From an uncultured Verrucomicrobiota bacterium (lineage in GTDB: Bacteria; Verrucomicrobiota; Verrucomicrobiia; Chthoniobacterales; JACTMZ01): DNA of 53,264 nucleotides. Location: the NCBI GenBank assembly GCA_903953565.1, contig CAJBKE010000063.1, positions 1-53,264 on the forward strand, given 5' to 3'. The notes beneath the pieces were generated by a model, which ran no database searches, was not told where the DNA came from, and was given only the letters and a program-made list of their open reading frames with translations. Below are positions 1-53,264 of the stretch, piece by piece; the first letter of the stretch is position 1, and the number at the start of each line of letters is the position of its first letter. Both the position numbers and the translations under genes were made by a program.

Positions 1-72
1 ATGCGCATTCAGTCTTCTGCTGTCTGACAACTGAAGTCTGTCCACTGTCTACTTTTCCACTTTTCTACTTTC

Positions 73-146
73 GCACTTTTAACCTCTTGGTCTTTTGGTC
101 TGCGCCCTTCGGGCGCTATGACGCACAAAGCTCTTTTAGAGCGGAC
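73..146 (+). promoter_or_regulatory. Recurrent upstream element, copy a
   Basis: A T/pyrimidine-rich tract (about 73-100) is followed by a perfect GC hairpin GCGCCC-TTC-GGGCGC (102-116) and the block TATGACGCACAAAG (117-130). It lies about 55 nt upstream of the start at 187. The same order of parts recurs on the minus strand upstream of the genes starting at 14606, 23440 and 25884. TATGAC could be a -10 hexamer with TTGGTC (95-100) as -35 at 16 nt spacing, or the block could be part of a structured leader. The role is inferred. Confidence 0.5.
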
Positions 147-186
147 CACAGGACAACAGGCTTACGGGACCAAAGGAGACAGCACC

Positions 187-678
187 ATGAGAAAAAAAGA
201 TCCGGAGAAAGTCATCAAGGACCTGCAGGACTACCGAATCGACGGCGACCGTCAGCGTGTGCTCGACGAGATCGAGTCATACATGGATGTCGAGTCGGTG
301 GACGACAACCACGCCACGGTGAAGCATGCTTGGCTGGGTTTTGTCACGGACAGGAAGGGCGTGGATCGATTGACCTGCGAATTGGCTACATGGGAGATGA
401 AATGGGACAAGCAGTCAGCAAGTTGGTGGGTGGAGAATTGGGCGGACGTTGAGACCATTTTCCAGATCGACTTCACCAAAGACCGCATCCCTTGGAAAAA
501 GATCCGGGGCTTATTCTGCGGGAGCGACGAACAGTGCGCGCAGACCATTGCCTCCAACTCACGCTTCGAGAGAGAATTCCTTGAGGCAACAGCCAAGCTG
601 CCAGCGGACGAAGACGACATCTACTCGGTTGTTGCAGACCCACTTTTGCGGAAAGCGCTAAAGCCGGAGGATAGCTAG
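187..678 (+). CDS. Hypothetical protein, 163 aa
   Basis: I do not recognise this protein. It is soluble, highly charged and rich in Trp and Asp/Glu, with no signal peptide or membrane segment; the centre (about residues 70-100) has several Trp residues. The ATG at 187 is chosen because AAAGGAGAC lies just upstream with good spacing, the same ribosome-binding context as the gene starting at 20323. An in-frame ATG at 118 lies inside the recurrent upstream element and is probably not used. It is the first gene at the edge of an accessory island and is followed without a gap by a possible 21-codon ORF. No function is proposed. Confidence 0.75.
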   Translation: MRKKDPEKVIKDLQDYRIDGDRQRVLDEIESYMDVESVDDNHATVKHAWLGFVTDRKGVDRLTCELATWEMKWDKQSASWWVENWADVETIFQIDFTKDRIPWKKIRGLFCGSDEQCAQTIASNSRFEREFLEATAKLPADEDDIYSVVADPLLRKALKPEDS

Positions 679-744
679 ATGGCGAAGGACAGACAGAAGC
701 TGAAGTTTCGGTTGCCGGAGTATGAGAGTCCGCGGAGGGATTGA
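679..744 (+). CDS. Possible 21-aa peptide directly after the 187-678 gene
   Basis: The ATG at 679 follows the TAG stop of the preceding gene with no gap. A strong GGAGGA ribosome-binding site (665-670) sits inside the end of that gene. The ORF encodes MAKDRQKLKFRLPEYESPRR plus a final Asp, then stops. It is basic with no hydrophobic segment. It may be a real coupled small protein or the 5' remnant of a truncated gene. Confidence 0.35.
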   Translation: MAKDRQKLKFRLPEYESPRRD

Positions 745-1208
745 ACAAAAGGAAACGAAGTTAACTAAGCCTGCTGGTTGAGGTTCTCGTTACCTTAGGT
801 CTGAGCGCCGGATGATTCGCGCGCTGGAGATCCATGATGTGGATAACCGGAGCGAAGCGGAGATAGGTTGCCACGGCGACCAACTGATATCGGCTTAAAG
901 ATATTCTCGATGCGTTGCAGGGCCGGATGGGAGGGAGTAAGGCAGTTCGGAAGTTTGAGCCCATCATCCTCAACGATCGGCAGGTTTACTGCGTAGTCGT
1001 CACCAAGTCTTCCCCTCCAGGACAGAGCCATGGGCTCGGGCATGTAGCGGTTCGGTTCTGCAGTGAGCGCGTTTCGATTCGGAATGGATAAGCCATCTGG
1101 CAGCCCAGTGTATTCTGCGGTTTTTTGATTTGTCTGTTAGCCAGAAAGCCAGTGACTTGTGCTCGGGTGATATAGACTTGCAATCGGAACTCATGCGGCT
1201 CGAACCTC
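745..1208. other. Gene-free stretch containing one repeat copy
   Basis: No convincing coding region was found on either strand across 464 nt. The only structure seen is an imperfect direct repeat (943-1043), whose second copy lies after the next gene. The remainder shows no hairpin, promoter or known element that I can support. Confidence 0.6.
943..1043. repeat. Imperfect direct repeat, copy 1
   Basis: About 101 nt matches 1859-1963 in the same orientation at roughly 75-80% by eye. Conserved blocks include CGATCGGCAG, CAAGTCTTC and CTCC.GGACA.AGCC. The two copies flank the 1209-1739 gene. Neither copy shows integron attC core sites. Confidence 0.6.
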
Positions 1209-1739
1209 ATGCTAGTCCACATGAGTGTTTTGCTTCTTCTCATGGCTTTCGGTGTTATCGCCGCAGCTATCGCCTATCGCAGAAACGTTGGCAGTTGGTG
1301 GGTGTTTTTTTTCGGGGGTATGATCTTGGGCCCTTTCGCGATAGCTGGTGCGCTCGTCGAGCCTTCGCTCGACGCAGAAAGAAAGCATGAACTGGAACAG
1401 CAGCGTGATTCGGAAATACGTGAACTGAAGCAAAAAGCGGAGGAATTACTGAAAAGTAAGCAGTTCGCGGGCGCCGTGGATTGCTACAGGCGAGCTATTG
1501 AACTGCACCCGACTAACTCGCACCTTCTGCTGACCCGTGCGCGATTGTTTTTGGATCTAGGCAACGTGCCTGACGCCATGGCCGACTTTGAGGCCGCCCA
1601 GCGCGGCTACCCCAAGTTGCGGGAAGAAGTGTTTTTGCCCTACAAGTTGTTCAAGGATGTGCAAGACGATCCTGATTTCTTGCGAGAGTTTGCAAAAAGG
1701 CGTCACCAGAAACTCCGTGAGGAACGCGGAGAGGCATAA
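1209..1739 (+). CDS. Membrane-anchored TPR protein
   Basis: This is a 176-aa protein with two hydrophobic segments near the N terminus (about residues 6-23 and 30-50). A charged linker follows, then a tetratricopeptide-like region (about 72-140) with the usual A..CY..AIEL.P.N and A..LG....A..DFE.A spacing. It probably sits in the inner membrane with the TPR part as a protein-binding platform, but the partner is unknown. A start at the second ATG (1221) is equally possible, as neither has a clear ribosome-binding site. The gene is isolated and bracketed by two copies of an imperfect direct repeat (943-1043, 1859-1963), so it may have arrived as a small inserted unit. Confidence 0.75.
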   Translation: MLVHMSVLLLLMAFGVIAAAIAYRRNVGSWWVFFFGGMILGPFAIAGALVEPSLDAERKHELEQQRDSEIRELKQKAEELLKSKQFAGAVDCYRRAIELHPTNSHLLLTRARLFLDLGNVPDAMADFEAAQRGYPKLREEVFLPYKLFKDVQDDPDFLREFAKRRHQKLREERGEA

Positions 1740-1858
1740 GACAGCTGGTTTTCGGCGCACGGATTAACACTCCGAAGGCGGCTAACGCAGGTGGGGGGGA
1801 TTTCTTGAGGGCGTGTTGCCAGAGACGTGTGGCTTTCTATCCGTAGCGACAGAGCCAG

Positions 1859-1963
1859 CAGTTCAGAAGCTTGTGCCCGTCTTCCAAAAACGATCGGCAG
1901 GGTCTTCGCATGATCATCATCAAGTCTTCTCCTCCGGGACAAAGCCTTGGGGTCGGGGATCAC
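1859..1963. repeat. Imperfect direct repeat, copy 2
   Basis: This matches 943-1043 in the same orientation and starts about 120 nt after the stop of the TPR gene. Read on the minus strand, both copies keep blocks encoding D-G-x-K-L-x-N-C, so they may be decayed pieces of a short gene. That reading is speculative. Confidence 0.6.
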
Positions 1964-1984
1964 TTAATCGTATTGGGCGGCAGA

Positions 1985-2890
1985 TTACGTGGATGACTTT
2001 TCTCTGCTCTTAAGTCCGCTGAGGTATTCTTGGGTTATCGCGAGAAGCTCGCGGAGAGACATGTGGACTTTGTCAAAGTCATCAAAGACGGCTTTCCCTC
2101 GATGGCTCAGATTGCTGCGCAACTGGTAGTAGTATTTGAAACATGCTTCAGCATTTTCTGGGTCTAGCTTGATTGCTTGTTCCGGATTCCGTGAGTCGGC
2201 GACTTTTTCGCCCGTGCGAGTCACGTGCTTAAGAACCGCCTGCGGAACACCCTCCAACTCATGCAGACGCTTGATACGCTGCATCGGGTCTGCTGCGGGA
2301 CCGAAACAGAGCGCTGCCAACCTCTCAAGAACAGACCACAGGAGCAGATACGCCATTTGTGCGCGGAAGAATCTTTTCCAATCCAATCCATCGCCAGAGG
2401 GAGGCAGCCTCTCAACCTCCCGAAGCACGAGATCTATTTCGTCCAAAGCTGGTCCGAATGCTGGGTCGTCGCAGAGCCGCCACGTGTTTGAGTTCCAAAA
2501 GACAGGGTTTCCCTTTTTGGGGAACCTCGCCGCAAGAGCGTTCGCCCTAGTTCCGTCGCCTAGGGTGACCAGGTGCCACTGGTAATGCTTCCGGGGCTCA
2601 AAAAGGCAAACCCGTCCGTAACCCTCTATCTCGAATCCCTTTTTCCACACGATGAGGCAGCCGCAGACCTCGCCATCCTCCTCGGGGCGTAAGAGTGGCA
2701 GACCGTCCCTTACCCATAACTGCCCTGCGATAACCGTAGGCCGAGTAGCCTCGACGTAGTCGCGCAGTTGCTCATGAGCTGGCAAGCCTGGCTTCAGTGC
2801 TCCATAAACGAAAAGAGGCAATTCCGATTCAGACGGAAGATCGAGAGCGTTCCCCCCGGGCTCTGTGTTCTGGCTTCGAGGCAAGCTCAT
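1985..2890 (-). CDS. AIG2/GGCT-like domain fused to a HEPN-like domain
   Basis: This 301-aa protein begins with the gamma-glutamylcyclotransferase (AIG2-like) fold signature LFVYGALKPG (about residues 26-35). Its C-terminal helical region carries R-S-N-L-S-H (258-263), an R-x4-H motif typical of HEPN ribonuclease or nucleotide-binding domains. The ATG at 2890 is preferred because it overlaps the TGA of the upstream gene by 4 nt; a TTG at 2902 would add four residues. HEPN domains are common RNase effectors of defence and toxin systems, and GGCT folds act on gamma-glutamyl amines or small molecules. The fusion, the coupling to a SEC-C gene and the position after the large operon suggest an effector or accessory of that island. 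Activity is inferred, not shown. Confidence 0.6.
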   Translation of the reverse strand: MSLPRSQNTEPGGNALDLPSESELPLFVYGALKPGLPAHEQLRDYVEATRPTVIAGQLWVRDGLPLLRPEEDGEVCGCLIVWKKGFEIEGYGRVCLFEPRKHYQWHLVTLGDGTRANALAARFPKKGNPVFWNSNTWRLCDDPAFGPALDEIDLVLREVERLPPSGDGLDWKRFFRAQMAYLLLWSVLERLAALCFGPAADPMQRIKRLHELEGVPQAVLKHVTRTGEKVADSRNPEQAIKLDPENAEACFKYYYQLRSNLSHRGKAVFDDFDKVHMSLRELLAITQEYLSGLKSREKSST

Positions 2891-3972
2891 TTGCCGCAGC
2901 AAAACCTAAGTTTCTTGCCGCTTCCGCAAGGGCACGGCGCATAGGGGTCCATCAAGTTGCGGTTTCGCTTCACCATCTCTTTTGTGAAGACCTGTGCAGT
3001 TGTGAGAATCCTTGCCTCCGAGGATTCCAGGTCGGGCAAGATGCGACCTTGCAGATCGACCAGCACAAGGTTCACCACCTTGAAAATCCACTCCATAAGT
3101 TGTGGCATCTGTTCGATCACAATTGGAACGGCGGAATTGCTTAATGCCTTGTCGATCCAATAGACCCCTTGCGAGTCTTCTCTTGGTGACGCCTGAACCG
3201 TCGAGATAATGAGATTGCCAACGTTCGGATGCGTGAACTCGCAGAGAATGTTATAAATAGCGCGCGTCCCCTTTGTTGTCTTGTCGAGAAGATCGACGCC
3301 CTTCAAGCAGGAAGCGGCTCCAATATTGACCCTGTCGGGATGCTCCTCGTACGCGACTCGGTCTTTGCGGATCAACTCATCGAAGTCGTGCCCTTGTGCT
3401 AAAGCCATCCATGAGACTCGCGTGGAGTAGAGTCGTTTAGCCATGAGGTCATAAGCCTCGTTGAGGACTCTGCAACTTTCGTCAAAATTTGCAGGCTCGC
3501 TAAGTGCTCCTAGTTGCTTTGCCACAACAGCGAGATGCCCTACCTGCTCGATACAACCTCGGTAGCAGACAAGTGCTGTGTGGAAGTTTACCTCTTCAAG
3601 CGCGAGATCCGCTCCTCGTAGGAGTTGCGAGATGGCCCTCAAGGCCGCTTGGACCTGAGTCCTGACCATTGTCCCAACTCTCGCTTGGTTATAAATGTGA
3701 GCGCGAGCGACCTCGGGGGAGAGCGTGATTTGCTGGGTGACTTTGCGCGCCTGACCCATCGGCGTGTCGACGGTCTCGCGCAACATCGTTCCGTCGCGCG
3801 TAAATGCGTCAATAGCGCGATTGATTTGCTGTTGGAACACAACAGAATATTCGAAGTCTTCTGCCACGATCTCTGACAGCACTCGCTCTGCCTGGCGGAT
3901 GCTGGCAAGACAGGATTGAATTTCTAAGGAGCAGTCGCTCTCCCAAGCTTCTCTTCCGATATTGTGATTCAT
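2887..3972 (-). CDS. SEC-C motif protein, function unknown
   Basis: This 361-aa protein is mostly helical, without a signal peptide or membrane segments. The last 20 residues form a SEC-C zinc-binding motif, CPCGSGKK-(x)3-CCGK, as found at the C terminus of SecA and many small accessory proteins. The main body is unrecognised; its Asp/Glu- and Arg-rich helices and conserved-looking EFTHPNVG stretch (about residues 250) may suggest another HEPN-like helical bundle, but this is weak. It ends in a 4-nt overlap with the GGCT-HEPN gene, so the two are coupled. A 123-nt gap separates it from the upstream 1541-aa gene, leaving room for its own promoter. Confidence 0.65.
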   Translation of the reverse strand: MNHNIGREAWESDCSLEIQSCLASIRQAERVLSEIVAEDFEYSVVFQQQINRAIDAFTRDGTMLRETVDTPMGQARKVTQQITLSPEVARAHIYNQARVGTMVRTQVQAALRAISQLLRGADLALEEVNFHTALVCYRGCIEQVGHLAVVAKQLGALSEPANFDESCRVLNEAYDLMAKRLYSTRVSWMALAQGHDFDELIRKDRVAYEEHPDRVNIGAASCLKGVDLLDKTTKGTRAIYNILCEFTHPNVGNLIISTVQASPREDSQGVYWIDKALSNSAVPIVIEQMPQLMEWIFKVVNLVLVDLQGRILPDLESSEARILTTAQVFTKEMVKRNRNLMDPYAPCPCGSGKKLRFCCGK

Positions 3973-4095
3973 ATCCCTCGTTCTCTCGTGCTTTGTGCCA
4001 GTTAACCATGAGCCTGCTTGCAGGTGGCGACAAAGAACAAAAGTCTCACAAAGCGCAGTGTACGCAATTGATACATGTCCCAGTCTACCAAAGGC

Positions 4096-7000
4096 TCACT
4101 GCTGGCGTGCGATTCGGTGCCTAAGGTCGACAGACTGTCGCAGATATCGCCGCCCCTCAGGAGTCAAGCTACGCCCACCACGCACCATCACCAATCCAAG
4201 GCGCTGGAGGTATTCATCCACTTCGACAAAGTCATTGCGGTTACTGATGCCTAACCCTTGTCTAATGCGCTCCTCGGCGTTAGCTCCGTGGCGATCGAGG
4301 TAGGAGAGGAAATTGCGGGCGGTGACGTCAAGACCGTTGGCATCGATACCTTGACCGTCGAAATAAGCCGCGATGGCTTCGACAGTCATGGCTTCACCTA
4401 TCCGTTGGCGGTTGGGACTGGAGTCCGGCCCTCGCACTTCGGCGTAAAAGTGCGGGATCAGTTGGTCAATCGTCCGGACGGCAACCCTTGGTTGCGCCCG
4501 GGTTCGGGCTGCTATTTCCATGCACGCGTCTTTAGTTAACGAGTAGCCTTCGAGCTGCCGCGTCGCGTGAAGCCAGACGATACCAGCCAACTCCTCAAGC
4601 GTGTAATTCCTTAAATGAATTCGGTCGGGGCGGCTACGGAATGCCTCGGTTAGCCTTCCGGAATCCGTGGTCGCCATCAGAAAAACTACTTGAGTAAAAT
4701 CATAGTCAACATTGTCGATCGTGGTTAAGCGGGCGTCATCAAGTGCGCTCAACAGGATATTAGCGACGGTCGGCGTGAGGGCGTGAACCTCATCGATCAT
4801 TACAACACAAGGGCGGACGCGAACCGGACGGATTTGGTTGTCAGGAATTTTCCCTTCGTCTTGCAGCTTTTCGACAATCATGCGCCCTCTGCTAAGGTCG
4901 GCTCCGGAGAAGAATATCTCGCGTTCTCCGAGCAAGCGGTCGGCAATGGCGCGAGCGAAACTGCTTTTGCCTACACCGGCAGATCCAACAAACATAGTGT
5001 CCTTGAACCGCTCATGGAAATCACGAGTGTAGTGCAGGCGGTTCATAAGCTGCCGAACGGTCTCGTCCTGCCCGATCATACCAAGCTCGTTCTGTTGTGG
5101 AGGCCACGTCACGTCCGACGGGGCTGCATCCAATAGCGGCACTTCCTGAGCAGGTGACGCCAAAGATTCGGGGGCCGAAACGCTCTCAAAGGCAGCACGC
5201 AGTGGCTCCTCTTCCCGAGCAGGCTCCTGCTCGGCTTCGGGCTGCATGGCGGCGACCCTGCTTTCGGACGTCGATGAGACCGGCGTGCCAGGAGTTAGTA
5301 TCTCCGGAGATGAAACGGACCGCTCAATCAAATGCTGGACGTCGTCTTCTCCGAGCGTGCGAATGACCACCGATGTATCGGCGAACTGAGCGACTTCCGG
5401 TGCGACCGTTGCTGACTCGCCTAGCGCCACGCGGACTACCTCACCACGAACCTCGACAGGCAAAGGTTCGCCTTCTTGGCCGAAAATCCGGCTGAGCCAT
5501 CCGCACCACGTGCCACGGAGCTCGGGGGTGACTTGCTTGCCAAGGCAGGCGCGAACCAAGACTTCTTTAAGCATTTCGCAGCGCGGAACCGAAAGAGGCC
5601 CGCAATCTTCACCCGCACCGCTCAACCCATCCGAAACAGCTTCCATTGTGGCCAAGAGTTGGCCGATGGCTTGATCGAGTGTCCCACGGGCAACGTCGGC
5701 AACAGTGCCTTGAGTGCTCTTCACCTCGATAGCCTCAAGAACAAGCCCTTCGCCTTCTTGGCGTAGGGCGATTAGATCACAGCGATCCGCACGCTTGCCC
5801 AGCCTTAACCAATGGCGAGCGATCTGCTGGTCCGCTGAAACGATGAGTGAGCCGGGGTGGCGTCCGGCATAGTCGCGGGCCGCCAAGAGCGTTCCCGCCA
5901 AGCCAAGCACCTGGTTAGCGTCCACCGTGCCATCCCTCTTTATGAGATTTAGGATACCCGCCCCTGAAAGGTGAACTCCTTCCTCGAGCAAGCTACAAAG
6001 CTGGCGGGTTGTGACATCGAGGTTCCAGCGATTGAAGGCCGGGCGAACCAAATCCGCCAGTCGCCGGTAATCCCGTGCAAGCAAAAGCACTTCTCTCTGG
6101 CCCTCTCGGCGGGCAAGGAAACGGACCGACTGTAGACCAGACTCTGCTGGTAGAGCACGATCTGCAAGCCCGAGCCAGAAGGCGCCTGGCTCTTCACCTT
6201 GCAACACCACATCCACCGTGTGGCGAAGATTCTCCGCGTCCGCCCAAGCGTTCGGCGTCGAGTCGCGCTGACCCCGGTCCGCTTCATTCATCAATTGCAT
6301 GAACTCGGAGAACGGTGGCTCGTCCGTGGTGGGATCGAGCCGCACCGTGCCACGCAATTCTTGGTAGCGAATGACTTTGCGCACGCAGAAAGGGCTCATC
6401 GGCATAGGTAAGCCCATGTCACTGCGACGGATGGACACACCCGCTTCGTCAAACAGAATGAGCATGTGCTGCGGTTCTCGACGCCAGTGCGCAATCCAAT
6501 GCTCCAGCGACCGCGGCTCTTCGTGGATTTGCATCTCAAGCCGCCCCGAGGAGATTCGTTCCTCCAGAACGTCCATGGTCTCGGAAGAAAACGCTAAAGC
6601 CTGGGCAGAGCGCCCGCGAACAGCCGGAGAAGTGGTTGAGAAAAACTCTAACCGGAGAGCTGGCAGAGTCCCCTCCCGCCGCTCGCTCAAAATTTTTGCT
6701 ATCTCTACAGCAAGGTGGGGAGCATCTGGCGGGTTAAGAACGCCGACCCGCATAGGCTTGAGGTGCAAAGGGTGAGAGACGGCAAAGCGATCCATTGCGT
6801 AGCGAATTGTTTCCACGCCATCCAAGCCGGAGCAGGCGTTTTGCAGGTTCTCGAATGTCGCCAGCCCATGCAAATCGCTGGAAATCGGAAGCAGGCGCGC
6901 ACCGCCCTTGTTGGCTGGCAGGGAGCTTGCATAAAGCACGCTGAGGAATTGCTCCGGACGTCGACATTCGTCTATGACCGCCTGACGGTCTTCTGCGGAA

Positions 7001-8721
7001 AGTGTGCTTCCTAGACCGCGTAGAACCGAAGCTAGTCGCTGATAACGCCAGAGATGAAGGGGGTGCGTCGGCAAAAGCACTGCTTTCCACGACTCGCGGT
7101 CGTCTTCGAGCTCGCATTTCACCTGCATGACATCAAGTGCTAGTAACCCATGCAGGCCAATCTCGGCCCAACCTTGATCCACTCCGACCATGTTACGGAA
7201 CTGAGACTGAACTTGGCGGTAGAGACTAGTCGCCCTCGCAAGGTAACGATCCACCACAACTGCCATCTCCGGACGCCCCGCCATCCAATCCAAGGGGAAC
7301 TGGAACAATCGGTCGAGGTGGGCGATGAGGGTCGCTCGGTCTGCAATGAACTGATCCCAGTCGGCCAAGATACTGACCTGATGGCCACGTCGCGCGAGCT
7401 GGGTGTCCCAGTCAGCGAAAACTTCCCGTAGGGCCATGGTGCGTCCATCCATGACGGCGACCCTCCCAGGCTCAAGTTTGCATGTCTCACAGGCGCTGTG
7501 CTGTTTGAGCGCAATCGAAAGCGACGGCTCACGAGTGACAAGAAGTCCTCCGAAAACCTCCGAGGAACAAAAACTGTGCAGCCAATCGAGTAGAGAAGCA
7601 TCGAGATCTAATCGGATCCGCACTTCTTGACCGCGGATTTCGACGCTCGCTTCGATGCTCCGTTCATCTTTCTCCAGCGCCTCGTCGAGAGCTTTCTCAA
7701 GCTCGACGATTCGAGCGCTAAGGCTCTGCTGTCGGTCATCCAGAAGATCCTCACCCGTTGCTCCCGCAAGTTCGCGACGACCACCTGTTGTCGTCTCAGG
7801 CTCTACATCTTCTACGGGCCCATCCTCAATTTCTGATATCTCTAGCTCCGTCTCGGAATCCTTGGGAGGACGAAACACCTCCTGCGCTTCCTCAGTGGTT
7901 ACAGAGGCAAGCTCCGCGACCGTGGGATACAATCTCACACGCTCGAGCTTATCGCACACAGCCAGTAGTCGGTCACGTGTGGCCAAGTCATTTCGGAAGC
8001 GTTTGTTGAGGTTTCTCTGAACAGCACGCAGTGCGGTAGCCGCTGCGTCCTTCACTCGGGCCACGACCTTGAAATTGGCAATCAACCGTGCGCCGATCTC
8101 ACCCGGTCTGGAGAACAAACCTGGATCTGCGAAAAGCCCCAGCTGTGGCAGCGCGGACCGGGGCGCATCAAGCGTGTCCTCATCGCGAGCGGCGAACCAT
8201 GAGGCAAGAAACGAACTCACGGAGTCTAGGGACAGTAGATCGGCGATTTCCCCGGATCGGAGTGCCCGCAACAACTCCACCTGCAAGTCATTCACCGCGA
8301 GAGAGCCAGAAGTCTCGGCCCAATCCAGCAATTCATAGGTCAAGTCTTTCGACTGAGCCGACCCGAAATGGTCGAGAGTGCTGACACCGGGATGCCAACC
8401 GTGTGCCAGCGAGATGATCACCGGATGCTCGCTGCGGTGGTTGCGCCAGTCTGCTGCGACATGAAGATCATCGGTTAATCCTCTCAGCCTCCCGAGACCA
8501 CTTTCGCGGAACGCAAACTCCAAGTCGGTTGCCGACAACGGAAAGCCTGCGATAGCAATCGAGACATCGCTTGAGTTGAACTCCGCCTGCTGCGCGAGGG
8601 CGTTAAGGAACCACCCCACATCCATCAAGGGCAGGGCTTCCCGCATGAAGTCTCGCCCTCGGACACGAGGCGACGAGATCCATCGAGCAACCGCTTGAGC
8701 TACGAGCTGTTCTTTCGTCAT
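4096..8721 (-). CDS. Large PD-(D/E)XK nuclease / RuvB-like AAA+ protein of a putative defence operon
   Basis: This 1541-aa protein has three parts. The long N-terminal region (1 to about 950) is unrecognised apart from LLPTHPLHLW (549-558), an HPL motif I associate with DptH-type proteins, and a Glu-rich linker near 290-320. A nuclease-like segment follows: D982, then E999-V-K1001 after a hydrophobic strand, matching the D...ExK core of PD-(D/E)XK enzymes. The C-terminal part (about 1215-1540) resembles RuvB AAA+ ATPases: Walker A GSAGVGKSS (1246-1254), Walker B VVMIDEVH (1306-1313), a sensor ATTDSGRL, an arginine-finger-like FRSRPDRI and a winged-helix-like tail. It overlaps the 440-aa gene by 4 nt (ATGA). 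I infer a DNA-translocating restriction effector in the cytoplasm; DptH-like ancestry with a swapped motor is a hypothesis. Confidence 0.7.
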   Translation of the reverse strand: MTKEQLVAQAVARWISSPRVRGRDFMREALPLMDVGWFLNALAQQAEFNSSDVSIAIAGFPLSATDLEFAFRESGLGRLRGLTDDLHVAADWRNHRSEHPVIISLAHGWHPGVSTLDHFGSAQSKDLTYELLDWAETSGSLAVNDLQVELLRALRSGEIADLLSLDSVSSFLASWFAARDEDTLDAPRSALPQLGLFADPGLFSRPGEIGARLIANFKVVARVKDAAATALRAVQRNLNKRFRNDLATRDRLLAVCDKLERVRLYPTVAELASVTTEEAQEVFRPPKDSETELEISEIEDGPVEDVEPETTTGGRRELAGATGEDLLDDRQQSLSARIVELEKALDEALEKDERSIEASVEIRGQEVRIRLDLDASLLDWLHSFCSSEVFGGLLVTREPSLSIALKQHSACETCKLEPGRVAVMDGRTMALREVFADWDTQLARRGHQVSILADWDQFIADRATLIAHLDRLFQFPLDWMAGRPEMAVVVDRYLARATSLYRQVQSQFRNMVGVDQGWAEIGLHGLLALDVMQVKCELEDDRESWKAVLLPTHPLHLWRYQRLASVLRGLGSTLSAEDRQAVIDECRRPEQFLSVLYASSLPANKGGARLLPISSDLHGLATFENLQNACSGLDGVETIRYAMDRFAVSHPLHLKPMRVGVLNPPDAPHLAVEIAKILSERREGTLPALRLEFFSTTSPAVRGRSAQALAFSSETMDVLEERISSGRLEMQIHEEPRSLEHWIAHWRREPQHMLILFDEAGVSIRRSDMGLPMPMSPFCVRKVIRYQELRGTVRLDPTTDEPPFSEFMQLMNEADRGQRDSTPNAWADAENLRHTVDVVLQGEEPGAFWLGLADRALPAESGLQSVRFLARREGQREVLLLARDYRRLADLVRPAFNRWNLDVTTRQLCSLLEEGVHLSGAGILNLIKRDGTVDANQVLGLAGTLLAARDYAGRHPGSLIVSADQQIARHWLRLGKRADRCDLIALRQEGEGLVLEAIEVKSTQGTVADVARGTLDQAIGQLLATMEAVSDGLSGAGEDCGPLSVPRCEMLKEVLVRACLGKQVTPELRGTWCGWLSRIFGQEGEPLPVEVRGEVVRVALGESATVAPEVAQFADTSVVIRTLGEDDVQHLIERSVSSPEILTPGTPVSSTSESRVAAMQPEAEQEPAREEEPLRAAFESVSAPESLASPAQEVPLLDAAPSDVTWPPQQNELGMIGQDETVRQLMNRLHYTRDFHERFKDTMFVGSAGVGKSSFARAIADRLLGEREIFFSGADLSRGRMIVEKLQDEGKIPDNQIRPVRVRPCVVMIDEVHALTPTVANILLSALDDARLTTIDNVDYDFTQVVFLMATTDSGRLTEAFRSRPDRIHLRNYTLEELAGIVWLHATRQLEGYSLTKDACMEIAARTRAQPRVAVRTIDQLIPHFYAEVRGPDSSPNRQRIGEAMTVEAIAAYFDGQGIDANGLDVTARNFLSYLDRHGANAEERIRQGLGISNRNDFVEVDEYLQRLGLVMVRGGRSLTPEGRRYLRQSVDLRHRIARQQ

Positions 8722-10040
8722 TGATCAGAATCCGCAGTGATTTCACATAAAACCAGACCATCCGATGGCTCGAATGCCAACCCAAGCGACTTGAGGTGTT
8801 CGACGAAACGCGCTCTGTTCAGCCGCAAATCGTCGTCTTCATCGAGCCCAACTATTCCGTCTTCAGCCAACCGGCCACTGTCGTCAGGACACCCTCCGAA
8901 CGAAAGGCCCCACACCTCCCGTATGCGTGTTGCCACTTCCGAGAACATCACTGGACCTTCGGTAGAGGAAATTACGGATGCCACCAAAGCACGAATGGTG
9001 TCGGGCTGAGGCTCGTAGTGCTTTGCACGCACGGTTGAAGCCCGCGGCTGCACCAAGCCAATTCGCACGGCGAGATCCTGAAAATGTCGCTCGACGTCCT
9101 TCAAGTCGATCCGACCGGTCTGGGAATTCACATAGTCGCCAAGGGTCGCAATCACGCCTTGCTCTTGCAGACTGATGAACGACTTGTAAACAAGTTCCCG
9201 GTGCCTCGAGAAGCAATGAACGCTGCGCGACCGGCATTTCGGCGACTGGCCTCCCGTAAAATCGGCGAACAAAAGCGAATCATGATTGATCCCCGCAATC
9301 GCGGTCGAGGAACGGATCAGATACTTCAATAACCAGACTCCAAGAACCGTGACCAGCTGGCGAAGGAAAGCGTATCTGGATTCGACACGTCCGATCGTTT
9401 CGACCAGCCGCAGTATGCCAGCCGTCTGAGGGTGCATAAGATCGGCCACTTGTTGCAGACGGCTTACGTCGAAACATTCGTCGCTCCCGCCATCAAAGCC
9501 CTCCCAAGCCAACGCGGTGTCGCCGCCATCCAATACAGGCTGGAACAACTTTGTCAGGGAATCACCCGGCTCTTCAAAGCGAAGCTTCGCAAGTTCATTG
9601 ATCCGCCGTCCTTCGTCTGTAAGTGCAAACACCGAGTAGATGAAACATCCTGCAAAGCCATCCTTTCTCTTAAGATCACAAAGGAGTTCCGGCGAGGAGA
9701 TCGTGTAGTCGTTGCCAAACGCCTTGTAATCGTCGAATGCGGCATAAACGGCATCATCATTCGCCACGATAGCGTTGGCCTGGGCGCGCAAGAGGTTCAG
9801 GTGCTCCTTCGCAACCGAATCTTCAAGAAGCCCTCGGTCCGCAAGAACCTCCCGCAAACCTTCCGTGTGATATTCCCCCGTAAGCCCTTTTTTGTTCGAG
9901 ACAACGGCCAGTTTGTTGAGCAACTCGAGCCGATAGTGCTTGCCGGTCAGAGCTAGAAAATACCCGTTGGCGAGATGCACCGGCTTGATCGCATCTAGGT
10001 GATATCCGAACGCCTGGAAAGAGACTTGCCGCTTCTTCAC
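8718..10040 (-). CDS. 440-aa middle component of the putative defence operon
   Basis: I do not recognise a named domain. The protein is soluble with a mixed alpha/beta pattern. Its centre has a hydrophobic helix pair (VWLLKYLI) followed by LLFADFTGG and a basic/Ser stretch, while the last 100 residues resemble a winged-helix-like fold ending in acidic residues. It starts at GTG (10040) within a GTGA overlap with the stop of the 1248-aa gene, and its own stop overlaps the next start by 4 nt, so all three products are made in a coupled way. Size and position match DptG of DptFGH modules, which suggests a structural or adaptor subunit. That comparison rests on gene order and length, not on sequence I can align. 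Confidence 0.65.
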   Translation of the reverse strand: MKKRQVSFQAFGYHLDAIKPVHLANGYFLALTGKHYRLELLNKLAVVSNKKGLTGEYHTEGLREVLADRGLLEDSVAKEHLNLLRAQANAIVANDDAVYAAFDDYKAFGNDYTISSPELLCDLKRKDGFAGCFIYSVFALTDEGRRINELAKLRFEEPGDSLTKLFQPVLDGGDTALAWEGFDGGSDECFDVSRLQQVADLMHPQTAGILRLVETIGRVESRYAFLRQLVTVLGVWLLKYLIRSSTAIAGINHDSLLFADFTGGQSPKCRSRSVHCFSRHRELVYKSFISLQEQGVIATLGDYVNSQTGRIDLKDVERHFQDLAVRIGLVQPRASTVRAKHYEPQPDTIRALVASVISSTEGPVMFSEVATRIREVWGLSFGGCPDDSGRLAEDGIVGLDEDDDLRLNRARFVEHLKSLGLAFEPSDGLVLCEITADSDQ

Positions 10041-13000
10041 AACTTCACAACCTCCTCATAGCGGGTAAATCTGTCATCGAGCGTGACCCGCGTGGCGAAA
10101 CGGCTTTCGGCACTATAGATCAAGAACTGGCGAGAATCGTCCCCACTAGAAAGCCTGAGGAGTCTACTCATGAAGTCGTCCAGCTTGTTGAGTGCGCTGT
10201 CCGGTAAGAGGTGACGGGGGAATCCGTGCAAAAGCCTCTCTAAGGTAGAGTGCAGCTCCGCATCGATTCGCAAGCTGGCTTCACATCCATGGTGCGCGGC
10301 GCAACTCAAGGAGAAATGGTCCGGTCGGTAATCAAATGCTCCGGCCAACCTCACTGGTAAGCGTGGAAGAAGAACCTGAAATGTCGTCAGGGGAAGCGAA
10401 CGCGCGGCAACAAACGCCCGGGTCGGTTGTTCATGGTAGCGATGAGAAAACCACAAGTAGAGATCGTGGTCACTGCCAGAGAACGAGCGCGGACAATAGG
10501 CGTAGTTGATCGCCTGGAGTATACGGCCTTTGAAGATGCTGTCAGCGTTAGTAGCTTCGTGGAGAACACGACTGAAATTTCCACCACTTGCATGCAACTC
10601 AAATGCTTTCTCGCCATGCTGGTGCTCAAAGTAAAAGCGCCTTTTGAGCGCTTTGAATCGTGCTTTACTGACCTTGGGATCACTATGGGCGACTTGGATT
10701 TGCGGAACCCCGTCAAGCCATTCTTCAGCCGTCATTTCTGCCGTTCGCTCGAGACGTTCATCCCATCGCGGATGGCTTGAAGCGGCGGGATCCGCAGCCT
10801 CGAGGAGCAAAGCACCCAATCGGAAACGAAAGCCTGAGCTCGGGAGAGTCCACAAGCGTGAGGAATACCATGACCGAGGAGCACCAATGGATGCCGTGCC
10901 GTCGTTTGTCTCAGAGGGATCGCCAAATAGCATCCTAGCGAGGCATATCCAGAGTTCGCGCACCGTGCACCTGTGACCGCGATCCGCCAAACTCTGGAAC
11001 AGGGTGCCCAATCGTTCTTGCACACGCGGGTTGCCAAGCCGATTAAAGTTCCACGTGAAATCCGCATCCCCGCTAGACGCTGCGCGGTTGACGATTGCAG
11101 CATCCGAAAGCATGCGACGCAGGGCAGCGATGGAAAAAGATGCAGCTAGCGGGTTGCGCAGACTAAGATCTACCACAAGCAAATTCTGGGACGCTTCTTC
11201 GCCAGGCTTAGTATCCGCGCCGTAAGCGAGTCGCTCCCTTGTCTGCCTCGAAAGTTCGCCATGCAGTGCATCAGGAAGCACCCCGCGTGCGGCGCGCGTA
11301 AGCAAATGAAGGGGATATTCATTGGCGGCAACACAGTAAGGTTTTTGCGCGTCGAGAGCTGCCTTCCAGCGGTCAAGGATGGGAGTCACGGTGCCTCTGC
11401 GCATGACCGCAGTGGCATCGAGATCTACCATCGCGCCAGCGGCGCTCAGAGTTGGAGCGATTCGCTTAAGAAGGTGAGTCTTCCCGTCGCCGGCGTTCCC
11501 GGTGAGAATGATGCTGAAGCCCTCTTGGACCCTCTGAACTAAGAAATCCTCGATTCCTGTCGGCACATGAAGCCGATCGAGGTCCTCTTCGTTGAGGCAG
11601 TCCGAACAACTTTGTGTCCCGGCAGCGGCCAACGACTCCCAGAGCTTGGTGTCTCCTATCGTCTCGGTGGATGTTGCCAAAGGTGTAGATAGCGAGATTT
11701 CTTGGGCGACTGATTTAGACGGTCTTTCTTCCTCCTGCGTAGGGAGTCTTTGGCTCAACGCCCACGCATGGCACGAGTTCAGCGCTTCCATCAACGGCTG
11801 ATGGTCAAGTCTTCGGCACAACCACCGCTCGCGCCAGTAGGCTGAGATCCGCGCAGTTGCGTCGCGGAACTCTGCTGGACTCCTAACGAAGTCGGGAACC
11901 TTGCCACGCTCAGACCTAAGAAACTCGTCCGCGTCTGGGAAAAGTTTCACGCCATACACAATACGACGCTGGTGGTGCTGCAAAAGCACGTCCGCGTCGA
12001 AGCCTAGCTCGTCAAGCCCAGTGCGAAGCTTTCGTAGCTTTGGACTGCGCCCCTCACCGAAAACGCTGTTCACTTCGCGGTAGCCTCTCATGGCTGTCAC
12101 GACCTGCTCGACGGCTTTCACTGTATCCGCCGAGAATTGCACCGTGCCAAATCCGCCGGTTTCACCCATTGCCTCGTAGCGGATTTCCTGTTGTTCCGGC
12201 GATATGATACCGGCAGGCAGGCGGATGCGGTTGTATTGGCTTGCGCCATGGAGGTAGAGGGAGGTGGTGCCGAGGAAGACGAGGCGCGAGTCTTTGACTA
12301 CTCGCTCGTTTTTCATCATCGAGCTGATAATGGAGACGGATTGTCCATATCGTTGGGTGTAGTCGTCGGCAACCTCCGGGCTGAGCATGAGCAGCGCGGC
12401 GAGCTTGCCGCCGAGGATGTGGTTGTAAGGCCGCACGGCGCCACAGACCGTGATCTCAAGCATGGACGTGCCGGCTCGAGCATTCTTCGCGGAAAACCAT
12501 GTGGTGTTCACGGCCGTGGTCACCGCTTCCGTTGCGTAAGCCGCAGCTGCAGCGCCTGGCAAGAGAAGCTTGTTCCGTTGTTTCTGGAAGACTAGGCGTG
12601 CCTGCAACAAGCGTGCGAGTTCGGCGGCACGTTTCTTGGCGGTCAGCGCCCGGCGGGCTGCATCCATCTTCGCATCACCGAAAACCTTCTCTTCTAGAGA
12701 GAGCACATCGTCGGAAACCCCGGGCATGGCGTATTCGACATCCTCGAGCTCCTGGACGCAGAGAGGAGACTCGGAGGTCGAGAGCAACGACTGACGTTGG
12801 TCAGCGAAACCGGCAGCGCGCCGCTTCAGGCGGGCGACAATTTCTTCGGTGGGGTGGTCGGCTTCCTCCGGGCGCAGCAACTTGTCGTGAGAAACGGAGT
12901 CAAGTCCGAGCTGCACGTTGGCCTCGAGGTCGAAGAGAAGTGAGGCCAACGCCTCACGTGCCGTATCGTCTGGCAAAGCCACGAGACCGCGGACGTGAGC

Positions 13001-13783
13001 CTGCGTGGCAGAAGCGGTCCAACCTAGAGCGCGGTCACGGTCCCCAAGAGCCAGCGGGGCGTTGCTTAGTGCTGTGATGCCCATAACCGCATGGCTGGGG
13101 TGGGCGGCGTCGCGGACGAGGTAAAAGAGATTACGACCGGGTACGTTGGTGGCAGGGATGCTCCACGTGAAGCGGAAGTAGCGCCAGATGTCGGATAGGG
13201 AATGGCCAGTAAACGCATCCTTCCCACCCGGTTCGACGAGCTGCAAATACGGCTGCACGGCATCGGCGCAGAGCGCGACTCGCTCATCTCCTTGAATCTC
13301 TGAGGCGCTTAAGAGCCGCGTTCTCAACTCGCGCCCATCGGCAATCAGCTCGAGCACAGATTTTTTTTTGCTGGCCGCACTGGGTCGCTCCATACGCCCA
13401 ATGAAGTCACGGACGGACGGCAACTCGAATTGCTGCCGAATGCGCGACGAAAGCTCCTGTCGCACGGCATCCTTGTAGACGAGCGTTTCGTGCGCTGAAA
13501 CACCCCTCGCGTCCGGTGTCGCCAACTCAATGCCGAAGCCGTCCTCGACAATACGCCAGCGGAGCTTGGCAAGGTCCGTCAACAGGTAGGCGCAGGCAGT
13601 GTAGTGTTCGCGGCAACCGTTGAGGCCTGGGGCGGATTCACTCCAGCGAACCTCGTCGCGGCAGAGGGCATCGAGGCGGTCCGAGGATGCCTCCTGTTGT
13701 TGCAGCCGACGAAGTTGCCCGGCAAGCGCACGAAAGCGCTGCCCCGCAAGGCCCTCGAGACGGTGGTGGACGGCAGTAAACAT
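10037..13783 (-). CDS. DruA-like (DUF4338) domain fused to a P-loop ATPase
   Basis: Residues 1 to about 690 carry the signatures of DruA, the DUF4338 protein of Druantia anti-phage systems: NVPGRNLFYLVRD (213-225) with RDRALGW (249-255); YNHILGGKLAALL (453-465) with SPEV; LGTTSLY and SQYNR shortly after; and FGEGRSPKLRKLR from 575. After a linker comes an NTPase with Walker A GNAGDGKT (762-769), a Walker-B-like strand LLVVDLS and a helical C-terminal half, resembling DptF-type ATPases. A stand-alone DruA is normally around 400-600 aa, so the fusion is unusual. There is no signal peptide. It is the first of three 4-nt-overlapping genes and lies 46 nt after an HNH gene. Likely role: sensing or processing DNA with ATP-dependent control of the downstream nuclease (inferred). 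Confidence 0.75.
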   Translation of the reverse strand: MFTAVHHRLEGLAGQRFRALAGQLRRLQQQEASSDRLDALCRDEVRWSESAPGLNGCREHYTACAYLLTDLAKLRWRIVEDGFGIELATPDARGVSAHETLVYKDAVRQELSSRIRQQFELPSVRDFIGRMERPSAASKKKSVLELIADGRELRTRLLSASEIQGDERVALCADAVQPYLQLVEPGGKDAFTGHSLSDIWRYFRFTWSIPATNVPGRNLFYLVRDAAHPSHAVMGITALSNAPLALGDRDRALGWTASATQAHVRGLVALPDDTAREALASLLFDLEANVQLGLDSVSHDKLLRPEEADHPTEEIVARLKRRAAGFADQRQSLLSTSESPLCVQELEDVEYAMPGVSDDVLSLEEKVFGDAKMDAARRALTAKKRAAELARLLQARLVFQKQRNKLLLPGAAAAAYATEAVTTAVNTTWFSAKNARAGTSMLEITVCGAVRPYNHILGGKLAALLMLSPEVADDYTQRYGQSVSIISSMMKNERVVKDSRLVFLGTTSLYLHGASQYNRIRLPAGIISPEQQEIRYEAMGETGGFGTVQFSADTVKAVEQVVTAMRGYREVNSVFGEGRSPKLRKLRTGLDELGFDADVLLQHHQRRIVYGVKLFPDADEFLRSERGKVPDFVRSPAEFRDATARISAYWRERWLCRRLDHQPLMEALNSCHAWALSQRLPTQEEERPSKSVAQEISLSTPLATSTETIGDTKLWESLAAAGTQSCSDCLNEEDLDRLHVPTGIEDFLVQRVQEGFSIILTGNAGDGKTHLLKRIAPTLSAAGAMVDLDATAVMRRGTVTPILDRWKAALDAQKPYCVAANEYPLHLLTRAARGVLPDALHGELSRQTRERLAYGADTKPGEEASQNLLVVDLSLRNPLAASFSIAALRRMLSDAAIVNRAASSGDADFTWNFNRLGNPRVQERLGTLFQSLADRGHRCTVRELWICLARMLFGDPSETNDGTASIGAPRSWYSSRLWTLPSSGFRFRLGALLLEAADPAASSHPRWDERLERTAEMTAEEWLDGVPQIQVAHSDPKVSKARFKALKRRFYFEHQHGEKAFELHASGGNFSRVLHEATNADSIFKGRILQAINYAYCPRSFSGSDHDLYLWFSHRYHEQPTRAFVAARSLPLTTFQVLLPRLPVRLAGAFDYRPDHFSLSCAAHHGCEASLRIDAELHSTLERLLHGFPRHLLPDSALNKLDDFMSRLLRLSSGDDSRQFLIYSAESRFATRVTLDDRFTRYEEVVKL

Positions 13784-13829
13784 GGACGAACCTTAACGCT
13801 TATACAGCTTCATCGGTCTGTGAGCATTG

Positions 13830-14606
13830 CTAATTGTAAAATTGCAAACCGCCGCCGAAGCCCAAGTGCGCCAGGACTGCGACAGACATGATTTTGTCGG
13901 ACTTTGAGAGGTTGTGCTTGGCGCAAAGGAGACGAACGTTGGCTGCCGTAATACTGCTGCCGCCACGGGAGAAAGGAATGTCGTGGTCGTAGTGCAGGTT
14001 GTGGTTTGCGCCGCACTTAACGCAGCGACCTCCGTCCCGCTTCCACACCTCGCGCTTCACTTCGCTAGGAATGAGTCGGGTGATCGGAACTTCAACGCGC
14101 CCGCTGAACACAGTCTTCTCCACCGGATGCAACTCGAAGCAGAAGACCTTGCGTTTTCCATCTAAGACGTAAGCGGCGTCAACGAGCTCGAAGACACCTT
14201 TGTAGCTCCATGTTCCCGGCTGAATCTTTTCGTAGATGCGGATGAGGTGTGGCTCCTTCAACAATCCGCTTTTGTAGTCGGTGGCAGCGCGGAAAAATTT
14301 TCCGTTCTCCGTCCATTTGCCGTTCGGCGTGGTGAGCGGCTGATCGACAGCCTTCGGATCAACGCCTGCTTTCTTTGGTGCGTCGTGCCCCTCGTAGATG
14401 ATGCACCCGGTCGCCGAATCAATCTTGTCCCGATACGGAGCGCCCGGTCGGACCGACATCAGAAAGACGGAATACTTCTTCCCGATCCCGAAATTCATCC
14501 CCTTCTGGAGGTTGGCTTTCTCCTCTCGAACCAAATCGCTGTAAGAGATGATGTCGTCGGGCTTCACAGGAGGGGCAGAAGTGGTGTTATTAAAGAATTG
14601 AGACAC
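13830..14606 (-). CDS. HNH endonuclease
   Basis: This 258-aa protein ends in a clear HNH nuclease: RCVKC (C195, C198), HYDHD (H205-D209), then N-x2-LLC-x2-HN, all needed for the beta-beta-alpha metal fold. The N-terminal 170 residues form a separate beta-rich domain (YSVFLMSVRP, IYEGHD, YEKIQPGTWSYKGVFELVDA) that recalls SRA-type modified-base readers found beside HNH nucleases, but I cannot confirm this. Translation probably begins at GTG 14606. It lies 46 nt upstream of the DruA-ATPase gene on the same strand and could be a fourth operon member or an independent modification-dependent restriction enzyme. A copy of the recurrent leader element ends about 24 nt before its start. Confidence 0.8.
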   Translation of the reverse strand: MSQFFNNTTSAPPVKPDDIISYSDLVREEKANLQKGMNFGIGKKYSVFLMSVRPGAPYRDKIDSATGCIIYEGHDAPKKAGVDPKAVDQPLTTPNGKWTENGKFFRAATDYKSGLLKEPHLIRIYEKIQPGTWSYKGVFELVDAAYVLDGKRKVFCFELHPVEKTVFSGRVEVPITRLIPSEVKREVWKRDGGRCVKCGANHNLHYDHDIPFSRGGSSITAANVRLLCAKHNLSKSDKIMSVAVLAHLGFGGGLQFYN

Positions 14607-14620
14607 TGTTGGCGAGCCGC

Positions 14621-14692
14621 TTCAGAGAACTTTGTGCGTCATAACCGGCCGAAGGCCGACAAAGAGACCAGAGACAAAAAGACTAAAAGACT
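14621..14692 (-). promoter_or_regulatory. Recurrent upstream element, copy b
   Basis: Read on the minus strand: a pyrimidine-rich tract (14692-14660), a hairpin CGGCC-TTC-GGCCG (14658-14646), then TATGACGCACAAAG (14643-14630) and TCTCTGAAGCGGC. It lies immediately upstream of the HNH gene. The hairpin sequence differs from copy a but the pairing is kept, which supports a structural or operator role. Confidence 0.5.
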
Positions 14693-14746
14693 CTGCGGAG
14701 CTGGAAAACCGCAGAGCAGCAACGACTTGCGAAGCGCGCGATGCGC

Positions 14747-15493
14747 TCATTCCACAATCCGTTCTTTGATCGGATCGCCGATGGGCGTGCCGTAGCGGTC
14801 GGTGCGGTAGACTTCCTGGCGGCCGAGGATGTCGGTCTTTATCACCTTGCTGGGGATATCCACAGGCATGCCGTAGCGGTCGGTCTCGTAAACTTTGTAT
14901 TCGCCATCGTAGACGCCTTCTTTGATGACGAGGTGGGGCTCGTCGACAGCCAGACCATCACGGTCTGTTTTGTAGACCTCATAGCTGTCGTGGAGACCGT
15001 GCTTGATGATTGCCTTGGGCTCCCACTTCTTAATGCCGTCCCGGTCGGTCTCGTAAACCTCGTAGCGATCGTAGATCGAGGGTTCGATGATCAGCTCGGG
15101 GTAAAGTTCGCGATCTCCCCGGTTGTCGACGCCGTAAACTTTGCGCGTCGGTCGCGAGTCGAGGGCGGACACATCGTCGTCCTTCTCCGGAAAAAGCCGC
15201 TCGCGTGATCCGTAGAGAGGGGCGGCGTAGGTGCCTGCAGTATTCCAAGGACCAAGGAGTTGCGGATTGAGGAACTTGTGTTTCTCGAGCCACTCCTCCT
15301 CGTTGCGTCGCTTCCTCTCACGGCGCTCAGCCTCCTGCTGTTCCTCAAGCCGGCGGCGAATGTCCTCCCCGCGTTTGCGCATGTCCTCGATCCTGCGCTG
15401 ATGGTCTTCCGGGCTTTGTGCTTGGGTATCAGGGGTGATGGTGCAAGCGACAGTAAGAACCGCCGTGAACACGAACCCGCCGCAACTTCTCAT
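14747..15493 (-). CDS. Secreted tandem-repeat protein (VYxTDRxG repeats)
   Basis: This 248-aa protein has an N-terminal signal peptide (to about residue 26). A strongly charged Glu/Arg coiled coil follows (about 28-75), then from about 120 several repeats of roughly 32 residues with the core V-Y-x-T-D-R-x-G followed by P-x-x-V/I-I-K. I do not know the family. The repeats look like beta-hairpin units of a surface or periplasmic scaffold. The ATG at 15493 lies one nt after the stop of a 42-aa ORF, so it is the last gene of a coupled operon with the PEP-CTERM and VIT-vWA genes, suggesting a cell-envelope role. Confidence 0.75.
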   Translation of the reverse strand: MRSCGGFVFTAVLTVACTITPDTQAQSPEDHQRRIEDMRKRGEDIRRRLEEQQEAERRERKRRNEEEWLEKHKFLNPQLLGPWNTAGTYAAPLYGSRERLFPEKDDDVSALDSRPTRKVYGVDNRGDRELYPELIIEPSIYDRYEVYETDRDGIKKWEPKAIIKHGLHDSYEVYKTDRDGLAVDEPHLVIKEGVYDGEYKVYETDRYGMPVDIPSKVIKTDILGRQEVYRTDRYGTPIGDPIKERIVE

Positions 15494-15494
15494 C

Positions 15495-15623
15495 TCACCG
15501 TTTCTCCTGCTTCTTCAAATTCCGGCGGGCCTTGGAAATTTCCGTGATGTTGTACCAAATGATCGTCCCGAAAACGACGACACAGAGTGCGAAAAATAGA
15601 ACATCTATGATGCTGCCGATCAC
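15495..15623 (-). CDS. 42-aa single-span membrane peptide
   Basis: The GTG start at 15621-15623 overlaps the TGA of the PEP-CTERM gene (GTGA) and is preceded by GGAGGCGGCT. It encodes 42 residues: a hydrophobic segment (about 2-23, IIDVLFFALCVVVFGTIIW) followed by a basic tail rich in Lys and Arg, so it is probably an inner-membrane peptide with the tail in the cytoplasm. Its stop is one nt before the next ATG. The double coupling to real genes on both sides is the main evidence that it is translated. No function is known. Confidence 0.7.
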   Translation of the reverse strand: MIGSIIDVLFFALCVVVFGTIIWYNITEISKARRNLKKQEKR

Positions 15624-16321
15624 AGCCGCCTCCCTTTCCATCTGACCGGCACCCTGCGTTGGCGGGGCATCATTCGCTTAAAGAAGCGGAAAGCGAAAAG
15701 AGCTATCGCTGTCGAGACCACCAGGTGAGCAATCGAGGGCTCGGGGACGACGGTGAAAGCCATGTTCGGACCAACGATAGCCTGACCAGAGAACGGCGCG
15801 GATCCCGGGTAAGTGAAGTTCTGCTGCTGGTTGTTTCGCACCGCGCCGACGAGGTTCACATACGGCGAGATGGGGTCGGTAACGAAGCCCGAGGCACGCG
15901 TTTCCAAGTTAGCCTGCACGCCCAAACGGTAGGTAGTGTTGGCACTGAGGAGGACCGGTGTGCTCAAGTCGAACCAACGAAAACCAGATTCCAAAGGCGC
16001 GGATCTTCCCGAGGGCAGAATGGCGGTGGCTAGCGAACTCCCTCCCTCGCCCCAGAGACCGATGATGTTCATACTATCGAGTCCGTCACCGCCGACATCG
16101 TTGACTCCCAAGCGATGAACGCTAAGAGGGTCTTGCTTCACCGTGAAAGCGTAACCGACCGTATCATAAAGAAGGCCGGTAGAACCGGAGATCTGGAAGG
16201 TCAGAATTTGAGCGCGAGCCGAGGAACAAGAGAGGCAGGCGACGACGACGGCGAGTCTCACGACGACTCGGTGCAGGGAACGACTGGTGTTGTATTTCGT
16301 GTTCATAGGGGATTGCTTCAC
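15620..16321 (-). CDS. PEP-CTERM sorted exported protein
   Basis: This 233-aa protein begins with a signal peptide (about residues 20-38, ending ARAQ). A beta-sandwich-like body follows, with a pattern (LGVNDVGGDGL, TTYRLGV) resembling DUF4082-type domains. It ends with the sorting signal VVPEPS (about 193-198), a hydrophobic helix and an Arg-rich tail. PEP-CTERM proteins are processed by an exosortase during export, usually in biofilm or envelope formation. The start at 16321 overlaps the stop of the VIT-vWA gene by 4 nt; an internal ATG at 16306 is an alternative. No exosortase gene is in the window. Confidence 0.85.
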   Translation of the reverse strand: MKQSPMNTKYNTSRSLHRVVVRLAVVVACLSCSSARAQILTFQISGSTGLLYDTVGYAFTVKQDPLSVHRLGVNDVGGDGLDSMNIIGLWGEGGSSLATAILPSGRSAPLESGFRWFDLSTPVLLSANTTYRLGVQANLETRASGFVTDPISPYVNLVGAVRNNQQQNFTYPGSAPFSGQAIVGPNMAFTVVPEPSIAHLVVSTAIALFAFRFFKRMMPRQRRVPVRWKGRRL

Positions 16322-18705
16322 ATTGTGGCGGCATCCGCTTCGAGTTGAGAGGCGACGACGTCTGACTGAAACTCCAAGGCGAGCAGCACGGCGGTGTGCT
16401 CGAGATCGGCAAAGTGACGGGCTCGGTCGTGGAGTTCCTGCTTCCGCTGGCGGGCGTGTTCGCGCAGGGATTGCAGCAACCGATCGACTTGGTCGACCGC
16501 CTCTTGTTGCAGCGCGACATGCTCGTCTTCGCCGGTTTTCTCCATGGCATGGATGCTGGCTTGGATCCGCTCCAACGCATCGCGGACTTCATGCGGGTAG
16601 GATTGCCCCGGGTAGAGCATGTCGACGAGTTGGCGCAGACGCTCGACGAGTTCGGCAACTTCCGGCCGTAGAGTGGATCTGCTGCGTGACGAAACGCGCT
16701 CAACCAACGCGGCAACAAGCGCAATGGGCAACGTGAGCAAGGCTAGAGGCGCTCCCAAAAGGATTGCGGCTGAACTGACATGCTTCTTCCTACGCCGAAT
16801 TCGCGGTCCCGGCCTTGAGGCCCGGATACCGGGGTCGAAACTGTCCTCTTGCACGACGTTGTAGAGCTTGTCGGGTGGCGGTGCCATGCATGCGCTGACG
16901 TGCCTTTCGACTTCCAAGGCAGGCTGGATGATCTCGGTTTGGGCGACGGGAACTTGCTCGGCTTCATCCCAAGCAATGAAAGCCGCGTCGCTCGACAGAA
17001 GGTTGAACTGTTTGGCGACAACCAGCGCTTCGTCCTCGCGGTTGGATGCATCCAAGGAGCGGATGCGCGTGCGGGCCCAGATCAGACCCGCGTTGCGGAA
17101 GCTGATTGGTTGAGGGTTGAGGGATGAAAGTTGAGCGTAGACGTCGGAAGAGGGCGGAGAGCCGGTGGGCAGCGTGAAGGATAAATCGAGCGTGGGAGCG
17201 TCGGGGGTCGCGCTGATGGGGATTACGATATCGTCCGCATCGCAAAGGTCGCGCAGCGGAGTTTCATCGGCTGTTGTCCAGCCAGGGGGCATGGTGAGTC
17301 CGGTCACCACGGGTGCACGAAGAACGGGGGCAAAACGCTCGACAGCTCCGGCAATGTCTTCACCAGGAGCGAGGAAAATGGAACGGCCGCCGGTTTCCTT
17401 GGCGAGCGCATCGAGACCGTCGTTGGCGCTCATGGCCACGCCGAGAATATGCACGGGGCAGCCGAGTTTCTTGGCTGCCATCACAGCACCGTATTCGTCG
17501 CCGACCTGCCCGTCGGTAATGACCAGAACAGCGGCATGATGCTCTCCGCTATGAGCGTTCTTCTTCTGGAGGAGATGCTCGAGAGCCGGCACAAGCTCCG
17601 TGCCGCCATCCACACCGATGCGGTAAATGGCCGATCCTTCAGCACCGAAGTCGATGTCGGCCGCGCGGATCAGCTTGGATTCGTAATCGCGGACACTGCT
17701 TTCGAAGAGCGCGAGCCAGACGCGGGTGGCGGGATGCAGTCGAGGGACAAACGCGGCGAGGGCTTTGCAGGCTCCGGTCCAGTTGTCTCCTTCCATGCTG
17801 CCGCTGCGATCGAGCAGGAAATACACGTCGGGCGGAGGAGCGGTTGCCGTATTTGCCGGCGCCTCGGGCAAACGTATCTCAAGAAGTCCCCGGTTACTTT
17901 CATCGAGCCACGCACGGACCACGGGTGCGTCGGGGCATTTCTCATTCCATGTGAAGATGAAGTCCCGGTTGGGCAAATTGCCATCGATAGCCAGAGCAGC
18001 GAGTAAGTCCTCACCTTCCTTGCGGACAACGATGGGATGACTCGGAGATGAGACAGAGTCAGTGAAATCCCCCGCCCCGCGCAGACGGACCGAGGCGTGC
18101 AGGGAAGCAGCATCGGGATGATCGGCGGCAATGCGCGGGGTCGTGATACGCGAGGCATCGGGGACCAAGTCGGTATCGTCGATGGGACCCGGACCGGAGT
18201 TTTCCCGCAGGAGCGGTTCCCCTGCAATGTAGCGCACGCCGGGGTTGACCGGAATGCGCAGGGTGCGGCGTTCGCGCAAACGTTGCACCGGTTGCAGGTA
18301 GGCGAAACGCATCAGGACGATGTCGCCGGGTTGGAGATTGCCAAGCTGGAGGGTGAAGAGATTGTCGCGTTCGCTTTCGGTGAGGGCAGCGCGACGACCG
18401 CGGGCCTTGGCTTGCTTGAAGAGCTTGCGGGCTTCGCTGCGCTTTTCGGTCTTGGCGATGATGACACGTCCGTTGACGCGCATCTCGCAACGGTAAGCGG
18501 CCGCATCGGCCGGCAACGGGAAGAGGTAGCGGCAATCGAGGGGCTGGTCGTTGTTCTGCTCGAAGAGCTGGTCGACTTCGACGTCGGCAAAACCGGCGGT
18601 GATATCGGCGCGGACACTCAAGCCCCGCAAGGGGAGGACGATGCGGGATTTTTCCAGCCAGGCTTCGAGGCCGAAGGGTTCGGAGGGAACATTGCGTGAT
18701 TTCAT
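16318..18705 (-). CDS. VIT and von Willebrand factor A domain protein
   Basis: This 795-aa protein has a VIT domain (about residues 20-140: DVEVDQLFEQNN, CRYLFPLP, AYRCEMRVNGR) and a vWA domain (about 290-460) with the MIDAS motif D299-R-S-G-S and a later VITDGQVGD. A hydrophobic stretch near 650-675 (LLGAPLALLTLPIALVAAL) is a probable membrane span, followed by a coiled coil to the end. VIT-vWA proteins bind protein partners through a metal site. No signal peptide is evident at the N terminus, so the vWA part may be cytoplasmic with a C-terminal anchor. It overlaps the regulator gene upstream and the PEP-CTERM gene downstream by 4 nt each, indicating joint expression. Confidence 0.85.
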   Translation of the reverse strand: MKSRNVPSEPFGLEAWLEKSRIVLPLRGLSVRADITAGFADVEVDQLFEQNNDQPLDCRYLFPLPADAAAYRCEMRVNGRVIIAKTEKRSEARKLFKQAKARGRRAALTESERDNLFTLQLGNLQPGDIVLMRFAYLQPVQRLRERRTLRIPVNPGVRYIAGEPLLRENSGPGPIDDTDLVPDASRITTPRIAADHPDAASLHASVRLRGAGDFTDSVSSPSHPIVVRKEGEDLLAALAIDGNLPNRDFIFTWNEKCPDAPVVRAWLDESNRGLLEIRLPEAPANTATAPPPDVYFLLDRSGSMEGDNWTGACKALAAFVPRLHPATRVWLALFESSVRDYESKLIRAADIDFGAEGSAIYRIGVDGGTELVPALEHLLQKKNAHSGEHHAAVLVITDGQVGDEYGAVMAAKKLGCPVHILGVAMSANDGLDALAKETGGRSIFLAPGEDIAGAVERFAPVLRAPVVTGLTMPPGWTTADETPLRDLCDADDIVIPISATPDAPTLDLSFTLPTGSPPSSDVYAQLSSLNPQPISFRNAGLIWARTRIRSLDASNREDEALVVAKQFNLLSSDAAFIAWDEAEQVPVAQTEIIQPALEVERHVSACMAPPPDKLYNVVQEDSFDPGIRASRPGPRIRRRKKHVSSAAILLGAPLALLTLPIALVAALVERVSSRSRSTLRPEVAELVERLRQLVDMLYPGQSYPHEVRDALERIQASIHAMEKTGEDEHVALQQEAVDQVDRLLQSLREHARQRKQELHDRARHFADLEHTAVLLALEFQSDVVASQLEADAATM

Positions 18706-19187
18706 CGGGAGGTGACTTTCTGTTTCTGGAGGATGCGGTTGATGGCGGCGACTTGGGCGGCGGTGGGGCGCGCGCCGTCACGACCGATCAAGGCGAAGGA
18801 GCCCTCGAGCGGGGTGACGTTCCAAGTCTCGGCGGAAAATGGGGGCAAGGTGGCAACGGGCTGCTGCTCGCGCTTGGCGCGGGTGAGAAGCTCGCGGAGG
18901 TTGGCGTCGTCGCGACCGTAGAGGAGTTCCTGGATACGGCGCAGGGGCATGCCGCGGGATTGGAGGGCGCGGATGGAAGCGAGTTGCAGGAAGTGGCGCT
19001 CGCCGTAAGTCCCCTCGCCTTTGAGCGGACCATCGAGAAGCCCGAGCGTGCGGTAATAGCGGAGGCTGCGCTGGGATAGGTTCTCGGCAGCCTGACCGCT
19101 GGCGGGAACGAACCCTTTTTCGGAGCACCAATCGTTCACGGCTTCGGCGAGATCCCCGAGGTTTTCGTAGGTAGTGGAGCGGTTCAT
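18702..19187 (-). CDS. MerR-family-like transcriptional regulator
   Basis: This 161-aa protein has a MerR-type winged-helix region: SQRSLRYYRTLGLLDGP, GTYGERHFLQLASIRALQSRGMPLRRIQELL (about residues 38-92). A linker and short C-terminal segment (GRDGARPTAAQVAAINRIL) follow. It lacks an obvious metal-binding Cys set, so the ligand is unknown. The ATG at 19187 is chosen because upstream in-frame sequence overlaps another gene and is not MerR-like. A perfect inverted repeat (19204-19222) sits just upstream and is a natural operator, suggesting autoregulation and control of the coupled VIT-vWA, PEP-CTERM, small-peptide and repeat-protein genes. Confidence 0.8.
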   Translation of the reverse strand: MNRSTTYENLGDLAEAVNDWCSEKGFVPASGQAAENLSQRSLRYYRTLGLLDGPLKGEGTYGERHFLQLASIRALQSRGMPLRRIQELLYGRDDANLRELLTRAKREQQPVATLPPFSAETWNVTPLEGSFALIGRDGARPTAAQVAAINRILQKQKVTSR

Positions 19188-19203
19188 GGGTGCACTCTGC
19201 CAG

Positions 19204-19222
19204 TTGACAGTGTTGCTGTCAA
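19204..19222 (-). promoter_or_regulatory. Candidate MerR operator
   Basis: A perfect inverted repeat, TTGACAG-TGTTG-CTGTCAA, of 7-nt arms and a 5-nt centre lies 17 nt before the ATG of the MerR-type gene. It contains a TTGACA hexamer on both strands, so a regulator bound here would cover a -35 element. No clear -10 was found, so the exact promoter is unresolved. Confidence 0.6.
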
Positions 19223-19231
19223 TACGAGTTT

Positions 19232-19846
19232 TTAGGGACTTGGTCGGGCCGTGCCTTGGAGCCTGCTGGCAGCCGATCCGGGGGGACATCCGCCGAACCG
19301 GATCTGGTGCGGCAAGAGCGGTCCGAATCCGAATCCCAGAAAGACGCCTTCGACGATTTCGTAGCTGCCAATGAAACTCTGCTCGTGATCCCACGTGAAG
19401 GAGTGGAATCCCTGATGCACGTGAGCAATCTCGTGCAGGAGTATTTCGCAGGTGGCCACGGGCGAGTGGATACCGAGGTCGGTGGGCTTCCAAAGCCGGC
19501 GCGGCTTTTGGAGGCAACCAGAGAACGGGAAGATGCGGATCTCGAGCGGCTGGGCCAGGGTGTGGCGGACGAAGCCCGCCGCATGGATCCTCTTGCGCTG
19601 GGGCAAACGCACGGGGATGCGTGGAAGGGCCAGACCGAACGCCACATGGTCGTAGACGTTTTGCAGTTCGAGCTGCGCACGAAGACGCAGCCGGCGAAGA
19701 CCTAGCCTCTCCCGCAAGGCTTTGGTCATGGCCCGAACGCTTGGCGCTTTGGAGCGAAGGTGCAGGAGCTTGTAGGCGTATGCCGTGTAGGCCGGGAGCT
19801 GGTTGGAAAACGGGCGGAGTTCGTCTTGGCTGTAATTCGTGTCCAC
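19232..19846 (-). CDS. Putative HEXXH zinc metallopeptidase-like protein
   Basis: This 204-aa protein contains CEILLHEIAHVHQG (about residues 133-146), an HEXXH zinc-binding helix of the kind found in SprT-like and small metallopeptidase domains. A possible third ligand is in WDHEQSF shortly after. The N-terminal half is rich in Arg and Leu. There is no signal peptide. Start is probably GTG 19846; the ribosome-binding site is weak. The gene ends 45 nt before the MerR gene start and the operator lies between them, so it may be transcribed separately. Family assignment rests on the motif alone. Confidence 0.6.
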   Translation of the reverse strand: MDTNYSQDELRPFSNQLPAYTAYAYKLLHLRSKAPSVRAMTKALRERLGLRRLRLRAQLELQNVYDHVAFGLALPRIPVRLPQRKRIHAAGFVRHTLAQPLEIRIFPFSGCLQKPRRLWKPTDLGIHSPVATCEILLHEIAHVHQGFHSFTWDHEQSFIGSYEIVEGVFLGFGFGPLLPHQIRFGGCPPGSAASRLQGTARPSP

Positions 19847-19912
19847 CTATCAAGACGCGCCCGCGTTGCGCACACGTGAAGAAGGAAGGACTCCGCTTCA
19901 TGTCCAGACGGT

Positions 19913-20323
19913 TCACGCCGGGTCGGTGTCTTTGCCGAAGAAGAACTGCCAGTCGTCCATCTCCAGTTCGTGGGAGTTCTCCTGGTTGTCGGTGAAGGCG
20001 TGGAGCCAGCCATTGTATTGGTCGCGGCGGCTGGTGTGGTAGGAGAGCTTTTCGTAGGACTCGATCAGGGACTTGCGCAGGTCGTTACGAATCATGACAT
20101 CGCCGCCGGCGGTCCAATCGCGCCCCTTGATGTTGGTGCGCTCTGGCGTTTGCAGGACGGTCTTCTCGTTGACCTCGATGCCGTCGGCCCGGATCTCGGC
20201 GATGAGTTGCTCGCGGCGAGCATCCCAGAATTCGAGGCACTTGTTGTGGTGCTCGATCTTGGCTTTGGTGGCGTCGGCGAGTTGTTGTGCGGTGTAACGG
20301 AACGTCCAGGTATCTCTTTTCAT
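19913..20323 (-). CDS. Hypothetical helical protein, 136 aa
   Basis: I do not recognise a named domain. The protein starts MKRDTWTFRYTAQQLADA and is largely helical and charged (K/E/R-rich), with a His/Tyr segment near the middle and a C terminus with WQFFFGKD. It has no signal peptide or membrane span. The ATG at 20323 is chosen over an upstream start (20368) because AAAGGAGACAAC stands at ideal spacing before it, the same ribosome-binding context as the gene at 187. It stands alone between secreted-protein genes. Confidence 0.75.
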   Translation of the reverse strand: MKRDTWTFRYTAQQLADATKAKIEHHNKCLEFWDARREQLIAEIRADGIEVNEKTVLQTPERTNIKGRDWTAGGDVMIRNDLRKSLIESYEKLSYHTSRRDQYNGWLHAFTDNQENSHELEMDDWQFFFGKDTDPA

Positions 20324-20428
20324 CGTGTTGTCTCCTTTGTCAGTTGTGTTGAAACGGCAATGGACCACCGCCAGCGCGGCTTGAGGGCCGGCTGTCGTGA
20401 GTGGTCCACGACCGGAAATGTTGTTTGG

Positions 20429-21127
20429 TTAATCCCCGAACAAGAGCGGTGCCTGCGTGGCATACGGGTTGTTCGGACTTTGGGAGGAATACGGGCTCCC
20501 GTAGGTCGAATACGGATTTTTGATGGAAGTGGAAGAATACGGACTGCCGTAGCGTCCATAGGGATTTGCGACGGAATCGGGATCGTAAGGATTGTCGCTC
20601 AGTTCCCCGAGATAAGTGCCGTCTTGTGCAACGATCTTCGGAGCATCGGTGGCGCAAGGATTGCGGGCACTGGTTGGGGAAAACGGGCTGCCGAATTGGC
20701 CATAAGGATTGTTGACGCTCTTGGCTGAATACGGACTGCCCGCGGCGCTGTAGGGATTTGCGGTGGAATCCGAGGCGTAGGGATTCGCGCTGAGCCTTCC
20801 GAGATACTCGGGACAGTCAGCATCGTCTTCGGCGATCTCCGCGACGCGGTAAACCTGAGAGACCTGGGGCTCGAGGCCGCATTGTTCAACCAGCGGATCC
20901 GCATCAACCACGGGAGCGACAAAGGGCTGAAAGACCGGAACGATCGGCTCAATAACGGGCCGAATCGGCCTGATCGGTTCGATGACCGGCGTGCGCAGCG
21001 CTGTGTCAAACGCATCAAAGGAATCCGTGGCCGCGGTTTGTTCGGGTTCCTCGTCCCAGCCAAACTGGGCGTGAGCGCAAGGCACCACCAAGAGGAGAAC
21101 CGCCGCGAGGAGCCAAAGCTTTTGCAT
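20429..21127 (-). CDS. Secreted repeat protein (NPY / YGSPYS repeats)
   Basis: This 232-aa protein has a cleavable signal peptide (residues 1-20, ending AHAQ). An acidic/Pro segment follows with I-x-P-I-R-P-V-I-E-P repeats (about 45-75). From about 115 to the end there are short repeats built on NPY-x(2)-YGSPYS-x(2)-S-x(2)-NPY. Such Tyr/Asn/Pro/Ser-rich repeats occur in exported proteins of unknown role and may form extended or surface-binding stretches. The ATG at 21127 follows the stop of the upstream lipoprotein gene by 2 nt, so the two are coupled. The repeats allow copy-number variation between strains. Confidence 0.75.
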   Translation of the reverse strand: MQKLWLLAAVLLLVVPCAHAQFGWDEEPEQTAATDSFDAFDTALRTPVIEPIRPIRPVIEPIVPVFQPFVAPVVDADPLVEQCGLEPQVSQVYRVAEIAEDDADCPEYLGRLSANPYASDSTANPYSAAGSPYSAKSVNNPYGQFGSPFSPTSARNPCATDAPKIVAQDGTYLGELSDNPYDPDSVANPYGRYGSPYSSTSIKNPYSTYGSPYSSQSPNNPYATQAPLLFGD

Positions 21128-21129
21128 GG

Positions 21130-21624
21130 TCAATTAAGCGCCAAAAGCTGGCCACGGTATTTCATGGGAACCTTGCCGATATTCACGATACGCAGAGCAC
21201 GTTGTCCGGAGGTCGAGTCGGCGGTCTGCTGGAAGGTGGCGACGGCGGTATCGTTCAAGCGCCACATGGCACCGGTGGCAGGGTCGACGATGAGCATGCC
21301 GATGATGACGCCGCCGAAGAGCAGGTTGCCGAAATACCAGCCGTCGATCTTGGCGGTGAGCGGAACAGACTGCATCACGCCCTTGCGCTTATACTCGATG
21401 GTGTATTTGGCCGGCTGGAAGTATCCCTCCGATGCGGGGAGAACGATGGTGGCTGGCGTCACGCCGCTCGCCACAGGAACCCCATTGTCACGTTTGACGA
21501 CGAAGTCCGCCCCGATGGGATTGCTCGTGATGGCAACCGGGTATTCGGATTTGCTGACGATAGAAGCGCAGCCGGCCAAAACGACGGCACCGGCAGTAAC
21601 GACGAGGGCGATGTATTTTTTCAT
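21130..21624 (-). CDS. Lipoprotein, 164 aa
   Basis: The N terminus is a lipoprotein signal peptide with lipobox LAGC (Cys at about residue 19), so the mature protein is lipid-anchored in the envelope. The body has a PEGA-like opening (YPVAITSNPIGADFVVKRDNG, with TPATIVL), which often forms a small beta-domain. A Gly-rich hydrophobic segment (about 95-115, LLFGGVIIGMLIVDPATGAMW) may insert in a membrane. The ATG at 21624 gives the best signal peptide. It is coupled to the NPY/YGSPYS gene. The substrate or partner is unknown. Confidence 0.8.
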   Translation of the reverse strand: MKKYIALVVTAGAVVLAGCASIVSKSEYPVAITSNPIGADFVVKRDNGVPVASGVTPATIVLPASEGYFQPAKYTIEYKRKGVMQSVPLTAKIDGWYFGNLLFGGVIIGMLIVDPATGAMWRLNDTAVATFQQTADSTSGQRALRIVNIGKVPMKYRGQLLALN

Positions 21625-21667
21625 AACGCCCACCGATTGTAGGCATGGAATGAGCTTTGGGAACCAG

Positions 21668-21776
21668 CTTGCGTGTCATAACAGAAAACGTTGGCAACGC
21701 GCGCGTTGTGGACAATCACCACTCCCGAGGTCGCCGCGGCGACCAGACCAAAAGACCAAGAGACCAAGAGCTTATC
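21668..21776 (-). promoter_or_regulatory. Recurrent upstream element, copy c (degenerate)
   Basis: Read on the minus strand: a pyrimidine tract with three GGTCT repeats (21776-21745), a hairpin GGTCGCCG-CGGCGACC, and TATGACACGCAAG (21680-21668). It lies about 45-150 nt upstream of the lipoprotein gene start. The block is less conserved than in copies a, b and f, and the hairpin lies further away. Confidence 0.35.
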
Positions 21777-21896
21777 CGATCACCATTCACGCATTTCGAT
21801 CGCAAGATTCTGACCCAGCTCGTTCAAACGGTTTTGTAGACAGGCCAAGGCAGGCCAAGTTTTTAGCCACCGATTAACGCGGATGGACACGGATAA

Positions 21897-21925
21897 ATTT
21901 TTAGCCGAGGACCTCGGCTAAAAAT
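21897..21925 (-). terminator. Palindromic terminator-like hairpin
   Basis: A perfect inverted repeat with 14-nt arms (ATTTTTAGCCGAGG) and a 1-nt centre lies 28 nt past the end of the DUF4926 pair. The A/T flanks could give a short U-tract in either direction, so it may terminate the DUF4926 transcript. The tight loop means it would fold with a few unpaired bases. Confidence 0.45.
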
Positions 21926-21952
21926 AATTGGTCCGAAGGGACGGATTCCGGG

Positions 21953-22186
21953 CTAAGCCGCGACTAACTCGCGGACGTGAGAGACGTCGCGTTTGCTGAC
22001 TGGGCGGCATTGACCGGCCAAGACCGTGGCGACGGCGAGGGTGTTGCCCGCGAGCGTCATGAACTCGACTTCGTAGGCTTCGCCACCGCGATGGATGTGC
22101 ACAACGGTGCCGACATCGCCGGCTTCCAAGCCATCGGCCGGAAGATCAGCGGTCAGGACCACACAATCGTGTTCGTGAATGTTCAC
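21953..22186 (-). CDS. DUF4926 protein
   Basis: This 77-aa protein matches the DUF4926 pattern: HDCVVLTADLPADGLEAGDVGTVVHIH followed by YEVEF and TLAVATV. It is a small SH3-like beta-barrel. The GTG at 22186 is preferred since family members start a few residues before D-C/T-V-V-L; a GTG at 22210 would add eight residues. A second DUF4926 gene lies 64 nt upstream on the same strand. Members often occur beside toxin-antitoxin-like genes, but the function is unknown. Confidence 0.8.
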   Translation of the reverse strand: MNIHEHDCVVLTADLPADGLEAGDVGTVVHIHRGGEAYEVEFMTLAGNTLAVATVLAGQCRPVSKRDVSHVRELVAA

Positions 22187-22250
22187 TCGTCCAAAGGATA
22201 AGCGATCCACAGGGAGTGACTAGTAACAAGTGGCTTGTGGCGAGAGGAGG

Positions 22251-22493
22251 TTAGGCCGGCTGGAGAACGCGGGCGCAGAGCACTTCGTCGCTGCGCAGAG
22301 GTTCGAGATAGTTCTCAGGCACGGTAGCCACAGCAATCGTGTCGCCGGTCGCGTTGAAGACCTCGATGGAATAACCCTCTTCCCCGTCCCGCGCCACATG
22401 ATGGTCGACGATGACGACCACATCGCCACGGCGCAGGTTGTGCTCTGGCAGGTCATGCGTCAGCACTGCTTCTGTGTAGAGGTCGAAGGTCAT
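22251..22493 (-). CDS. DUF4926 protein, second copy
   Basis: This 80-aa protein shows the same layout as its neighbour: TEAVLTHDLPEHNLRRGDVVVIVDHH, a central EGYSIEVFNATGDTIAVATV and a short acidic tail. The two share the D-L-P-x-x-x-L-x-x-G-D-V core and IAVATV, so they are probably an old tandem duplication. It has no signal peptide. It probably shares a transcript with the downstream copy, ending at the palindrome at 21897-21925. Confidence 0.8.
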   Translation of the reverse strand: MTFDLYTEAVLTHDLPEHNLRRGDVVVIVDHHVARDGEEGYSIEVFNATGDTIAVATVPENYLEPLRSDEVLCARVLQPA

Positions 22494-22555
22494 ACGACAG
22501 GCAGGGTAGTCCGTGTTCAGTCTTCAGTGGGAGGGCTAGGAGCTGGGCTATCTAA

Positions 22556-23440
22556 TCAATTAGACTTGGATTTTTTGCGCGGACTGATTTTGCGTTTGGG
22601 GGCGCCCGGAGCAAGAGCGAGATAGTTGTCGCTGGTGACCACTTTGCGTCCGGTCTTCTTCTCGAGCTCCTTGCGAGCGTGGCCGGCAACGGAACCACCT
22701 TGATGGGCGGCGTGTTTATTCTCGGCAAAGCCGCGGGTGTCGCGACTGCGAGCGATTTCAGTAGTCGATGCTTCGCCGAGCATGGAAAAGATGAGTTCAA
22801 GGTCGGTCATGTGGTCGCGCAAGTTCTGGCGGTCCAGTTTCTTGTGGCGTGCGTATTCGGCGGGAGTGAGGCCGAAGGCGGCTTGGGAAATTTCCGCGGT
22901 GAGGATGGCGTATTCGCGCTGTTCTTTGACCCCGCGCTTTTTCCATTCGTCGGTGAGTTCATCGCGGATAGCGATGGAGCGCATGCGTTTCTCGATCCAG
23001 TCGTCGGAGTAACCCTTGGCTTTGTAAAGGGCGCGGGTGCGTTTGGTGGCCAACTCGGGATCTTCTATTTCCTGGATGCGCTCGTAGCCGACTTTGGCCA
23101 GCCAGCGTTTGAAGGGCTCTGCTTTGGGACTGGGGATTGACTGGATGAGGCGGAAAAGGCCTTCTGTGTTCCAGCATTGAAGGCGCTGGATACCACCGGG
23201 GGTCTCAAATGGCAGAGCAAGGGGGGGGATAATTTGTCCCCCCCCTTTGAAAGCGTCGCCCAGAAAGGGGTCGCGCTTGCGCATTTTCTTAAGGTAGTCG
23301 GAGGGATTTGTTGAGTCGGTGAGCGCAGCGACGACATCGGCAATGACAAACCACCATTCGTTGTTGTGGATGGTGCGGCGGACTTGTTTGCGCTGGAACA
23401 GGGCAATGCGCGTCTCGGGTGAATCGGCTGCGGGGCTCAT
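22556..23440 (-). CDS. Bro-N domain protein (phage antirepressor / DinD-like)
   Basis: This 294-aa protein has an N-terminal Bro-N DNA-binding domain (about residues 10-110: RKQVRRTIHNNEWWFVIADVVAALTDS, LQCWNTEGLFRLIQSI). A helical C-terminal part (YERIQEIEDPELATKR, NLRDHMTDLELIFSMLGEASTTEIARSRD) recalls DNA-damage-inducible protein D. It ends in a basic tail. Such proteins bind DNA and occur both in phages and as domesticated chromosomal genes; no other phage genes are near. The coding sequence contains a G8 and a C8 run 9 nt apart (codons for GGG and IPPL near residue 69), a possible slippage site. The region upstream has palindromes and element copy d. Confidence 0.85.
   Translation of the reverse strand: MSPAADSPETRIALFQRKQVRRTIHNNEWWFVIADVVAALTDSTNPSDYLKKMRKRDPFLGDAFKGGGQIIPPLALPFETPGGIQRLQCWNTEGLFRLIQSIPSPKAEPFKRWLAKVGYERIQEIEDPELATKRTRALYKAKGYSDDWIEKRMRSIAIRDELTDEWKKRGVKEQREYAILTAEISQAAFGLTPAEYARHKKLDRQNLRDHMTDLELIFSMLGEASTTEIARSRDTRGFAENKHAAHQGGSVAGHARKELEKKTGRKVVTSDNYLALAPGAPKRKISPRKKSKSN
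23219..23247. repeat. Paired G8/C8 homopolymers inside the Bro-N gene
   Basis: Eight G (23221-23228) and eight C (23238-23245) are separated by ATAATTTGT and extended by A/T pairs, forming a hairpin with about 10-nt arms in coding sequence. Both runs are in frame here. Gain or loss of one base in either run would truncate the protein. Confidence 0.85.
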
Positions 23441-23507
23441 TGTGAAAGTAAAGAATGCGCGAGTTGTCTTAGGGCATCAACATCGCACTGGCCAGTCGTT
23501 CGAGGAA

Positions 23508-23560
23508 CTTTGTGAGTCATAAGGGCGCCTTGGCGACCAAACAGACAACTCGAAGAGACA
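23508..23560 (-). promoter_or_regulatory. Recurrent upstream element, copy d
   Basis: On the minus strand: CTCTTCGAGTTGTCTGT (23556-23540), an imperfect hairpin (23538-23524), then TATGACTCACAAAG (23521-23508) and TTCCTCGAACGACTGGCCA. It lies about 70 nt upstream of the Bro-N start. CTCTTCGAGTTGTCTGT is shared with copy e. Confidence 0.45.
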
Positions 23561-23617
23561 TGTATAGAAAAAGCGCATTTCGCATACATGTTTTGGTGGA
23601 TATGCATAAAATCCACC
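23558..23617. promoter_or_regulatory. Two adjacent inverted repeats, possible operators
   Basis: ACATGTAT (23558-23565) pairs with ATACATGT (23584-23591), and GGTGGAT (23595-23601) pairs with ATCCACC (23611-23617). Both are perfect and lie 118-177 nt upstream of the Bro-N gene. They could be binding sites for the Bro-N protein or another dimeric regulator. Confidence 0.4.
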
Positions 23618-23773
23618 GAAATTTGAGCTTTCAGAGGTCGGGAACAGGAGAACGACGCATGGCTAGGTAACGGGTTGCGGGGTAAAGGTGGGAAAGTAGG
23701 AAGGTTGAGATCAGCGAAAGATCAAAAAACAAAAAGCCGAGAGCGGGAAGAGTTCCGTGTGTCATAGCAGCTG

Positions 23774-24406
23774 TCACCAGCCCTCGATGCGGATGGCGAT
23801 GTTTTGGTCGAGCGTGTTGAGCCGGTCTTGCAGGCAAGCCAGCGCGGCGAGGCTGCCGGCCTCGACGTTGTCACGCCACGGGCCGTGCCATTCGCCTTCC
23901 TCGAAAACCAGATTGGCCAATGGCTCGTGGGCCGGAGCACCGCGGCCGTCATCGAGCGGCAAACCGCTCAGTAGACGGTGCGCGATGACCGATGGACATT
24001 GGTTGCTCTCCCACCACATTTCCCACTTCGTGAAGTCGGAGCCGGTGATCGGGCGGGAGAGGAATTGCTCCCATGTCTCATCCTCGGGTTCGCCGATGTG
24101 CCTGAGACAGAAACGGCGCACGGCCCGAGGATCATCGATGTCCACGCATTCGAACTGGCCGAGATATTCGAGCAAGGAGAGCGGGTCGGGCGGGAGCCGC
24201 GGATCGCCGATAGACAGCAGATACGGAGGGCCCTTGCCGTTCTCAACGGCGATGGCACTCAGGATCAGCCGCGGGTTGCGCGGGGTGGCGAGATAAGGCT
24301 GATTCGCCCGGACACAAACGTCGCGCACCACCCGGGCAAAGGAATCGGACACGAGGCACGAGCCCGCGGCCAATCCGCAGAGGGAGAGGAAGTCCCGGCG
24401 TCGCAT
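23774..24406 (-). CDS. Tat-signal exported hypothetical protein
   Basis: This 210-aa protein begins MRRRDFLSLCGLAAGSCLV, a twin-arginine signal (RRRDF) with a hydrophobic stretch and small residues, so it is probably exported folded. The rest is soluble, rich in Trp, Pro and Asp/Glu, with no motif I recognise. It ends with LQDRLNTLDQNIAIRIEGW. It starts 4 nt after the stop of the upstream lipoprotein gene and is probably co-transcribed with it. Function unknown. Confidence 0.75.
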   Translation of the reverse strand: MRRRDFLSLCGLAAGSCLVSDSFARVVRDVCVRANQPYLATPRNPRLILSAIAVENGKGPPYLLSIGDPRLPPDPLSLLEYLGQFECVDIDDPRAVRRFCLRHIGEPEDETWEQFLSRPITGSDFTKWEMWWESNQCPSVIAHRLLSGLPLDDGRGAPAHEPLANLVFEEGEWHGPWRDNVEAGSLAALACLQDRLNTLDQNIAIRIEGW

Positions 24407-24410
24407 GGGG

Positions 24411-24773
24411 TCAGTTGACGGCCAGGCGTTTCATCGCGCCGGGGATGCGGAAGAGGACGCGCGATGGGATGCGATCGCCGGGATACCAAATCTTTTGCTC
24501 CCAGCCGGAGGTATCGGGAGTGCTGGCACGCATGATGATCGGGCTGAAACCCCGCGCGAAGTCCGCCGTCCAATTGCCGGAACGGGTCGAATTGACCACG
24601 AGCTCCACCGGCGTCGTGCCGATGTATTCGCCATTCAGCTCGATGACCAAACCCGAGGGCCAACTGCGGATGTCGATTGTCTTGACCGGATCCGCCGCCC
24701 TCACCTCGGGCTCGGGCGCCGTAGCGCAACCGGCGATGAGTATGAGGGACAAAAGGAGAAGAAGCCTTGTCAT
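24411..24773 (-). CDS. Small lipoprotein with PEGA-like fold
   Basis: This 120-aa protein has a lipoprotein signal (MTRLLLLLSLILIAGC, lipobox IAGC). A PEGA-like segment (IDIRSWPSGLVIELNGEYIGTTPVELVV) follows, then a C-terminal part ending PGAMKRLAVN. The ATG at 24773 gives the best signal peptide; an in-frame start at 24803 is less likely. The Tat-exported gene follows after 4 nt. The same C-terminal decapeptide is encoded at 31755-31786 in what looks like a decayed copy. Confidence 0.8.
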   Translation of the reverse strand: MTRLLLLLSLILIAGCATAPEPEVRAADPVKTIDIRSWPSGLVIELNGEYIGTTPVELVVNSTRSGNWTADFARGFSPIIMRASTPDTSGWEQKIWYPGDRIPSRVLFRIPGAMKRLAVN

Positions 24774-24815
24774 GACAGCAGGGAGCATGGAGCGGGGAGC
24801 CAAGAGCCTGAAGGG

Positions 24816-24902
24816 GTTTGTGTGTCATAGATCACAACCCGTGCAAAACAAATGCTTTAGCCACAGCCGACCGCAGGGAGACAGACAACTCGAAGAGTTG
24901 AG
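24816..24902 (-). promoter_or_regulatory. Recurrent upstream element, copy e (degenerate)
   Basis: The minus strand carries TATGACACACAAAC (24829-24816) about 43 nt before the lipoprotein start, with CTCTTCGAGTTGTCTGT further upstream (about 24899-24883), a block also present in copy d. No clear GC hairpin lies between them. Confidence 0.35.
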
Positions 24903-24931
24903 CGCAGCGGTCAAATTAACGCGGATGAACA

Positions 24932-25047
24932 CGGATAAAAGTCCGGGCGGCGGCGCCGAACGGGCTGAGAGGAGTGCTCATGCCCGGCGACCCCGGGCAA
25001 TCGCGGTGGTCCGTCAAAATACCGGGAAGTTTGCGGAGAGCGCGGGG
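24932..25047. repeat. 116-nt dispersed repeat, copy 1
   Basis: This is nearly identical and gap-free to 26861-26976 (offset 1929 nt). It starts CGGATAAAAGTCCGG, includes GCTCATGCCCGGCGACCCC and ends GAGAGCGCGGGG. The upstream ACGCGGATGAACACGGATAA motif is a dispersed repeat also seen at about 21877. It abuts the 3' end of the KilA-N gene. Confidence 0.9.
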
Positions 25048-25053
25048 CTTTTC

Positions 25054-25884
25054 TTATTTAGGCTTTCCTCCTCCACGAAGTCTTGGAGCGTAGTCCTCGG
25101 CTGTGAGCAATTTCATCTGCTCGATGGCGATTTTGTTCAGGCGCGCGAGGCGCTGGGGCTGGCTCAATCCTTCGCCGATGAAGACGGCATTGAGATTTTC
25201 CAGATTTGACAGGCAAACCAGTTGGGCGCCGGTGGCCTGGTCGCGGATGTTACCTTTGTCTTTCGGGTGCGCGGCGCGCCACTGGGCGGCGGTCTGTCCG
25301 AAAAGGGCCATGTTGAGCACGTCGGCTTCGTTGGCATAGACGAGGTTGGTCTGGGCTTTGCTCAACTCGGGCGGAATGAGGTGAGTCTGGATGGCGTCGG
25401 TGTGGATGCGGTAGTTGATCCGCGCGAGGTTGCGGCGGATGTCCCAGCCGAGCGTCTGACGCTCCTGCTCCTTGAGGCGCTGGAATTCCTTGATGAGGTA
25501 GAGTTTGAACTCGACGGAGATCCACGAGGCGAACTCGAGGGCGATGTCGAGGTGCGCATAGGTGCCTCCGTAGCGTCCGGCTTTGGACTGGATGCCGATG
25601 GCGCCGGTGCGCTCGATCCATTGCTTGGGCGTGAGGGTAAAGCTGTTGAGTCCGGCCACTTTTTTAATCCCGTCGAATTCGACGGGATTAAAACCGGGGT
25701 TATTGATCTGCTCCCAGATACCGAGGAACTCGATGGTGTTGCGGTTGCGCAACCAGTTGCGAATCAAGTCGTCACTGGCTTCCGGATTGCGGTATCGGGC
25801 GATGTCGGTGAGGCAGACATAGTCGTGCCCCTCGACTCCGGTGAGGCGGACTTCGCGGGAGAGAACTTCTATTTTCTTGCTCAT
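25054..25884 (-). CDS. KilA-N domain DNA-binding protein
   Basis: This 276-aa protein has the KilA-N pattern across residues about 15-140: VCLTDIARY, IRNWLRNRNTIEFLGIWEQ, GLNSFTLTPKQWIERTGAIG, AGRYGGTYAHLDIALEFASWIS and LIKEFQRLKEQE. A C-terminal domain follows with RIHTDAIQTHLIPPELS and a conserved end (QRLARLNKIAIEQMKLLTAEDY). These proteins are DNA-binding regulators shared by large viruses, phages and bacterial chromosomes. It has no phage neighbours but a Bro-N gene lies 1.6 kb away. A perfect 32-nt palindrome lies within its coding sequence near residue 69. Element copy f lies about 125 nt upstream. Confidence 0.88.
   Translation of the reverse strand: MSKKIEVLSREVRLTGVEGHDYVCLTDIARYRNPEASDDLIRNWLRNRNTIEFLGIWEQINNPGFNPVEFDGIKKVAGLNSFTLTPKQWIERTGAIGIQSKAGRYGGTYAHLDIALEFASWISVEFKLYLIKEFQRLKEQERQTLGWDIRRNLARINYRIHTDAIQTHLIPPELSKAQTNLVYANEADVLNMALFGQTAAQWRAAHPKDKGNIRDQATGAQLVCLSNLENLNAVFIGEGLSQPQRLARLNKIAIEQMKLLTAEDYAPRLRGGGKPK
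25662..25693. repeat. Perfect 32-nt palindrome in the KilA-N gene
   Basis: The arms are TTTTAATCCCGTCGAA and its exact complement, centred on GAATTC with no loop. It encodes F-N-P-V-E-F-D-G-I-K in the DNA-binding domain. A palindrome of this length is not expected by chance in a window of this size. Confidence 0.95.
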
Positions 25885-26006
25885 GGTTTGGGCGGATTTT
25901 GGAGGAAGCGACGGGAGGCTTATTCGAACATCGGGCGGGAAGGATGCGGATGGTGCGAGGGAAAGTATTCCCAGATTGCTGAAGGGTGGCCAGCCGCTTC
26001 AGAGAG

Positions 26007-26043
26007 CTTTGTGCGTCATAGGCGGCAAAGCCGCTGTGACGAG
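26007..26043 (-). promoter_or_regulatory. Recurrent upstream element, copy f
   Basis: On the minus strand: GTCACA, a perfect hairpin GCGGC-TTT-GCCGC (26034-26022), then TATGACGCACAAAG (26020-26007) and CTCTCTGAAGCGGCTGGCCA. It shows the best match to copy b, including the downstream GAAGCGGCT block. It lies upstream of the KilA-N gene. Confidence 0.5.
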
Positions 26044-26106
26044 TGCCTTGTGACTTGTGGCGAGAGACGGAGCAGCTCTTAAGGAGGCACGGAGCACGTG
26101 GAGGAC

Positions 26107-26135
26107 TTGACATGGTTTGTATTACAATTAGTGTA
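26107..26135 (+). promoter_or_regulatory. Candidate promoter of the toxin-antitoxin pair
   Basis: TTGACA (26107-26112) is followed after 17 nt by AGTGTA (26130-26135), just before the antitoxin ATG at 26142. The AT-rich spacer with TTGTATTAC..GTGTAGCAA is weakly symmetrical and could be the antitoxin operator. The -10 match is poor. Confidence 0.45.
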
Positions 26136-26141
26136 GCAATC

Positions 26142-26399
26142 ATGACATCAACCTCGACGACCCTGCAGGTGCGCCTACCACAGGCACTGCGCGACAGCGC
26201 TTCTTCCGCTCTGGAGGAAATGGGCCTCGATCTGCCCACCGCTGTGCGACTCTACCTGACCAAGGTGGCAAAGACTCGCCGCATCCCCTTCCCGCTCGAG
26301 GCTGAACCGCTCGCCGAGGTGGTGGAAGTGGACCGTGCCACGCAAGCGCGGATGGATCGCATCGCGAAGAACTGGAAGAAGACCAAGAACCGGCGGTGA
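26142..26399 (+). CDS. RelB/DinJ-type antitoxin
   Basis: This 85-aa protein has a ribbon-helix-helix N terminus: TLQVRLPQALRDSASSALEEMGLDLPTAVRLYLTKVAKTRRIPFPLE, the RelB/DinJ antitoxin pattern, followed by a helical toxin-binding tail (VEVDRATQARMDRIAKNW). It should bind and neutralise the downstream toxin and repress the shared promoter. The ATG at 26142 follows a TTGACA promoter; the reading frame is open further upstream but without family similarity. Its TGA overlaps the toxin ATG by one nt (TGATG). Confidence 0.85.
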   Translation: MTSTSTTLQVRLPQALRDSASSALEEMGLDLPTAVRLYLTKVAKTRRIPFPLEAEPLAEVVEVDRATQARMDRIAKNWKKTKNRR

Positions 26400-26773
26400 T
26401 GGTTTTTATCTCCGCGCAAATCCGGCGGAAGGAATTCGGTCGCAAAGTTCCCGCGGAGGATTTGCCGGTCATCACCCGTTCGGCCCGCGCAGCCTTGGGT
26501 GTTCCCATCGCGGCGCGTGGTCTTCCCCCGCATACCCAACTGATCAAGGCTTATGCCACATCCAAGCGTGGGCCCAAACGAATCGTGTATCTCCTGGCCG
26601 TTGAGGACGGGGACATGTTCCTGCTTTTTTATCGCGGCAAGAATGATGCCATCGGAAGGAATGCCAGCATGAGCAATCCAGCATTCCGTGCGGCGCTGGA
26701 TAAATATCTCGCACTGCTCGAAGCAGACATCGCGGACGGAGCCATCGAGGAACTCGTGGCGACCGATGACTGA
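26399..26773 (+). CDS. Putative toxin partner of the RelB-type antitoxin
   Basis: This 124-aa protein is encoded immediately after the antitoxin with a TGATG overlap, the normal arrangement of type II toxin-antitoxin pairs. It has a basic N-terminal half and a conserved-looking core RIVYLLAVEDGDMFLLFYRGKNDAIGRNASMSNPAF, consistent with a small RelE/HigB-like beta-sheet toxin, though the match is not strong enough to name the family. If RelE-like it would be an mRNase acting at the ribosome (inferred). Confidence 0.65.
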   Translation: MVFISAQIRRKEFGRKVPAEDLPVITRSARAALGVPIAARGLPPHTQLIKAYATSKRGPKRIVYLLAVEDGDMFLLFYRGKNDAIGRNASMSNPAFRAALDKYLALLEADIADGAIEELVATDD

Positions 26774-27158
26774 GGTGCGGGTTGGCAGACGTCAGTTTCC
26801 AGAGAGCGGAGAAAGAACAGCCACAGCCGAATGCTTAGCCACGGATGAAGAGGATTGACGCGGATAAAAGTCCGGTCGGCGGCGCCGAACGGACTGGGAG
26901 GAGTGCTCATGCCCGGCGACCCCGGGCAATCGCGTTTGTCCGTCAAAATACCGGGAAGGTTGCGGAGAGCGCGGGGGGCGGAGTGTTCTGTGGATAGACG
27001 TCAGTGGGCCGTTGTCAGGTGGAGGTTTGCAGTCGGAGCAAAGGAACTCTCACACAGATCTGTATCACTCGCGGATTCCGCAACTTCTGTCACTGTCGAC
27101 TCGCCGCCTACCTCAAAGCCGGCGAACTCAACCTGCAGGCCGCGCGCCTCTTACCCAA
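26774..27158. other. Gene-free stretch with repeat copy 2
   Basis: This 385-nt stretch contains the second copy of the 116-nt repeat (26861-26976) and low-complexity GTCAGT-type words. A short open frame encoding LAAYLKAGELNLQAARLLPN ends at 27162, just at the dehydrogenase start. It may be the tail of a lost gene, but nothing identifies it. Confidence 0.5.
26861..26976. repeat. 116-nt dispersed repeat, copy 2
   Basis: Direct copy of 24932-25047 without indels and with only a few mismatches. The two copies bracket the KilA-N gene and the toxin-antitoxin pair. They could mediate deletion or duplication of the 1.9-kb segment by recombination. Confidence 0.9.
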
Positions 27159-28097
27159 TTGAAACGTCGAGAAACCAAAATATTCGTTCCGGAGACCGCC
27201 TACCACCACGTGTTTGAGGCGCTACCCGAGGGGATGAGTCTGGTTGCCACACCAGAACCCGATGTGGAATTCGCTGTCTTGGGAATGCACCACGCAGAGC
27301 AATTGCCGGCGTTGCTTGCCGCCTTGCCAGAGCTGCAGGCCGTGCAGTCACTCAATGCGGGTGTCGACTGGTTGCTGCCCCATTTGCCGGAGGGCGTGGC
27401 GGTTTACAATGCGAGCGGAGTGCACGATGCCGCCGTTTCTGAATGGGTGGTGGCGGTGCTGCTGGCCATGCGCCGCCGACTGCCGGACATGCTGGAACTC
27501 CAGCGGCGTGGTGAGTGGGACGTGAACCTGAATGATGTCACGGCCACGGGGCCATCGGCCGTCGGACCCATCGACACATTCGAGGGGGGCACGGTGCTGA
27601 TCATTGGTTACGGTTCGATCGGACGGGCGGTCGCGGCGCGGCTGGCACCTTTCGGCATTCGCGTGTTCGGAATTGCGCAGCACCGGCGGGCGGACGCCGA
27701 GCCGATGGAAGCCCTGCCCGGGCGATTGGCCGAAGCGGACGCCGTGGTCCTGCTGCTCCCGCTCACTCCGGCGACGGAGCATATGGTCGATGCTGATTTT
27801 CTTGCGCGGATGAAACCGGGTTCGATTCTCGTGAACGCGGCGCGCGGCCGGTTGGTTGATACAGAGGCGCTGCTTGCTGCGCTCCATCGGCGACGAATCC
27901 GCGCGGCCCTAGACGTGACCGACCCCGAACCGCTTCCGCAGGGACATCCTCTGTGGCAGGCACCCAATGTTATGATCACGCCCCATGTGGCCGGCGCTGT
28001 GGAGAGCTGGCGGCTGCGCGCGTATCGTTTTGCCAACGAGCAGGCCCGCAGTTTCGCTGCGGGCGCGCCGCTGAAAAACATCGTTTCGAGATGTTGA
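27159..28097 (+). CDS. D-isomer-specific 2-hydroxyacid dehydrogenase
   Basis: This about 312-aa protein has a Rossmann NAD-binding motif GYGSIGRAVA (about residues 150-159) and the family's catalytic set: AARGRLVD (Arg), DPEPLPQGHPLW (Glu region) and ITPHVAG (His). It should reduce a 2-keto acid or oxidise a D-2-hydroxy acid with NAD(P) in the cytoplasm; the substrate is not evident. The start is uncertain: TTG 27159 places TKIFVPE at the usual N-terminal strand, but no good ribosome-binding site is seen and the frame is open back to 27012. The cyclase gene follows after 52 nt on the same strand. Confidence 0.82.
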   Translation: MKRRETKIFVPETAYHHVFEALPEGMSLVATPEPDVEFAVLGMHHAEQLPALLAALPELQAVQSLNAGVDWLLPHLPEGVAVYNASGVHDAAVSEWVVAVLLAMRRRLPDMLELQRRGEWDVNLNDVTATGPSAVGPIDTFEGGTVLIIGYGSIGRAVAARLAPFGIRVFGIAQHRRADAEPMEALPGRLAEADAVVLLLPLTPATEHMVDADFLARMKPGSILVNAARGRLVDTEALLAALHRRRIRAALDVTDPEPLPQGHPLWQAPNVMITPHVAGAVESWRLRAYRFANEQARSFAAGAPLKNIVSRC

Positions 28098-28149
28098 AAA
28101 AACCATAACGAGGGAACGACATGGCACGAGTCCTCAAGAACAAATCACT

Positions 28150-28932
28150 ATGACACATCTTCTCGCTTCTTTCTTGGACGAGTTGAATGCCGGCAGCATA
28201 CGCATCGTCGATCTGACGCACTCGCTATCGCCCGAGTTTCCAACCTTGGTGTTGCCTCCTGAGTTTGGTCAGGTCTGGCCGTTCAAGTTGGAGACGATTT
28301 GCAAATACGACCAAGCTGGACCTGCTTGGTATTGGAATAACTTTTCGTGCGGTGAGCACACTGGCACGCACTTCGACGCGCCTGCCCATTGGATCACAGG
28401 CAAGGATCATCCCGGAAACACAGTGGATACCATCGAGTGCAAGAACTTCATTGCCCCGGCTGCCGTGGTGGATGCCAGTGGCGAGGTGGCAGAGGATCCG
28501 GATTGGCTGTTGACCGTGGAGTTCCTCGAACAGTGGGAAGCCAAGAATGGGCGCATCCAAGCCGGAGCGTGGCTTGTGTTCCGCACTGACTGGTCCAAAC
28601 GCATCAGTGACCCGGCTTCTTTCCTCAACCTGAAGGAAGACGGCGCCCATACTCCGGGCCCGACGCAGGCGGTGGTGGAATGGCTGATCCACGAGCGCGA
28701 CGTTCATGGTTTTGCGGTCGAGACGATCAACACGGACGCGGGCCAATCTTACAAATGGCCGGTTCCTTACCCCTGCCACACCCTGATGCACGGCGCGAAC
28801 CGGTATGGTCTCCAATGCCTGAGGAATCTCGACCAACTGCCCCCGACCGGCGCATTGATCCTCTCAGCGCCTCTGAAGATCAAGGGTGGTTCAGGTAGTC
28901 CGCTGCGGGTGCTCGCGCTGGTGCCGAACTAA
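28150..28932 (+). CDS. Cyclase family protein (kynurenine formamidase-like hydrolase)
   Basis: This 260-aa protein has the cyclase-family metal motif HTGTHFDAPAHW (about residues 77-88) after an N-terminal IVDLTHSLSPEFP strand. A later AVETINTDAG and HTLMHGANRYGLQCLRNLDQLPPTGALIL pattern is typical of the fold. Members are zinc-dependent amide or lactone hydrolases, such as arylformamidase and isatin hydrolase. The substrate here cannot be told from sequence. It follows the 2-hydroxyacid dehydrogenase by 52 nt and may act in the same catabolic step series. Confidence 0.88.
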   Translation: MTHLLASFLDELNAGSIRIVDLTHSLSPEFPTLVLPPEFGQVWPFKLETICKYDQAGPAWYWNNFSCGEHTGTHFDAPAHWITGKDHPGNTVDTIECKNFIAPAAVVDASGEVAEDPDWLLTVEFLEQWEAKNGRIQAGAWLVFRTDWSKRISDPASFLNLKEDGAHTPGPTQAVVEWLIHERDVHGFAVETINTDAGQSYKWPVPYPCHTLMHGANRYGLQCLRNLDQLPPTGALILSAPLKIKGGSGSPLRVLALVPN

Positions 28933-29141
28933 GCCATCGCCGAAGACAGCGTGAGGCGGAGCCGAGGGCAAACGAAGAGCTTACAGACTATGCGAGAGTC
29001 GCAAGGTCGGGCGCTTGGACATAGATAAGCCTCTTGCCTCAGGGCGGGTGCGGCAAAGCGGTTTGCGGGCAAAGGCCTATGGGCGGAACACCCCAGCACC
29101 CAGACCTTTGACGGTCCGCTTTCCGGCCATACCTTCCATTC

Positions 29142-29573
29142 ATGGAAAGCATCATCCCTCTTTTTATCGGCGGTGTTTGCGGAACATTGGTTATGACAAC
29201 CTTCCTGCTCGTTCCGCGTTGGATGGGCTTGGGAAAAATCGATGTTATGCCGGCCGTGGGCTCGCTGATCCTCCATCGCGAGCAAAACGTTTTTACGACC
29301 GGGTTACTGCTGCACCTCGGCATGGGGATGACCTTCGCTTTTATCTACGCCGCTTTCCTCGGGCTTTCCCGATTGCCGTTCAACGCCATGACCGGCGCCA
29401 TGCTCGGCACTATTCACGGTGTGATCGTCATGTTGCTGGTTGCCATCGCGATCATGGAGCACCATCCGGTCGCCCGCTACCACGAGAAGGGTCTCTCGAC
29501 CGGGATTTCCCAGCTCGTCGCCCACATTCTCTATGGCCTGACCGTCGGCACGGTCGTGGACATCATGCACTGA
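29142..29573 (+). CDS. Small multi-span membrane protein
   Basis: This 143-aa protein has about four hydrophobic segments (residues about 3-22, 48-72, 80-105, 120-142) with Gly and small residues in the helices. A His-rich loop EHHPVARYHEK lies between the third and fourth. No family is recognised. It is an inner-membrane protein of unknown function, standing alone with 209 nt of non-coding sequence before it. Confidence 0.75.
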   Translation: MESIIPLFIGGVCGTLVMTTFLLVPRWMGLGKIDVMPAVGSLILHREQNVFTTGLLLHLGMGMTFAFIYAAFLGLSRLPFNAMTGAMLGTIHGVIVMLLVAIAIMEHHPVARYHEKGLSTGISQLVAHILYGLTVGTVVDIMH

Positions 29574-29784
29574 AATACCCGCAACGCGCCGCGAGCCACG
29601 GGTTGTATGCGCAGGAAACCGCTCACCATTTGGTGAAACTGTCCCGGCTAAGAGGTAAAAAGTGCGAAGGTTTGAAAGTGGGAACTGAAACACCGACGAA
29701 ACTACCTCCTGAGCCGTAAGACAGGCCCCAGCCAAACACCGGTTGCGGGGTTGCGGGCGGCGGGCGGCGGGCGGCGGAGATAAG

Positions 29785-30021
29785 ATGGCGATCATGTTCG
29801 ATTGGTCCGATTGCAGAGGGGTGACGACCTCGCCGGATACGGTGAGCGGGGCTTTTGTATTCCGCGGAACCCGTGTGCCGGTGAAGGCGCTCTTCGAAAA
29901 TCTGGAGGACGGCGCCACCGTTGATGACTTCATCCAGTGGTTCCCCGGTGTGAGCCGCGAACAAGTCGATGCGGTGCTGGAGTTTACCGCACACAGTCTT
30001 GAACCCGCCGTGGCGGGATGA
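29785..30021 (+). CDS. DUF433 antitoxin-like protein
   Basis: This 78-aa protein matches DUF433: GAFVFRGTRVPVKALFENLEDGATVDDFIQWFPGVSREQVDAVLEF, a winged-helix-like fold usually found as antitoxin beside DUF5615 PIN-like toxins. The ATG at 29785 has GGAG at proper spacing; ATG 29794 is an alternative. Its stop overlaps an ATG in the normal way, but the partner toxin behind it is broken, so this is probably an orphan antitoxin. A (GGGCGGC)n tract precedes the gene (about 29755-29777). Confidence 0.85.
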   Translation: MAIMFDWSDCRGVTTSPDTVSGAFVFRGTRVPVKALFENLEDGATVDDFIQWFPGVSREQVDAVLEFTAHSLEPAVAG

Positions 30022-30251
30022 AGATTGAGCCGCCTGCGGCGGAGTAACGAGTGACGGGTGAAAAGTGACAAGTTACGAACCAGGAAACCACGGACCAAAA
30101 CCTGCGCTACCAGCAAAACCTGAAGGACCGCACAATCGCTGTCGTTGTTCTTATGAGCGCCTCGTGGCCGAGGATAGCCCAGCAGACCGACAAGGTTGTT
30201 GATGCGATCAAAGCGCTCGGAACAGGCGATTACGTCGAAGTTGAGATCTGA
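30018..30251 (+). pseudogene. Remnant of a DUF5615 PIN-like toxin
   Basis: The toxin ATG (30018) overlaps the antitoxin stop (ATGA) and begins M-K-I like intact DUF5615 genes, then stops after nine codons. Repetitive filler (GTAACGAGTGACGGG...) follows. From 30093 an open frame of 52 codons encodes the expected C-terminal half: YQQNLKDRTIAVVVL, then KVVDAIKALGTGDYVEVEI to a stop at 30249. The N-terminal half with the catalytic acidic residues has been lost, so the toxin is inactive. Confidence 0.7.
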
Positions 30252-30501
30252 GCAGGCTCTCGCGGCTCAACGTTCCCCGATCTCAGTCGCCAGATTCTGG
30301 GACCGCCAAGGGCGGAGACGTCGGTGGAGGGGTGAAACCTGAGTTTGAGTTGGAGTGAAGCAGATCCAAGAAACTCTCACGGGTCTCCTTTGCTGGCTTA
30401 CGGCGGGACAAGGGGTGCCGGAAGCCAATGCAGGCTGGGAAAGCAAAGGGCCTTGACGGTGAGGCAGAAACTTGTTGAGATTGCGTCTCAATCGCAAAGC
30501 C

Positions 30502-31251
30502 ATGCAAATCTCTTCAAAGCTCACCGCCCTCGTTGCAACCGCCTTTTTAACAACATTTTGCGAGATGTCGGAGGCTGGGCGCCGGTTCACCTACGTCTAC
30601 GAGGCTAAGGTGGCCAAAAAGGGCGAGATCGAGTTGGAGAATTGGGTGACTTGGAAGTCGGGGCCGAACGACCAGAACGGCTTCGATTTCCGCCACGAGA
30701 TCGAATACGGCGTGACCGACCGTTTCCAGTTGGCGCTTTACGTTGCGGACTGGCAGGTCGCGGACAACGCGGCGAGCTACCAAAACACGGCGCTCGAGGC
30801 GATCTACCAGCTCACCGATCCGTCGAAGGCCTTCCTCGGATCCGCGCTCTACGGTGAAGTGAAACTCGGCGACCAGCAGTTCAAGCTGGAGACGAAGGGA
30901 ATCCTGCAAAAGAACATCGGTCCGCTCGTGCTCGCCTACAACGCGACGCTCGAAGCGGAATGGGAGGGCGCGAACCTCCAGAGCCTCGATGAGAATTACG
31001 GAAAGCTGGAGCAAAGCGCGGGCGCGAGTTGGAAGTTTTCGGACAACATCAAGGTGGGCGGCGAATTCCAACAAAAGTTTTACCTGAAAGAGAGTTGGTC
31101 GGTGCCCACGCAGAACGTGGTTTATGCCGGCCCGAACATCGCGCTCGAATACGGCCGCTATTTCGCGACTTTCACCGGAATGGTCCAGGCGACGGGCGTA
31201 TCGGGCCAGCCCGACTTCCAGCTGCGCACCATCTTCGGGGTGGAGTTTTAA
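30502..31251 (+). CDS. Outer-membrane beta-barrel-like protein
   Basis: This 249-aa protein has a signal peptide (residues 1-25, ending SEAG). Alternating polar/hydrophobic strands follow with many Tyr and Trp, and it ends in FQLRTIFGVEF with C-terminal Phe, the usual signal for outer-membrane insertion. Strand pairs such as DFRHEIEYGVTDRFQLALYVADW fit a small barrel. The ATG at 30502 gives the best signal peptide; the frame is open to 30472. The substrate or role is unknown. The 250 nt upstream hold no gene that I can support. Confidence 0.75.
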   Translation: MQISSKLTALVATAFLTTFCEMSEAGRRFTYVYEAKVAKKGEIELENWVTWKSGPNDQNGFDFRHEIEYGVTDRFQLALYVADWQVADNAASYQNTALEAIYQLTDPSKAFLGSALYGEVKLGDQQFKLETKGILQKNIGPLVLAYNATLEAEWEGANLQSLDENYGKLEQSAGASWKFSDNIKVGGEFQQKFYLKESWSVPTQNVVYAGPNIALEYGRYFATFTGMVQATGVSGQPDFQLRTIFGVEF

Positions 31252-31331
31252 AATCCCCACGCCTCGGCCGCCGGATGCTCTCATCCGCCGGCCGAAGAAG
31301 GCGTCACTTCTCACCATCGAACGTATCCTTT

Positions 31332-31676
31332 ATGAAAACCCTGATCATCGCATTCGTGGCCGCTGCCGCGGCATTCACCTTAATCCCCTCCTCTCTCGCG
31401 GATGACGACAGTGCGAAGGAAATTCGCAACACCGACGTGGTGGAATCCGGCACCTACAAAGTCACGGCCAAGAGGGTGGATCCGGAGGAAAAAGAAATCT
31501 ACGTGACGATGGAGGATGGCAAGATTCTCGAACTGTATTTCAACGATGCGACCAAGTTGACGCAGGGCGGCAAGGACGCGGGCTTCGATGCGCTGAAGAA
31601 AGACCAGAAGCTCGAGGTGCGGGTGGAAAAAGACGGCAGCAAGCTCAAGCCGGTAGCTGTCACCATTCTCGAATAA
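31332..31676 (+). CDS. Small periplasmic protein, 114 aa
   Basis: The N terminus is a cleavable signal peptide (MKTLIIAFVAAAAAFTLIPSSLAD). The mature part is a charged beta-rich domain with GTYKVTAKRVDPEEKEIYVTMEDGKILELYF and QKLEVRVEKDG, resembling a small OB-like or five-stranded barrel. I do not know the family. It lies 80 nt after the barrel protein on the same strand and may be co-expressed. The ATG at 31332 is chosen for the signal peptide. Confidence 0.78.
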   Translation: MKTLIIAFVAAAAAFTLIPSSLADDDSAKEIRNTDVVESGTYKVTAKRVDPEEKEIYVTMEDGKILELYFNDATKLTQGGKDAGFDALKKDQKLEVRVEKDGSKLKPVAVTILE

Positions 31677-31970
31677 ACTGGTGGATCGAGGACCGTCTAC
31701 GGCCTGAGGCCTCCGGTTTGGGACAGAAACAAGTCTCCACGGGCATCATCGCGGTCAATTCACGGCGAGGCGTTTCATGGCGCCGGGCTCGGTGAAGACT
31801 CCCGGGAGATGCTTGATGTTGCGGCCGCGCTTCAAGGTCACAGTTTGTGACCTTGAAGTCTGGGAACTTTGGGGCTTAACGACTTGCGCTTCCTGCAGTG
31901 AGACGGATGGCAGCAATAGGCGGGCCTTTGCCAGAGACATCTCAAAACAAAAGTCTTCGGGAAACCAATC
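31677..31970. other. Gene-free stretch with a decayed gene end
   Basis: This 294-nt stretch between convergent genes holds a lipoprotein 3'-end remnant (31755-31828) and the inverted repeat CAAGGTCACA/TGTGACCTTG (about 31834-31855). Nothing else is supported. Confidence 0.5.
31755..31828 (-). pseudogene. Decayed 3' end of a lipoprotein gene
   Basis: The minus strand encodes LPGVFTEPGAMKRLAVN and a TGA stop. The last ten residues equal those of the lipoprotein at 24411-24773 and the nucleotides match well over about 35 nt. The upstream frame has no signal peptide or lipobox, so only the 3' end of a paralogue survives. Confidence 0.5.
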
Positions 31971-32669
31971 CTACTTTTTCGCTTCGGTGTATTTTTCCGC
32001 GACGTAGTCCCAGTTGACCACGTTCCACCAGGCGTCGACGTATTCGGCGCGGCGGTTTTGGTTTTTGAGGTAGTAGGCGTGTTCCCAGACGTCGAGGCCG
32101 AGCAGCGGTTTGCCGCCGTTCATGATGGGGCTGTCCTGGTTCGGCGTGGTTTCGATGACCATTTCACCATCGGGTGTGATGCTGAGCCAGGCCCAGCCGC
32201 TGCCGAAAACTTTCATCGCGGCGGCGGTGAATTCTTTTTTGAACTCGGCGAAGCTGCCGAAGGTTTCGTTGATCGCCTCGGCCAAATCACCGGTCGGCTC
32301 TCCGCCGCCGTCGGGTTTCATCATGAGCCAGAAGAGCGAGTGGTTGGCGTGGCCGCCGGCGTTGTTGCGCAAGGCGGTGCGGATTTCTTCGGGCACTTCG
32401 TCGAGATGGGCGACGAGATCCCAGACGGACATCTTGGCCAGGTCGGGGTGGTCGGCGAGGGCCTTGTTGGCGTTGTTCACGTAGGCTGCATGGTGCTTGT
32501 CGTGATGGATCTTCATCGTCTCGGTGTCGATGTGCGGCTCGAGGGCGTCGTAGGCGTAGGGCAGATCGGGCAGGGTGAAGGGTCCGGTGGGAGGCGTGTC
32601 GGCGGCACGGACCCCGGTCAGGGCGAGGGAGAGGGAAGCAACAACGAGGAGGACGGAAGATTTGTTCAT
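31971..32669 (-). CDS. sodB: Fe/Mn superoxide dismutase, exported
   Basis: This 232-aa protein has an N-terminal signal peptide ([24 protein letters not shown]), so it is probably periplasmic. The complete Fe/Mn SOD follows: metal ligands in [14 protein letters not shown] (His), HANHSLFW (His) and LDVWEHAYY (Asp, His). It converts superoxide to oxygen and hydrogen peroxide. The metal cannot be told from sequence alone; the sodB symbol is for the family. ATG 32669 is preferred over 32678. It is divergent from the phosphatase-SHMT gene, with about 110 nt between. Confidence 0.9.
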
Positions 32670-32780
32670 GCGTGCCATGCGATCAGCGGAGGCGGCGGGA
32701 GGCAAGTCAGGAGGCCAGATTGACTTGGGGGCCTCGTCCATTACGCTGCTGCGGGGGCCCGATGCGGGCCCATCCACGGA

Positions 32781-34514
32781 ATGAAGAACGTCCTTTTCAT
32801 TTGCACGGGCAATATTTGCCGCAGCCCGATGGCCGAGGGCCTGCTGCGACAAATGTCGGGCGGGCGCGTCGAAGTCGTCTCGGCCGGACTCGGTGCGGGG
32901 CGCGGCCAACAGCCCAGCGCCCATGCCATCAGGGTGCTCAAAGAGGAGGGGATCGATATTTCGGAAATCCGCAGCCAGCCGGTCAGCGCCCACCTGCTGG
33001 AGAAGGCGGATCATATTTTCACCATGACGCGAGATCACCTCGACATGCTGCTGCTGCTTTTTCCCGAGATGGCGGCGAAAGCGAGGCTCCTGCGTTTCGA
33101 CGAGGCAGCCAAAGGGGGTCGCGCGGACGTAACAGATCCCATCGGGGGAACGCGCGAGACGTACGAGTCCTGCAAAGAGGACATCAAACGCGCCATGCCC
33201 CGCGTCATGGAACTGATCACCGGAGAAAAAACCAACATGCAAACAGCCACCCAACAGCGTATCACCCACGAACCCTCGGACATCGCCGCCATCGAGGCGA
33301 CCGATCCGGCCATCGCCGCCGCCATCCATGACGAGGAGCGCCGCCAATTCGAAAACATCGAGCTGATCGCCTCGGAAAATTTCACCAGCCGCGCCGTGCG
33401 CGAGGCGCAGGGTTCGGCCCTGACCAACAAATACGCCGAGGGTTACCCGGGACGCCGCTGGTATGGCGGGTGCGAGCATGTCGACGTAGTCGAATCGCTG
33501 GCCATCGAACGAGCGAAAGAACTTTTCGGCGCCGAGCATGCCAACGTGCAACCGCATAGCGGCAGCCAGGCGAACACCGCTGTTTATTTTGCCTCGCTGG
33601 CCATCGGCGACCGCATCCTGACCATGGATCTGGCGCACGGCGGACACCTCACGCACGGGCACAAGGCGAACTTCTCGGGCAAGCTCTACGATGTCGTGCA
33701 CTACGGGGTGAGCCGCGAGACGGAACGCATCGACTATGACGCTCTGGCCAAGCTCGCGCAGGAATGCCGTCCGAAAATGATCACCGCCGGCGCCTCGGCT
33801 TATCCGCGCCTCATCGATTTCGAACGCATGCGGAAGATCGCCGATTCGGTCGGCGCGTTGCTCTTCGTCGACATGGCGCACATTGCCGGACTTGTCGCCG
33901 GCGGCGTGCATCCGACCCCGGTGCCTTATGCCGACTTCGTCACCAGCACGACGCACAAAAGCCTGCGCGGTCCGCGCTCCGGCGTGATTCTCTGCAAGGC
34001 GCAATACGCCAAGGCGATCGATGCGCAGGTGTTCCCCGGAGTGCAGGGCGGACCGCTCATGCATGTTATAGCGGCGAAAGCCATTTGCTTCCACGAGGCG
34101 CTGCAACCTTCCTTCAAGCAATACGCGGCGCAAGTCGTGGCCAATGCCAAGGCGCTGGCCGCACGTCTCTCCATGCTCGGCTACCGCATCGTTTCAGGCG
34201 GGACGGAAAACCACGTGCTCCTCGTCGACCTCCGCCCCGCGGGCCTCAATGGCAAGCAGGCGCAGGAAGCGCTCGATCTGGCCGGCATCACGGTGAACAA
34301 GAACGCCATCCCCTTCGACACCGAGTCGATCATGAAGAGCGGCGGCATCCGCATCGGCACACCGGCCATGACCACGCGCGGCATGAAGGAGGAGGAAATG
34401 ATGGAAATCGCCGACCTCATCCACGCCGCTTTGCAAAACGTGGAGAACGCCGGAGAGTTGTCGCGGATCCAGAAACGGGTCCACGCCTTCACGTCGCGGT
34501 TTCCGTTGCCTTGA
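32781..34514 (+). CDS. glyA: Fusion of low-molecular-weight protein phosphatase and serine hydroxymethyltransferase
   Basis: Residues 1-152 are a complete LMW phosphotyrosine/phosphoarginine phosphatase: catalytic loop C8-TGNIC-R14-S and general acid in DVTDPIGG. Residues 153-577 are a full-length SHMT with PLP lysine K393 in [10 protein letters not shown]; it makes glycine and methylene-tetrahydrofolate from serine. No stop separates them. An internal ATG (33237) coincides exactly with the SHMT start and has GGAG 11 nt upstream, so free SHMT may also be made. In Firmicutes an LMW phosphatase gene (ywlE) lies close to glyA, so the fusion may reflect an old neighbourhood. Whether the phosphatase regulates SHMT is unknown. 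Confidence 0.92.
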
Positions 34515-34522
34515 GGGTGGAT

Positions 34523-34595
34523 CTGTAAAGGTGGATTACGCCGAATCGGCGCGAAGCTCGGTCAGTAAATCGCGATGGGGACATCGCGATCCACC
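34523..34595. repeat. Dispersed double-hairpin repeat, copy A
   Basis: CTGTAAAGGTGGAT leads into CGCCG-AAT-CGGCG and then ATCGCGATGGGGACATCGCGAT plus CCACC. The reverse complement of 49024-49096 matches across the whole length. It lies right after the glyA fusion and could end its transcript. Confidence 0.85.
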
Positions 34596-34647
34596 GGCCT
34601 CTGTCGGGATGGTATTTTTGGCATCTGCACTTGCCGCCTTGCCGTTT

Positions 34648-34662
34648 TGAGACTAAGTCTCA
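34648..34662 (+). promoter_or_regulatory. Fur-box-like operator of the feo operon
   Basis: A perfect 7-1-7 inverted repeat TGAGACT-A-AGTCTCA ends 13 nt before the first feoA ATG. It keeps 10 of 14 arm positions of the 7-1-7 Fur box TGATAAT-N-ATTATCA, and feo operons are classical Fur targets, so iron-responsive repression is likely. Confidence 0.7.
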
Positions 34663-34675
34663 TTTGCAACAAACC

Positions 34676-34945
34676 ATGATCCGGCAAGCGACATTCAGTC
34701 TGGAGGAAAGCCCCCGCCGCGTGAGCAATCGGGTGGTTTCGCTCGATGACAGCAGCGAGTGGGCCTCGCATTTGCGGCGGGTGGGTTTTCATGAGGGGGT
34801 CGAGGTGATGGTGCTTTCGGGTCGCGATCCGGTGATGGTGCGCTGTCAGAACAGCTGTATCGCCCTGCGCCGTTGCATGCTCGAATGCGTGCGGGTCTGC
34901 GCTTTGCAGGAGGCGCAATGCCGGGCCTCCCGCGCCGGAAAATGA
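34676..34945 (+). CDS. feoA: FeoA-domain protein, first copy
   Basis: This 89-aa protein has the FeoA SH3-like pattern: SHLRRVGFHEGVEVMVLSGRDPVMVRCQNSCIALRRCMLECVRV. It ends in a Cys/Arg-rich tail. FeoA is a small cytoplasmic partner of the ferrous iron transporter FeoB. The ATG at 34676 lies just after the Fur-box-like repeat. Its stop overlaps the second feoA start by 4 nt. Compared with the second copy it is Cys-rich (CQNSC, RRCMLEC, VCALQEAQC), which may mean metal binding. Confidence 0.85.
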   Translation: MIRQATFSLEESPRRVSNRVVSLDDSSEWASHLRRVGFHEGVEVMVLSGRDPVMVRCQNSCIALRRCMLECVRVCALQEAQCRASRAGK

Positions 34946-35184
34946 GCGGTGAAATTTGCCCGCTGGCTGACTTGCGGGCCGGTGAGCGCGGACGCGTGGA
35001 AGACGGAACAGCCGATCATCCCGCTTTCCAACGCCTGCTCGCCATGGGTCTGCTGCCCGGAACGGAAGTGTCGGTCGTGCAAGTGGCGCCGCTCGGTGAT
35101 CCGGTGGAGGTCGAGTTCCGCGGCATGCGCCTGAGTTTGCGCAAAGCCGATGCGGCGACCGTGCAAGTGGCGCGGTTGGATTGA
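34942..35184 (+). CDS. feoA: FeoA-domain protein, second copy
   Basis: This 80-aa protein is a typical FeoA: CPLADLRAGERGRVED, FQRLLAMGLLPGTEVSVVQVAPLGDPVEVEFRGMRLSLRKADAATVQV. The ATG at 34942 is set by the ATGA overlap with the first feoA. It lies 16 nt before feoB. Two separate FeoA proteins ahead of one FeoB is a known arrangement and suggests two regulatory subunits for the transporter. Confidence 0.88.
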   Translation: MSGEICPLADLRAGERGRVEDGTADHPAFQRLLAMGLLPGTEVSVVQVAPLGDPVEVEFRGMRLSLRKADAATVQVARLD

Positions 35185-35200
35185 TCCGCGCCCCGACGCC

Positions 35201-37354
35201 ATGGACAAATCCCGCTCGATACGTGTCGCCTTGGTCGGGAACCCGAACACGGGCAAGACGACGCTCTTCAACCGGTTGACCGGATCGCGCCAGAAAATCG
35301 GCAACTATCCGGGGGTCACGGTGGACAAGAAGTCCGGCACGTGGCAATCCGGCGGACGCACTATGACATTGGTCGATCTGCCCGGCGCCTACAGCCTCGC
35401 CGCGACATCGCCCGACGAACGCGTGGCGCTCGATTTCCTGACCGGTCATCTTTCCGGCGAGGAAAAACCGGATGCGGTCATTTGCGTGGTCGATGCGTCC
35501 AACGTGGTGCGCAATCTCTTCCTGGCCTCGCAGGTGGCCGACCTCGGGCTTCCCCTGGTCATCGCGCTGAACATGTCCGATGCGGCGGACAAAGCCTCCA
35601 TCCGGGTCGATGCCGCCCTGCTCGCGCGGCGGCTCGGTGTTCCGGTGGTCCGCACCGTGGCGACGCGCGGCGAGGGGATCGAGGCCTTGGGCAAGGCCGT
35701 GCTCCACGCGGTGGAGAGCAGGACGCTCATGGCCGAAGTGCCGTGGCCCGAGGCGGTGCAGCGGGCAGTGAAATACCTCGCCGCCGGATTGGAGAAAGAG
35801 GGCGCGCAATCCCTCGCGCCGGGTGAATTGCGGCGGATCCTTTTCGATCGCCACAGTGCCGTTCTCGAGCGCGCGGGATGGCCGGCGGGATCGGATCCCG
35901 AGCCTTTGCTCGCCGCGTCGCGCGATATTCTCACCGCGGCGGGCTGGCAACCGCTCTCGGCCGAGGCTCTCCTGCGCTACGAGCAACTCGGACATCTCAC
36001 GGCGGATGCGGTGAGTTTCCCGGAAAAGCGTGTCCGCACCTGGACCGAGCGCCTCGACACCGTGCTGACGCACCGCGTGTGGGGACTGATCGTTTTTGCC
36101 GCGATGATGTTCCTCGTTTTCCAATCGATCTACGCGTGGTCCGGTCCGTTCATGGATGCGATCGATGGCGCCGTGGTCCGGATGCAGGAATGGGTCGCGC
36201 CGTGGTTGGCCGCGTGGCCGACGCTGCAAAGCCTCGTGGTCGACGGTATTGTCGGCGGGGCGGGCGGCGTGTTTATTTTTCTTCCGCAGATCCTCGTCCT
36301 TTTCTTCTTCATCGCGCTGCTCGAGGACACGGGCTACATGGCGCGCGGCGCGTTCCTCATGGATAAAATGTTCGGCTGGTGCGGACTGAACGGGAAAAGT
36401 TTCGTGCCCATGCTTTCGAGTTACGCCTGCGCCATTCCCGGCGTGCTGGCCACGCGGACGATCGAAGACCCGCAGGCGAGATTGACCACCATCCTTGTCT
36501 CGCCGCTGATGAGTTGTTCCGCGCGGTTGCCGGTCTACGTGTTGATGATCGGGGCGTTTATCGAACCGACCTACGGCGCGATCGCCGCCGGTGTGGTGCT
36601 TTTCACCATGCATTTCGTCGGATTGGTCGTGGCCGTGCCGGTGGCGTGGGCGGTGAACAAGTTCGTCCTGCGCACGCGTCCGCAACCTTTTCTGCTGGAA
36701 ATGCCTCCCTACCGGTTGCCGCGTTTGCGTGATATTCTCTGGCGCATGTGGGAAAGGGCGCGCGAATTTCTCGTCCGGGCGGGAACGGTCATCGTGGCCA
36801 TGACCATCATTATCTGGGCGCTGGTTTATTTTCCGCGTCCCGACGCGGTGCGCGAGCGCGTGGTCGAGGAATTGTCCGTGCTCAATGATCCGGATGCGGT
36901 CGATGCCGCGGTGAGCGCCGCGTATATCGAGCAAAGCTATCTCGCGCGCGCCGGACGCGCCTTGCAACCGATCTTCGCGCCGGCGGGATTTGATTGGAAA
37001 ATCACGGTGGGAGTTCTCGCCAGTTTCCCCGCGCGCGAGGTGATCGTGGCCACGCTCGGGACGATCTACGGGATCGGCGGCGAGGTGGACGAGTCGTCGG
37101 GCGATCTGCGGTCGGCTTTGACCCGCGAATTTTGGACGGACGGACCGCGCGCCGGTCATCCCGTCTTCACCGTGCCGGTGGCGCTGGCCATCATGGTTTT
37201 CTTCGCCCTTTGCCTGCAATGCGGGGCGACGGTGGCGGTGATGGCCAAGGAAGCGAACTGGGGTTGGGCCATTTTCGGATTTGTCTACATGACCGTGCTG
37301 GCTTGGCTGGGCGCGGTCTTGACCTACCAACTTGGCACGCGTTGGCTGGGATGA
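35201..37354 (+). CDS. feoB: Ferrous iron transporter FeoB
   Basis: This 717-aa inner-membrane protein has the N-terminal G-protein domain: G1 GNPNTGKT (13-20), G2-region YPGVTVDKKSG, G3 DLPGAYSL and G4 NMSD. A helical spacer follows and then the two Gate-type membrane domains with the family motifs SYACAIPGVLATRTIEDPQARL and FPAREVIVATLGTIYG. It takes up Fe(II) in a GTP-controlled way. It is preceded by two feoA genes and overlaps the small FeoB-associated gene by 4 nt. It should be induced in iron limitation through the Fur box at 34648. Confidence 0.97.
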   Translation: MDKSRSIRVALVGNPNTGKTTLFNRLTGSRQKIGNYPGVTVDKKSGTWQSGGRTMTLVDLPGAYSLAATSPDERVALDFLTGHLSGEEKPDAVICVVDASNVVRNLFLASQVADLGLPLVIALNMSDAADKASIRVDAALLARRLGVPVVRTVATRGEGIEALGKAVLHAVESRTLMAEVPWPEAVQRAVKYLAAGLEKEGAQSLAPGELRRILFDRHSAVLERAGWPAGSDPEPLLAASRDILTAAGWQPLSAEALLRYEQLGHLTADAVSFPEKRVRTWTERLDTVLTHRVWGLIVFAAMMFLVFQSIYAWSGPFMDAIDGAVVRMQEWVAPWLAAWPTLQSLVVDGIVGGAGGVFIFLPQILVLFFFIALLEDTGYMARGAFLMDKMFGWCGLNGKSFVPMLSSYACAIPGVLATRTIEDPQARLTTILVSPLMSCSARLPVYVLMIGAFIEPTYGAIAAGVVLFTMHFVGLVVAVPVAWAVNKFVLRTRPQPFLLEMPPYRLPRLRDILWRMWERAREFLVRAGTVIVAMTIIIWALVYFPRPDAVRERVVEELSVLNDPDAVDAAVSAAYIEQSYLARAGRALQPIFAPAGFDWKITVGVLASFPAREVIVATLGTIYGIGGEVDESSGDLRSALTREFWTDGPRAGHPVFTVPVALAIMVFFALCLQCGATVAVMAKEANWGWAIFGFVYMTVLAWLGAVLTYQLGTRWLG

Positions 37355-37536
37355 TGAGCATGACCGAAGCCATCATTCTTGCCTTGGTCGTGGGCGGCGC
37401 GATTTTCTATCTGGCGCGCAGAGCTTGGGTCCGCTTCGGCGGCCGCGGCGCCGGGTGTTGCGGGGGTTGTCCGGTCGGCAGCCCGAAGATCCGTCTGGCC
37501 GGGGAAGCGAAGCGGGAGTCTATTGGAGAGCGATGA
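37351..37536 (+). CDS. FeoB-associated Cys-rich membrane protein
   Basis: This 61-aa protein has one hydrophobic segment (AIILALVVGGAIFYLARRA), a basic Gly-rich linker and CCGGCP, matching the small FeoB-associated Cys-rich proteins that often follow feoB. The ATG at 37351 overlaps the feoB stop (ATGA) and its own stop overlaps the next start (ATGA). It may assist FeoB assembly or iron handling at the inner membrane, but the role of the family is not settled. Confidence 0.85.
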   Translation: MMSMTEAIILALVVGGAIFYLARRAWVRFGGRGAGCCGGCPVGSPKIRLAGEAKRESIGER

Positions 37537-38324
37537 AGGTCCGTCTGTCCTTGCTCATGGCCTTGGCCGCGGGTCTCGCGCCGGCAGATGCGCAATTGAC
37601 CAAGAGCCAGCGTGCCGAGGCGGAACGCGTGCCGGCTTTGACCGTGCCGAGTCCCGCCGAGTTTTTCGCGGCCATCGACAAAGCGGGCAAGCCGGACTGG
37701 ATGTCGTTCTACCGCGCGCCGGCCCCGGTGATTTATCCCACGCGGATGCGCAGCGCCCTCAATCTCGGCGCGCTCGTCACCGATGGCTACGTGGCGGTGG
37801 AGGCGCAGGATGGCCAGCAGGTCAAAAACACGGGCAAGGACATCATCGCGCTGGCCCGCTCGCTCGGAGTCGGTGAGGACGTCCTCATGCGGGGCAAGAG
37901 CATCACGGATTTTGCGGACAAGAACGATTGGTTTGCTTTGCGCGAGGAATTGGAGGCGACGACCAACGAAGTGCGTCGTGCCATCATGGCCCAGCGCGAC
38001 CAATCTCTCGCCGTGCTCATCACGGTCGGTGCGTGGTTGCGCGCGCTCGAGGTGGGCAGTCGTGCCGCCGAATTGAACGGCGAAGAAACTTCGGCCGACC
38101 TCTTGCGGCAGAGGGAACTGATCGCCTTCCTCCGCTCCGAGGTGCAGGGATCGGCCGACAAAGCGCGCGATGAAGCCGTGGTGCAACGCACGGAAACGAC
38201 CCTCGTTGCGGTGGAGGAACAGATGACGGTCCCGGAGGAGGAAAAACTCAGTCCGGAACGCGTGCTGGCGATCAAACAAACGGCCGGCACTTTCGTGGCG
38301 GATATGGCGGCCAAAGAGGAATGA
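37533..38324 (+). CDS. Exported protein of the feo operon, 263 aa
   Basis: A signal peptide (MKVRLSLLMALAAGLAPADAQ) is followed by a mostly helical, soluble domain: PAEFFAAIDKAGKPDW, a conserved-looking RSALNLGALVTDGYVAVEAQDGQ and long charged helices to the end. There are no Cys and no metal motif in the mature part. I do not recognise the family. The ATGA overlaps on both sides place it firmly in the feo operon, so a periplasmic role related to iron uptake is possible but not shown. Confidence 0.75.
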   Translation: MKVRLSLLMALAAGLAPADAQLTKSQRAEAERVPALTVPSPAEFFAAIDKAGKPDWMSFYRAPAPVIYPTRMRSALNLGALVTDGYVAVEAQDGQQVKNTGKDIIALARSLGVGEDVLMRGKSITDFADKNDWFALREELEATTNEVRRAIMAQRDQSLAVLITVGAWLRALEVGSRAAELNGEETSADLLRQRELIAFLRSEVQGSADKARDEAVVQRTETTLVAVEEQMTVPEEEKLSPERVLAIKQTAGTFVADMAAKEE

Positions 38325-38791
38325 AAACCTTGCGCCACATTTTCCTTTCCGTCGCAGTGGCCACGTCTGCCCTGGCGCAGGACCCGTCACCGTCGCCATC
38401 ACCAACGCCCTCGCCATCTCCCGAGCCTCTGCCCTCGGCCGCTCTGCGGGTGAAGCTGTCCGATCTGGCCGGGGTCTTGTCGAATGAGGGATTCAAAACC
38501 CGCGACCGTGTCTGGAGCGGTAAAATCAAAGCCGGCGTGACGCCGCGTTTGGCGGTCAATCTTTTCCGCGGCAACCAGTATTGGTTCTGCGCGGCCATGG
38601 ATCCCGAAATCGAGTCGCCCCGGATCACGGTCTTCGGTCCGGACGGCAAAGCGGTCGAGGTGATCAAGCATTCCGAGCCGGGCGCGGCCTCTGCCGGCGT
38701 GACAGCGGGGTCCACCGGACAGTATTTTGTCGAAATCGAAAGCGGCTCCGGCCCAGCCTCGGACTTTTGCTTCCTTTATCTCTTCAAGTAA
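38321..38791 (+). CDS. Exported protein with Pro-Ser linker
   Basis: This 156-aa protein has a signal peptide (residues 1-19), then a (PS)n-type linker (about 22-38), then a beta-rich domain (WSGKIKAGVTPRLAVNLFRGNQYWFCAAMDPEIESPRITVFGPDGK, GQYFVEIESGSG) resembling small jelly-roll or pre-peptidase C-terminal folds that bind outside the cell. It is coupled by ATGA to the preceding 263-aa gene. The role is unknown. Confidence 0.75.
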   Translation: MKTLRHIFLSVAVATSALAQDPSPSPSPTPSPSPEPLPSAALRVKLSDLAGVLSNEGFKTRDRVWSGKIKAGVTPRLAVNLFRGNQYWFCAAMDPEIESPRITVFGPDGKAVEVIKHSEPGAASAGVTAGSTGQYFVEIESGSGPASDFCFLYLFK

Positions 38792-38801
38792 CCGTAACGC
38801 G

Positions 38802-39263
38802 ATGACGACCGAAACGACCGAGAAACTTCAGGGACCCGCGGTGCGGCAGTATTCGGTTTTCCTGGCCAACCGCGTCGGCGCCCTCATGTCCGTGGTGCAA
38901 ATGCTCTCGCAGGCCCGCGTCGTCGTGCTGGCTTTGAGCATCCAGGATTCTTCGGAGACATCGATTGCCCGGATCATCGTCAGCGATCCGGATTTGCTCG
39001 AAGAGCTTTTCGAGCGCAACGACATCGCCTACGGCGTTTGCGAAGTGGTCGTCGCCGAATTGGAAGAAGGGGCATCCGATTTGCCCCGTCTGCTCGCCGC
39101 CTTGCTCGAAGCGGAAGTGAACATCCTCTTCAGCTACACTCTTCTCGTGCGCCCGCGCGGCCGTCCTCTCGTCGCGATCCACACCGACGATCTCGAATGC
39201 GCCAGCGCCGTGCTCGAGGGCAGGGGATTCCGCTTGCTGCGGCAGAGCGATCTGTCGCGGTAG
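38802..39263 (+). CDS. Tandem ACT-domain protein
   Basis: This 153-aa protein has two ACT-like halves: YSVFLANRVGALMSVVQMLSQARVVVLALSIQDSSETSIARIIVSDPD (about 16-65), and LPRLLAALLEAEVNILFSYTLLVRPRGRPLVAIHTDDLECASAVLEGRGF (about 92-145). ACT domains bind amino acids and regulate enzymes. The short size and nearby ilvB (1.4 kb away) suggest a regulatory partner of acetolactate synthase, although it sits 10 nt after the feo-operon genes and rmuC lies between. ATG 38802 gives the normal first strand. Confidence 0.7.
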   Translation: MTTETTEKLQGPAVRQYSVFLANRVGALMSVVQMLSQARVVVLALSIQDSSETSIARIIVSDPDLLEELFERNDIAYGVCEVVVAELEEGASDLPRLLAALLEAEVNILFSYTLLVRPRGRPLVAIHTDDLECASAVLEGRGFRLLRQSDLSR

Positions 39264-39275
39264 GGTTTATCTTGG

Positions 39276-39347
39276 TTGTAGCGGCGGTCTGTGACCGCCG
39301 GAACATGATCAAGGTGAGGCACCGGCGGTCGCAGACCGCCGCTACAA
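39276..39347. repeat. Inverted-repeat (REP/BIME-like) element 1
   Basis: TTGTAGCGGCGGTC-TGT-GACCGCCGG and, 20 nt further, CCGGCGGTC-GCA-GACCGCCGCTACAA form a large inverted repeat whose arms are themselves hairpins. It sits between the convergent ACT and rmuC genes and reaches into rmuC, supplying its TAG stop (39342-39344). A second copy is at 44027-44094. Confidence 0.9.
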
Positions 39348-40628
39348 ATTCTCAGACTCCTCCCCGCCGTTCTCGCCGGCACCCTCGAGCAGGGCGGGGG
39401 ATGCGGCGGTGGTGCGGGCGCCTAGGGTTCGCAAATTTTCCGTCTGGCGCAGCAGGTTGCCGCGACCGTCGCGCAGTTTGTTCATGGCGTCATCGTAGCT
39501 TTCCTGCGTCTGGCGGATGCGCAGGCCGATGTTCTCGAGGTCGCGGCAGAAGGCGGCAAATTTGTCATAAAGTTTTCCGCCCTGCTCGGCGATCTGCCGC
39601 GCATGGCGGTTCTGGCTGTCTTGCTGCCAGAGTTGGGCGACGAGCCGCGCCGTGGCGATGACGTTCGGAGCGGTGACCAGCACGATGTTTTTTCCCAGCG
39701 CCAACTCGACCAGCTCGGGCGCGGTTTCCAGCGCGGCATGCAGGGCTTGCTCGACCGGAACGAAGAGAAACACGAAATCGGGGGATTTGATGCCGGGCAG
39801 GGCGGAATAATCTTTGGCGGACAGTTGCTCGATGTGCCTTTTGAGCGAGTCGGCATGCTCTTTGGCCGCGGCCGCCCGGTCTTCGTCTTTCTCCGCGCTG
39901 CACTGCCGTTCGTAGGCGTTGAGCGAGACTTTGGCGTCGATGATGACCTGGCGCTCCCCCGGCAGATCGAGCACCACGTCGGGTTGGAGGCGCCGGCCTT
40001 CCTTCGTCGTGTCGGAAAATTGGGTGTGGAAGTGCTGGCCTTTGACCAACCCGGCTTTCTCCAGCACTGTCTCGAGGATCATCTCGCCCCAGTTGCCGCG
40101 CGTCTTGGCCTGACCTTTGAGTGCGCCGGCCAGGTTCGCCGCTTCGCGCGAGACGGATTGGTTCAACTCGCTAAGGCGCTTCACTTCGGTGCGCAACTCG
40201 GTGCGCGCATCGTTTTCCTTGCCGTAGGCTTCTTCCACTTGGGTGCGGAATTCTTTCAACCGCTCGGAAAGCGGACCGAGCAATTGTTCGAGCTGCGTGC
40301 GGTTTTGTTCGGTGAAGCGCTTCGATTTGTCCTCGAGGATGCTGTGCGCGAGATTCTCGATCTCCGCTTTGAGCGCGCCGCGCGACTCCTCGAGTCCGGC
40401 GGTTTTCTGTTTCTCGCCGGCCAGCTCGGCGGAAAATTCCTGCACACGCCCGAGCAAGTTGCGCCGGTCGTCTTCCACCAATTGCAATTGCCGGGAAACC
40501 TCGTCGGCCCGCGAGCGCGCGGCGGCCAGTTCGGCCAAGGCGCCGACCGACTTCAAGCGTCCCAGCAGATATCCGACCACCCCACCGGCCAGCAGCACGG
40601 CGATGGCCCACCAATAAAGTTCGGGCAT
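39342..40628 (-). CDS. rmuC: RmuC family DNA recombination protein
   Basis: This 428-aa protein has one N-terminal membrane anchor (about residues 5-23, WWAIAVLLAGGVVGYLLG). A long coiled coil follows to about 150, then the RmuC nuclease-like core: KGNWGE-type motif KTRGNWGEMILETVLEKAGL, DVVLDLPGERQVIIDAKVSLNAYE (D...DAK of the PD-(D/E)XK-like fold) and FLFVPVE. It limits inversions and recombination at repeats. The last codons and the stop come from a REP-like element. Confidence 0.92.
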   Translation of the reverse strand: MPELYWWAIAVLLAGGVVGYLLGRLKSVGALAELAAARSRADEVSRQLQLVEDDRRNLLGRVQEFSAELAGEKQKTAGLEESRGALKAEIENLAHSILEDKSKRFTEQNRTQLEQLLGPLSERLKEFRTQVEEAYGKENDARTELRTEVKRLSELNQSVSREAANLAGALKGQAKTRGNWGEMILETVLEKAGLVKGQHFHTQFSDTTKEGRRLQPDVVLDLPGERQVIIDAKVSLNAYERQCSAEKDEDRAAAAKEHADSLKRHIEQLSAKDYSALPGIKSPDFVFLFVPVEQALHAALETAPELVELALGKNIVLVTAPNVIATARLVAQLWQQDSQNRHARQIAEQGGKLYDKFAAFCRDLENIGLRIRQTQESYDDAMNKLRDGRGNLLRQTENLRTLGARTTAASPALLEGAGENGGEESENL

Positions 40629-40714
40629 GGGATCTGATTAGCACGCGCCGCCGCTCCTGTCGAAGTCCGCGGCCAAGGGTTGCGTAGGAGGGCCCGGTCC
40701 GGTATAAGCGCGGG

Positions 40715-42493
40715 ATGAGTATTGCCACCGCCAATGCCCGCGGACCTGCCTCGGCCCAACAAAGTGCCAAACTGATGAATGGTGCCGAGATCCTCGTTCG
40801 CTGTCTCGAACTGGAAGGCGCCGACACGATCTTCGCTTATCCCGGCGGGGCGAGCATGCCTATCCATCAGGCACTTACGCGTTCCAAAAAAATCCGCACC
40901 ATCCTGCCGCGCCATGAGCAAGGCGGTGTTTTTGCGGCCGAAGGCTACGCCCGCGCCACCGGCAAAGTCGGTCTTTGCATGGCCACTTCCGGACCCGGAG
41001 CGACCAACCTCGTCACGGGCCTGGCCGACGCCTTCATGGATTCAGTTCCGGTCATCGCTGTGACCGGTCAGGTGCCGCAGGAAATGATCGGCCGCGGGGC
41101 ATTCCAGGAAACCGACTTCTTCGGCATGACCCTGCCGATCGTGAAGCACAGCTATCTTATTTGGGACATCCATGACATCCCGCGCGTGGTCAAAGAAGCG
41201 TTCCACATCGCCACCACCGGCCGCCCCGGCCCGGTCGTCATCGATCTGCCGAAAAACATCCAGAACCAGAAGATCGAGCCGGTTTTCCCCGAGACGATCA
41301 CGCTGCGCGGTTACGATCCCGACAAGCGCGCCACGGACGAGCAATTGCTCGAAATGATCCGCCTGATCAAGCAGTCGCGCGATCCCATGATCTATTGCGG
41401 CGGTGGCATCATCACGTCCGACGCCGCGCCCGAACTTCTCGAGTTTGTCGAGCGCACCCAGATTCCCGTGGCCACCACGCTGATGGGTATTGGTTGCTTT
41501 CCCGAGACGCACCCGCTTTCGCTCAAATGGCTCGGCATGCACGGCACCGTCTATGCCAACAACGCCGTGAACGAAGCCGACCTGCTTCTCGCCATCGGCG
41601 TTCGTTTCGACGACCGCGTGACCGGCAAGGTGGAGAAATTCGCAGAGCACGGCACGATCGTCCACGTCGACATCGACGACTCCGAGTTGAATAAAAACAA
41701 AGTCGTCGCACTGCCCATCCTGAGCGACGTCAAATACGCCCTCAAGCGCGCCAACGAACTCCTCGCCAAGGAAGGCTTCGAGCGCGTCAAGGCCAACAAA
41801 TTCGACCGCTTCAAGCCCTGGTATGACAAAATCGCCGCGTGGAAAAAAGAGCAGCCTTTCCGCTACAAAGACACGGATGATCTCATCCAGCCGCAATACG
41901 TCATCGAGCAGCTCTACAAACTGACCAAGGGCAAAGCCATCCTCACCACCGGGGTGGGCCAGCACCAGATGTGGGCCGGGCAGTATTTCGATTTCGACAA
42001 GCCGCGCACCTTCATCACCTCGGCCGGTCTCGGCGCGATGGGCTTCGGTTATCCCGCGGCCATGGGCGCGAAAGTCGCGTGCCCCGACATGGAGGTCATC
42101 GACATCGACGGCGACGGCTCCTTCCTCATGAACGTGCAGGAACTGGCCACCGCGCACGTCGAGAAGATCGCCGCCAAGGCCATCATCCTCAACAACCAGC
42201 ACCTCGGCATGGTGGTGCAATGGGAAGACCGTTTTTACGAGAGCAACCGCGGCCACACCTTCCTCGGCGACCCCGAGGATACCTCGCGCATTTATCCCGA
42301 CTACGTGGAGATCTGCAAAGGCTTCGGGGTTCCCTGCGAGCGCGTCATCCACAAAAAGGATCTGCTGCCCGCCCTCCAACGAATGCTCGATGCCAAAGGC
42401 GTCTACGTCCTCGACGTTATGACACCTTACACCGAGCACGTTCTGCCCATGATTCCCGCGGGCATGACGTACAAGGACATCATCACCGAGTAA
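40715..42493 (+). CDS. ilvB: Acetolactate synthase large subunit
   Basis: This 592-aa protein is a complete ThDP-dependent acetolactate synthase: catalytic Glu in [17 protein letters not shown] (about 66-82), the FAD-fold linked middle domain, and the ThDP/Mg motif [29 protein letters not shown]. It joins two pyruvates, or pyruvate and 2-ketobutyrate, in valine/leucine/isoleucine synthesis. It is divergent from rmuC with about 86 nt between, which must hold its promoter. A classical ilvH/ilvN gene is not adjacent; the tandem ACT protein at 38802 is a candidate small subunit. Confidence 0.95.
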
Positions 42494-42524
42494 GCTTGGC
42501 CGCCCGCGGGCGGCGTTGTTCCCC

Positions 42525-44021
42525 ATGCCCGAAGAAGCCCCGTCGCTGGATCTCAGCGCAATCGACTTCCGTCCGTCCTGGGCCAAAGAGCCCTCGTCGT
42601 CCGATGCCCCGATCCGCGCACCGCGGGAGGATAATCGCGGTCCCCGCCCGGATCGTGGCGACCGGCCACCGTCGCGCCCCGGCGGATTCAAACGCGGCGG
42701 CCCGCCGCGCAAAGGCGGATTCCGCGGATCGAATGACCGGCCGAAATTTTCCGGTCCGCGCCGCGAGGAAATCCCGGCCCCGCCCCCCAATCCATTTCCG
42801 TGGCTGCGCATCGCCTTCACCGCCACGCCGCCCGCCGTCGAAACAGTCGTGGCGCAGGTCCGCCAAACCGGCAAGACCTTCAGCCTTTTCGATATCGCCC
42901 GCATCCTCCTGCGCAATCCCGCCTCCTACACGATCGATCTCAGCTCCGCGCCGAAGCAGGCCGAAGGACCTTTCCATGTGGCCGACGTCGACAACAGCGT
43001 GTGGCTCTCCCGCGAAGCCGCGGTGCGTCATCTGCTGCACAAAAAGCGCGAAGAACTTTATCGCGCCGAAACGGTCGAGATCGAACCGCCCAAAGGGAAT
43101 TTCCCGGTCATCGCCGTCTGCGGCATGTCCGGTGTTCTCCTTGGCCCGCCCAACCACCACGACTTCGAGCGCCGGCTGCGCGATCTCCAACGCGAAAGAT
43201 TCGCCCGCCTCGACTTCGAGACCCTGCGTTCGCGTCTCAAGATGGAGCGCGATCCGGAAGTCATCGAGAAGTGGCGCGCCGAGGCTTCACGCGCGACGGT
43301 GTATTATCCGCGCGAAGGGGAGAATCCGGAAAAGCTGTCCGACTTGGCCGCGGTCGAGCGCCATTTCGCCGAGCACTATGCGCCCGCGCATCTCAAATTT
43401 GTCGATGTCGCCCCCGTGCCGGGCGATCCGAAAACGACCGCGGTCGATTCCGCGTTGGCCCCCCTGCTCAATTACGCGCGCACCGAGGAAGAACGCTTTC
43501 CGCTGCGTCTTGCCCAAAGCCTGAGCCGCGCGCTCAGCGGCGCCGGGCTGCGCTTCCACAAAAGCGGCAACCGCACGACTTTTGTTTCCGCCTCGCGTCC
43601 GCGCTACCTCAACCTCGAGGAACAGGCGGTCAGTGATTCCATCCGCAAAATCATCGAAGCCATCCGCGCCAAAAAATCTCTCCGCCGCTCCCAGCTTCTC
43701 GATTTGCTCGCTCCAGTCGCCGCGCCGCCCGCGGAGCCGGTTGTTCCCGCCGTGGCGGAACCCGCGCCGGATGCCGCAACCCCGGAGGCCGAAACCGTTC
43801 CGCCGGCACCGGCTGCCACGCGCCCTTCCAATCCCGCCCGCGATGCCGTGGTCAATGATCTCCTGTGGCTGACTCACGAAGGCTACGTCGTGGAATATTC
43901 CGACAGCCGCCTCGAAGCTGTCCCACCGCCGAAAAATCCACCAAAGCCGGCGGTCGCAGAAGAAAGTGTGCCGGTCGCCGCGCCCGCGGCGGAAGCCGTC
44001 CCCGAGCCCAATCCTTCGTGA
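42525..44021 (+). CDS. Conserved-looking hypothetical protein with RG/PG-rich N terminus
   Basis: This 498-aa protein has a disordered N-terminal 80 residues rich in Arg, Gly and Pro (RGPRPDRGDRPPSRPGG), a pattern typical of RNA-binding tails. A folded core (about 90-380) has FDIARILLRNPASYTIDL, WLSREAAVRHLL and a conserved-looking HFAEHYAP. A Pro/Ala linker follows, then a short end domain (DLLWLTHEGYVVEYSDSRLE) resembling a winged helix. I do not recognise the family. It starts at ATG 42525, 31 nt after ilvB, and may be co-transcribed. An RNA-related role is only a guess from the tail. Confidence 0.7.
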   Translation: MPEEAPSLDLSAIDFRPSWAKEPSSSDAPIRAPREDNRGPRPDRGDRPPSRPGGFKRGGPPRKGGFRGSNDRPKFSGPRREEIPAPPPNPFPWLRIAFTATPPAVETVVAQVRQTGKTFSLFDIARILLRNPASYTIDLSSAPKQAEGPFHVADVDNSVWLSREAAVRHLLHKKREELYRAETVEIEPPKGNFPVIAVCGMSGVLLGPPNHHDFERRLRDLQRERFARLDFETLRSRLKMERDPEVIEKWRAEASRATVYYPREGENPEKLSDLAAVERHFAEHYAPAHLKFVDVAPVPGDPKTTAVDSALAPLLNYARTEEERFPLRLAQSLSRALSGAGLRFHKSGNRTTFVSASRPRYLNLEEQAVSDSIRKIIEAIRAKKSLRRSQLLDLLAPVAAPPAEPVVPAVAEPAPDAATPEAETVPPAPAATRPSNPARDAVVNDLLWLTHEGYVVEYSDSRLEAVPPPKNPPKPAVAEESVPVAAPAAEAVPEPNPS

Positions 44022-44026
44022 TGTGA

Positions 44027-44094
44027 TTGTAGCGGCGGTCTATGACCGCCGGTGGCTCTCGAAATGTTCCGACGGTCATAGACCGCCGCTACAA
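44027..44094. repeat. Inverted-repeat (REP/BIME-like) element 2
   Basis: TTGTAGCGGCGGTC-TAT-GACCGCCGG and a complementary arm ending GACCGCCGCTACAA. It is the same family as 39276-39347 with the inner hairpin sequences changed in a paired way. It lies between two convergent genes, where it may end transcription. Confidence 0.9.
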
Positions 44095-44124
44095 GATTGT
44101 AATGCGGCAAAGCCCGCGCCCCGC

Positions 44125-44733
44125 TCACTCCGCACCGGCAACCACGTCCCCGCGCTGGCCATAATATTCATACCGGTTGCGCACCGCCGCGACATAAGCG
44201 CGCGTGCTGGCGATATCCATGGCACGCTTGAGTTCCTCGGCGGATATCTGCGCCCCGCGCGACCAACGCTGCACGCGGCTGCGCCCCGCATTGTATTCGC
44301 CCAAAGCGAAGGGCAACGGATCCGCTTGGGAGGACCAATGACGGAGCGCGCGCCCCAGATACCATGTGCCGACTTCGATGTTTGTTTTGGGATCGAAAAG
44401 ATCCTCCGGCACGAATGTCTCGATACCCTCGGCTTTGACCCAATCCTGCGCCGCCGGTTCGGTCACTTGCATGAGTCCGCGTTCTCCATGGCCGCCGACT
44501 TTTTCCGGATGGAAACGGCTCTCCTGCCAGATGACGGCTTTGACCAGCAGAGGATCCACGCCGTGGCGACGGGCGGCGGAGGTGATCGCATCGTCATAGG
44601 CCTCGAATCGTCCGAGCCCGGCCCATTCGGAAAGACGATAAACCGGATCTTTCTCGGTGAGCAGGAAGACCGCCGCAGCCGCCGCGAGCAGGACAGCGAA
44701 TGTGCCGAGAATAAGGATGATCCTTCTGGCCAT
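44125..44733 (-). CDS. Membrane-anchored lytic transglycosylase
   Basis: This 202-aa protein has an N-terminal hydrophobic anchor (about residues 4-25), then an SLT-type domain: catalytic Glu in WQESRF (E71), GERGLMQVT, GTWYLGRALRHW and ALGEYNAGRSRVQRW. It cleaves peptidoglycan glycan strands, leaving 1,6-anhydro ends, in the periplasm. It stands alone and is transcribed towards REP-like element 2. Confidence 0.93.
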   Translation of the reverse strand: MARRIILILGTFAVLLAAAAAVFLLTEKDPVYRLSEWAGLGRFEAYDDAITSAARRHGVDPLLVKAVIWQESRFHPEKVGGHGERGLMQVTEPAAQDWVKAEGIETFVPEDLFDPKTNIEVGTWYLGRALRHWSSQADPLPFALGEYNAGRSRVQRWSRGAQISAEELKRAMDIASTRAYVAAVRNRYEYYGQRGDVVAGAE

Positions 44734-44797
44734 GACCCACGAAAAATAACCCGCCTTTCCCCCCGCGGCCAGAGCTATGCGCCCGCCGCTCCCTTTT

Positions 44798-46375
44798 TCA
44801 GCGCCAGAGCGCGGCGTATTGCTCCGCGAAACGCCGCGTTGCGTCTTCGTCGGGTAGAATTTCCACGAGGCGCGGCGAGCCGTCTGGGAAGGGATCGTCC
44901 GGAGCGTTTATCACCCCGTGATGCCAACCGAACATTTCGGCCCAGCCTCGCAAGCGCAATTGGTGCCTATTGAGAAACGCCGCGCTGCGGAACATGCGAT
45001 CGAAAATCTTTCCCCCGCCATTGTTAATCACGGCCAGGGTGAAGTCCGTGGCGGGCAATTGGGCGGCCGGCCAAAGACCCGCCATGTCATAGAGGGCCGA
45101 GAGATCTCCGATGACCGCTGTGGTCGGCCGATCGGACCCGGATAGTCCGAGCGCCGTTGAAATCAGTCCATCGATGCCGTTCACACCGCGGTTGGCTTGG
45201 ACCATGTGCAGGTCGTTGGACCGCGAGGCGGCCAGATCCCACTCGCGGATAGGGAGGCTGTTGCCGAGGAAAAGACGGGCATCGGTCGCGATCCGCTGCG
45301 AGAGAGCGTGGACCAAGCCGGCCTCGCTGCGCGGTTCGGTGGCCAGGAGTTGTTCCAACTTTTCCGAGGCGATCCGGTCGCGGGACCACAAGGGGCCGGT
45401 GCGCCCGCCCCGTGGGGAGTAATTGCCGCTGATCCGCAGAAACATTTCCAAAGGAACAACCGGCGAGGTCCCCTCCAAGCCGGGCAAATTCACAGCCGAG
45501 ACATGGAGCACCTGCCGCCCTTCGCACTCGCGCCAAAATCTCGGAGTGGGAATTCCCCCGATCCGCAACACACCATCGCAGGCCTCACGGACTTCGGGTG
45601 TGAGCAGGATACGTTCACCGGAACGCAGGCTGAATTCCTGAAGATTGCGATGTCCGCGCAATTGCGAAACGGATTCGAGATAGAGCGGACAATCGAGTGA
45701 GGCAAGCCACGGAGCCAAACGATGCGCGTCTTCCGGTGAAAGCGTGGAGACAAGGATGAGTGGATGGGAGACCTTGCCGAAAAATTCGGAGCAAACATCG
45801 AGCGCAGAGCTCTCATCCATCCAAGGCTCGGGTGACCTTGGCTTCGGTGTCTCGACCATGGCCGCGCTTTCGATCGGTCCGTCCACCAAGGGCTCGTCGA
45901 AGCACACGTTGAGATGAAGGGGTCCGTTCGTCGTCGGCAGATCCACCAGTTGTCCCGGCGCATCGATATCGAGAACCGGTGCCCCGGCCGCGGCAAAAAG
46001 CGGCAATTGATTGATCGTCTGCGGAGCGCCGGTGCCGCGCAGGCGGCGGGGACGGTCCGCCGTCACCGCGATGAGTTGTCGTCCGCTATAAGCCGCCTCG
46101 AGCATGGCCGGCAGCAATTCTGCCGCGGCGGTGCCCGATGTGGTCATGATCGCAACCGGCCGGTTGTCCCGCATGGTGCGACCCAAGGCGAAAAATGCCG
46201 CGCTACGTTCCTCGAAAAATGTCACCACCTCGAACGATCCGCCGGCAGCCTCAACGGCGAGCACGAGCGGTGCGTTACGTCCACCCGGACAAAGGGCAAT
46301 GGTACGCACACCTGCCGCGTGCAGGACCGCGAGAATTTCCGCCGCCAGTGCGCGGTTCGTGGTCGCGGCGCTCAA
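44798..46375 (-). CDS. menD: SEPHCHC synthase MenD
   Basis: This 525-aa ThDP enzyme has the MenD pattern: ALCPGGRNAPL, catalytic FFEERSAAFFALG (about 53-65), MTTSGTAAAELLPAMLEAAYSGRQLIAVTADRP, ANRGVNGIDGLISTALG and a GDLSALYDMAG cofactor site. It condenses isochorismate with 2-oxoglutarate in menaquinone synthesis. It probably starts at TTG 46375, which overlaps the menF stop (TTGA), so it is made at a level tied to menF. Other men genes are not in the window. Confidence 0.93.
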   Translation of the reverse strand: MSAATTNRALAAEILAVLHAAGVRTIALCPGGRNAPLVLAVEAAGGSFEVVTFFEERSAAFFALGRTMRDNRPVAIMTTSGTAAAELLPAMLEAAYSGRQLIAVTADRPRRLRGTGAPQTINQLPLFAAAGAPVLDIDAPGQLVDLPTTNGPLHLNVCFDEPLVDGPIESAAMVETPKPRSPEPWMDESSALDVCSEFFGKVSHPLILVSTLSPEDAHRLAPWLASLDCPLYLESVSQLRGHRNLQEFSLRSGERILLTPEVREACDGVLRIGGIPTPRFWRECEGRQVLHVSAVNLPGLEGTSPVVPLEMFLRISGNYSPRGGRTGPLWSRDRIASEKLEQLLATEPRSEAGLVHALSQRIATDARLFLGNSLPIREWDLAASRSNDLHMVQANRGVNGIDGLISTALGLSGSDRPTTAVIGDLSALYDMAGLWPAAQLPATDFTLAVINNGGGKIFDRMFRSAAFLNRHQLRLRGWAEMFGWHHGVINAPDDPFPDGSPRLVEILPDEDATRRFAEQYAALWR

Positions 46376-47466
46376 AGTCCGAGATTGCCGCGTGTCGCGG
46401 CGAGTTTGAGGCGGAGCTCGGCAGTCTCACGGGACAAATCGCTGCCGGCGACCAGACCGCAACCCGCGCCGCAGCGTGTCGCATGGCGGTTCCATTGCAC
46501 CCCGCGGATGGCCACGAGGCAACGCGATGTTCCGTCCGGCAGAAGCAAACCGAAGGGCGCGGCAAAAGTGCCGCGGTCTTCATGGTCCAAACGCGGCACC
46601 CATTCGCGCCACGCCGCACGCGGCGCGACCCCGACCGCCGGGGTGGGGTGCAAGGCTGTCACGAGCTCGTCGAACGCGACGGCACGCGAAGGTGTGACGC
46701 GCAGATCGGTGCGCAGATGGGAAAGCATGCCGATGCGCCAGAGCCTCGTCGCACCGCGTGCCACGGATCCGAGGGGCGAAATCTGGGCCGTGATGTCATC
46801 GAGCACGAGCGTGTGCTCCGTGCGTTCTTTGGCATCCTCCATCATTTCATCCGGAGCACTGCCGGCGCGCGCGGTGCCTGCCACGGCCATGGTGTGGATC
46901 TCGACACCGTCGTCTTCAAAAAGCAGTTCGGGCGACGCGCCGAGACAACCGCCATTCTTGTCCCAATGACCGTAAGGCATGAGCCCGGCCGGCAAATTGG
47001 CCATGGCGCGCAGGGCGCGGGCGCGTTCCGTTGCGGCGAGGGCGCCATCGCTGTGTTCGAAAACCGCGGGCACGGCCTTGGCCAACTCGCCGCGCTGCCG
47101 GGCGTTTTCCACCTCGTGGAATGTTGCGGCGAAAAGTGACGCATTGAATCCCCGCCAAACGCGCGAAGAAAATTCCACCGGCATCTGCTGCGCCAGTCCA
47201 TCGGGCGAGACCGCCGCGGCATGCGGATACACTTTCCATGGTCTGGTCTCGGATAGCATGAAGTCCGGCGCGTAGAATGACGGACGCTCGGAGCAGGGCT
47301 TCGCGAGATTTTCCGGCTCTCCCCACGCGATGATCCAACGGTCCTCCGACCAAGCGAAGAGCGCACCGCACTGCAAAAATGCCGCGATGTTTTCCACCGT
47401 CGGGGCGGGGCCCTGCAAGCGGAGCGCGGAGGATCCGGTCGGCGGTTGGGTCGGGACGTTCAGCAT
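46372..47466 (-). CDS. menF: Isochorismate synthase (MenF-type)
   Basis: This 364-aa protein is a chorismate-binding enzyme: GASPELLFEDDGVEIHTMAVAGTAR, EHTLVLDDITAQISPLG, TALHPTPAVGVAPRAAW and a C-terminal GCGLVAGSDLSRETAELRLKL. With menD directly behind it, isochorismate synthase is more likely than anthranilate or salicylate synthase. It is slightly shorter at the N terminus than the usual 430-aa MenF. ATG 47466 is preferred over an adjacent GTG. Confidence 0.88.
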   Translation of the reverse strand: MLNVPTQPPTGSSALRLQGPAPTVENIAAFLQCGALFAWSEDRWIIAWGEPENLAKPCSERPSFYAPDFMLSETRPWKVYPHAAAVSPDGLAQQMPVEFSSRVWRGFNASLFAATFHEVENARQRGELAKAVPAVFEHSDGALAATERARALRAMANLPAGLMPYGHWDKNGGCLGASPELLFEDDGVEIHTMAVAGTARAGSAPDEMMEDAKERTEHTLVLDDITAQISPLGSVARGATRLWRIGMLSHLRTDLRVTPSRAVAFDELVTALHPTPAVGVAPRAAWREWVPRLDHEDRGTFAAPFGLLLPDGTSRCLVAIRGVQWNRHATRCGAGCGLVAGSDLSRETAELRLKLAATRGNLGL

Positions 47467-47512
47467 CACTGGTAATTACGTCCCGCGCGGCAGGCGGGGA
47501 TTCGCGGTGCCC

Positions 47513-47830
47513 TCAGCGCCGCAACTCGCGCTCGGCCTCCAGCCAGTCGGATTCCGGATCACCCGGCAGGCCGAGATGGCGGCGGCGCTCGGCGAGGTAA
47601 TAGGCTTTGAGCGCAATTTCTTCCATGGTGACCGAACCGACGACACTGACCACTTCCGATTTTGCGCCGATGCGGCGCGTGATGACGCGGGCCGGGGTGG
47701 CGGTGGAAGCACGGGCGCGCACCGCAACCGGCGTGCGTGCGGTGGTTTTTTTGGCCGCCGGCGCGGCTTTGGATTTCTTCGCTGTCTTCTTGGCCTGTTT
47801 GGCGGCGGCTTTTTTGGCTTTGGTCGGCAT
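47513..47830 (-). CDS. DUF2934 protein with histone-H1-like tail
   Basis: This 105-aa protein has an N-terminal half of Lys/Ala/Thr repeats (KAKKAAAKQAKKTAKKSKAA) like histone H1 or bacterial AT-hook-free DNA-binding tails. A short DUF2934 domain follows (IALKAYYLAERRRHLGLPGDPESDWLEAEREL). The tail is likely to bind nucleic acid non-specifically. The ATG at 47830 starts directly with the basic tail. It is isolated between menF and the divergent holin-like gene. Confidence 0.85.
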   Translation of the reverse strand: MPTKAKKAAAKQAKKTAKKSKAAPAAKKTTARTPVAVRARASTATPARVITRRIGAKSEVVSVVGSVTMEEIALKAYYLAERRRHLGLPGDPESDWLEAERELRR

Positions 47831-47930
47831 GATCCGTGGGTTTTGGTTGGGGTTTAGTTAACTTGGGACGCGGGCGCCGGGCCAAGTTTTTTCGGCTTTT
47901 ACCCTGCCCACTGGGGTTTAGGCTGGGTCT

Positions 47931-48359
47931 GTGGGTATTTCCCTGGCCGAATTTTTCATCCGCTGGTTCGTCACCGCGGTCGCCGTCTTTGTGGCGGCTT
48001 GGATCGTGCCCGGGATCGACTACAGCAGCTTCACCGGGCTGGCCTTTGCCTCCCTCCTGCTCGGCGTCATCAATGCAATGGTGCGGCCCGTTCTTCTCAT
48101 CCTTTGCCTGCCGCTCATTCTCGTCACGATGGGCCTCTTCATTCTTGTCCTCAATGCGCTGCTGCTTTGGTTCGTCTCGGGAATCTTGCCCGGCAGTTCC
48201 TTCACGGTCTCGGGATTCTGGGCCGCATTCTGGGGGGGCTTGGTCATCAGTATTGTCAGTTGGTTGCTCAGCGCATTTTTCCGCGGCAGCGACGGACACA
48301 TCTATCCGCTCACGCACCACACGACGATCAAGCAGGCGCGGGGCCGCACTCTGAACTGA
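47931..48359 (+). CDS. YvlD/phage-holin-IV family membrane protein
   Basis: This 142-aa protein has four hydrophobic segments and the family motifs VTAVAVFVAAWIVPGIDY, ASLLLGVINAMVRPVLLILCLPLILVTMGLFILVLNALLLW. A hydrophilic C-terminal tail ends in His and Arg. The family is of unknown physiological function and is not usually a true phage holin in this context. It probably starts at GTG 47931. Its stop is 2 nt before the trpF ATG, so the two are coupled. Confidence 0.88.
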   Translation: MGISLAEFFIRWFVTAVAVFVAAWIVPGIDYSSFTGLAFASLLLGVINAMVRPVLLILCLPLILVTMGLFILVLNALLLWFVSGILPGSSFTVSGFWAAFWGGLVISIVSWLLSAFFRGSDGHIYPLTHHTTIKQARGRTLN

Positions 48360-48361
48360 TC

Positions 48362-49021
48362 ATGATCCCCGCGGGTCTGCGGCGGTGGTTGGACAGCGGT
48401 CGCACCGGTATCAAAGTCTGCGGCGTGACGCGCGAAGAGGATGCTCTCGCCGCGATCGAGGCCGGCGTCGATGCGCTCGGATTCAATTTCTATTCCGGTT
48501 CGAAACGTTGCCTGCGCTTGGCCGAAGCCGCGCCCTGGATTGCCGGGTTGCCGGACGAGATCGGCCGTGTGGCCGTTGTCGTTCAAGCGGATGAAACGCT
48601 CCTGCAGGAATTGCAGAGCAGCGGACTCTTCCATGCTTTCCAATTCCACGGCGGCGAAGCGCCGGAAATCTGCGCGCGTTGGGGAGGGGATTTTTATATC
48701 AAGGCCTGCCCGATCTCCGATGAAGACTCCGCGGTTGCCGCCTTGGCCGATCCCGCGCCGTGCCTCCTCCTCGATGCGCACGCCCCCGGAGTGTTCGGCG
48801 GCACCGGCCGGGTGATCGATTGGTCGTTGGCCGCCCGTGTGGCGCAAAAAGCGCAGCGTCCGGTTGTCCTCTCGGGCGGATTGAATCCGGAGAATATTGC
48901 CGACGCTGTCTTTGGCGTGCGTCCGACCGCCATTGATACGGCCAGCGGTGTGGAGTCGGCGCCGGGAATCAAAGATGCGGGCAAGATGCGCGCGTTAGTT
49001 GCTGCTGTGAGCGGAGCGTAG
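48362..49021 (+). CDS. trpF: Phosphoribosylanthranilate isomerase
   Basis: This 219-aa TIM-barrel has the TrpF signature: KVCGVTREEDA (catalytic Cys), GFNFYSGSKR, FQFHGGE, LLLDAHAPGVFGGTGRVIDW (catalytic Asp) and LSGGLNPENI with a final DTASGVE. It isomerises phosphoribosylanthranilate in tryptophan synthesis. No other trp gene is here. The ATG at 48362 follows the YvlD-like gene by 2 nt. It is followed at once by a dispersed double-hairpin repeat. Confidence 0.95.
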   Translation: MIPAGLRRWLDSGRTGIKVCGVTREEDALAAIEAGVDALGFNFYSGSKRCLRLAEAAPWIAGLPDEIGRVAVVVQADETLLQELQSSGLFHAFQFHGGEAPEICARWGGDFYIKACPISDEDSAVAALADPAPCLLLDAHAPGVFGGTGRVIDWSLAARVAQKAQRPVVLSGGLNPENIADAVFGVRPTAIDTASGVESAPGIKDAGKMRALVAAVSGA

Positions 49022-49023
49022 AC

Positions 49024-49096
49024 GGTGGATCGCGATGTCCCTATCGCGATGACCCATTTGAAAAATTGCGCCGAGACGGCGCGATCCACTTTACGG
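49024..49096. repeat. Dispersed double-hairpin repeat, copy B
   Basis: Inverted copy of 34523-34595: GGTGGATCGCGATG and CATCGCGAT arms, then CGCCGAGACGGCG and ATCCACTTTACGG. It starts 2 nt after trpF and runs into the end of the convergent 49091-50626 gene, supplying its TAA stop. The position between convergent genes suits a bidirectional terminator. Confidence 0.85.
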
Positions 49097-50626
49097 AGCT
49101 ACTGTCTCCGCCTCAGCCGGGGCGGCCACTTCGTGTCCGGAGGTCATCTTGATCGTACCCGCGTCGAATGAAGTGATATCGCCGAGGTTGGAGATGGAAT
49201 ATTCCTCCACGCACGCGCCGTCGCCTTGGAAAAAGCGTGCGCTGTTTTCCGTCGGCCCGGGCACAACCATGACACGCGGGTAACCGGTTTCCGTCGAAAT
49301 CCGGAGGAGTGGCAGTCCGTCGAATGTCGACAAAGCCGGACCGTTTTCCTGCGCGGTCGCCCGGAGGAGAAGTTCGCGCGAAGCACCCGGATCGAGCGGG
49401 TTCTCGACGAGACGCAGGGAGATATCGGTGGGACGGTCTCCTCCTTCGGCGACGAGCGCCCCGTCACGCCATCCGAATTCCGCACAGCGCGTGATTTTTT
49501 TGTCGAACACGTATTCCCATCCATCGCCCTGGCTTTTCCGGCGGATGGCGACCGTGCGCTGTCCTTCCGGCGTGGTCAGCGTGGCCACGAAATAATCACT
49601 TTCCGTCGTTCCGGCCAACGAGATGATTGTGCCGCCGTCTGATTTCCAGTCGGCCAACCGTCCTTCGTCCGGATGGTAATGCGCCACGCCGGTCGACCCG
49701 TCGGAATGTTCTTCGAGGACCCAGAAGGTGCTGTCACGTCCGGACGAAACGGCACGCACTTTCACCTCGGCCGGCATTTCCAACCGCGACCAACCGGCCT
49801 GCCAGCGCCAGACGGATCCGTCCGCGCCCGCCGCCACGGCGCCTTGATCGAGCAGGGCGAGGGAAACCAAGGGAACAGGAAGGTCTTTCTCTTCGCCCTG
49901 CGATGCGAAACCCGGAAGCACATAGAAACGCACGAAGTCCGCACCAAGCAGCGCGAGCCGGTCGCCGCGTGCGGCCACGGAGAGGACGCCGTCCGCAGGA
50001 ATGGGCAAAGCCAATTCGGCGCCATCAGCCAAGGCGGCGGCGCGCAGTTTTCCGTCGAGCAAAGCGAAGGCGAGCGTGTCGGATACGGCCAACTTGGCAT
50101 CGCGAGCCGGTTCAGCTCGCGGTTCGCCCGCCACCGTGCGCCAACGTGCTTCGCTCTCCGGCGAATAACGGACAAGAGCACCTTGGTTTCCGGCCAGCCT
50201 CGCCATGAGCAGGATGTCACCCCCGGGGAGCAATTGCTGCGCAGCCACCGAAATGATGCGCGGCGAGTCGGTTCCTTCGATCCAATCGTTGAAATGGATC
50301 GCTTCGCCGCTGATCCCGATGTGACCCGCGACAAATCCCCGCGCGGAGTAAGTGCCCTCGGGAACCGGTTGACCGGCATCGTCTTTTCCGTCCCACGTGG
50401 TCGAGAGCCCGTTCAGCCCGACACGGAAGCGGTTGAATGGCCACTCCTCGCAAAGCGCGCGCACCAATTTCCCGTCGCGGTCGTAAATCCCGAGACTCAC
50501 CGTGCCGCCGCCGGTCGCGGGGACAAAGCGGATCTCCGCGCCTTGCGCCGCGGCGGTGGTCTCCGCAAACGCGGATTGCGCGCCCAGCAGCAGGGCGACA
50601 GCGGTGGCTAGATGTAGTAGCGCCAT
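49091..50626 (-). CDS. Secreted beta-propeller-like protein with FlgD-type Ig segment
   Basis: This 511-aa protein has a signal peptide (residues 1-21, ending AFAE). An FlgD/CHU_C-type Ig-like segment follows (VSLGIYDRDGKLVRALCEEWPF..LSTTWDGKDDAGQPVPEGTYSARGF, about 42-100), then repeating blades with hydrophobic strands and Trp-Asp turns that suggest a beta-propeller. It is probably exported and binds a polymer or protein; no catalytic motif is seen. The start lies 19 nt inside the end of the GH57 gene, so translation is coupled to it. The last codons lie in repeat copy B. Confidence 0.75.
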   Translation of the reverse strand: MALLHLATAVALLLGAQSAFAETTAAAQGAEIRFVPATGGGTVSLGIYDRDGKLVRALCEEWPFNRFRVGLNGLSTTWDGKDDAGQPVPEGTYSARGFVAGHIGISGEAIHFNDWIEGTDSPRIISVAAQQLLPGGDILLMARLAGNQGALVRYSPESEARWRTVAGEPRAEPARDAKLAVSDTLAFALLDGKLRAAALADGAELALPIPADGVLSVAARGDRLALLGADFVRFYVLPGFASQGEEKDLPVPLVSLALLDQGAVAAGADGSVWRWQAGWSRLEMPAEVKVRAVSSGRDSTFWVLEEHSDGSTGVAHYHPDEGRLADWKSDGGTIISLAGTTESDYFVATLTTPEGQRTVAIRRKSQGDGWEYVFDKKITRCAEFGWRDGALVAEGGDRPTDISLRLVENPLDPGASRELLLRATAQENGPALSTFDGLPLLRISTETGYPRVMVVPGPTENSARFFQGDGACVEEYSISNLGDITSFDAGTIKMTSGHEVAAPAEAETVAP

Positions 50627-52188
50627 TCGAGGTCGGGGAAAATGTTGTCACGTTCGCGGCACGCGACGAGAAAATCCTTGTCCGGCCGGCCGCGGACCAG
50701 CGTTTCATAGAGGCGGTTGAACCGGAGCAAGTGGTCCTTGGTCCGCCGCGCCGCGTAATCCTTGGCTGTGCCCGTCCGCATGAGGAAGGCCCAATCGCTC
50801 GACTGGGCGAGCAGCAATTCGCGGCCCATTTGCTGCACGGTTTCCTCACGCCAGGCCGTGCGCGTCCGCGCCAGTGCCCGCGCCGTCTCGATCATGCGCC
50901 GCGCGGCCTCGTGCAGATGCGGATAGATCCAGGCATTCGATTGCTCGAGCCACACTTCCCAATAGCCCTTGTTGCCCCAACTCGAGGCGCAGGGTTGGAC
51001 GACCTGCAGAATTTCGTTCTCGGCGAGATATTGCGTCGGAGTGGTCAACTCGAACACCTGCTGGTCGTAGGCTGCTTTGCGCAGGAACTTGTCGAGGAAT
51101 TCGGGGCCCTCGAACCACCAATGACCGAACAACTCCGCGTCATAAGGACTGAGGATCAAAGGATCGACCGGCATTTCCGCGCAAAGCGGTTCGAATTGCC
51201 TGATGCGGTTGGACAGAAAATCCGCCGCATGCGCATCCGCCGCACCCTCGGCCCAAGGACGATGGTAAAGTTCCTTTTCGGACGTGCGTCCCGTGATGCG
51301 GTGATATTTCAGCCCGGTGAATTTCCGTTGTCCGTCCTTGCCCAGGAATGGCCGCAAATAATCCAGCGGCAGGTCGTAGCCGATATCGCGGTAGAAATCG
51401 CGGTAAGCCGGATCGCCCGGATAACCTTCCTCCTGGCTCCATACCTGCCGGCTGGAATCGCGATCGCGCGCGAATGCCGCCGGACCCTCGGGCGTGTAGC
51501 ACGGAGCGTAGATGGCGAACCGCGGTTGCGGACGCCCGAACATCAGCCCGTGCGCATCGATGACGAACCACTTCAAATCCGCTTCGCGTAGATATTTTTC
51601 GATCCCCGGGAAATACGCGCATTCCGGCAACCAGATGCCGGACGGATTGCGTCCGAAAAGCTTCCGGTGGTAGTCGCGGGCCACCATGATTTGCGCGCGG
51701 ATCGCTTCCGGATAGTCTGCCATGAGCGGCAGAAATCCGTGTGTCGCCGCGCAGGTGATGATTTCCAGAAATCCAGCATCCTGCAGCCGACGGAAACCCG
51801 GAATGAGTCGCCGGCCGCGTGATTCGTAGTCGTCCCGCACCGTGCGGAAACGATCCAGATAGAAGCGCGCGAGGGCATTGGTCGCCGCATTGTCCCCGGT
51901 CCGCCGCACTTCGCTCTCGGCCAGAGCGACCGAGCGCTCGAGATGCCTCGCCGCACGGTCTTGGAGCAGGGGATCTTCCATCATCGCCCCCAAGGTCGGG
52001 GTGATCGACATGGTCAATCGCACCGGGGCGCCTTCGTCCGCCAACCTCTCGAAAATGCGCAACAACGGCAGATAAGTCTCCGCGATTGCCTCGTAAAACC
52101 AGTCCTCTTCGAGAAAGTCCTCGTGCTCGGGATGCCGCACATAGGGCAAATGGGCGTGCAGCAAGAGGGCGAACTTTCCCTTTTTCAT
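50608..52188 (-). CDS. GH57 family 1,4-alpha-glucan branching enzyme-like protein
   Basis: This 526-aa protein has the GH57 plan: HAHLPYVRHPE near the N terminus (about 12-22), nucleophile E189 in WLPECAYFPG and acid/base D350 in SPYDAELFGHWWFEGP. A DUF1957-type helical C-terminal domain follows (SSWGNKGYWEVWLEQSNAWIYPHLHEAARRM). Such enzymes form alpha-1,6 branches in glycogen. It acts in the cytoplasm (no signal peptide). The ATG at 52188 is preceded by only weak ribosome-binding sequence. It overlaps the propeller-like gene by 19 nt. Confidence 0.9.
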   Translation of the reverse strand: MKKGKFALLLHAHLPYVRHPEHEDFLEEDWFYEAIAETYLPLLRIFERLADEGAPVRLTMSITPTLGAMMEDPLLQDRAARHLERSVALAESEVRRTGDNAATNALARFYLDRFRTVRDDYESRGRRLIPGFRRLQDAGFLEIITCAATHGFLPLMADYPEAIRAQIMVARDYHRKLFGRNPSGIWLPECAYFPGIEKYLREADLKWFVIDAHGLMFGRPQPRFAIYAPCYTPEGPAAFARDRDSSRQVWSQEEGYPGDPAYRDFYRDIGYDLPLDYLRPFLGKDGQRKFTGLKYHRITGRTSEKELYHRPWAEGAADAHAADFLSNRIRQFEPLCAEMPVDPLILSPYDAELFGHWWFEGPEFLDKFLRKAAYDQQVFELTTPTQYLAENEILQVVQPCASSWGNKGYWEVWLEQSNAWIYPHLHEAARRMIETARALARTRTAWREETVQQMGRELLLAQSSDWAFLMRTGTAKDYAARRTKDHLLRFNRLYETLVRGRPDKDFLVACRERDNIFPDLEWRYYI

Positions 52189-52308
52189 CGGAACAACCGG
52201 ACGGACGCTACCTTGGTCGGCCCCCGTGCCTGCGGCAAGACGGCTTTCGGTGGGGCAAGGTGTTTGCTCCGCCCGGGCGAAATAGACCGCAGTGAAATCG
52301 CCTCCGGC

Positions 52309-53184
52309 CTACTCCGCCGCCGTGACTTTGATCGAAGCTTTCGGGATAGCGTTGGCTTGGGCGGCGAGGCGTTTGGTCGCGGTCTGCACGGCGGTCTCGA
52401 AGTCCTTGTGCAGCATGTCGGGATTGGCCTCGTATTGCTCGAGAGTCGCACCCTTGAGGCCGGGCTCGATCGACGAAGTGAAGCCCTTGCCGATCCAGAG
52501 CAGCTTGCCGTCGTTGTCATAGAGGCGTCCGGTCAAGCTCACGGTCGGCCGCAGCAAGGAAATGCTCGTCGGCACCGGATCGAGGGCATAGCGGTTGACC
52601 TCGATTTTGAAGACGCCTTCGGACGGCGCGGTTTTTGCCCAGCGTTTGCCGTCCTTGAGTTGCGCGGCAAACGCTTTTGCCGTCATGGACTCGACCGAAA
52701 TGCCTTCCTCGGCCATCAAGTTGTTGATCGTGCCGCTGACGCCGGCATTCAGAGTTTCAAACGGAACGTAGTGCAAGAGCCCGAAAGTGAGCGGTCCGAT
52801 CCAACGCGAGAGGCGGCTGGCGCGACTCTTGTAGGTCAGCGTGCGCGGGCTGCTGACTTTGTCATCGACCGATGCGCCGCGGATTTTCGCCGCGCGGGCG
52901 ATGTCGGGGACTTCGAGCTTGGGAAGTTTGAAGGGAAGTTTCAGTTTGGACTTCACTTGGTCTTGCGCCGCGGCGACCTGTGCCGCCGCATTGTCGCGGG
53001 CCGTGGAGGCTTGGGCGACCGCGGTGGTGCGTGCGGTCACGGCTTGCCGGACGGTATTCTCCGCGGCTGCCCGGGTTGTGGCCGTGGCGGCGGCAGCCGT
53101 GGTGCCGGCAGTTTGCGCTGTGCTGCGAGGGGCGACGGCGAGTGACATGACGGCGACGAGGGAGAAGGTGACGAGGAGTTTCAT
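52309..53184 (-). CDS. Exported hypothetical protein with Ala/Thr-rich N terminus
   Basis: This 291-aa protein has a signal peptide (MKLLVTFSLVAVMSLAVAPRSTAQ). A low-complexity Ala/Thr/Gln coiled-coil-like part follows (about 25-75), then a basic stretch (KSKLKLPFKLPKLEVPD) and a folded domain from about 115 (LTYKSRASRLSRWIGPLTFGLLHYVPFETLNAGVSGTINNLMAEEG, KIEVNRYALDPVPTSISLLRPTVSLTGRLYDNDGKLLWIG). The folded part resembles periplasmic or outer-membrane-linked proteins of unknown role. ATG 53184 is chosen for the signal peptide. It ends 120 nt before the GH57 gene start. Confidence 0.75.
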   Translation of the reverse strand: MKLLVTFSLVAVMSLAVAPRSTAQTAGTTAAAATATTRAAAENTVRQAVTARTTAVAQASTARDNAAAQVAAAQDQVKSKLKLPFKLPKLEVPDIARAAKIRGASVDDKVSSPRTLTYKSRASRLSRWIGPLTFGLLHYVPFETLNAGVSGTINNLMAEEGISVESMTAKAFAAQLKDGKRWAKTAPSEGVFKIEVNRYALDPVPTSISLLRPTVSLTGRLYDNDGKLLWIGKGFTSSIEPGLKGATLEQYEANPDMLHKDFETAVQTATKRLAAQANAIPKASIKVTAAE

Positions 53185-53264
53185 GGGCAAGCTAGGTGCA
53201 TAGGGATGAATGTGCCCCGCGGCAAGCGGGAGCGGTGTGTTTTACGGGGGAGATCTTTTAAACC

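Follow-up and report, generated by a model that had tools for sequence, protein, structure and literature searches.

DndFGH (DptFGH) is a DNA-cutting system, and RuvB is a DNA-repair motor. In the article of Rakesh, DndFGH appears as a system separate from modification genes, and DndH is described as a methyltransferase-like domain followed by a PD-(D/E)XK nuclease, ending in a HerA/FtsK pump (Rakesh 2024; PMC10853773). The same article describes DUF4338 (DruA), assigned a GNAT acetyltransferase fold, as an N-terminal fusion on DndF (Rakesh 2024; PMC10853773). According to a published proposal, such systems are targeted to segregation, conjugation or packaging by their choice of HerA/FtsK.

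A related cluster lies in the window, a 53,264-nt stretch of contig CAJBKE010000063.1 from an uncultured Verrucomicrobiota bacterium (Table 1). Its three genes, A-F, G and H, likely form a stand-alone DndFGH/SspFGH-class restriction module in which DruA is fused to F and the pump of H is replaced by a RuvB-like AAA+ motor. As a defence module, the cluster would probably destroy invading phage or plasmid DNA. The initial annotation called it a new hybrid class. That label holds for the motor exchange, as a RuvB-like replacement of the HerA/FtsK motor of DndH is reported in no paper searched (PMC10853773 without its supplements); it falls for the DUF4338-DndF fusion and for modification-free DndFGH, which PMC10853773 already contains.

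Table 1. Features of the cluster and its flanks, in window coordinates
Feature	Position	Strand	Length	Assignment or basis
HNH endonuclease gene, upstream of A-F	13830..14606	(-)		Pfam HNH 0.002, under model cut-off
A-F gene	10037..13783	(-)	1248 aa	DruA (DUF4338) fused to DndF/SspF-like P-loop protein
DruA part of A-F (residues 49-685)	11729..13639	(-)		PADLOC DruA
F part of A-F (residues 733-1248), P-loop LTGNAGDGKT	10040..11587	(-)		PADLOC SspF and alignment
G gene	8718..10040	(-)	440 aa, GTG start	DndG-like subunit, predicted DNA binder
H gene	4096..8721	(-)	1541 aa	DndH-like nuclease-motor protein
Methyltransferase-fold domain of H (about residues 628-859)	6145..6840	(-)		VIA-align and alignment
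PD-(D/E)XK nuclease domain of H (about residues 931-1105)	5407..5931	(-)		D982, E999, K1001
RuvB-like AAA+ motor of H, with C-terminal winged helix (residues 1206-1541)	4099..5106	(-)		NF000868, 1in4
SEC-C-motif protein gene, downstream of H, same strand	2887..3972	(-)		Pfam SEC-C 0.0028, under cut-off

The A-F and G proteins and their neighbours

ORF coordinates confirm the 4-nt overlaps of A-F with G (10037-10040) and of G with H (8718-8721), as well as the 46-nt gap between the HNH gene and A-F. The initial annotation also counted the HNH gene as a module member, which was not borne out: at the 11 relatives' loci compared nothing matches it convincingly (best E 0.067), so it is rejected as a core part and probably lies outside the core as a possible local accessory. 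The SEC-C-motif gene likewise lacks a convincing match at these 11 loci.

A PADLOC scan of six window proteins recovers DruA, SspF and SspG. The DruA match (E 1.4e-134) covers profile positions 50-665 of 675, from which the DruA part is judged to be full-length, and Pfam DruA (PF14236) matches at E 4.8e-30, upholding the DruA (DUF4338) domain proposed earlier. Residues 733-954 of A-F match SspF (E 7.4e-13), and the Walker A motif of F is present in 10 of 10 aligned rows.

G, annotated at first as a 440-aa unknown sized and placed like DptG, matches SspG (E 1.4e-7). Its AF2 model aligns with 7exx, 'The structure of DndG', at Z 15.5 (rmsd 7.1, 319 of 440 residues aligned), against Z 6.9 for the second-best chain listed and a best Z of 14 that mostly helical models such as G typically reach with this aligner in the absence of a clear match. 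Comparison of the G profile with a single annotated canonical DptG, a test of low power, gives an hhalign probability of 0.1. PDB sequence searches with the A-F, G, A4 and A3 queries return no significant match. The AF2 models of G and H are both of moderate quality (mean pLDDT 66-67), and Foldseek finds no match for either at E <= 0.001.

The H protein and its motor

Residues 2-1105 of H are collinear with a haloarchaeal 'DNA translocase FtsK' (tblastn E 5e-50, 23% identity). Within this core, the methyltransferase-like region reaches VIA-align Z scores up to 10.2 against methyltransferases among the matches listed, and the glycine-rich loop is missing at the presumed SAM motif in all 10 rows covering the site; the domain is read as inactive. 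The nuclease comes next, as in published DndH. It carries D982...E999-V-K1001, whose D, E and K recur in 11 of 11 aligned H rows, and its region (model residues 526-763) aligns with McrBC chain 6hz4_M at Z 8.1. Pfam, PADLOC and NCBIfam assign the core no family; the VRR_NUC match over the nuclease (E 0.21) is at chance level. By hhalign, the core profile gives a probability of 0.3 against one annotated canonical DptH, a single-sequence comparison of low power, and no significant match to a Rhizobium H-like protein.

Residues 1214-1528 match the RuvB model NF000868 (E 2.4e-22), with a score of 79 bits that lies below curated RuvB cut-offs (282 for this model). A profile of six such motors matches RuvB 1in4 at 8.5e-18 (profile 10-329 on chain 27-329), and the ATPase, lid and winged-helix domains align end to end. 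Walker A and B, sensor-1, the trans-acting arginine and the sensor-2 arginine are retained in the six full-length motors; the Walker, sensor and SAM-loop motifs follow our own reading of the alignments. The large PD-(D/E)XK/RuvB protein described initially is supported at both its nuclease and its motor.

A hairpin sets the RuvB-like motors apart from cellular RuvB. The 7-residue tip of the presensor-1 hairpin is missing in seven of seven motors and present in all 11 cellular RuvB proteins compared, which come from the host's phylum and include the host's own. In RuvB, this hairpin element is the binding site for RuvA domain III (PMC9477746). All seven motors form one clade, separated from the 11 cellular proteins by long branches, and the host encodes a canonical ruvB elsewhere (G000:C44). 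Accidental fusion of the housekeeping ruvB is rejected on the separate gene and the separate clade, and recent capture from host RuvB on the long branches.

Might misassembly have placed the RuvB part on a DndH-like gene? The RuvB-motor loci do come from metagenome-assembled genomes (MAGs), but the same collinear single-ORF fusion stands on five other contigs from four labelled groups, with motors 49-54% identical to that of the window, and misassembly is rejected as exceedingly improbable.

The motor is not constant among relatives. The window H and five intact relatives carry the RuvB-like motor; L035 and L039 carry a HerA-type motor on H cores equally close to the window's, and L003 and L029, relatives with more distant H cores, carry an FtsK motor. 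On the H core tree, which has long outgroup branches and uneven letter composition, RuvB-bearing H proteins do not form one clade (AU p 0.000475), so the motor appears to have changed at least twice. This count depends on the G145 gene, which is truncated and frameshifted and fills 30% of the columns.

Relatives, host genome and distribution

The order A-F, G, H is conserved elsewhere, a point on which the initial annotation had staked its proposal: it recurs in six of eight loci of a genome scan, with proteins 33-46% identical, in MAGs from four phyla (labelled Bacillota, Methylococcaceae, Rhodospirillales (two), Bryobacterales and Verrucomicrobia). Together with the SspF and SspG matches and the DndG fold, this order supports the DptFGH-like module. 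The exceptions are L035, in which an HNH ORF replaces G, and G145, a remnant. Since the scan query was built from two RuvB-motor proteins, the ratio of RuvB to HerA motors among the matches is no population estimate.

The host genome (95.68% complete) has no dndC-like gene, and we take its two genes for PAPS reductases to be cysH and cysD. For dndC and PAPS reductases, this extends the reported absence of phosphorothioation genes from the window to the genome. The same holds for DruE, with no match in the host genome.

The full-length DruA invites an alternative, a Druantia variant in which DruA works with its partners in a pathway resembling Druantia's, and FGH and the RuvB motor are accessories. 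Several relatives fit this picture. In Rhodospirillales L036 and L037, the gene after H encodes a DruE1 helicase (PADLOC E=0), and in L036 a NERD-helicase gene comes next; in Haloplanus, DruE1 with a weak DruD match (1.4e-6) lies divergent from DruA-F-G-H. Plasmids of Leisingera and Paracoccus carry both DruA and DruE but show no match to G or H. The host, however, lacks DruE, and a DruE relative lies near three of the 10 loci that have both A-F and H (the window, L003, L029, L032 and L034-L039), several of whose contigs end early. FGH is kept while DruE varies among loci, and the Druantia variant is improbable.

A function in recombination or mobility, in which the RuvB-like motor and the nuclease process branched DNA of the host or a mobile element, has a similarly small chance. 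The kind of motor, the serine recombinase upstream of the module in L037 and the patchy distribution speak for it; against it stand the restriction-type parts as in DndFGH (DndG-like, methyltransferase-like, PD-(D/E)XK), the host's separate canonical ruvB, and the DruE, NERD and type I RM genes that adjoin relatives at some loci.

The bacterial cluster is rare. Among 197 genomes of the host's order (10 congeners included), only the window host carries this H, and selection on H is therefore not visible within the order; G145 is likewise the sole carrier among 193 genomes of its class. Scans of viral contigs gave no pattern match with H, and 51 with query A2, none confirmed. The TIGR03237 profile (canonical DptH) has no match in 288 genomes of the phylum, but the controls are equally without match, so this negative carries no weight.

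Proposed mechanism and comparison with known systems

Under the restriction-module reading, we infer a complex that chooses between self and non-self DNA and in which DruA has a role. DNA would be contacted and read by G, a wHTH-type binder as DndG is, and by the methyltransferase-like region of H, which is taken to be non-catalytic; F would bind nucleotide and gate the complex. In H, the RuvB-like domains might then encircle double-stranded DNA as a hexameric ring and translocate the DNA, while the PD-(D/E)XK domain would nick or cut the invader. A bolder and rather doubtful extension is that DndH-class nucleases are a socket for ring-shaped dsDNA pumps of unrelated ATPase lineages, in which a RuvB-like ring that has lost the hairpin tip, and with it the tie to RuvA, might direct the nuclease to invader DNA that is branched or recombining. 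The outcome would be a restriction class specific for phage replication or recombination intermediates.

The module shares with DndFGH its three-gene order, subunit sizes, P-loop F, DndG-like G, and methyltransferase-like and PD-(D/E)XK parts of H, as well as the N-terminal DUF4338 published for DndF in PMC10853773. It differs in its RuvB-like rather than HerA/FtsK motor, in an H core that shows no detectable match in sequence to the one canonical DptH compared, and in the lack of recognised phosphorothioation genes (dndC and PAPS reductases covered) in the host, which that article does not treat as obligatory. SspF and SspG match A-F and G, and in the FtsK-motor relatives the motor region matches SspH, whereas the host's PAPS reductases are only cysH- and cysD-like and the H motor is RuvB-like. 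With Druantia type I, the module shares full-length DruA and, at three of 10 loci, DruE1, yet its FGH genes are not Druantia genes and its host has no DruE.

Compared with RuvB, the H motor keeps the AAA+ core, winged helix and active-site residues; unlike RuvB, it is fused to a nuclease, has a presensor-1 hairpin seven residues shorter and forms a separate clade. The module offers a RuvB-family motor that probably works without RuvA. As in the HerA/FtsK capture systems (Rakesh 2024), a pump is swapped on a constant nuclease core, but here an AAA+ motor, from a different ATPase lineage, has been captured. The requirement of a DndH-type nuclease for a ring-shaped dsDNA motor is then separable from the identity of the pump, and the RuvB-like replacement makes the HerA/FtsK-targeting proposal testable by motor swaps on one core.

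Composition of the DruA-containing cluster

The 4-nt overlaps and the 46-nt upstream gap that the initial annotation described for this cluster are reproduced by the predicted ORFs, and the DruA domain it placed in one product is borne out in A-F, the 1248-aa DruA fusion: PADLOC finds a full-length DruA at residues 49-685 (E 1.4e-134), and Pfam PF14236 matches at E 4.8e-30. The SspF-like P-loop region spans residues 733-954 (PADLOC, E 7.4e-13). G, a 440-aa protein, matches SspG most strongly across residues 312-427 (PADLOC, 1.4e-7). On the strand of H and downstream of it, a gamma-glutamyl-cyclotransferase-like gene (4.4e-5) overlaps a SEC-C-motif gene (1985-3972, minus), and a BRO-N domain protein (2.6e-12) is encoded at 22556-23440 (minus). 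The BRO-N family is often linked to phages.

Genes of the DruA-containing cluster in the window
Feature	Positions	Strand	Basis
Three-gene cluster with upstream HNH gene	4096-14606	-	ORFs
A-F	10037-13783	-	DruA, then SspF-like P-loop region
G	8718-10040	-	SspG match
H	4096-8721	-	C-terminal RuvB-like AAA+ part

For an AF2 model of G built from seven sequences (mean pLDDT 66, pTM 0.72), the best structural alignment is with 7exx, 'The structure of DndG' (Z 15.5, rmsd 7.1, 319 of 440 residues aligned); the second-best chain reaches Z 6.9. Because mostly helical models with no clear match typically reach a best Z of 14, by the aligner's own note, the drop to the second-best chain and the concordant SspG match outweigh the Z of 15.5 itself. 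Foldseek alone returns no match at E <= 0.001 for this model or for an AF2 model of H residues 373-1135 (eight sequences, pLDDT 67, pTM 0.40). The H model resembles methyltransferase folds at H 628-859 (model residues 256-487; best Z 10.2), and a McrBC chain aligns to H 898-1135 (model residues 526-763; Z 8.1). A Z near 8 is weak alone; the nuclease motif within the latter segment, D982...E999-V-K1001, concurs and is kept in 11 of 11 aligned H rows. The methyltransferase-like region is read as inactive, since none of the 10 covering rows has a glycine-rich loop at the presumed SAM-loop site after the first methyltransferase strand.

The motor of H and its exchange among relatives

H residues 1214-1528 match the RuvB model NF000868 at E 2.4e-22, under the model's cut-off. 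Searched as a single sequence, H matches solved RuvB chains at best at 3.3e-10; ClpC and ClpB chains come just behind, in the ATPase core only. A six-row motor profile matches RuvB at 8.5e-18 through the lid and winged helix; Clp chains again match it in the ATPase core only. In a quick tree, seven RuvB-like motors form one clade (SH-aLRT 100) separate from 11 cellular RuvB proteins, three of 14 source loci having been omitted because no ORF was obtained. Compared with all 11 cellular proteins, every one of the seven H motors is missing seven residues from the tip of its presensor-1 hairpin; RuvB binds RuvA domain III through this hairpin and helix alpha-3, as described in PMC9477746. Walker A, Walker B, sensor 1, the trans-acting Arg and the sensor-2 Arg, assigned by hand with PMC9477746 as guide, are retained in all six full-length H motors. 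Because the ATPase residues are kept and the RuvA-docking hairpin tip is missing, the H motor is likely active and likely departs from the usual use of RuvA.

A genome-contig scan with two RuvB-motor proteins as queries finds eight loci, all in MAGs. The order A-F, G, H, which the initial annotation suggested seeking elsewhere, recurs in six of them (L032, L034, L036-L039). Separate ORFs encode DruA and F in L037, L038 and probably L036; close to the end of the contig, A-F is truncated or irregular in L032, L036 and L039. L035 has no G match; an HNH ORF (6778-7746) lies at the expected G position between A-F and H. Judged by its coordinates and the length of the contig, L033 is the same contig as L028 (C120 of genome G145), where an H remnant (10792-13459), cut on its 5' side and frameshifted, has a RuvB motor and lies directly behind hsdR of a type I RM system.

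Intact RuvB-like motors, 49-54% identical to that of the window, occur in five of the eight scan loci (L032, L034, L036, L037 and L038), and L035 and L039 carry a HerA/DndH-type motor. Over core residues 373-1135, identity to the window is 43% for L035, 44% for L039 and 38-47% for the RuvB-motor relatives. In genome G282 (L029), A-F and G accompany an FtsK-type H whose core is only 14-27% identical by segment. A tblastn search of 72,556 plasmid records also finds, at E 5e-50, a haloarchaeal protein annotated as DNA translocase FtsK whose C-terminal part is FtsK-like; H residues 2-1105 are collinear with it, at 23% identity.

In a tree of H cores (residues 1-1105, 11 rows), the L028 RuvB remnant pairs with HerA-bearing L039 (95/95), and a single clade of RuvB-bearing cores is rejected (AU p 0.000475); L028 fills 30% of the columns, outgroup branches are long, letter make-up is uneven in five rows, and the window's H is not fixed at its fork. 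L028 and L039 are 66-88% identical per 40-residue window up to about residue 1132, and in the linker identity falls to 31% and 20%. Because these two cores pair but carry different motors, and RuvB-bearing rows do not form one clade, the H motor appears to have changed at least twice, a reading that rests partly on the truncated, frameshifted L028.

Distribution and neighbouring defence genes

Among 197 genomes of the order, including 10 congeners, only the window's host has this H, and the H core occurs in three of 387 sampled genomes of the phylum; H is therefore rare and patchy, as expected of an accessory defence gene. The host carries a canonical ruvB on a separate contig, and its only DruA matches lie within the A-F gene. 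The lack of a DruE helicase noted for the window extends across the host genome. No DndC-family gene is found in that genome; its two PAPS-reductase genes appear, from their translations, to be cysH and, next to a cysN-like ORF, cysD.

Of ten loci having A-F and H, three have a DruE relative within the sequence examined: L036 and L037, where it lies behind H, and Haloplanus L003, where it is divergent. None is found at the window, L029, L032, L034, L035, L038 or L039. Genes of Druantia and of FGH are thus found together repeatedly, but not in the window. In the two Rhodospirillales MAGs, a DruE1-type helicase gene directly follows the RuvB-motor H (L036 8095-15995; L037 12593-18754), and in L036 a NERD-helicase gene comes next. 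On a Paracoccus versutus plasmid (L006 12001-20078), DruA precedes a DruE that shares 66% identity with the L037 protein, and the locus has no G or H match; judged by sequence, the same DruE lineage occurs with FGH in L037 and without it in L006.

Other loci add separate observations. IS3-type transposase genes lie within a DruA-F ... FtsK cluster of Hymenobacter canadensis (L004 16058-17226), and a Tox-PAAR-like domain gene is immediately 3' of H on the Methylococcaceae contig (L034 11563-12751). The Haloplanus G (L003 13598-15100) has a match (9.7e-8) to MAD7, a component of the methylation-associated defence system (MADS), a hint that MADS may include something FGH-like. On a Rhizobium anhuiense plasmid (L052 2103-13020), two DNA methyltransferase genes adjoin genes for a NERD protein, a protein of 607 aa and an ATP-binding protein of 1646 aa; the motor of the last shares 56% identity with the L039 motor. 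This may be a further FGH-like system, with a captured HerA motor in common.

Proposed mechanism and relation to known systems

G and the non-catalytic part of H would probably read DNA, with nucleotide-bound F gating the complex, a ring of RuvB-like H domains pumping double-stranded DNA and the PD-(D/E)XK domain of H making the cut. HerA and FtsK are ring-shaped double-stranded DNA motors. RuvB is one also (PMC9477746), and this shared character is the simplest reason why motor exchange might be tolerated. Rakesh et al. label DruA a GNAT domain and possible co-effector (PMC10853773).

The new hybrid class proposed by the initial annotation is new only in part. DUF4338 on DndF, stand-alone DndFGH and HerA/FtsK capture are already published (PMC10853773), but a RuvB motor on DndH is not found in the literature searched, mainly open-access main texts without supplements. 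No paper in that literature combines DndH with RuvB. Papers that name any two of RuvB, SspH, DptH and phosphorothioation reveal no such motor in their titles and abstract openings, and 'ruvb' has zero occurrences in the main texts of PMC10853773, a 2026 BREX paper (PMC12839542) and a YprA-helicase preprint (PMC12458937). The portion of the literature covered on both DruA and SspFGH contains no module of this kind.

As described by Rakesh, Aravind and Krishnan, DndH proteins have a constant core and run from inactive methyltransferase through REase to motor, the C-terminal-most domain being a HerA/FtsK ATPase (PMC10853773). The window's H shares this order (methyltransferase-like, nuclease, motor). 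Because its motor is RuvB-like, whereas that of DndFGH is HerA/FtsK, and its core lacks a sequence match to one canonical DptH sequence, the module is not DndFGH proper but a variant of DndFGH.

Follow-up and report, generated by a model that had tools for sequence, protein, structure and literature searches.

A probably self-regulated MerR–VIT-vWA gene pair at the head of a putative five-gene operon in an uncultured Verrucomicrobiota bacterium

The window examined, a 53,264-nucleotide stretch of DNA from an uncultured Verrucomicrobiota bacterium (GenBank assembly GCA_903953565.1, contig CAJBKE010000063.1), carries five consecutive genes on the minus strand, running from position 19187 down to 14747. 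The first (18702..19187) encodes a 161-aa MerR-family regulator and overlaps by 4 nt (18702-18705) the second (16318..18705), which encodes a 795-aa VIT-vWA protein. The third (15620..16321) encodes a probable PEP-CTERM-type secreted protein; its frame overlaps that of the VIT-vWA gene by 4 nt (16318-16321) if translation starts at GTG 16321, whereas with the alternative start, ATG 16306, the two genes would be 11 nt apart and the N terminus would be close in length to that of the ortholog. The fourth (15495..15623) encodes a peptide with a single transmembrane (TM) segment, which is 42 aa long and overlaps the PEP-CTERM gene by 4 nt (15620-15623) if it starts at GTG 15623, or 48 aa long if it starts at ATG 15641. 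One nucleotide separates its end at 15495 from the start, at 15493, of the last gene (14747..15493), the product of which looks secreted and contains four to five repeats of approximately 27 aa (VYxTDRxG...P..VIK). An operator-like dyad, TTGACAGCAACACTGTC, is located on the same strand at 19206..19222, 35 nt upstream of the start codon of MerR, and opens with six bases that fit a -35 hexamer. Overlaps of 4 nt are common in the window's genome (e.g., 8718-8721 and 10037-10040); thus, the overlaps alone indicate tight packing and do not prove a functional unit.

The MerR protein matched PF13411 (MerR_1) with 38.6 bits against a cut-off of 21.6 (E value of 1.2e-9), identifying a MerR-type winged helix-turn-helix (HTH). 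Its structure model (mean pLDDT of 86) comprises the HTH, a helix, and a short C-terminal beta-hairpin-helix, which can be aligned among all the phyla in which the pair occurs. Top Foldseek matches to this model were MerR proteins, but at E values of 0.09 or worse. In the VIT-vWA protein, a VIT domain (PF08487, 1.2e-26) is followed by a vWA domain (PF00092, 1.8e-10), both over the cut-off, and the metal-ion-dependent adhesion site (MIDAS) is intact (DRSGSM, GGTE, and TDG), as it is in essentially all MerR-linked members. The nearest solved relatives in a profile search were PARP4 (1.4e-28) and ITIH1 (2e-18), and the structure model matched ITIH1 over about 620 alignment columns (E value of 1.5e-30); the C-terminal 150 to 200 residues are variable, helical, and modeled with low confidence. 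The PEP-CTERM protein has a visible VPEPS-TM-KRMMPRQRR tail and, although the window copy was not listed at the E threshold, its ortholog scored over the PEP-CTERM cut-off; a weak DUF4082-like domain (3e-5) fell below the cut-off. Neither the TM peptide nor the repeat protein had a meaningful Pfam match, and no meaningful relative of the repeat protein was identified among solved structures.

All five genes recur in the same order in G003 (locus L039), the only one of ten further genomes in the genus to have them, and there a second repeat-protein-like gene lies downstream of the five. With the window's genome counted, the order occurs in two of eleven, a patchy distribution, and is not unique to this contig. 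The first two junctions in G003 are also 4-nt overlaps, and at the third and fourth the genes are separated by 9 and 131 nt. Identities between the window and G003 proteins and the corresponding dN/dS values were 86% and 0.20 for MerR, 56% and 0.30 for VIT-vWA, 77% and 0.20 for the PEP-CTERM protein, 52% (over 42 aa) and 0.21 for the TM peptide, and 68% and 0.17 for the repeat protein, indicating that all five genes are under purifying selection. With an ortholog in the same place and a dN/dS of 0.21, the 42-aa peptide, too, is a genuine gene under selection. The original prediction of five genes with tight junctions was thus borne out, in its coordinates as well as by the same-order orthologs and their dN/dS values (0.17 to 0.30). 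Beyond the operon, the window and G003 contigs share just two weakly similar genes, one near MerR (window positions 23774-24352) and one lipoprotein-like.

The set of PEP-CTERM protein, TM peptide, and repeat protein was not found elsewhere in the relatives searched. Among 57 relatives, no copy of the repeat protein was identified outside G003 and the PEP-CTERM protein had distant matches only; the repeat protein was also absent from the phage records searched. As judged from these searches, the last three genes are a local, lineage-specific add-on restricted to two related species.

The first two genes have a far wider distribution. MerR and VIT-vWA genes were also direct neighbors in further families of the order and in further classes of the phylum, and a scan of named genomes identified 13 VIT-vWA loci, of which all 12 with long matches (from Opitutaceae, Chthoniobacteraceae, Prosthecobacter, records labeled Akkermansia, and others) had a MerR gene directly upstream; the thirteenth was a short, weak match. 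In plasmid records, a VIT-vWA gene followed a MerR gene in the betaproteobacteria Massilia (4-nt overlap) and Aquabacterium (11-nt overlap) and in Nonomuraea (Actinomycetota; 4-nt overlap), while a VIT-vWA protein on a Rhizobium plasmid had a sortase downstream and no MerR. By these gene neighborhoods, the pair spans at least three bacterial phyla. Its junction is mostly between -20 (overlap) and +27 nt (gap). The distance matrices of the two proteins were correlated (r of 0.91 over 22 pairs, with 0 of 5,000 permutations as high), a value to which the shared ancestry of the hosts contributes.

Genes were called around some 70 VIT-vWA genes, and loci were counted after inspection of doubtful starts. 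Signal peptides were called by hydropathy, and in six secreted cases the start was moved or the call was judged by eye. A MerR gene lay directly upstream on the same strand at 26 of 26 loci encoding VIT-vWA proteins without a signal peptide and at 0 of about 44 encoding secreted relatives; the Fisher value is approximately 1e-19 (26 versus 43), which overstates independence as the loci are kin by descent, and the set holds no exception. Nine loci were inspected singly as cytoplasmic-looking VIT-vWA genes without MerR. A MerR gene was present at three of them (L054, L070, and L081, the latter two with a broken VIT-vWA frame), and the other six (L062, L117, L122, L130, L133, and L135) encode signal peptides, some only after the start was moved. 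Left out of the count were L137, whose N-terminal region is anti-sigma-like and includes a TM segment, L126, a contig-edge fragment, and the second match in L061. Neighbors of the secreted members included downstream exosortases (closest to XrtQ, below the cut-off), and others were found alongside CreD and sortase genes or ECF sigma and zinc-finger anti-sigma genes. Sister-clade MerR proteins stand alone, and at least two carry the same dyad; a VIT-vWA partner is therefore dispensable for the MerR.

As the MerR-coupled VIT-vWA proteins have no signal peptide, the core of the operon looks cytoplasmic rather than part of the envelope. The original prediction had proposed one envelope or stress-response machine. 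In a five-gene envelope machine, MerR would switch on a complex of VIT-vWA, an exosortase-anchored PEP-CTERM protein, the TM peptide, and the repeat protein, all acting together at the cell surface. The five-gene order in the congener is consistent with this, as are the four exosortases and dozens of PEP-CTERM proteins in the window's genome, by which the PEP-CTERM protein could be processed in trans, and the secreted VIT-vWA relatives in the same phylum that are exosortase or sortase clients. However, the other three genes are missing from every other pair locus examined, and two pair-bearing genomes have no exosortase, so that the core is independent of it. The window VIT-vWA protein itself lacks a signal peptide, and the single hydrophobic stretch that it has (about residues 646-671) was not observed in the protein of the congener. 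A five-gene surface machine is therefore improbable: what is conserved is MerR with VIT-vWA, the envelope grouping holds at most for two species, and no specific link to stress was found.

The surroundings of the operon also bear on a role as anti-phage or mobile-element cargo, with the five genes forming a defense gene set in a defense island. Druantia-like and Ssp-like genes lie directly downstream in the window and BREX genes lie downstream in G003, the distribution within the genus is patchy, and the pair is plasmid-borne in the two Betaproteobacteria. Against this, PADLOC returned no match for MerR or VIT-vWA, no defense neighbors were noticed at most other pair loci examined, so that the island context is not conserved, and no relative was identified in the viral contigs searched, which also speaks against a phage origin. 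The defense genes beside the two five-gene operons belong to differing systems and look like a sign of a shared variable region rather than of function; we regard a defense role as very unlikely.

In the window, as in most Verrucomicrobiae loci, the dyad (TTGACAGYAACACTGTC) begins 35 nt ahead of the start codon of MerR. In 12 of 15 Verrucomicrobiae-type pair loci it shared 13 to 17 of its 17 positions with the consensus TTGACAGTAACACTGTC and started 35 to 39 nt upstream of that codon, with 0 to 2 of 500 shuffled upstream regions giving a match as good. Similar TTGACAGT half-sites, together with GACAGT or ACTGT half-sites, were found upstream of MerR in Massilia and Nonomuraea. Other half-sites were present in the Kiritimatiellae/Lentisphaeria-like members and in a few divergent Verrucomicrobiae pairs; thus, the operator is not universal. 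With up to two mismatches allowed, the dyad is a single site in the window's genome and also in G344. Extra matches in G003 and G015, considered as signs of a wider regulon, fall inside coding genes. The sole copy of the dyad before the first gene, together with the order kept in a second species, makes coexpression of the five genes plausible.

In most loci the best-fitting promoter has a 17-bp spacer, and its -10 element ends 6 to 7 nt ahead of the start codon. This geometry suggests a repressor site and, for this group, a transcript with little or no leader. In the window the -10 element (CAGAGT) is poor, and a promoter scan returned nothing over the threshold. The promoter geometry is relevant to the possibility that MerR is a classical activator sensing a small ligand or metal, with VIT-vWA as its sole target and no feedback. 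The MerR family match and the restriction of the operator to the protein's own promoter agree with such a role, but the spacer is mostly 17 bp and not the 19 to 20 bp that, with a dyad and activation through distortion of the DNA, is typical of metal-responsive MerR members. In addition, MerR gave no match to a metal-binding or ligand-binding domain, and no conserved cysteines of the metal-binding kind were found in the C-terminal portion of its alignment. Classical activation is accordingly an unlikely account of the pair.

The reading that we favor, and consider probable, is that the core is a two-gene, self-regulated MerR–VIT-vWA cassette to which an envelope module was added in the window and in one congener. 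We infer that MerR binds this dyad (TTGACAG-N3..5-CTGTC) at the promoter of its own gene. It would most likely act there as a repressor, since the -35 hexamer and the spacer both lie under the dyad and the spacer is mostly 17 bp instead of the 19 to 20 bp seen with classical activation by MerR proteins. The second gene would then supply a cytoplasmic VIT-vWA protein with a MIDAS, which may sense or execute the response and, through contact with MerR, feed back on it, perhaps via the short C-terminal beta-hairpin-helix of the regulator. A dedicated cytoplasmic partner made together with a regulator would most simply be its modulator, as CbpA is for HspR. In the window and G003, the envelope module (PEP-CTERM protein, TM peptide, and secreted repeat protein) would be cotranscribed with the pair and coinduced. 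More tentatively, the widespread cassette may be one in which a cytoplasmic VIT-vWA protein uses its metal site to sense a signal and to partner directly with a MerR repressor dedicated to it, making it a bacterial counterpart of the eukaryotic intracellular VIT-vWA proteins.

VIT-vWA proteins are present in bacteria and throughout the eukaryotes, but little is known about what the intracellular ones do (PMC10539598). The cassette, being compact and having an apparent regulator of its own and a sharply defined operator, offers a tractable route to that function. The parts belong to known families, but their constant association, with a conserved operator, seems not to have been described, as no description of the pair was found in the open-access literature searched. 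The split between MerR with cytoplasmic members and sortase, exosortase, or sigma/anti-sigma genes with secreted ones is also useful as an annotation rule, since the NCBIfam profile TIGR03788 matches both kinds.

Among known systems, the TIGR03788 marine sortase targets with their class GN sortase (e.g., in Rhizobium pSK03) share the VIT and vWA architecture of the window protein, which matched the profile at 1.4e-66 with a score of 225, far below the equivalog cut-off of 551. Unlike the window protein, they are secreted, with a sortase downstream and no MerR upstream; no sortase was present among the neighboring genes called around the window VIT-vWA gene. The VIT-PEP-CTERM proteins paired with dedicated exosortases in Verrucomicrobiae (L063-L066) share the phylum, the domains, and an exosortase link, but have their own signal peptide and PEP-CTERM tail and no MerR. 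The vWA protein of the ArnA-ArnB module of Sulfolobus (PMC6509490), which modulates gene expression, gave a fold match at 4.6e-12; that module, however, is archaeal, has an FHA-domain partner, and is not a VIT-vWA operon with MerR. The eukaryotic intracellular proteins PARP4, VWA5A, and Dictyostelium Vwa1 (PMC10539598) are cytoplasmic VIT-vWA proteins, as the bacterial protein here appears to be, but have other appended domains and no MerR partner. As a regulatory arrangement, the closest parallels are HspR/CbpA of Helicobacter and CbpM/CbpA of E. coli, in which a MerR-type protein and an operon-encoded partner modulate one another (PMC7074700, PMC4063869). Helicobacter HspR is a MerR-family repressor modulated by the CbpA encoded in its operon (PMC7074700); the partner in both cases is a J-domain cochaperone rather than a VIT-vWA protein. 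The likeness is one of analogy, with the MerR fold as the link considered.

Directly downstream of the five-gene operon, at window 13830-14606, lies an HNH nuclease gene with a weak match to IscB and restriction enzymes. It is followed by a defence-like operon of unusual make-up (4096-13783), which encodes a 1,248-aa fusion of DruA with an AAA domain like that of SspF, a protein resembling SspG, and a 1,541-aa protein with a RuvB-like AAA domain at its C-terminal end. On the other side, a protein of secreted appearance (20429-21127) carries NPYGxYGSPYS repeats and had no family match, and Bro-N/KilA-N-like proteins (22556-23440 and 25054-25884) match PDC-S13 and PDC-S22, which PADLOC lists as candidate defence families.

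An uncharacterised gene 4.6 kb upstream of MerR in the window (23774-24352) shares about 37% identity with one at positions 10614-11240 of L039, the congeneric locus carrying the same operon, where MerR lies immediately downstream. A second secreted repeat protein is encoded at L039 (5470-6240; repeats NDYDxxxSYTxRP), its gene overlapping the repeat gene of the operon by 4 nt, and phage-like replication genes for an AAA recombinase, a PDDEXK nuclease and a helicase (12282-16001) are divergent from the operon.

Sister MerRs also stand alone, without VIT-vWA (L045 5611-6291, L046 5867-6427 and L047 1394-1987); two of the three have the same operator-like dyad upstream, and two adjoin an M48-type protease gene.

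At L058, L060 and L137, secreted VIT-vWA, ECF sigma and zinc-finger anti-sigma genes share one operon; in L137 the VIT protein itself is fused to an anti-sigma-like region that contains a TM segment. Further VIT proteins that are secreted were identified at L063-L066, L110-L116, L129 and L140; several of them carry a PEP-CTERM-like tail, and most of the genes in this set are followed by an exosortase-like gene. The secreted VIT protein and the exosortase-like gene form a dedicated protease-substrate pair; among three such exosortase-like genes tested, the closest known type was XrtQ.
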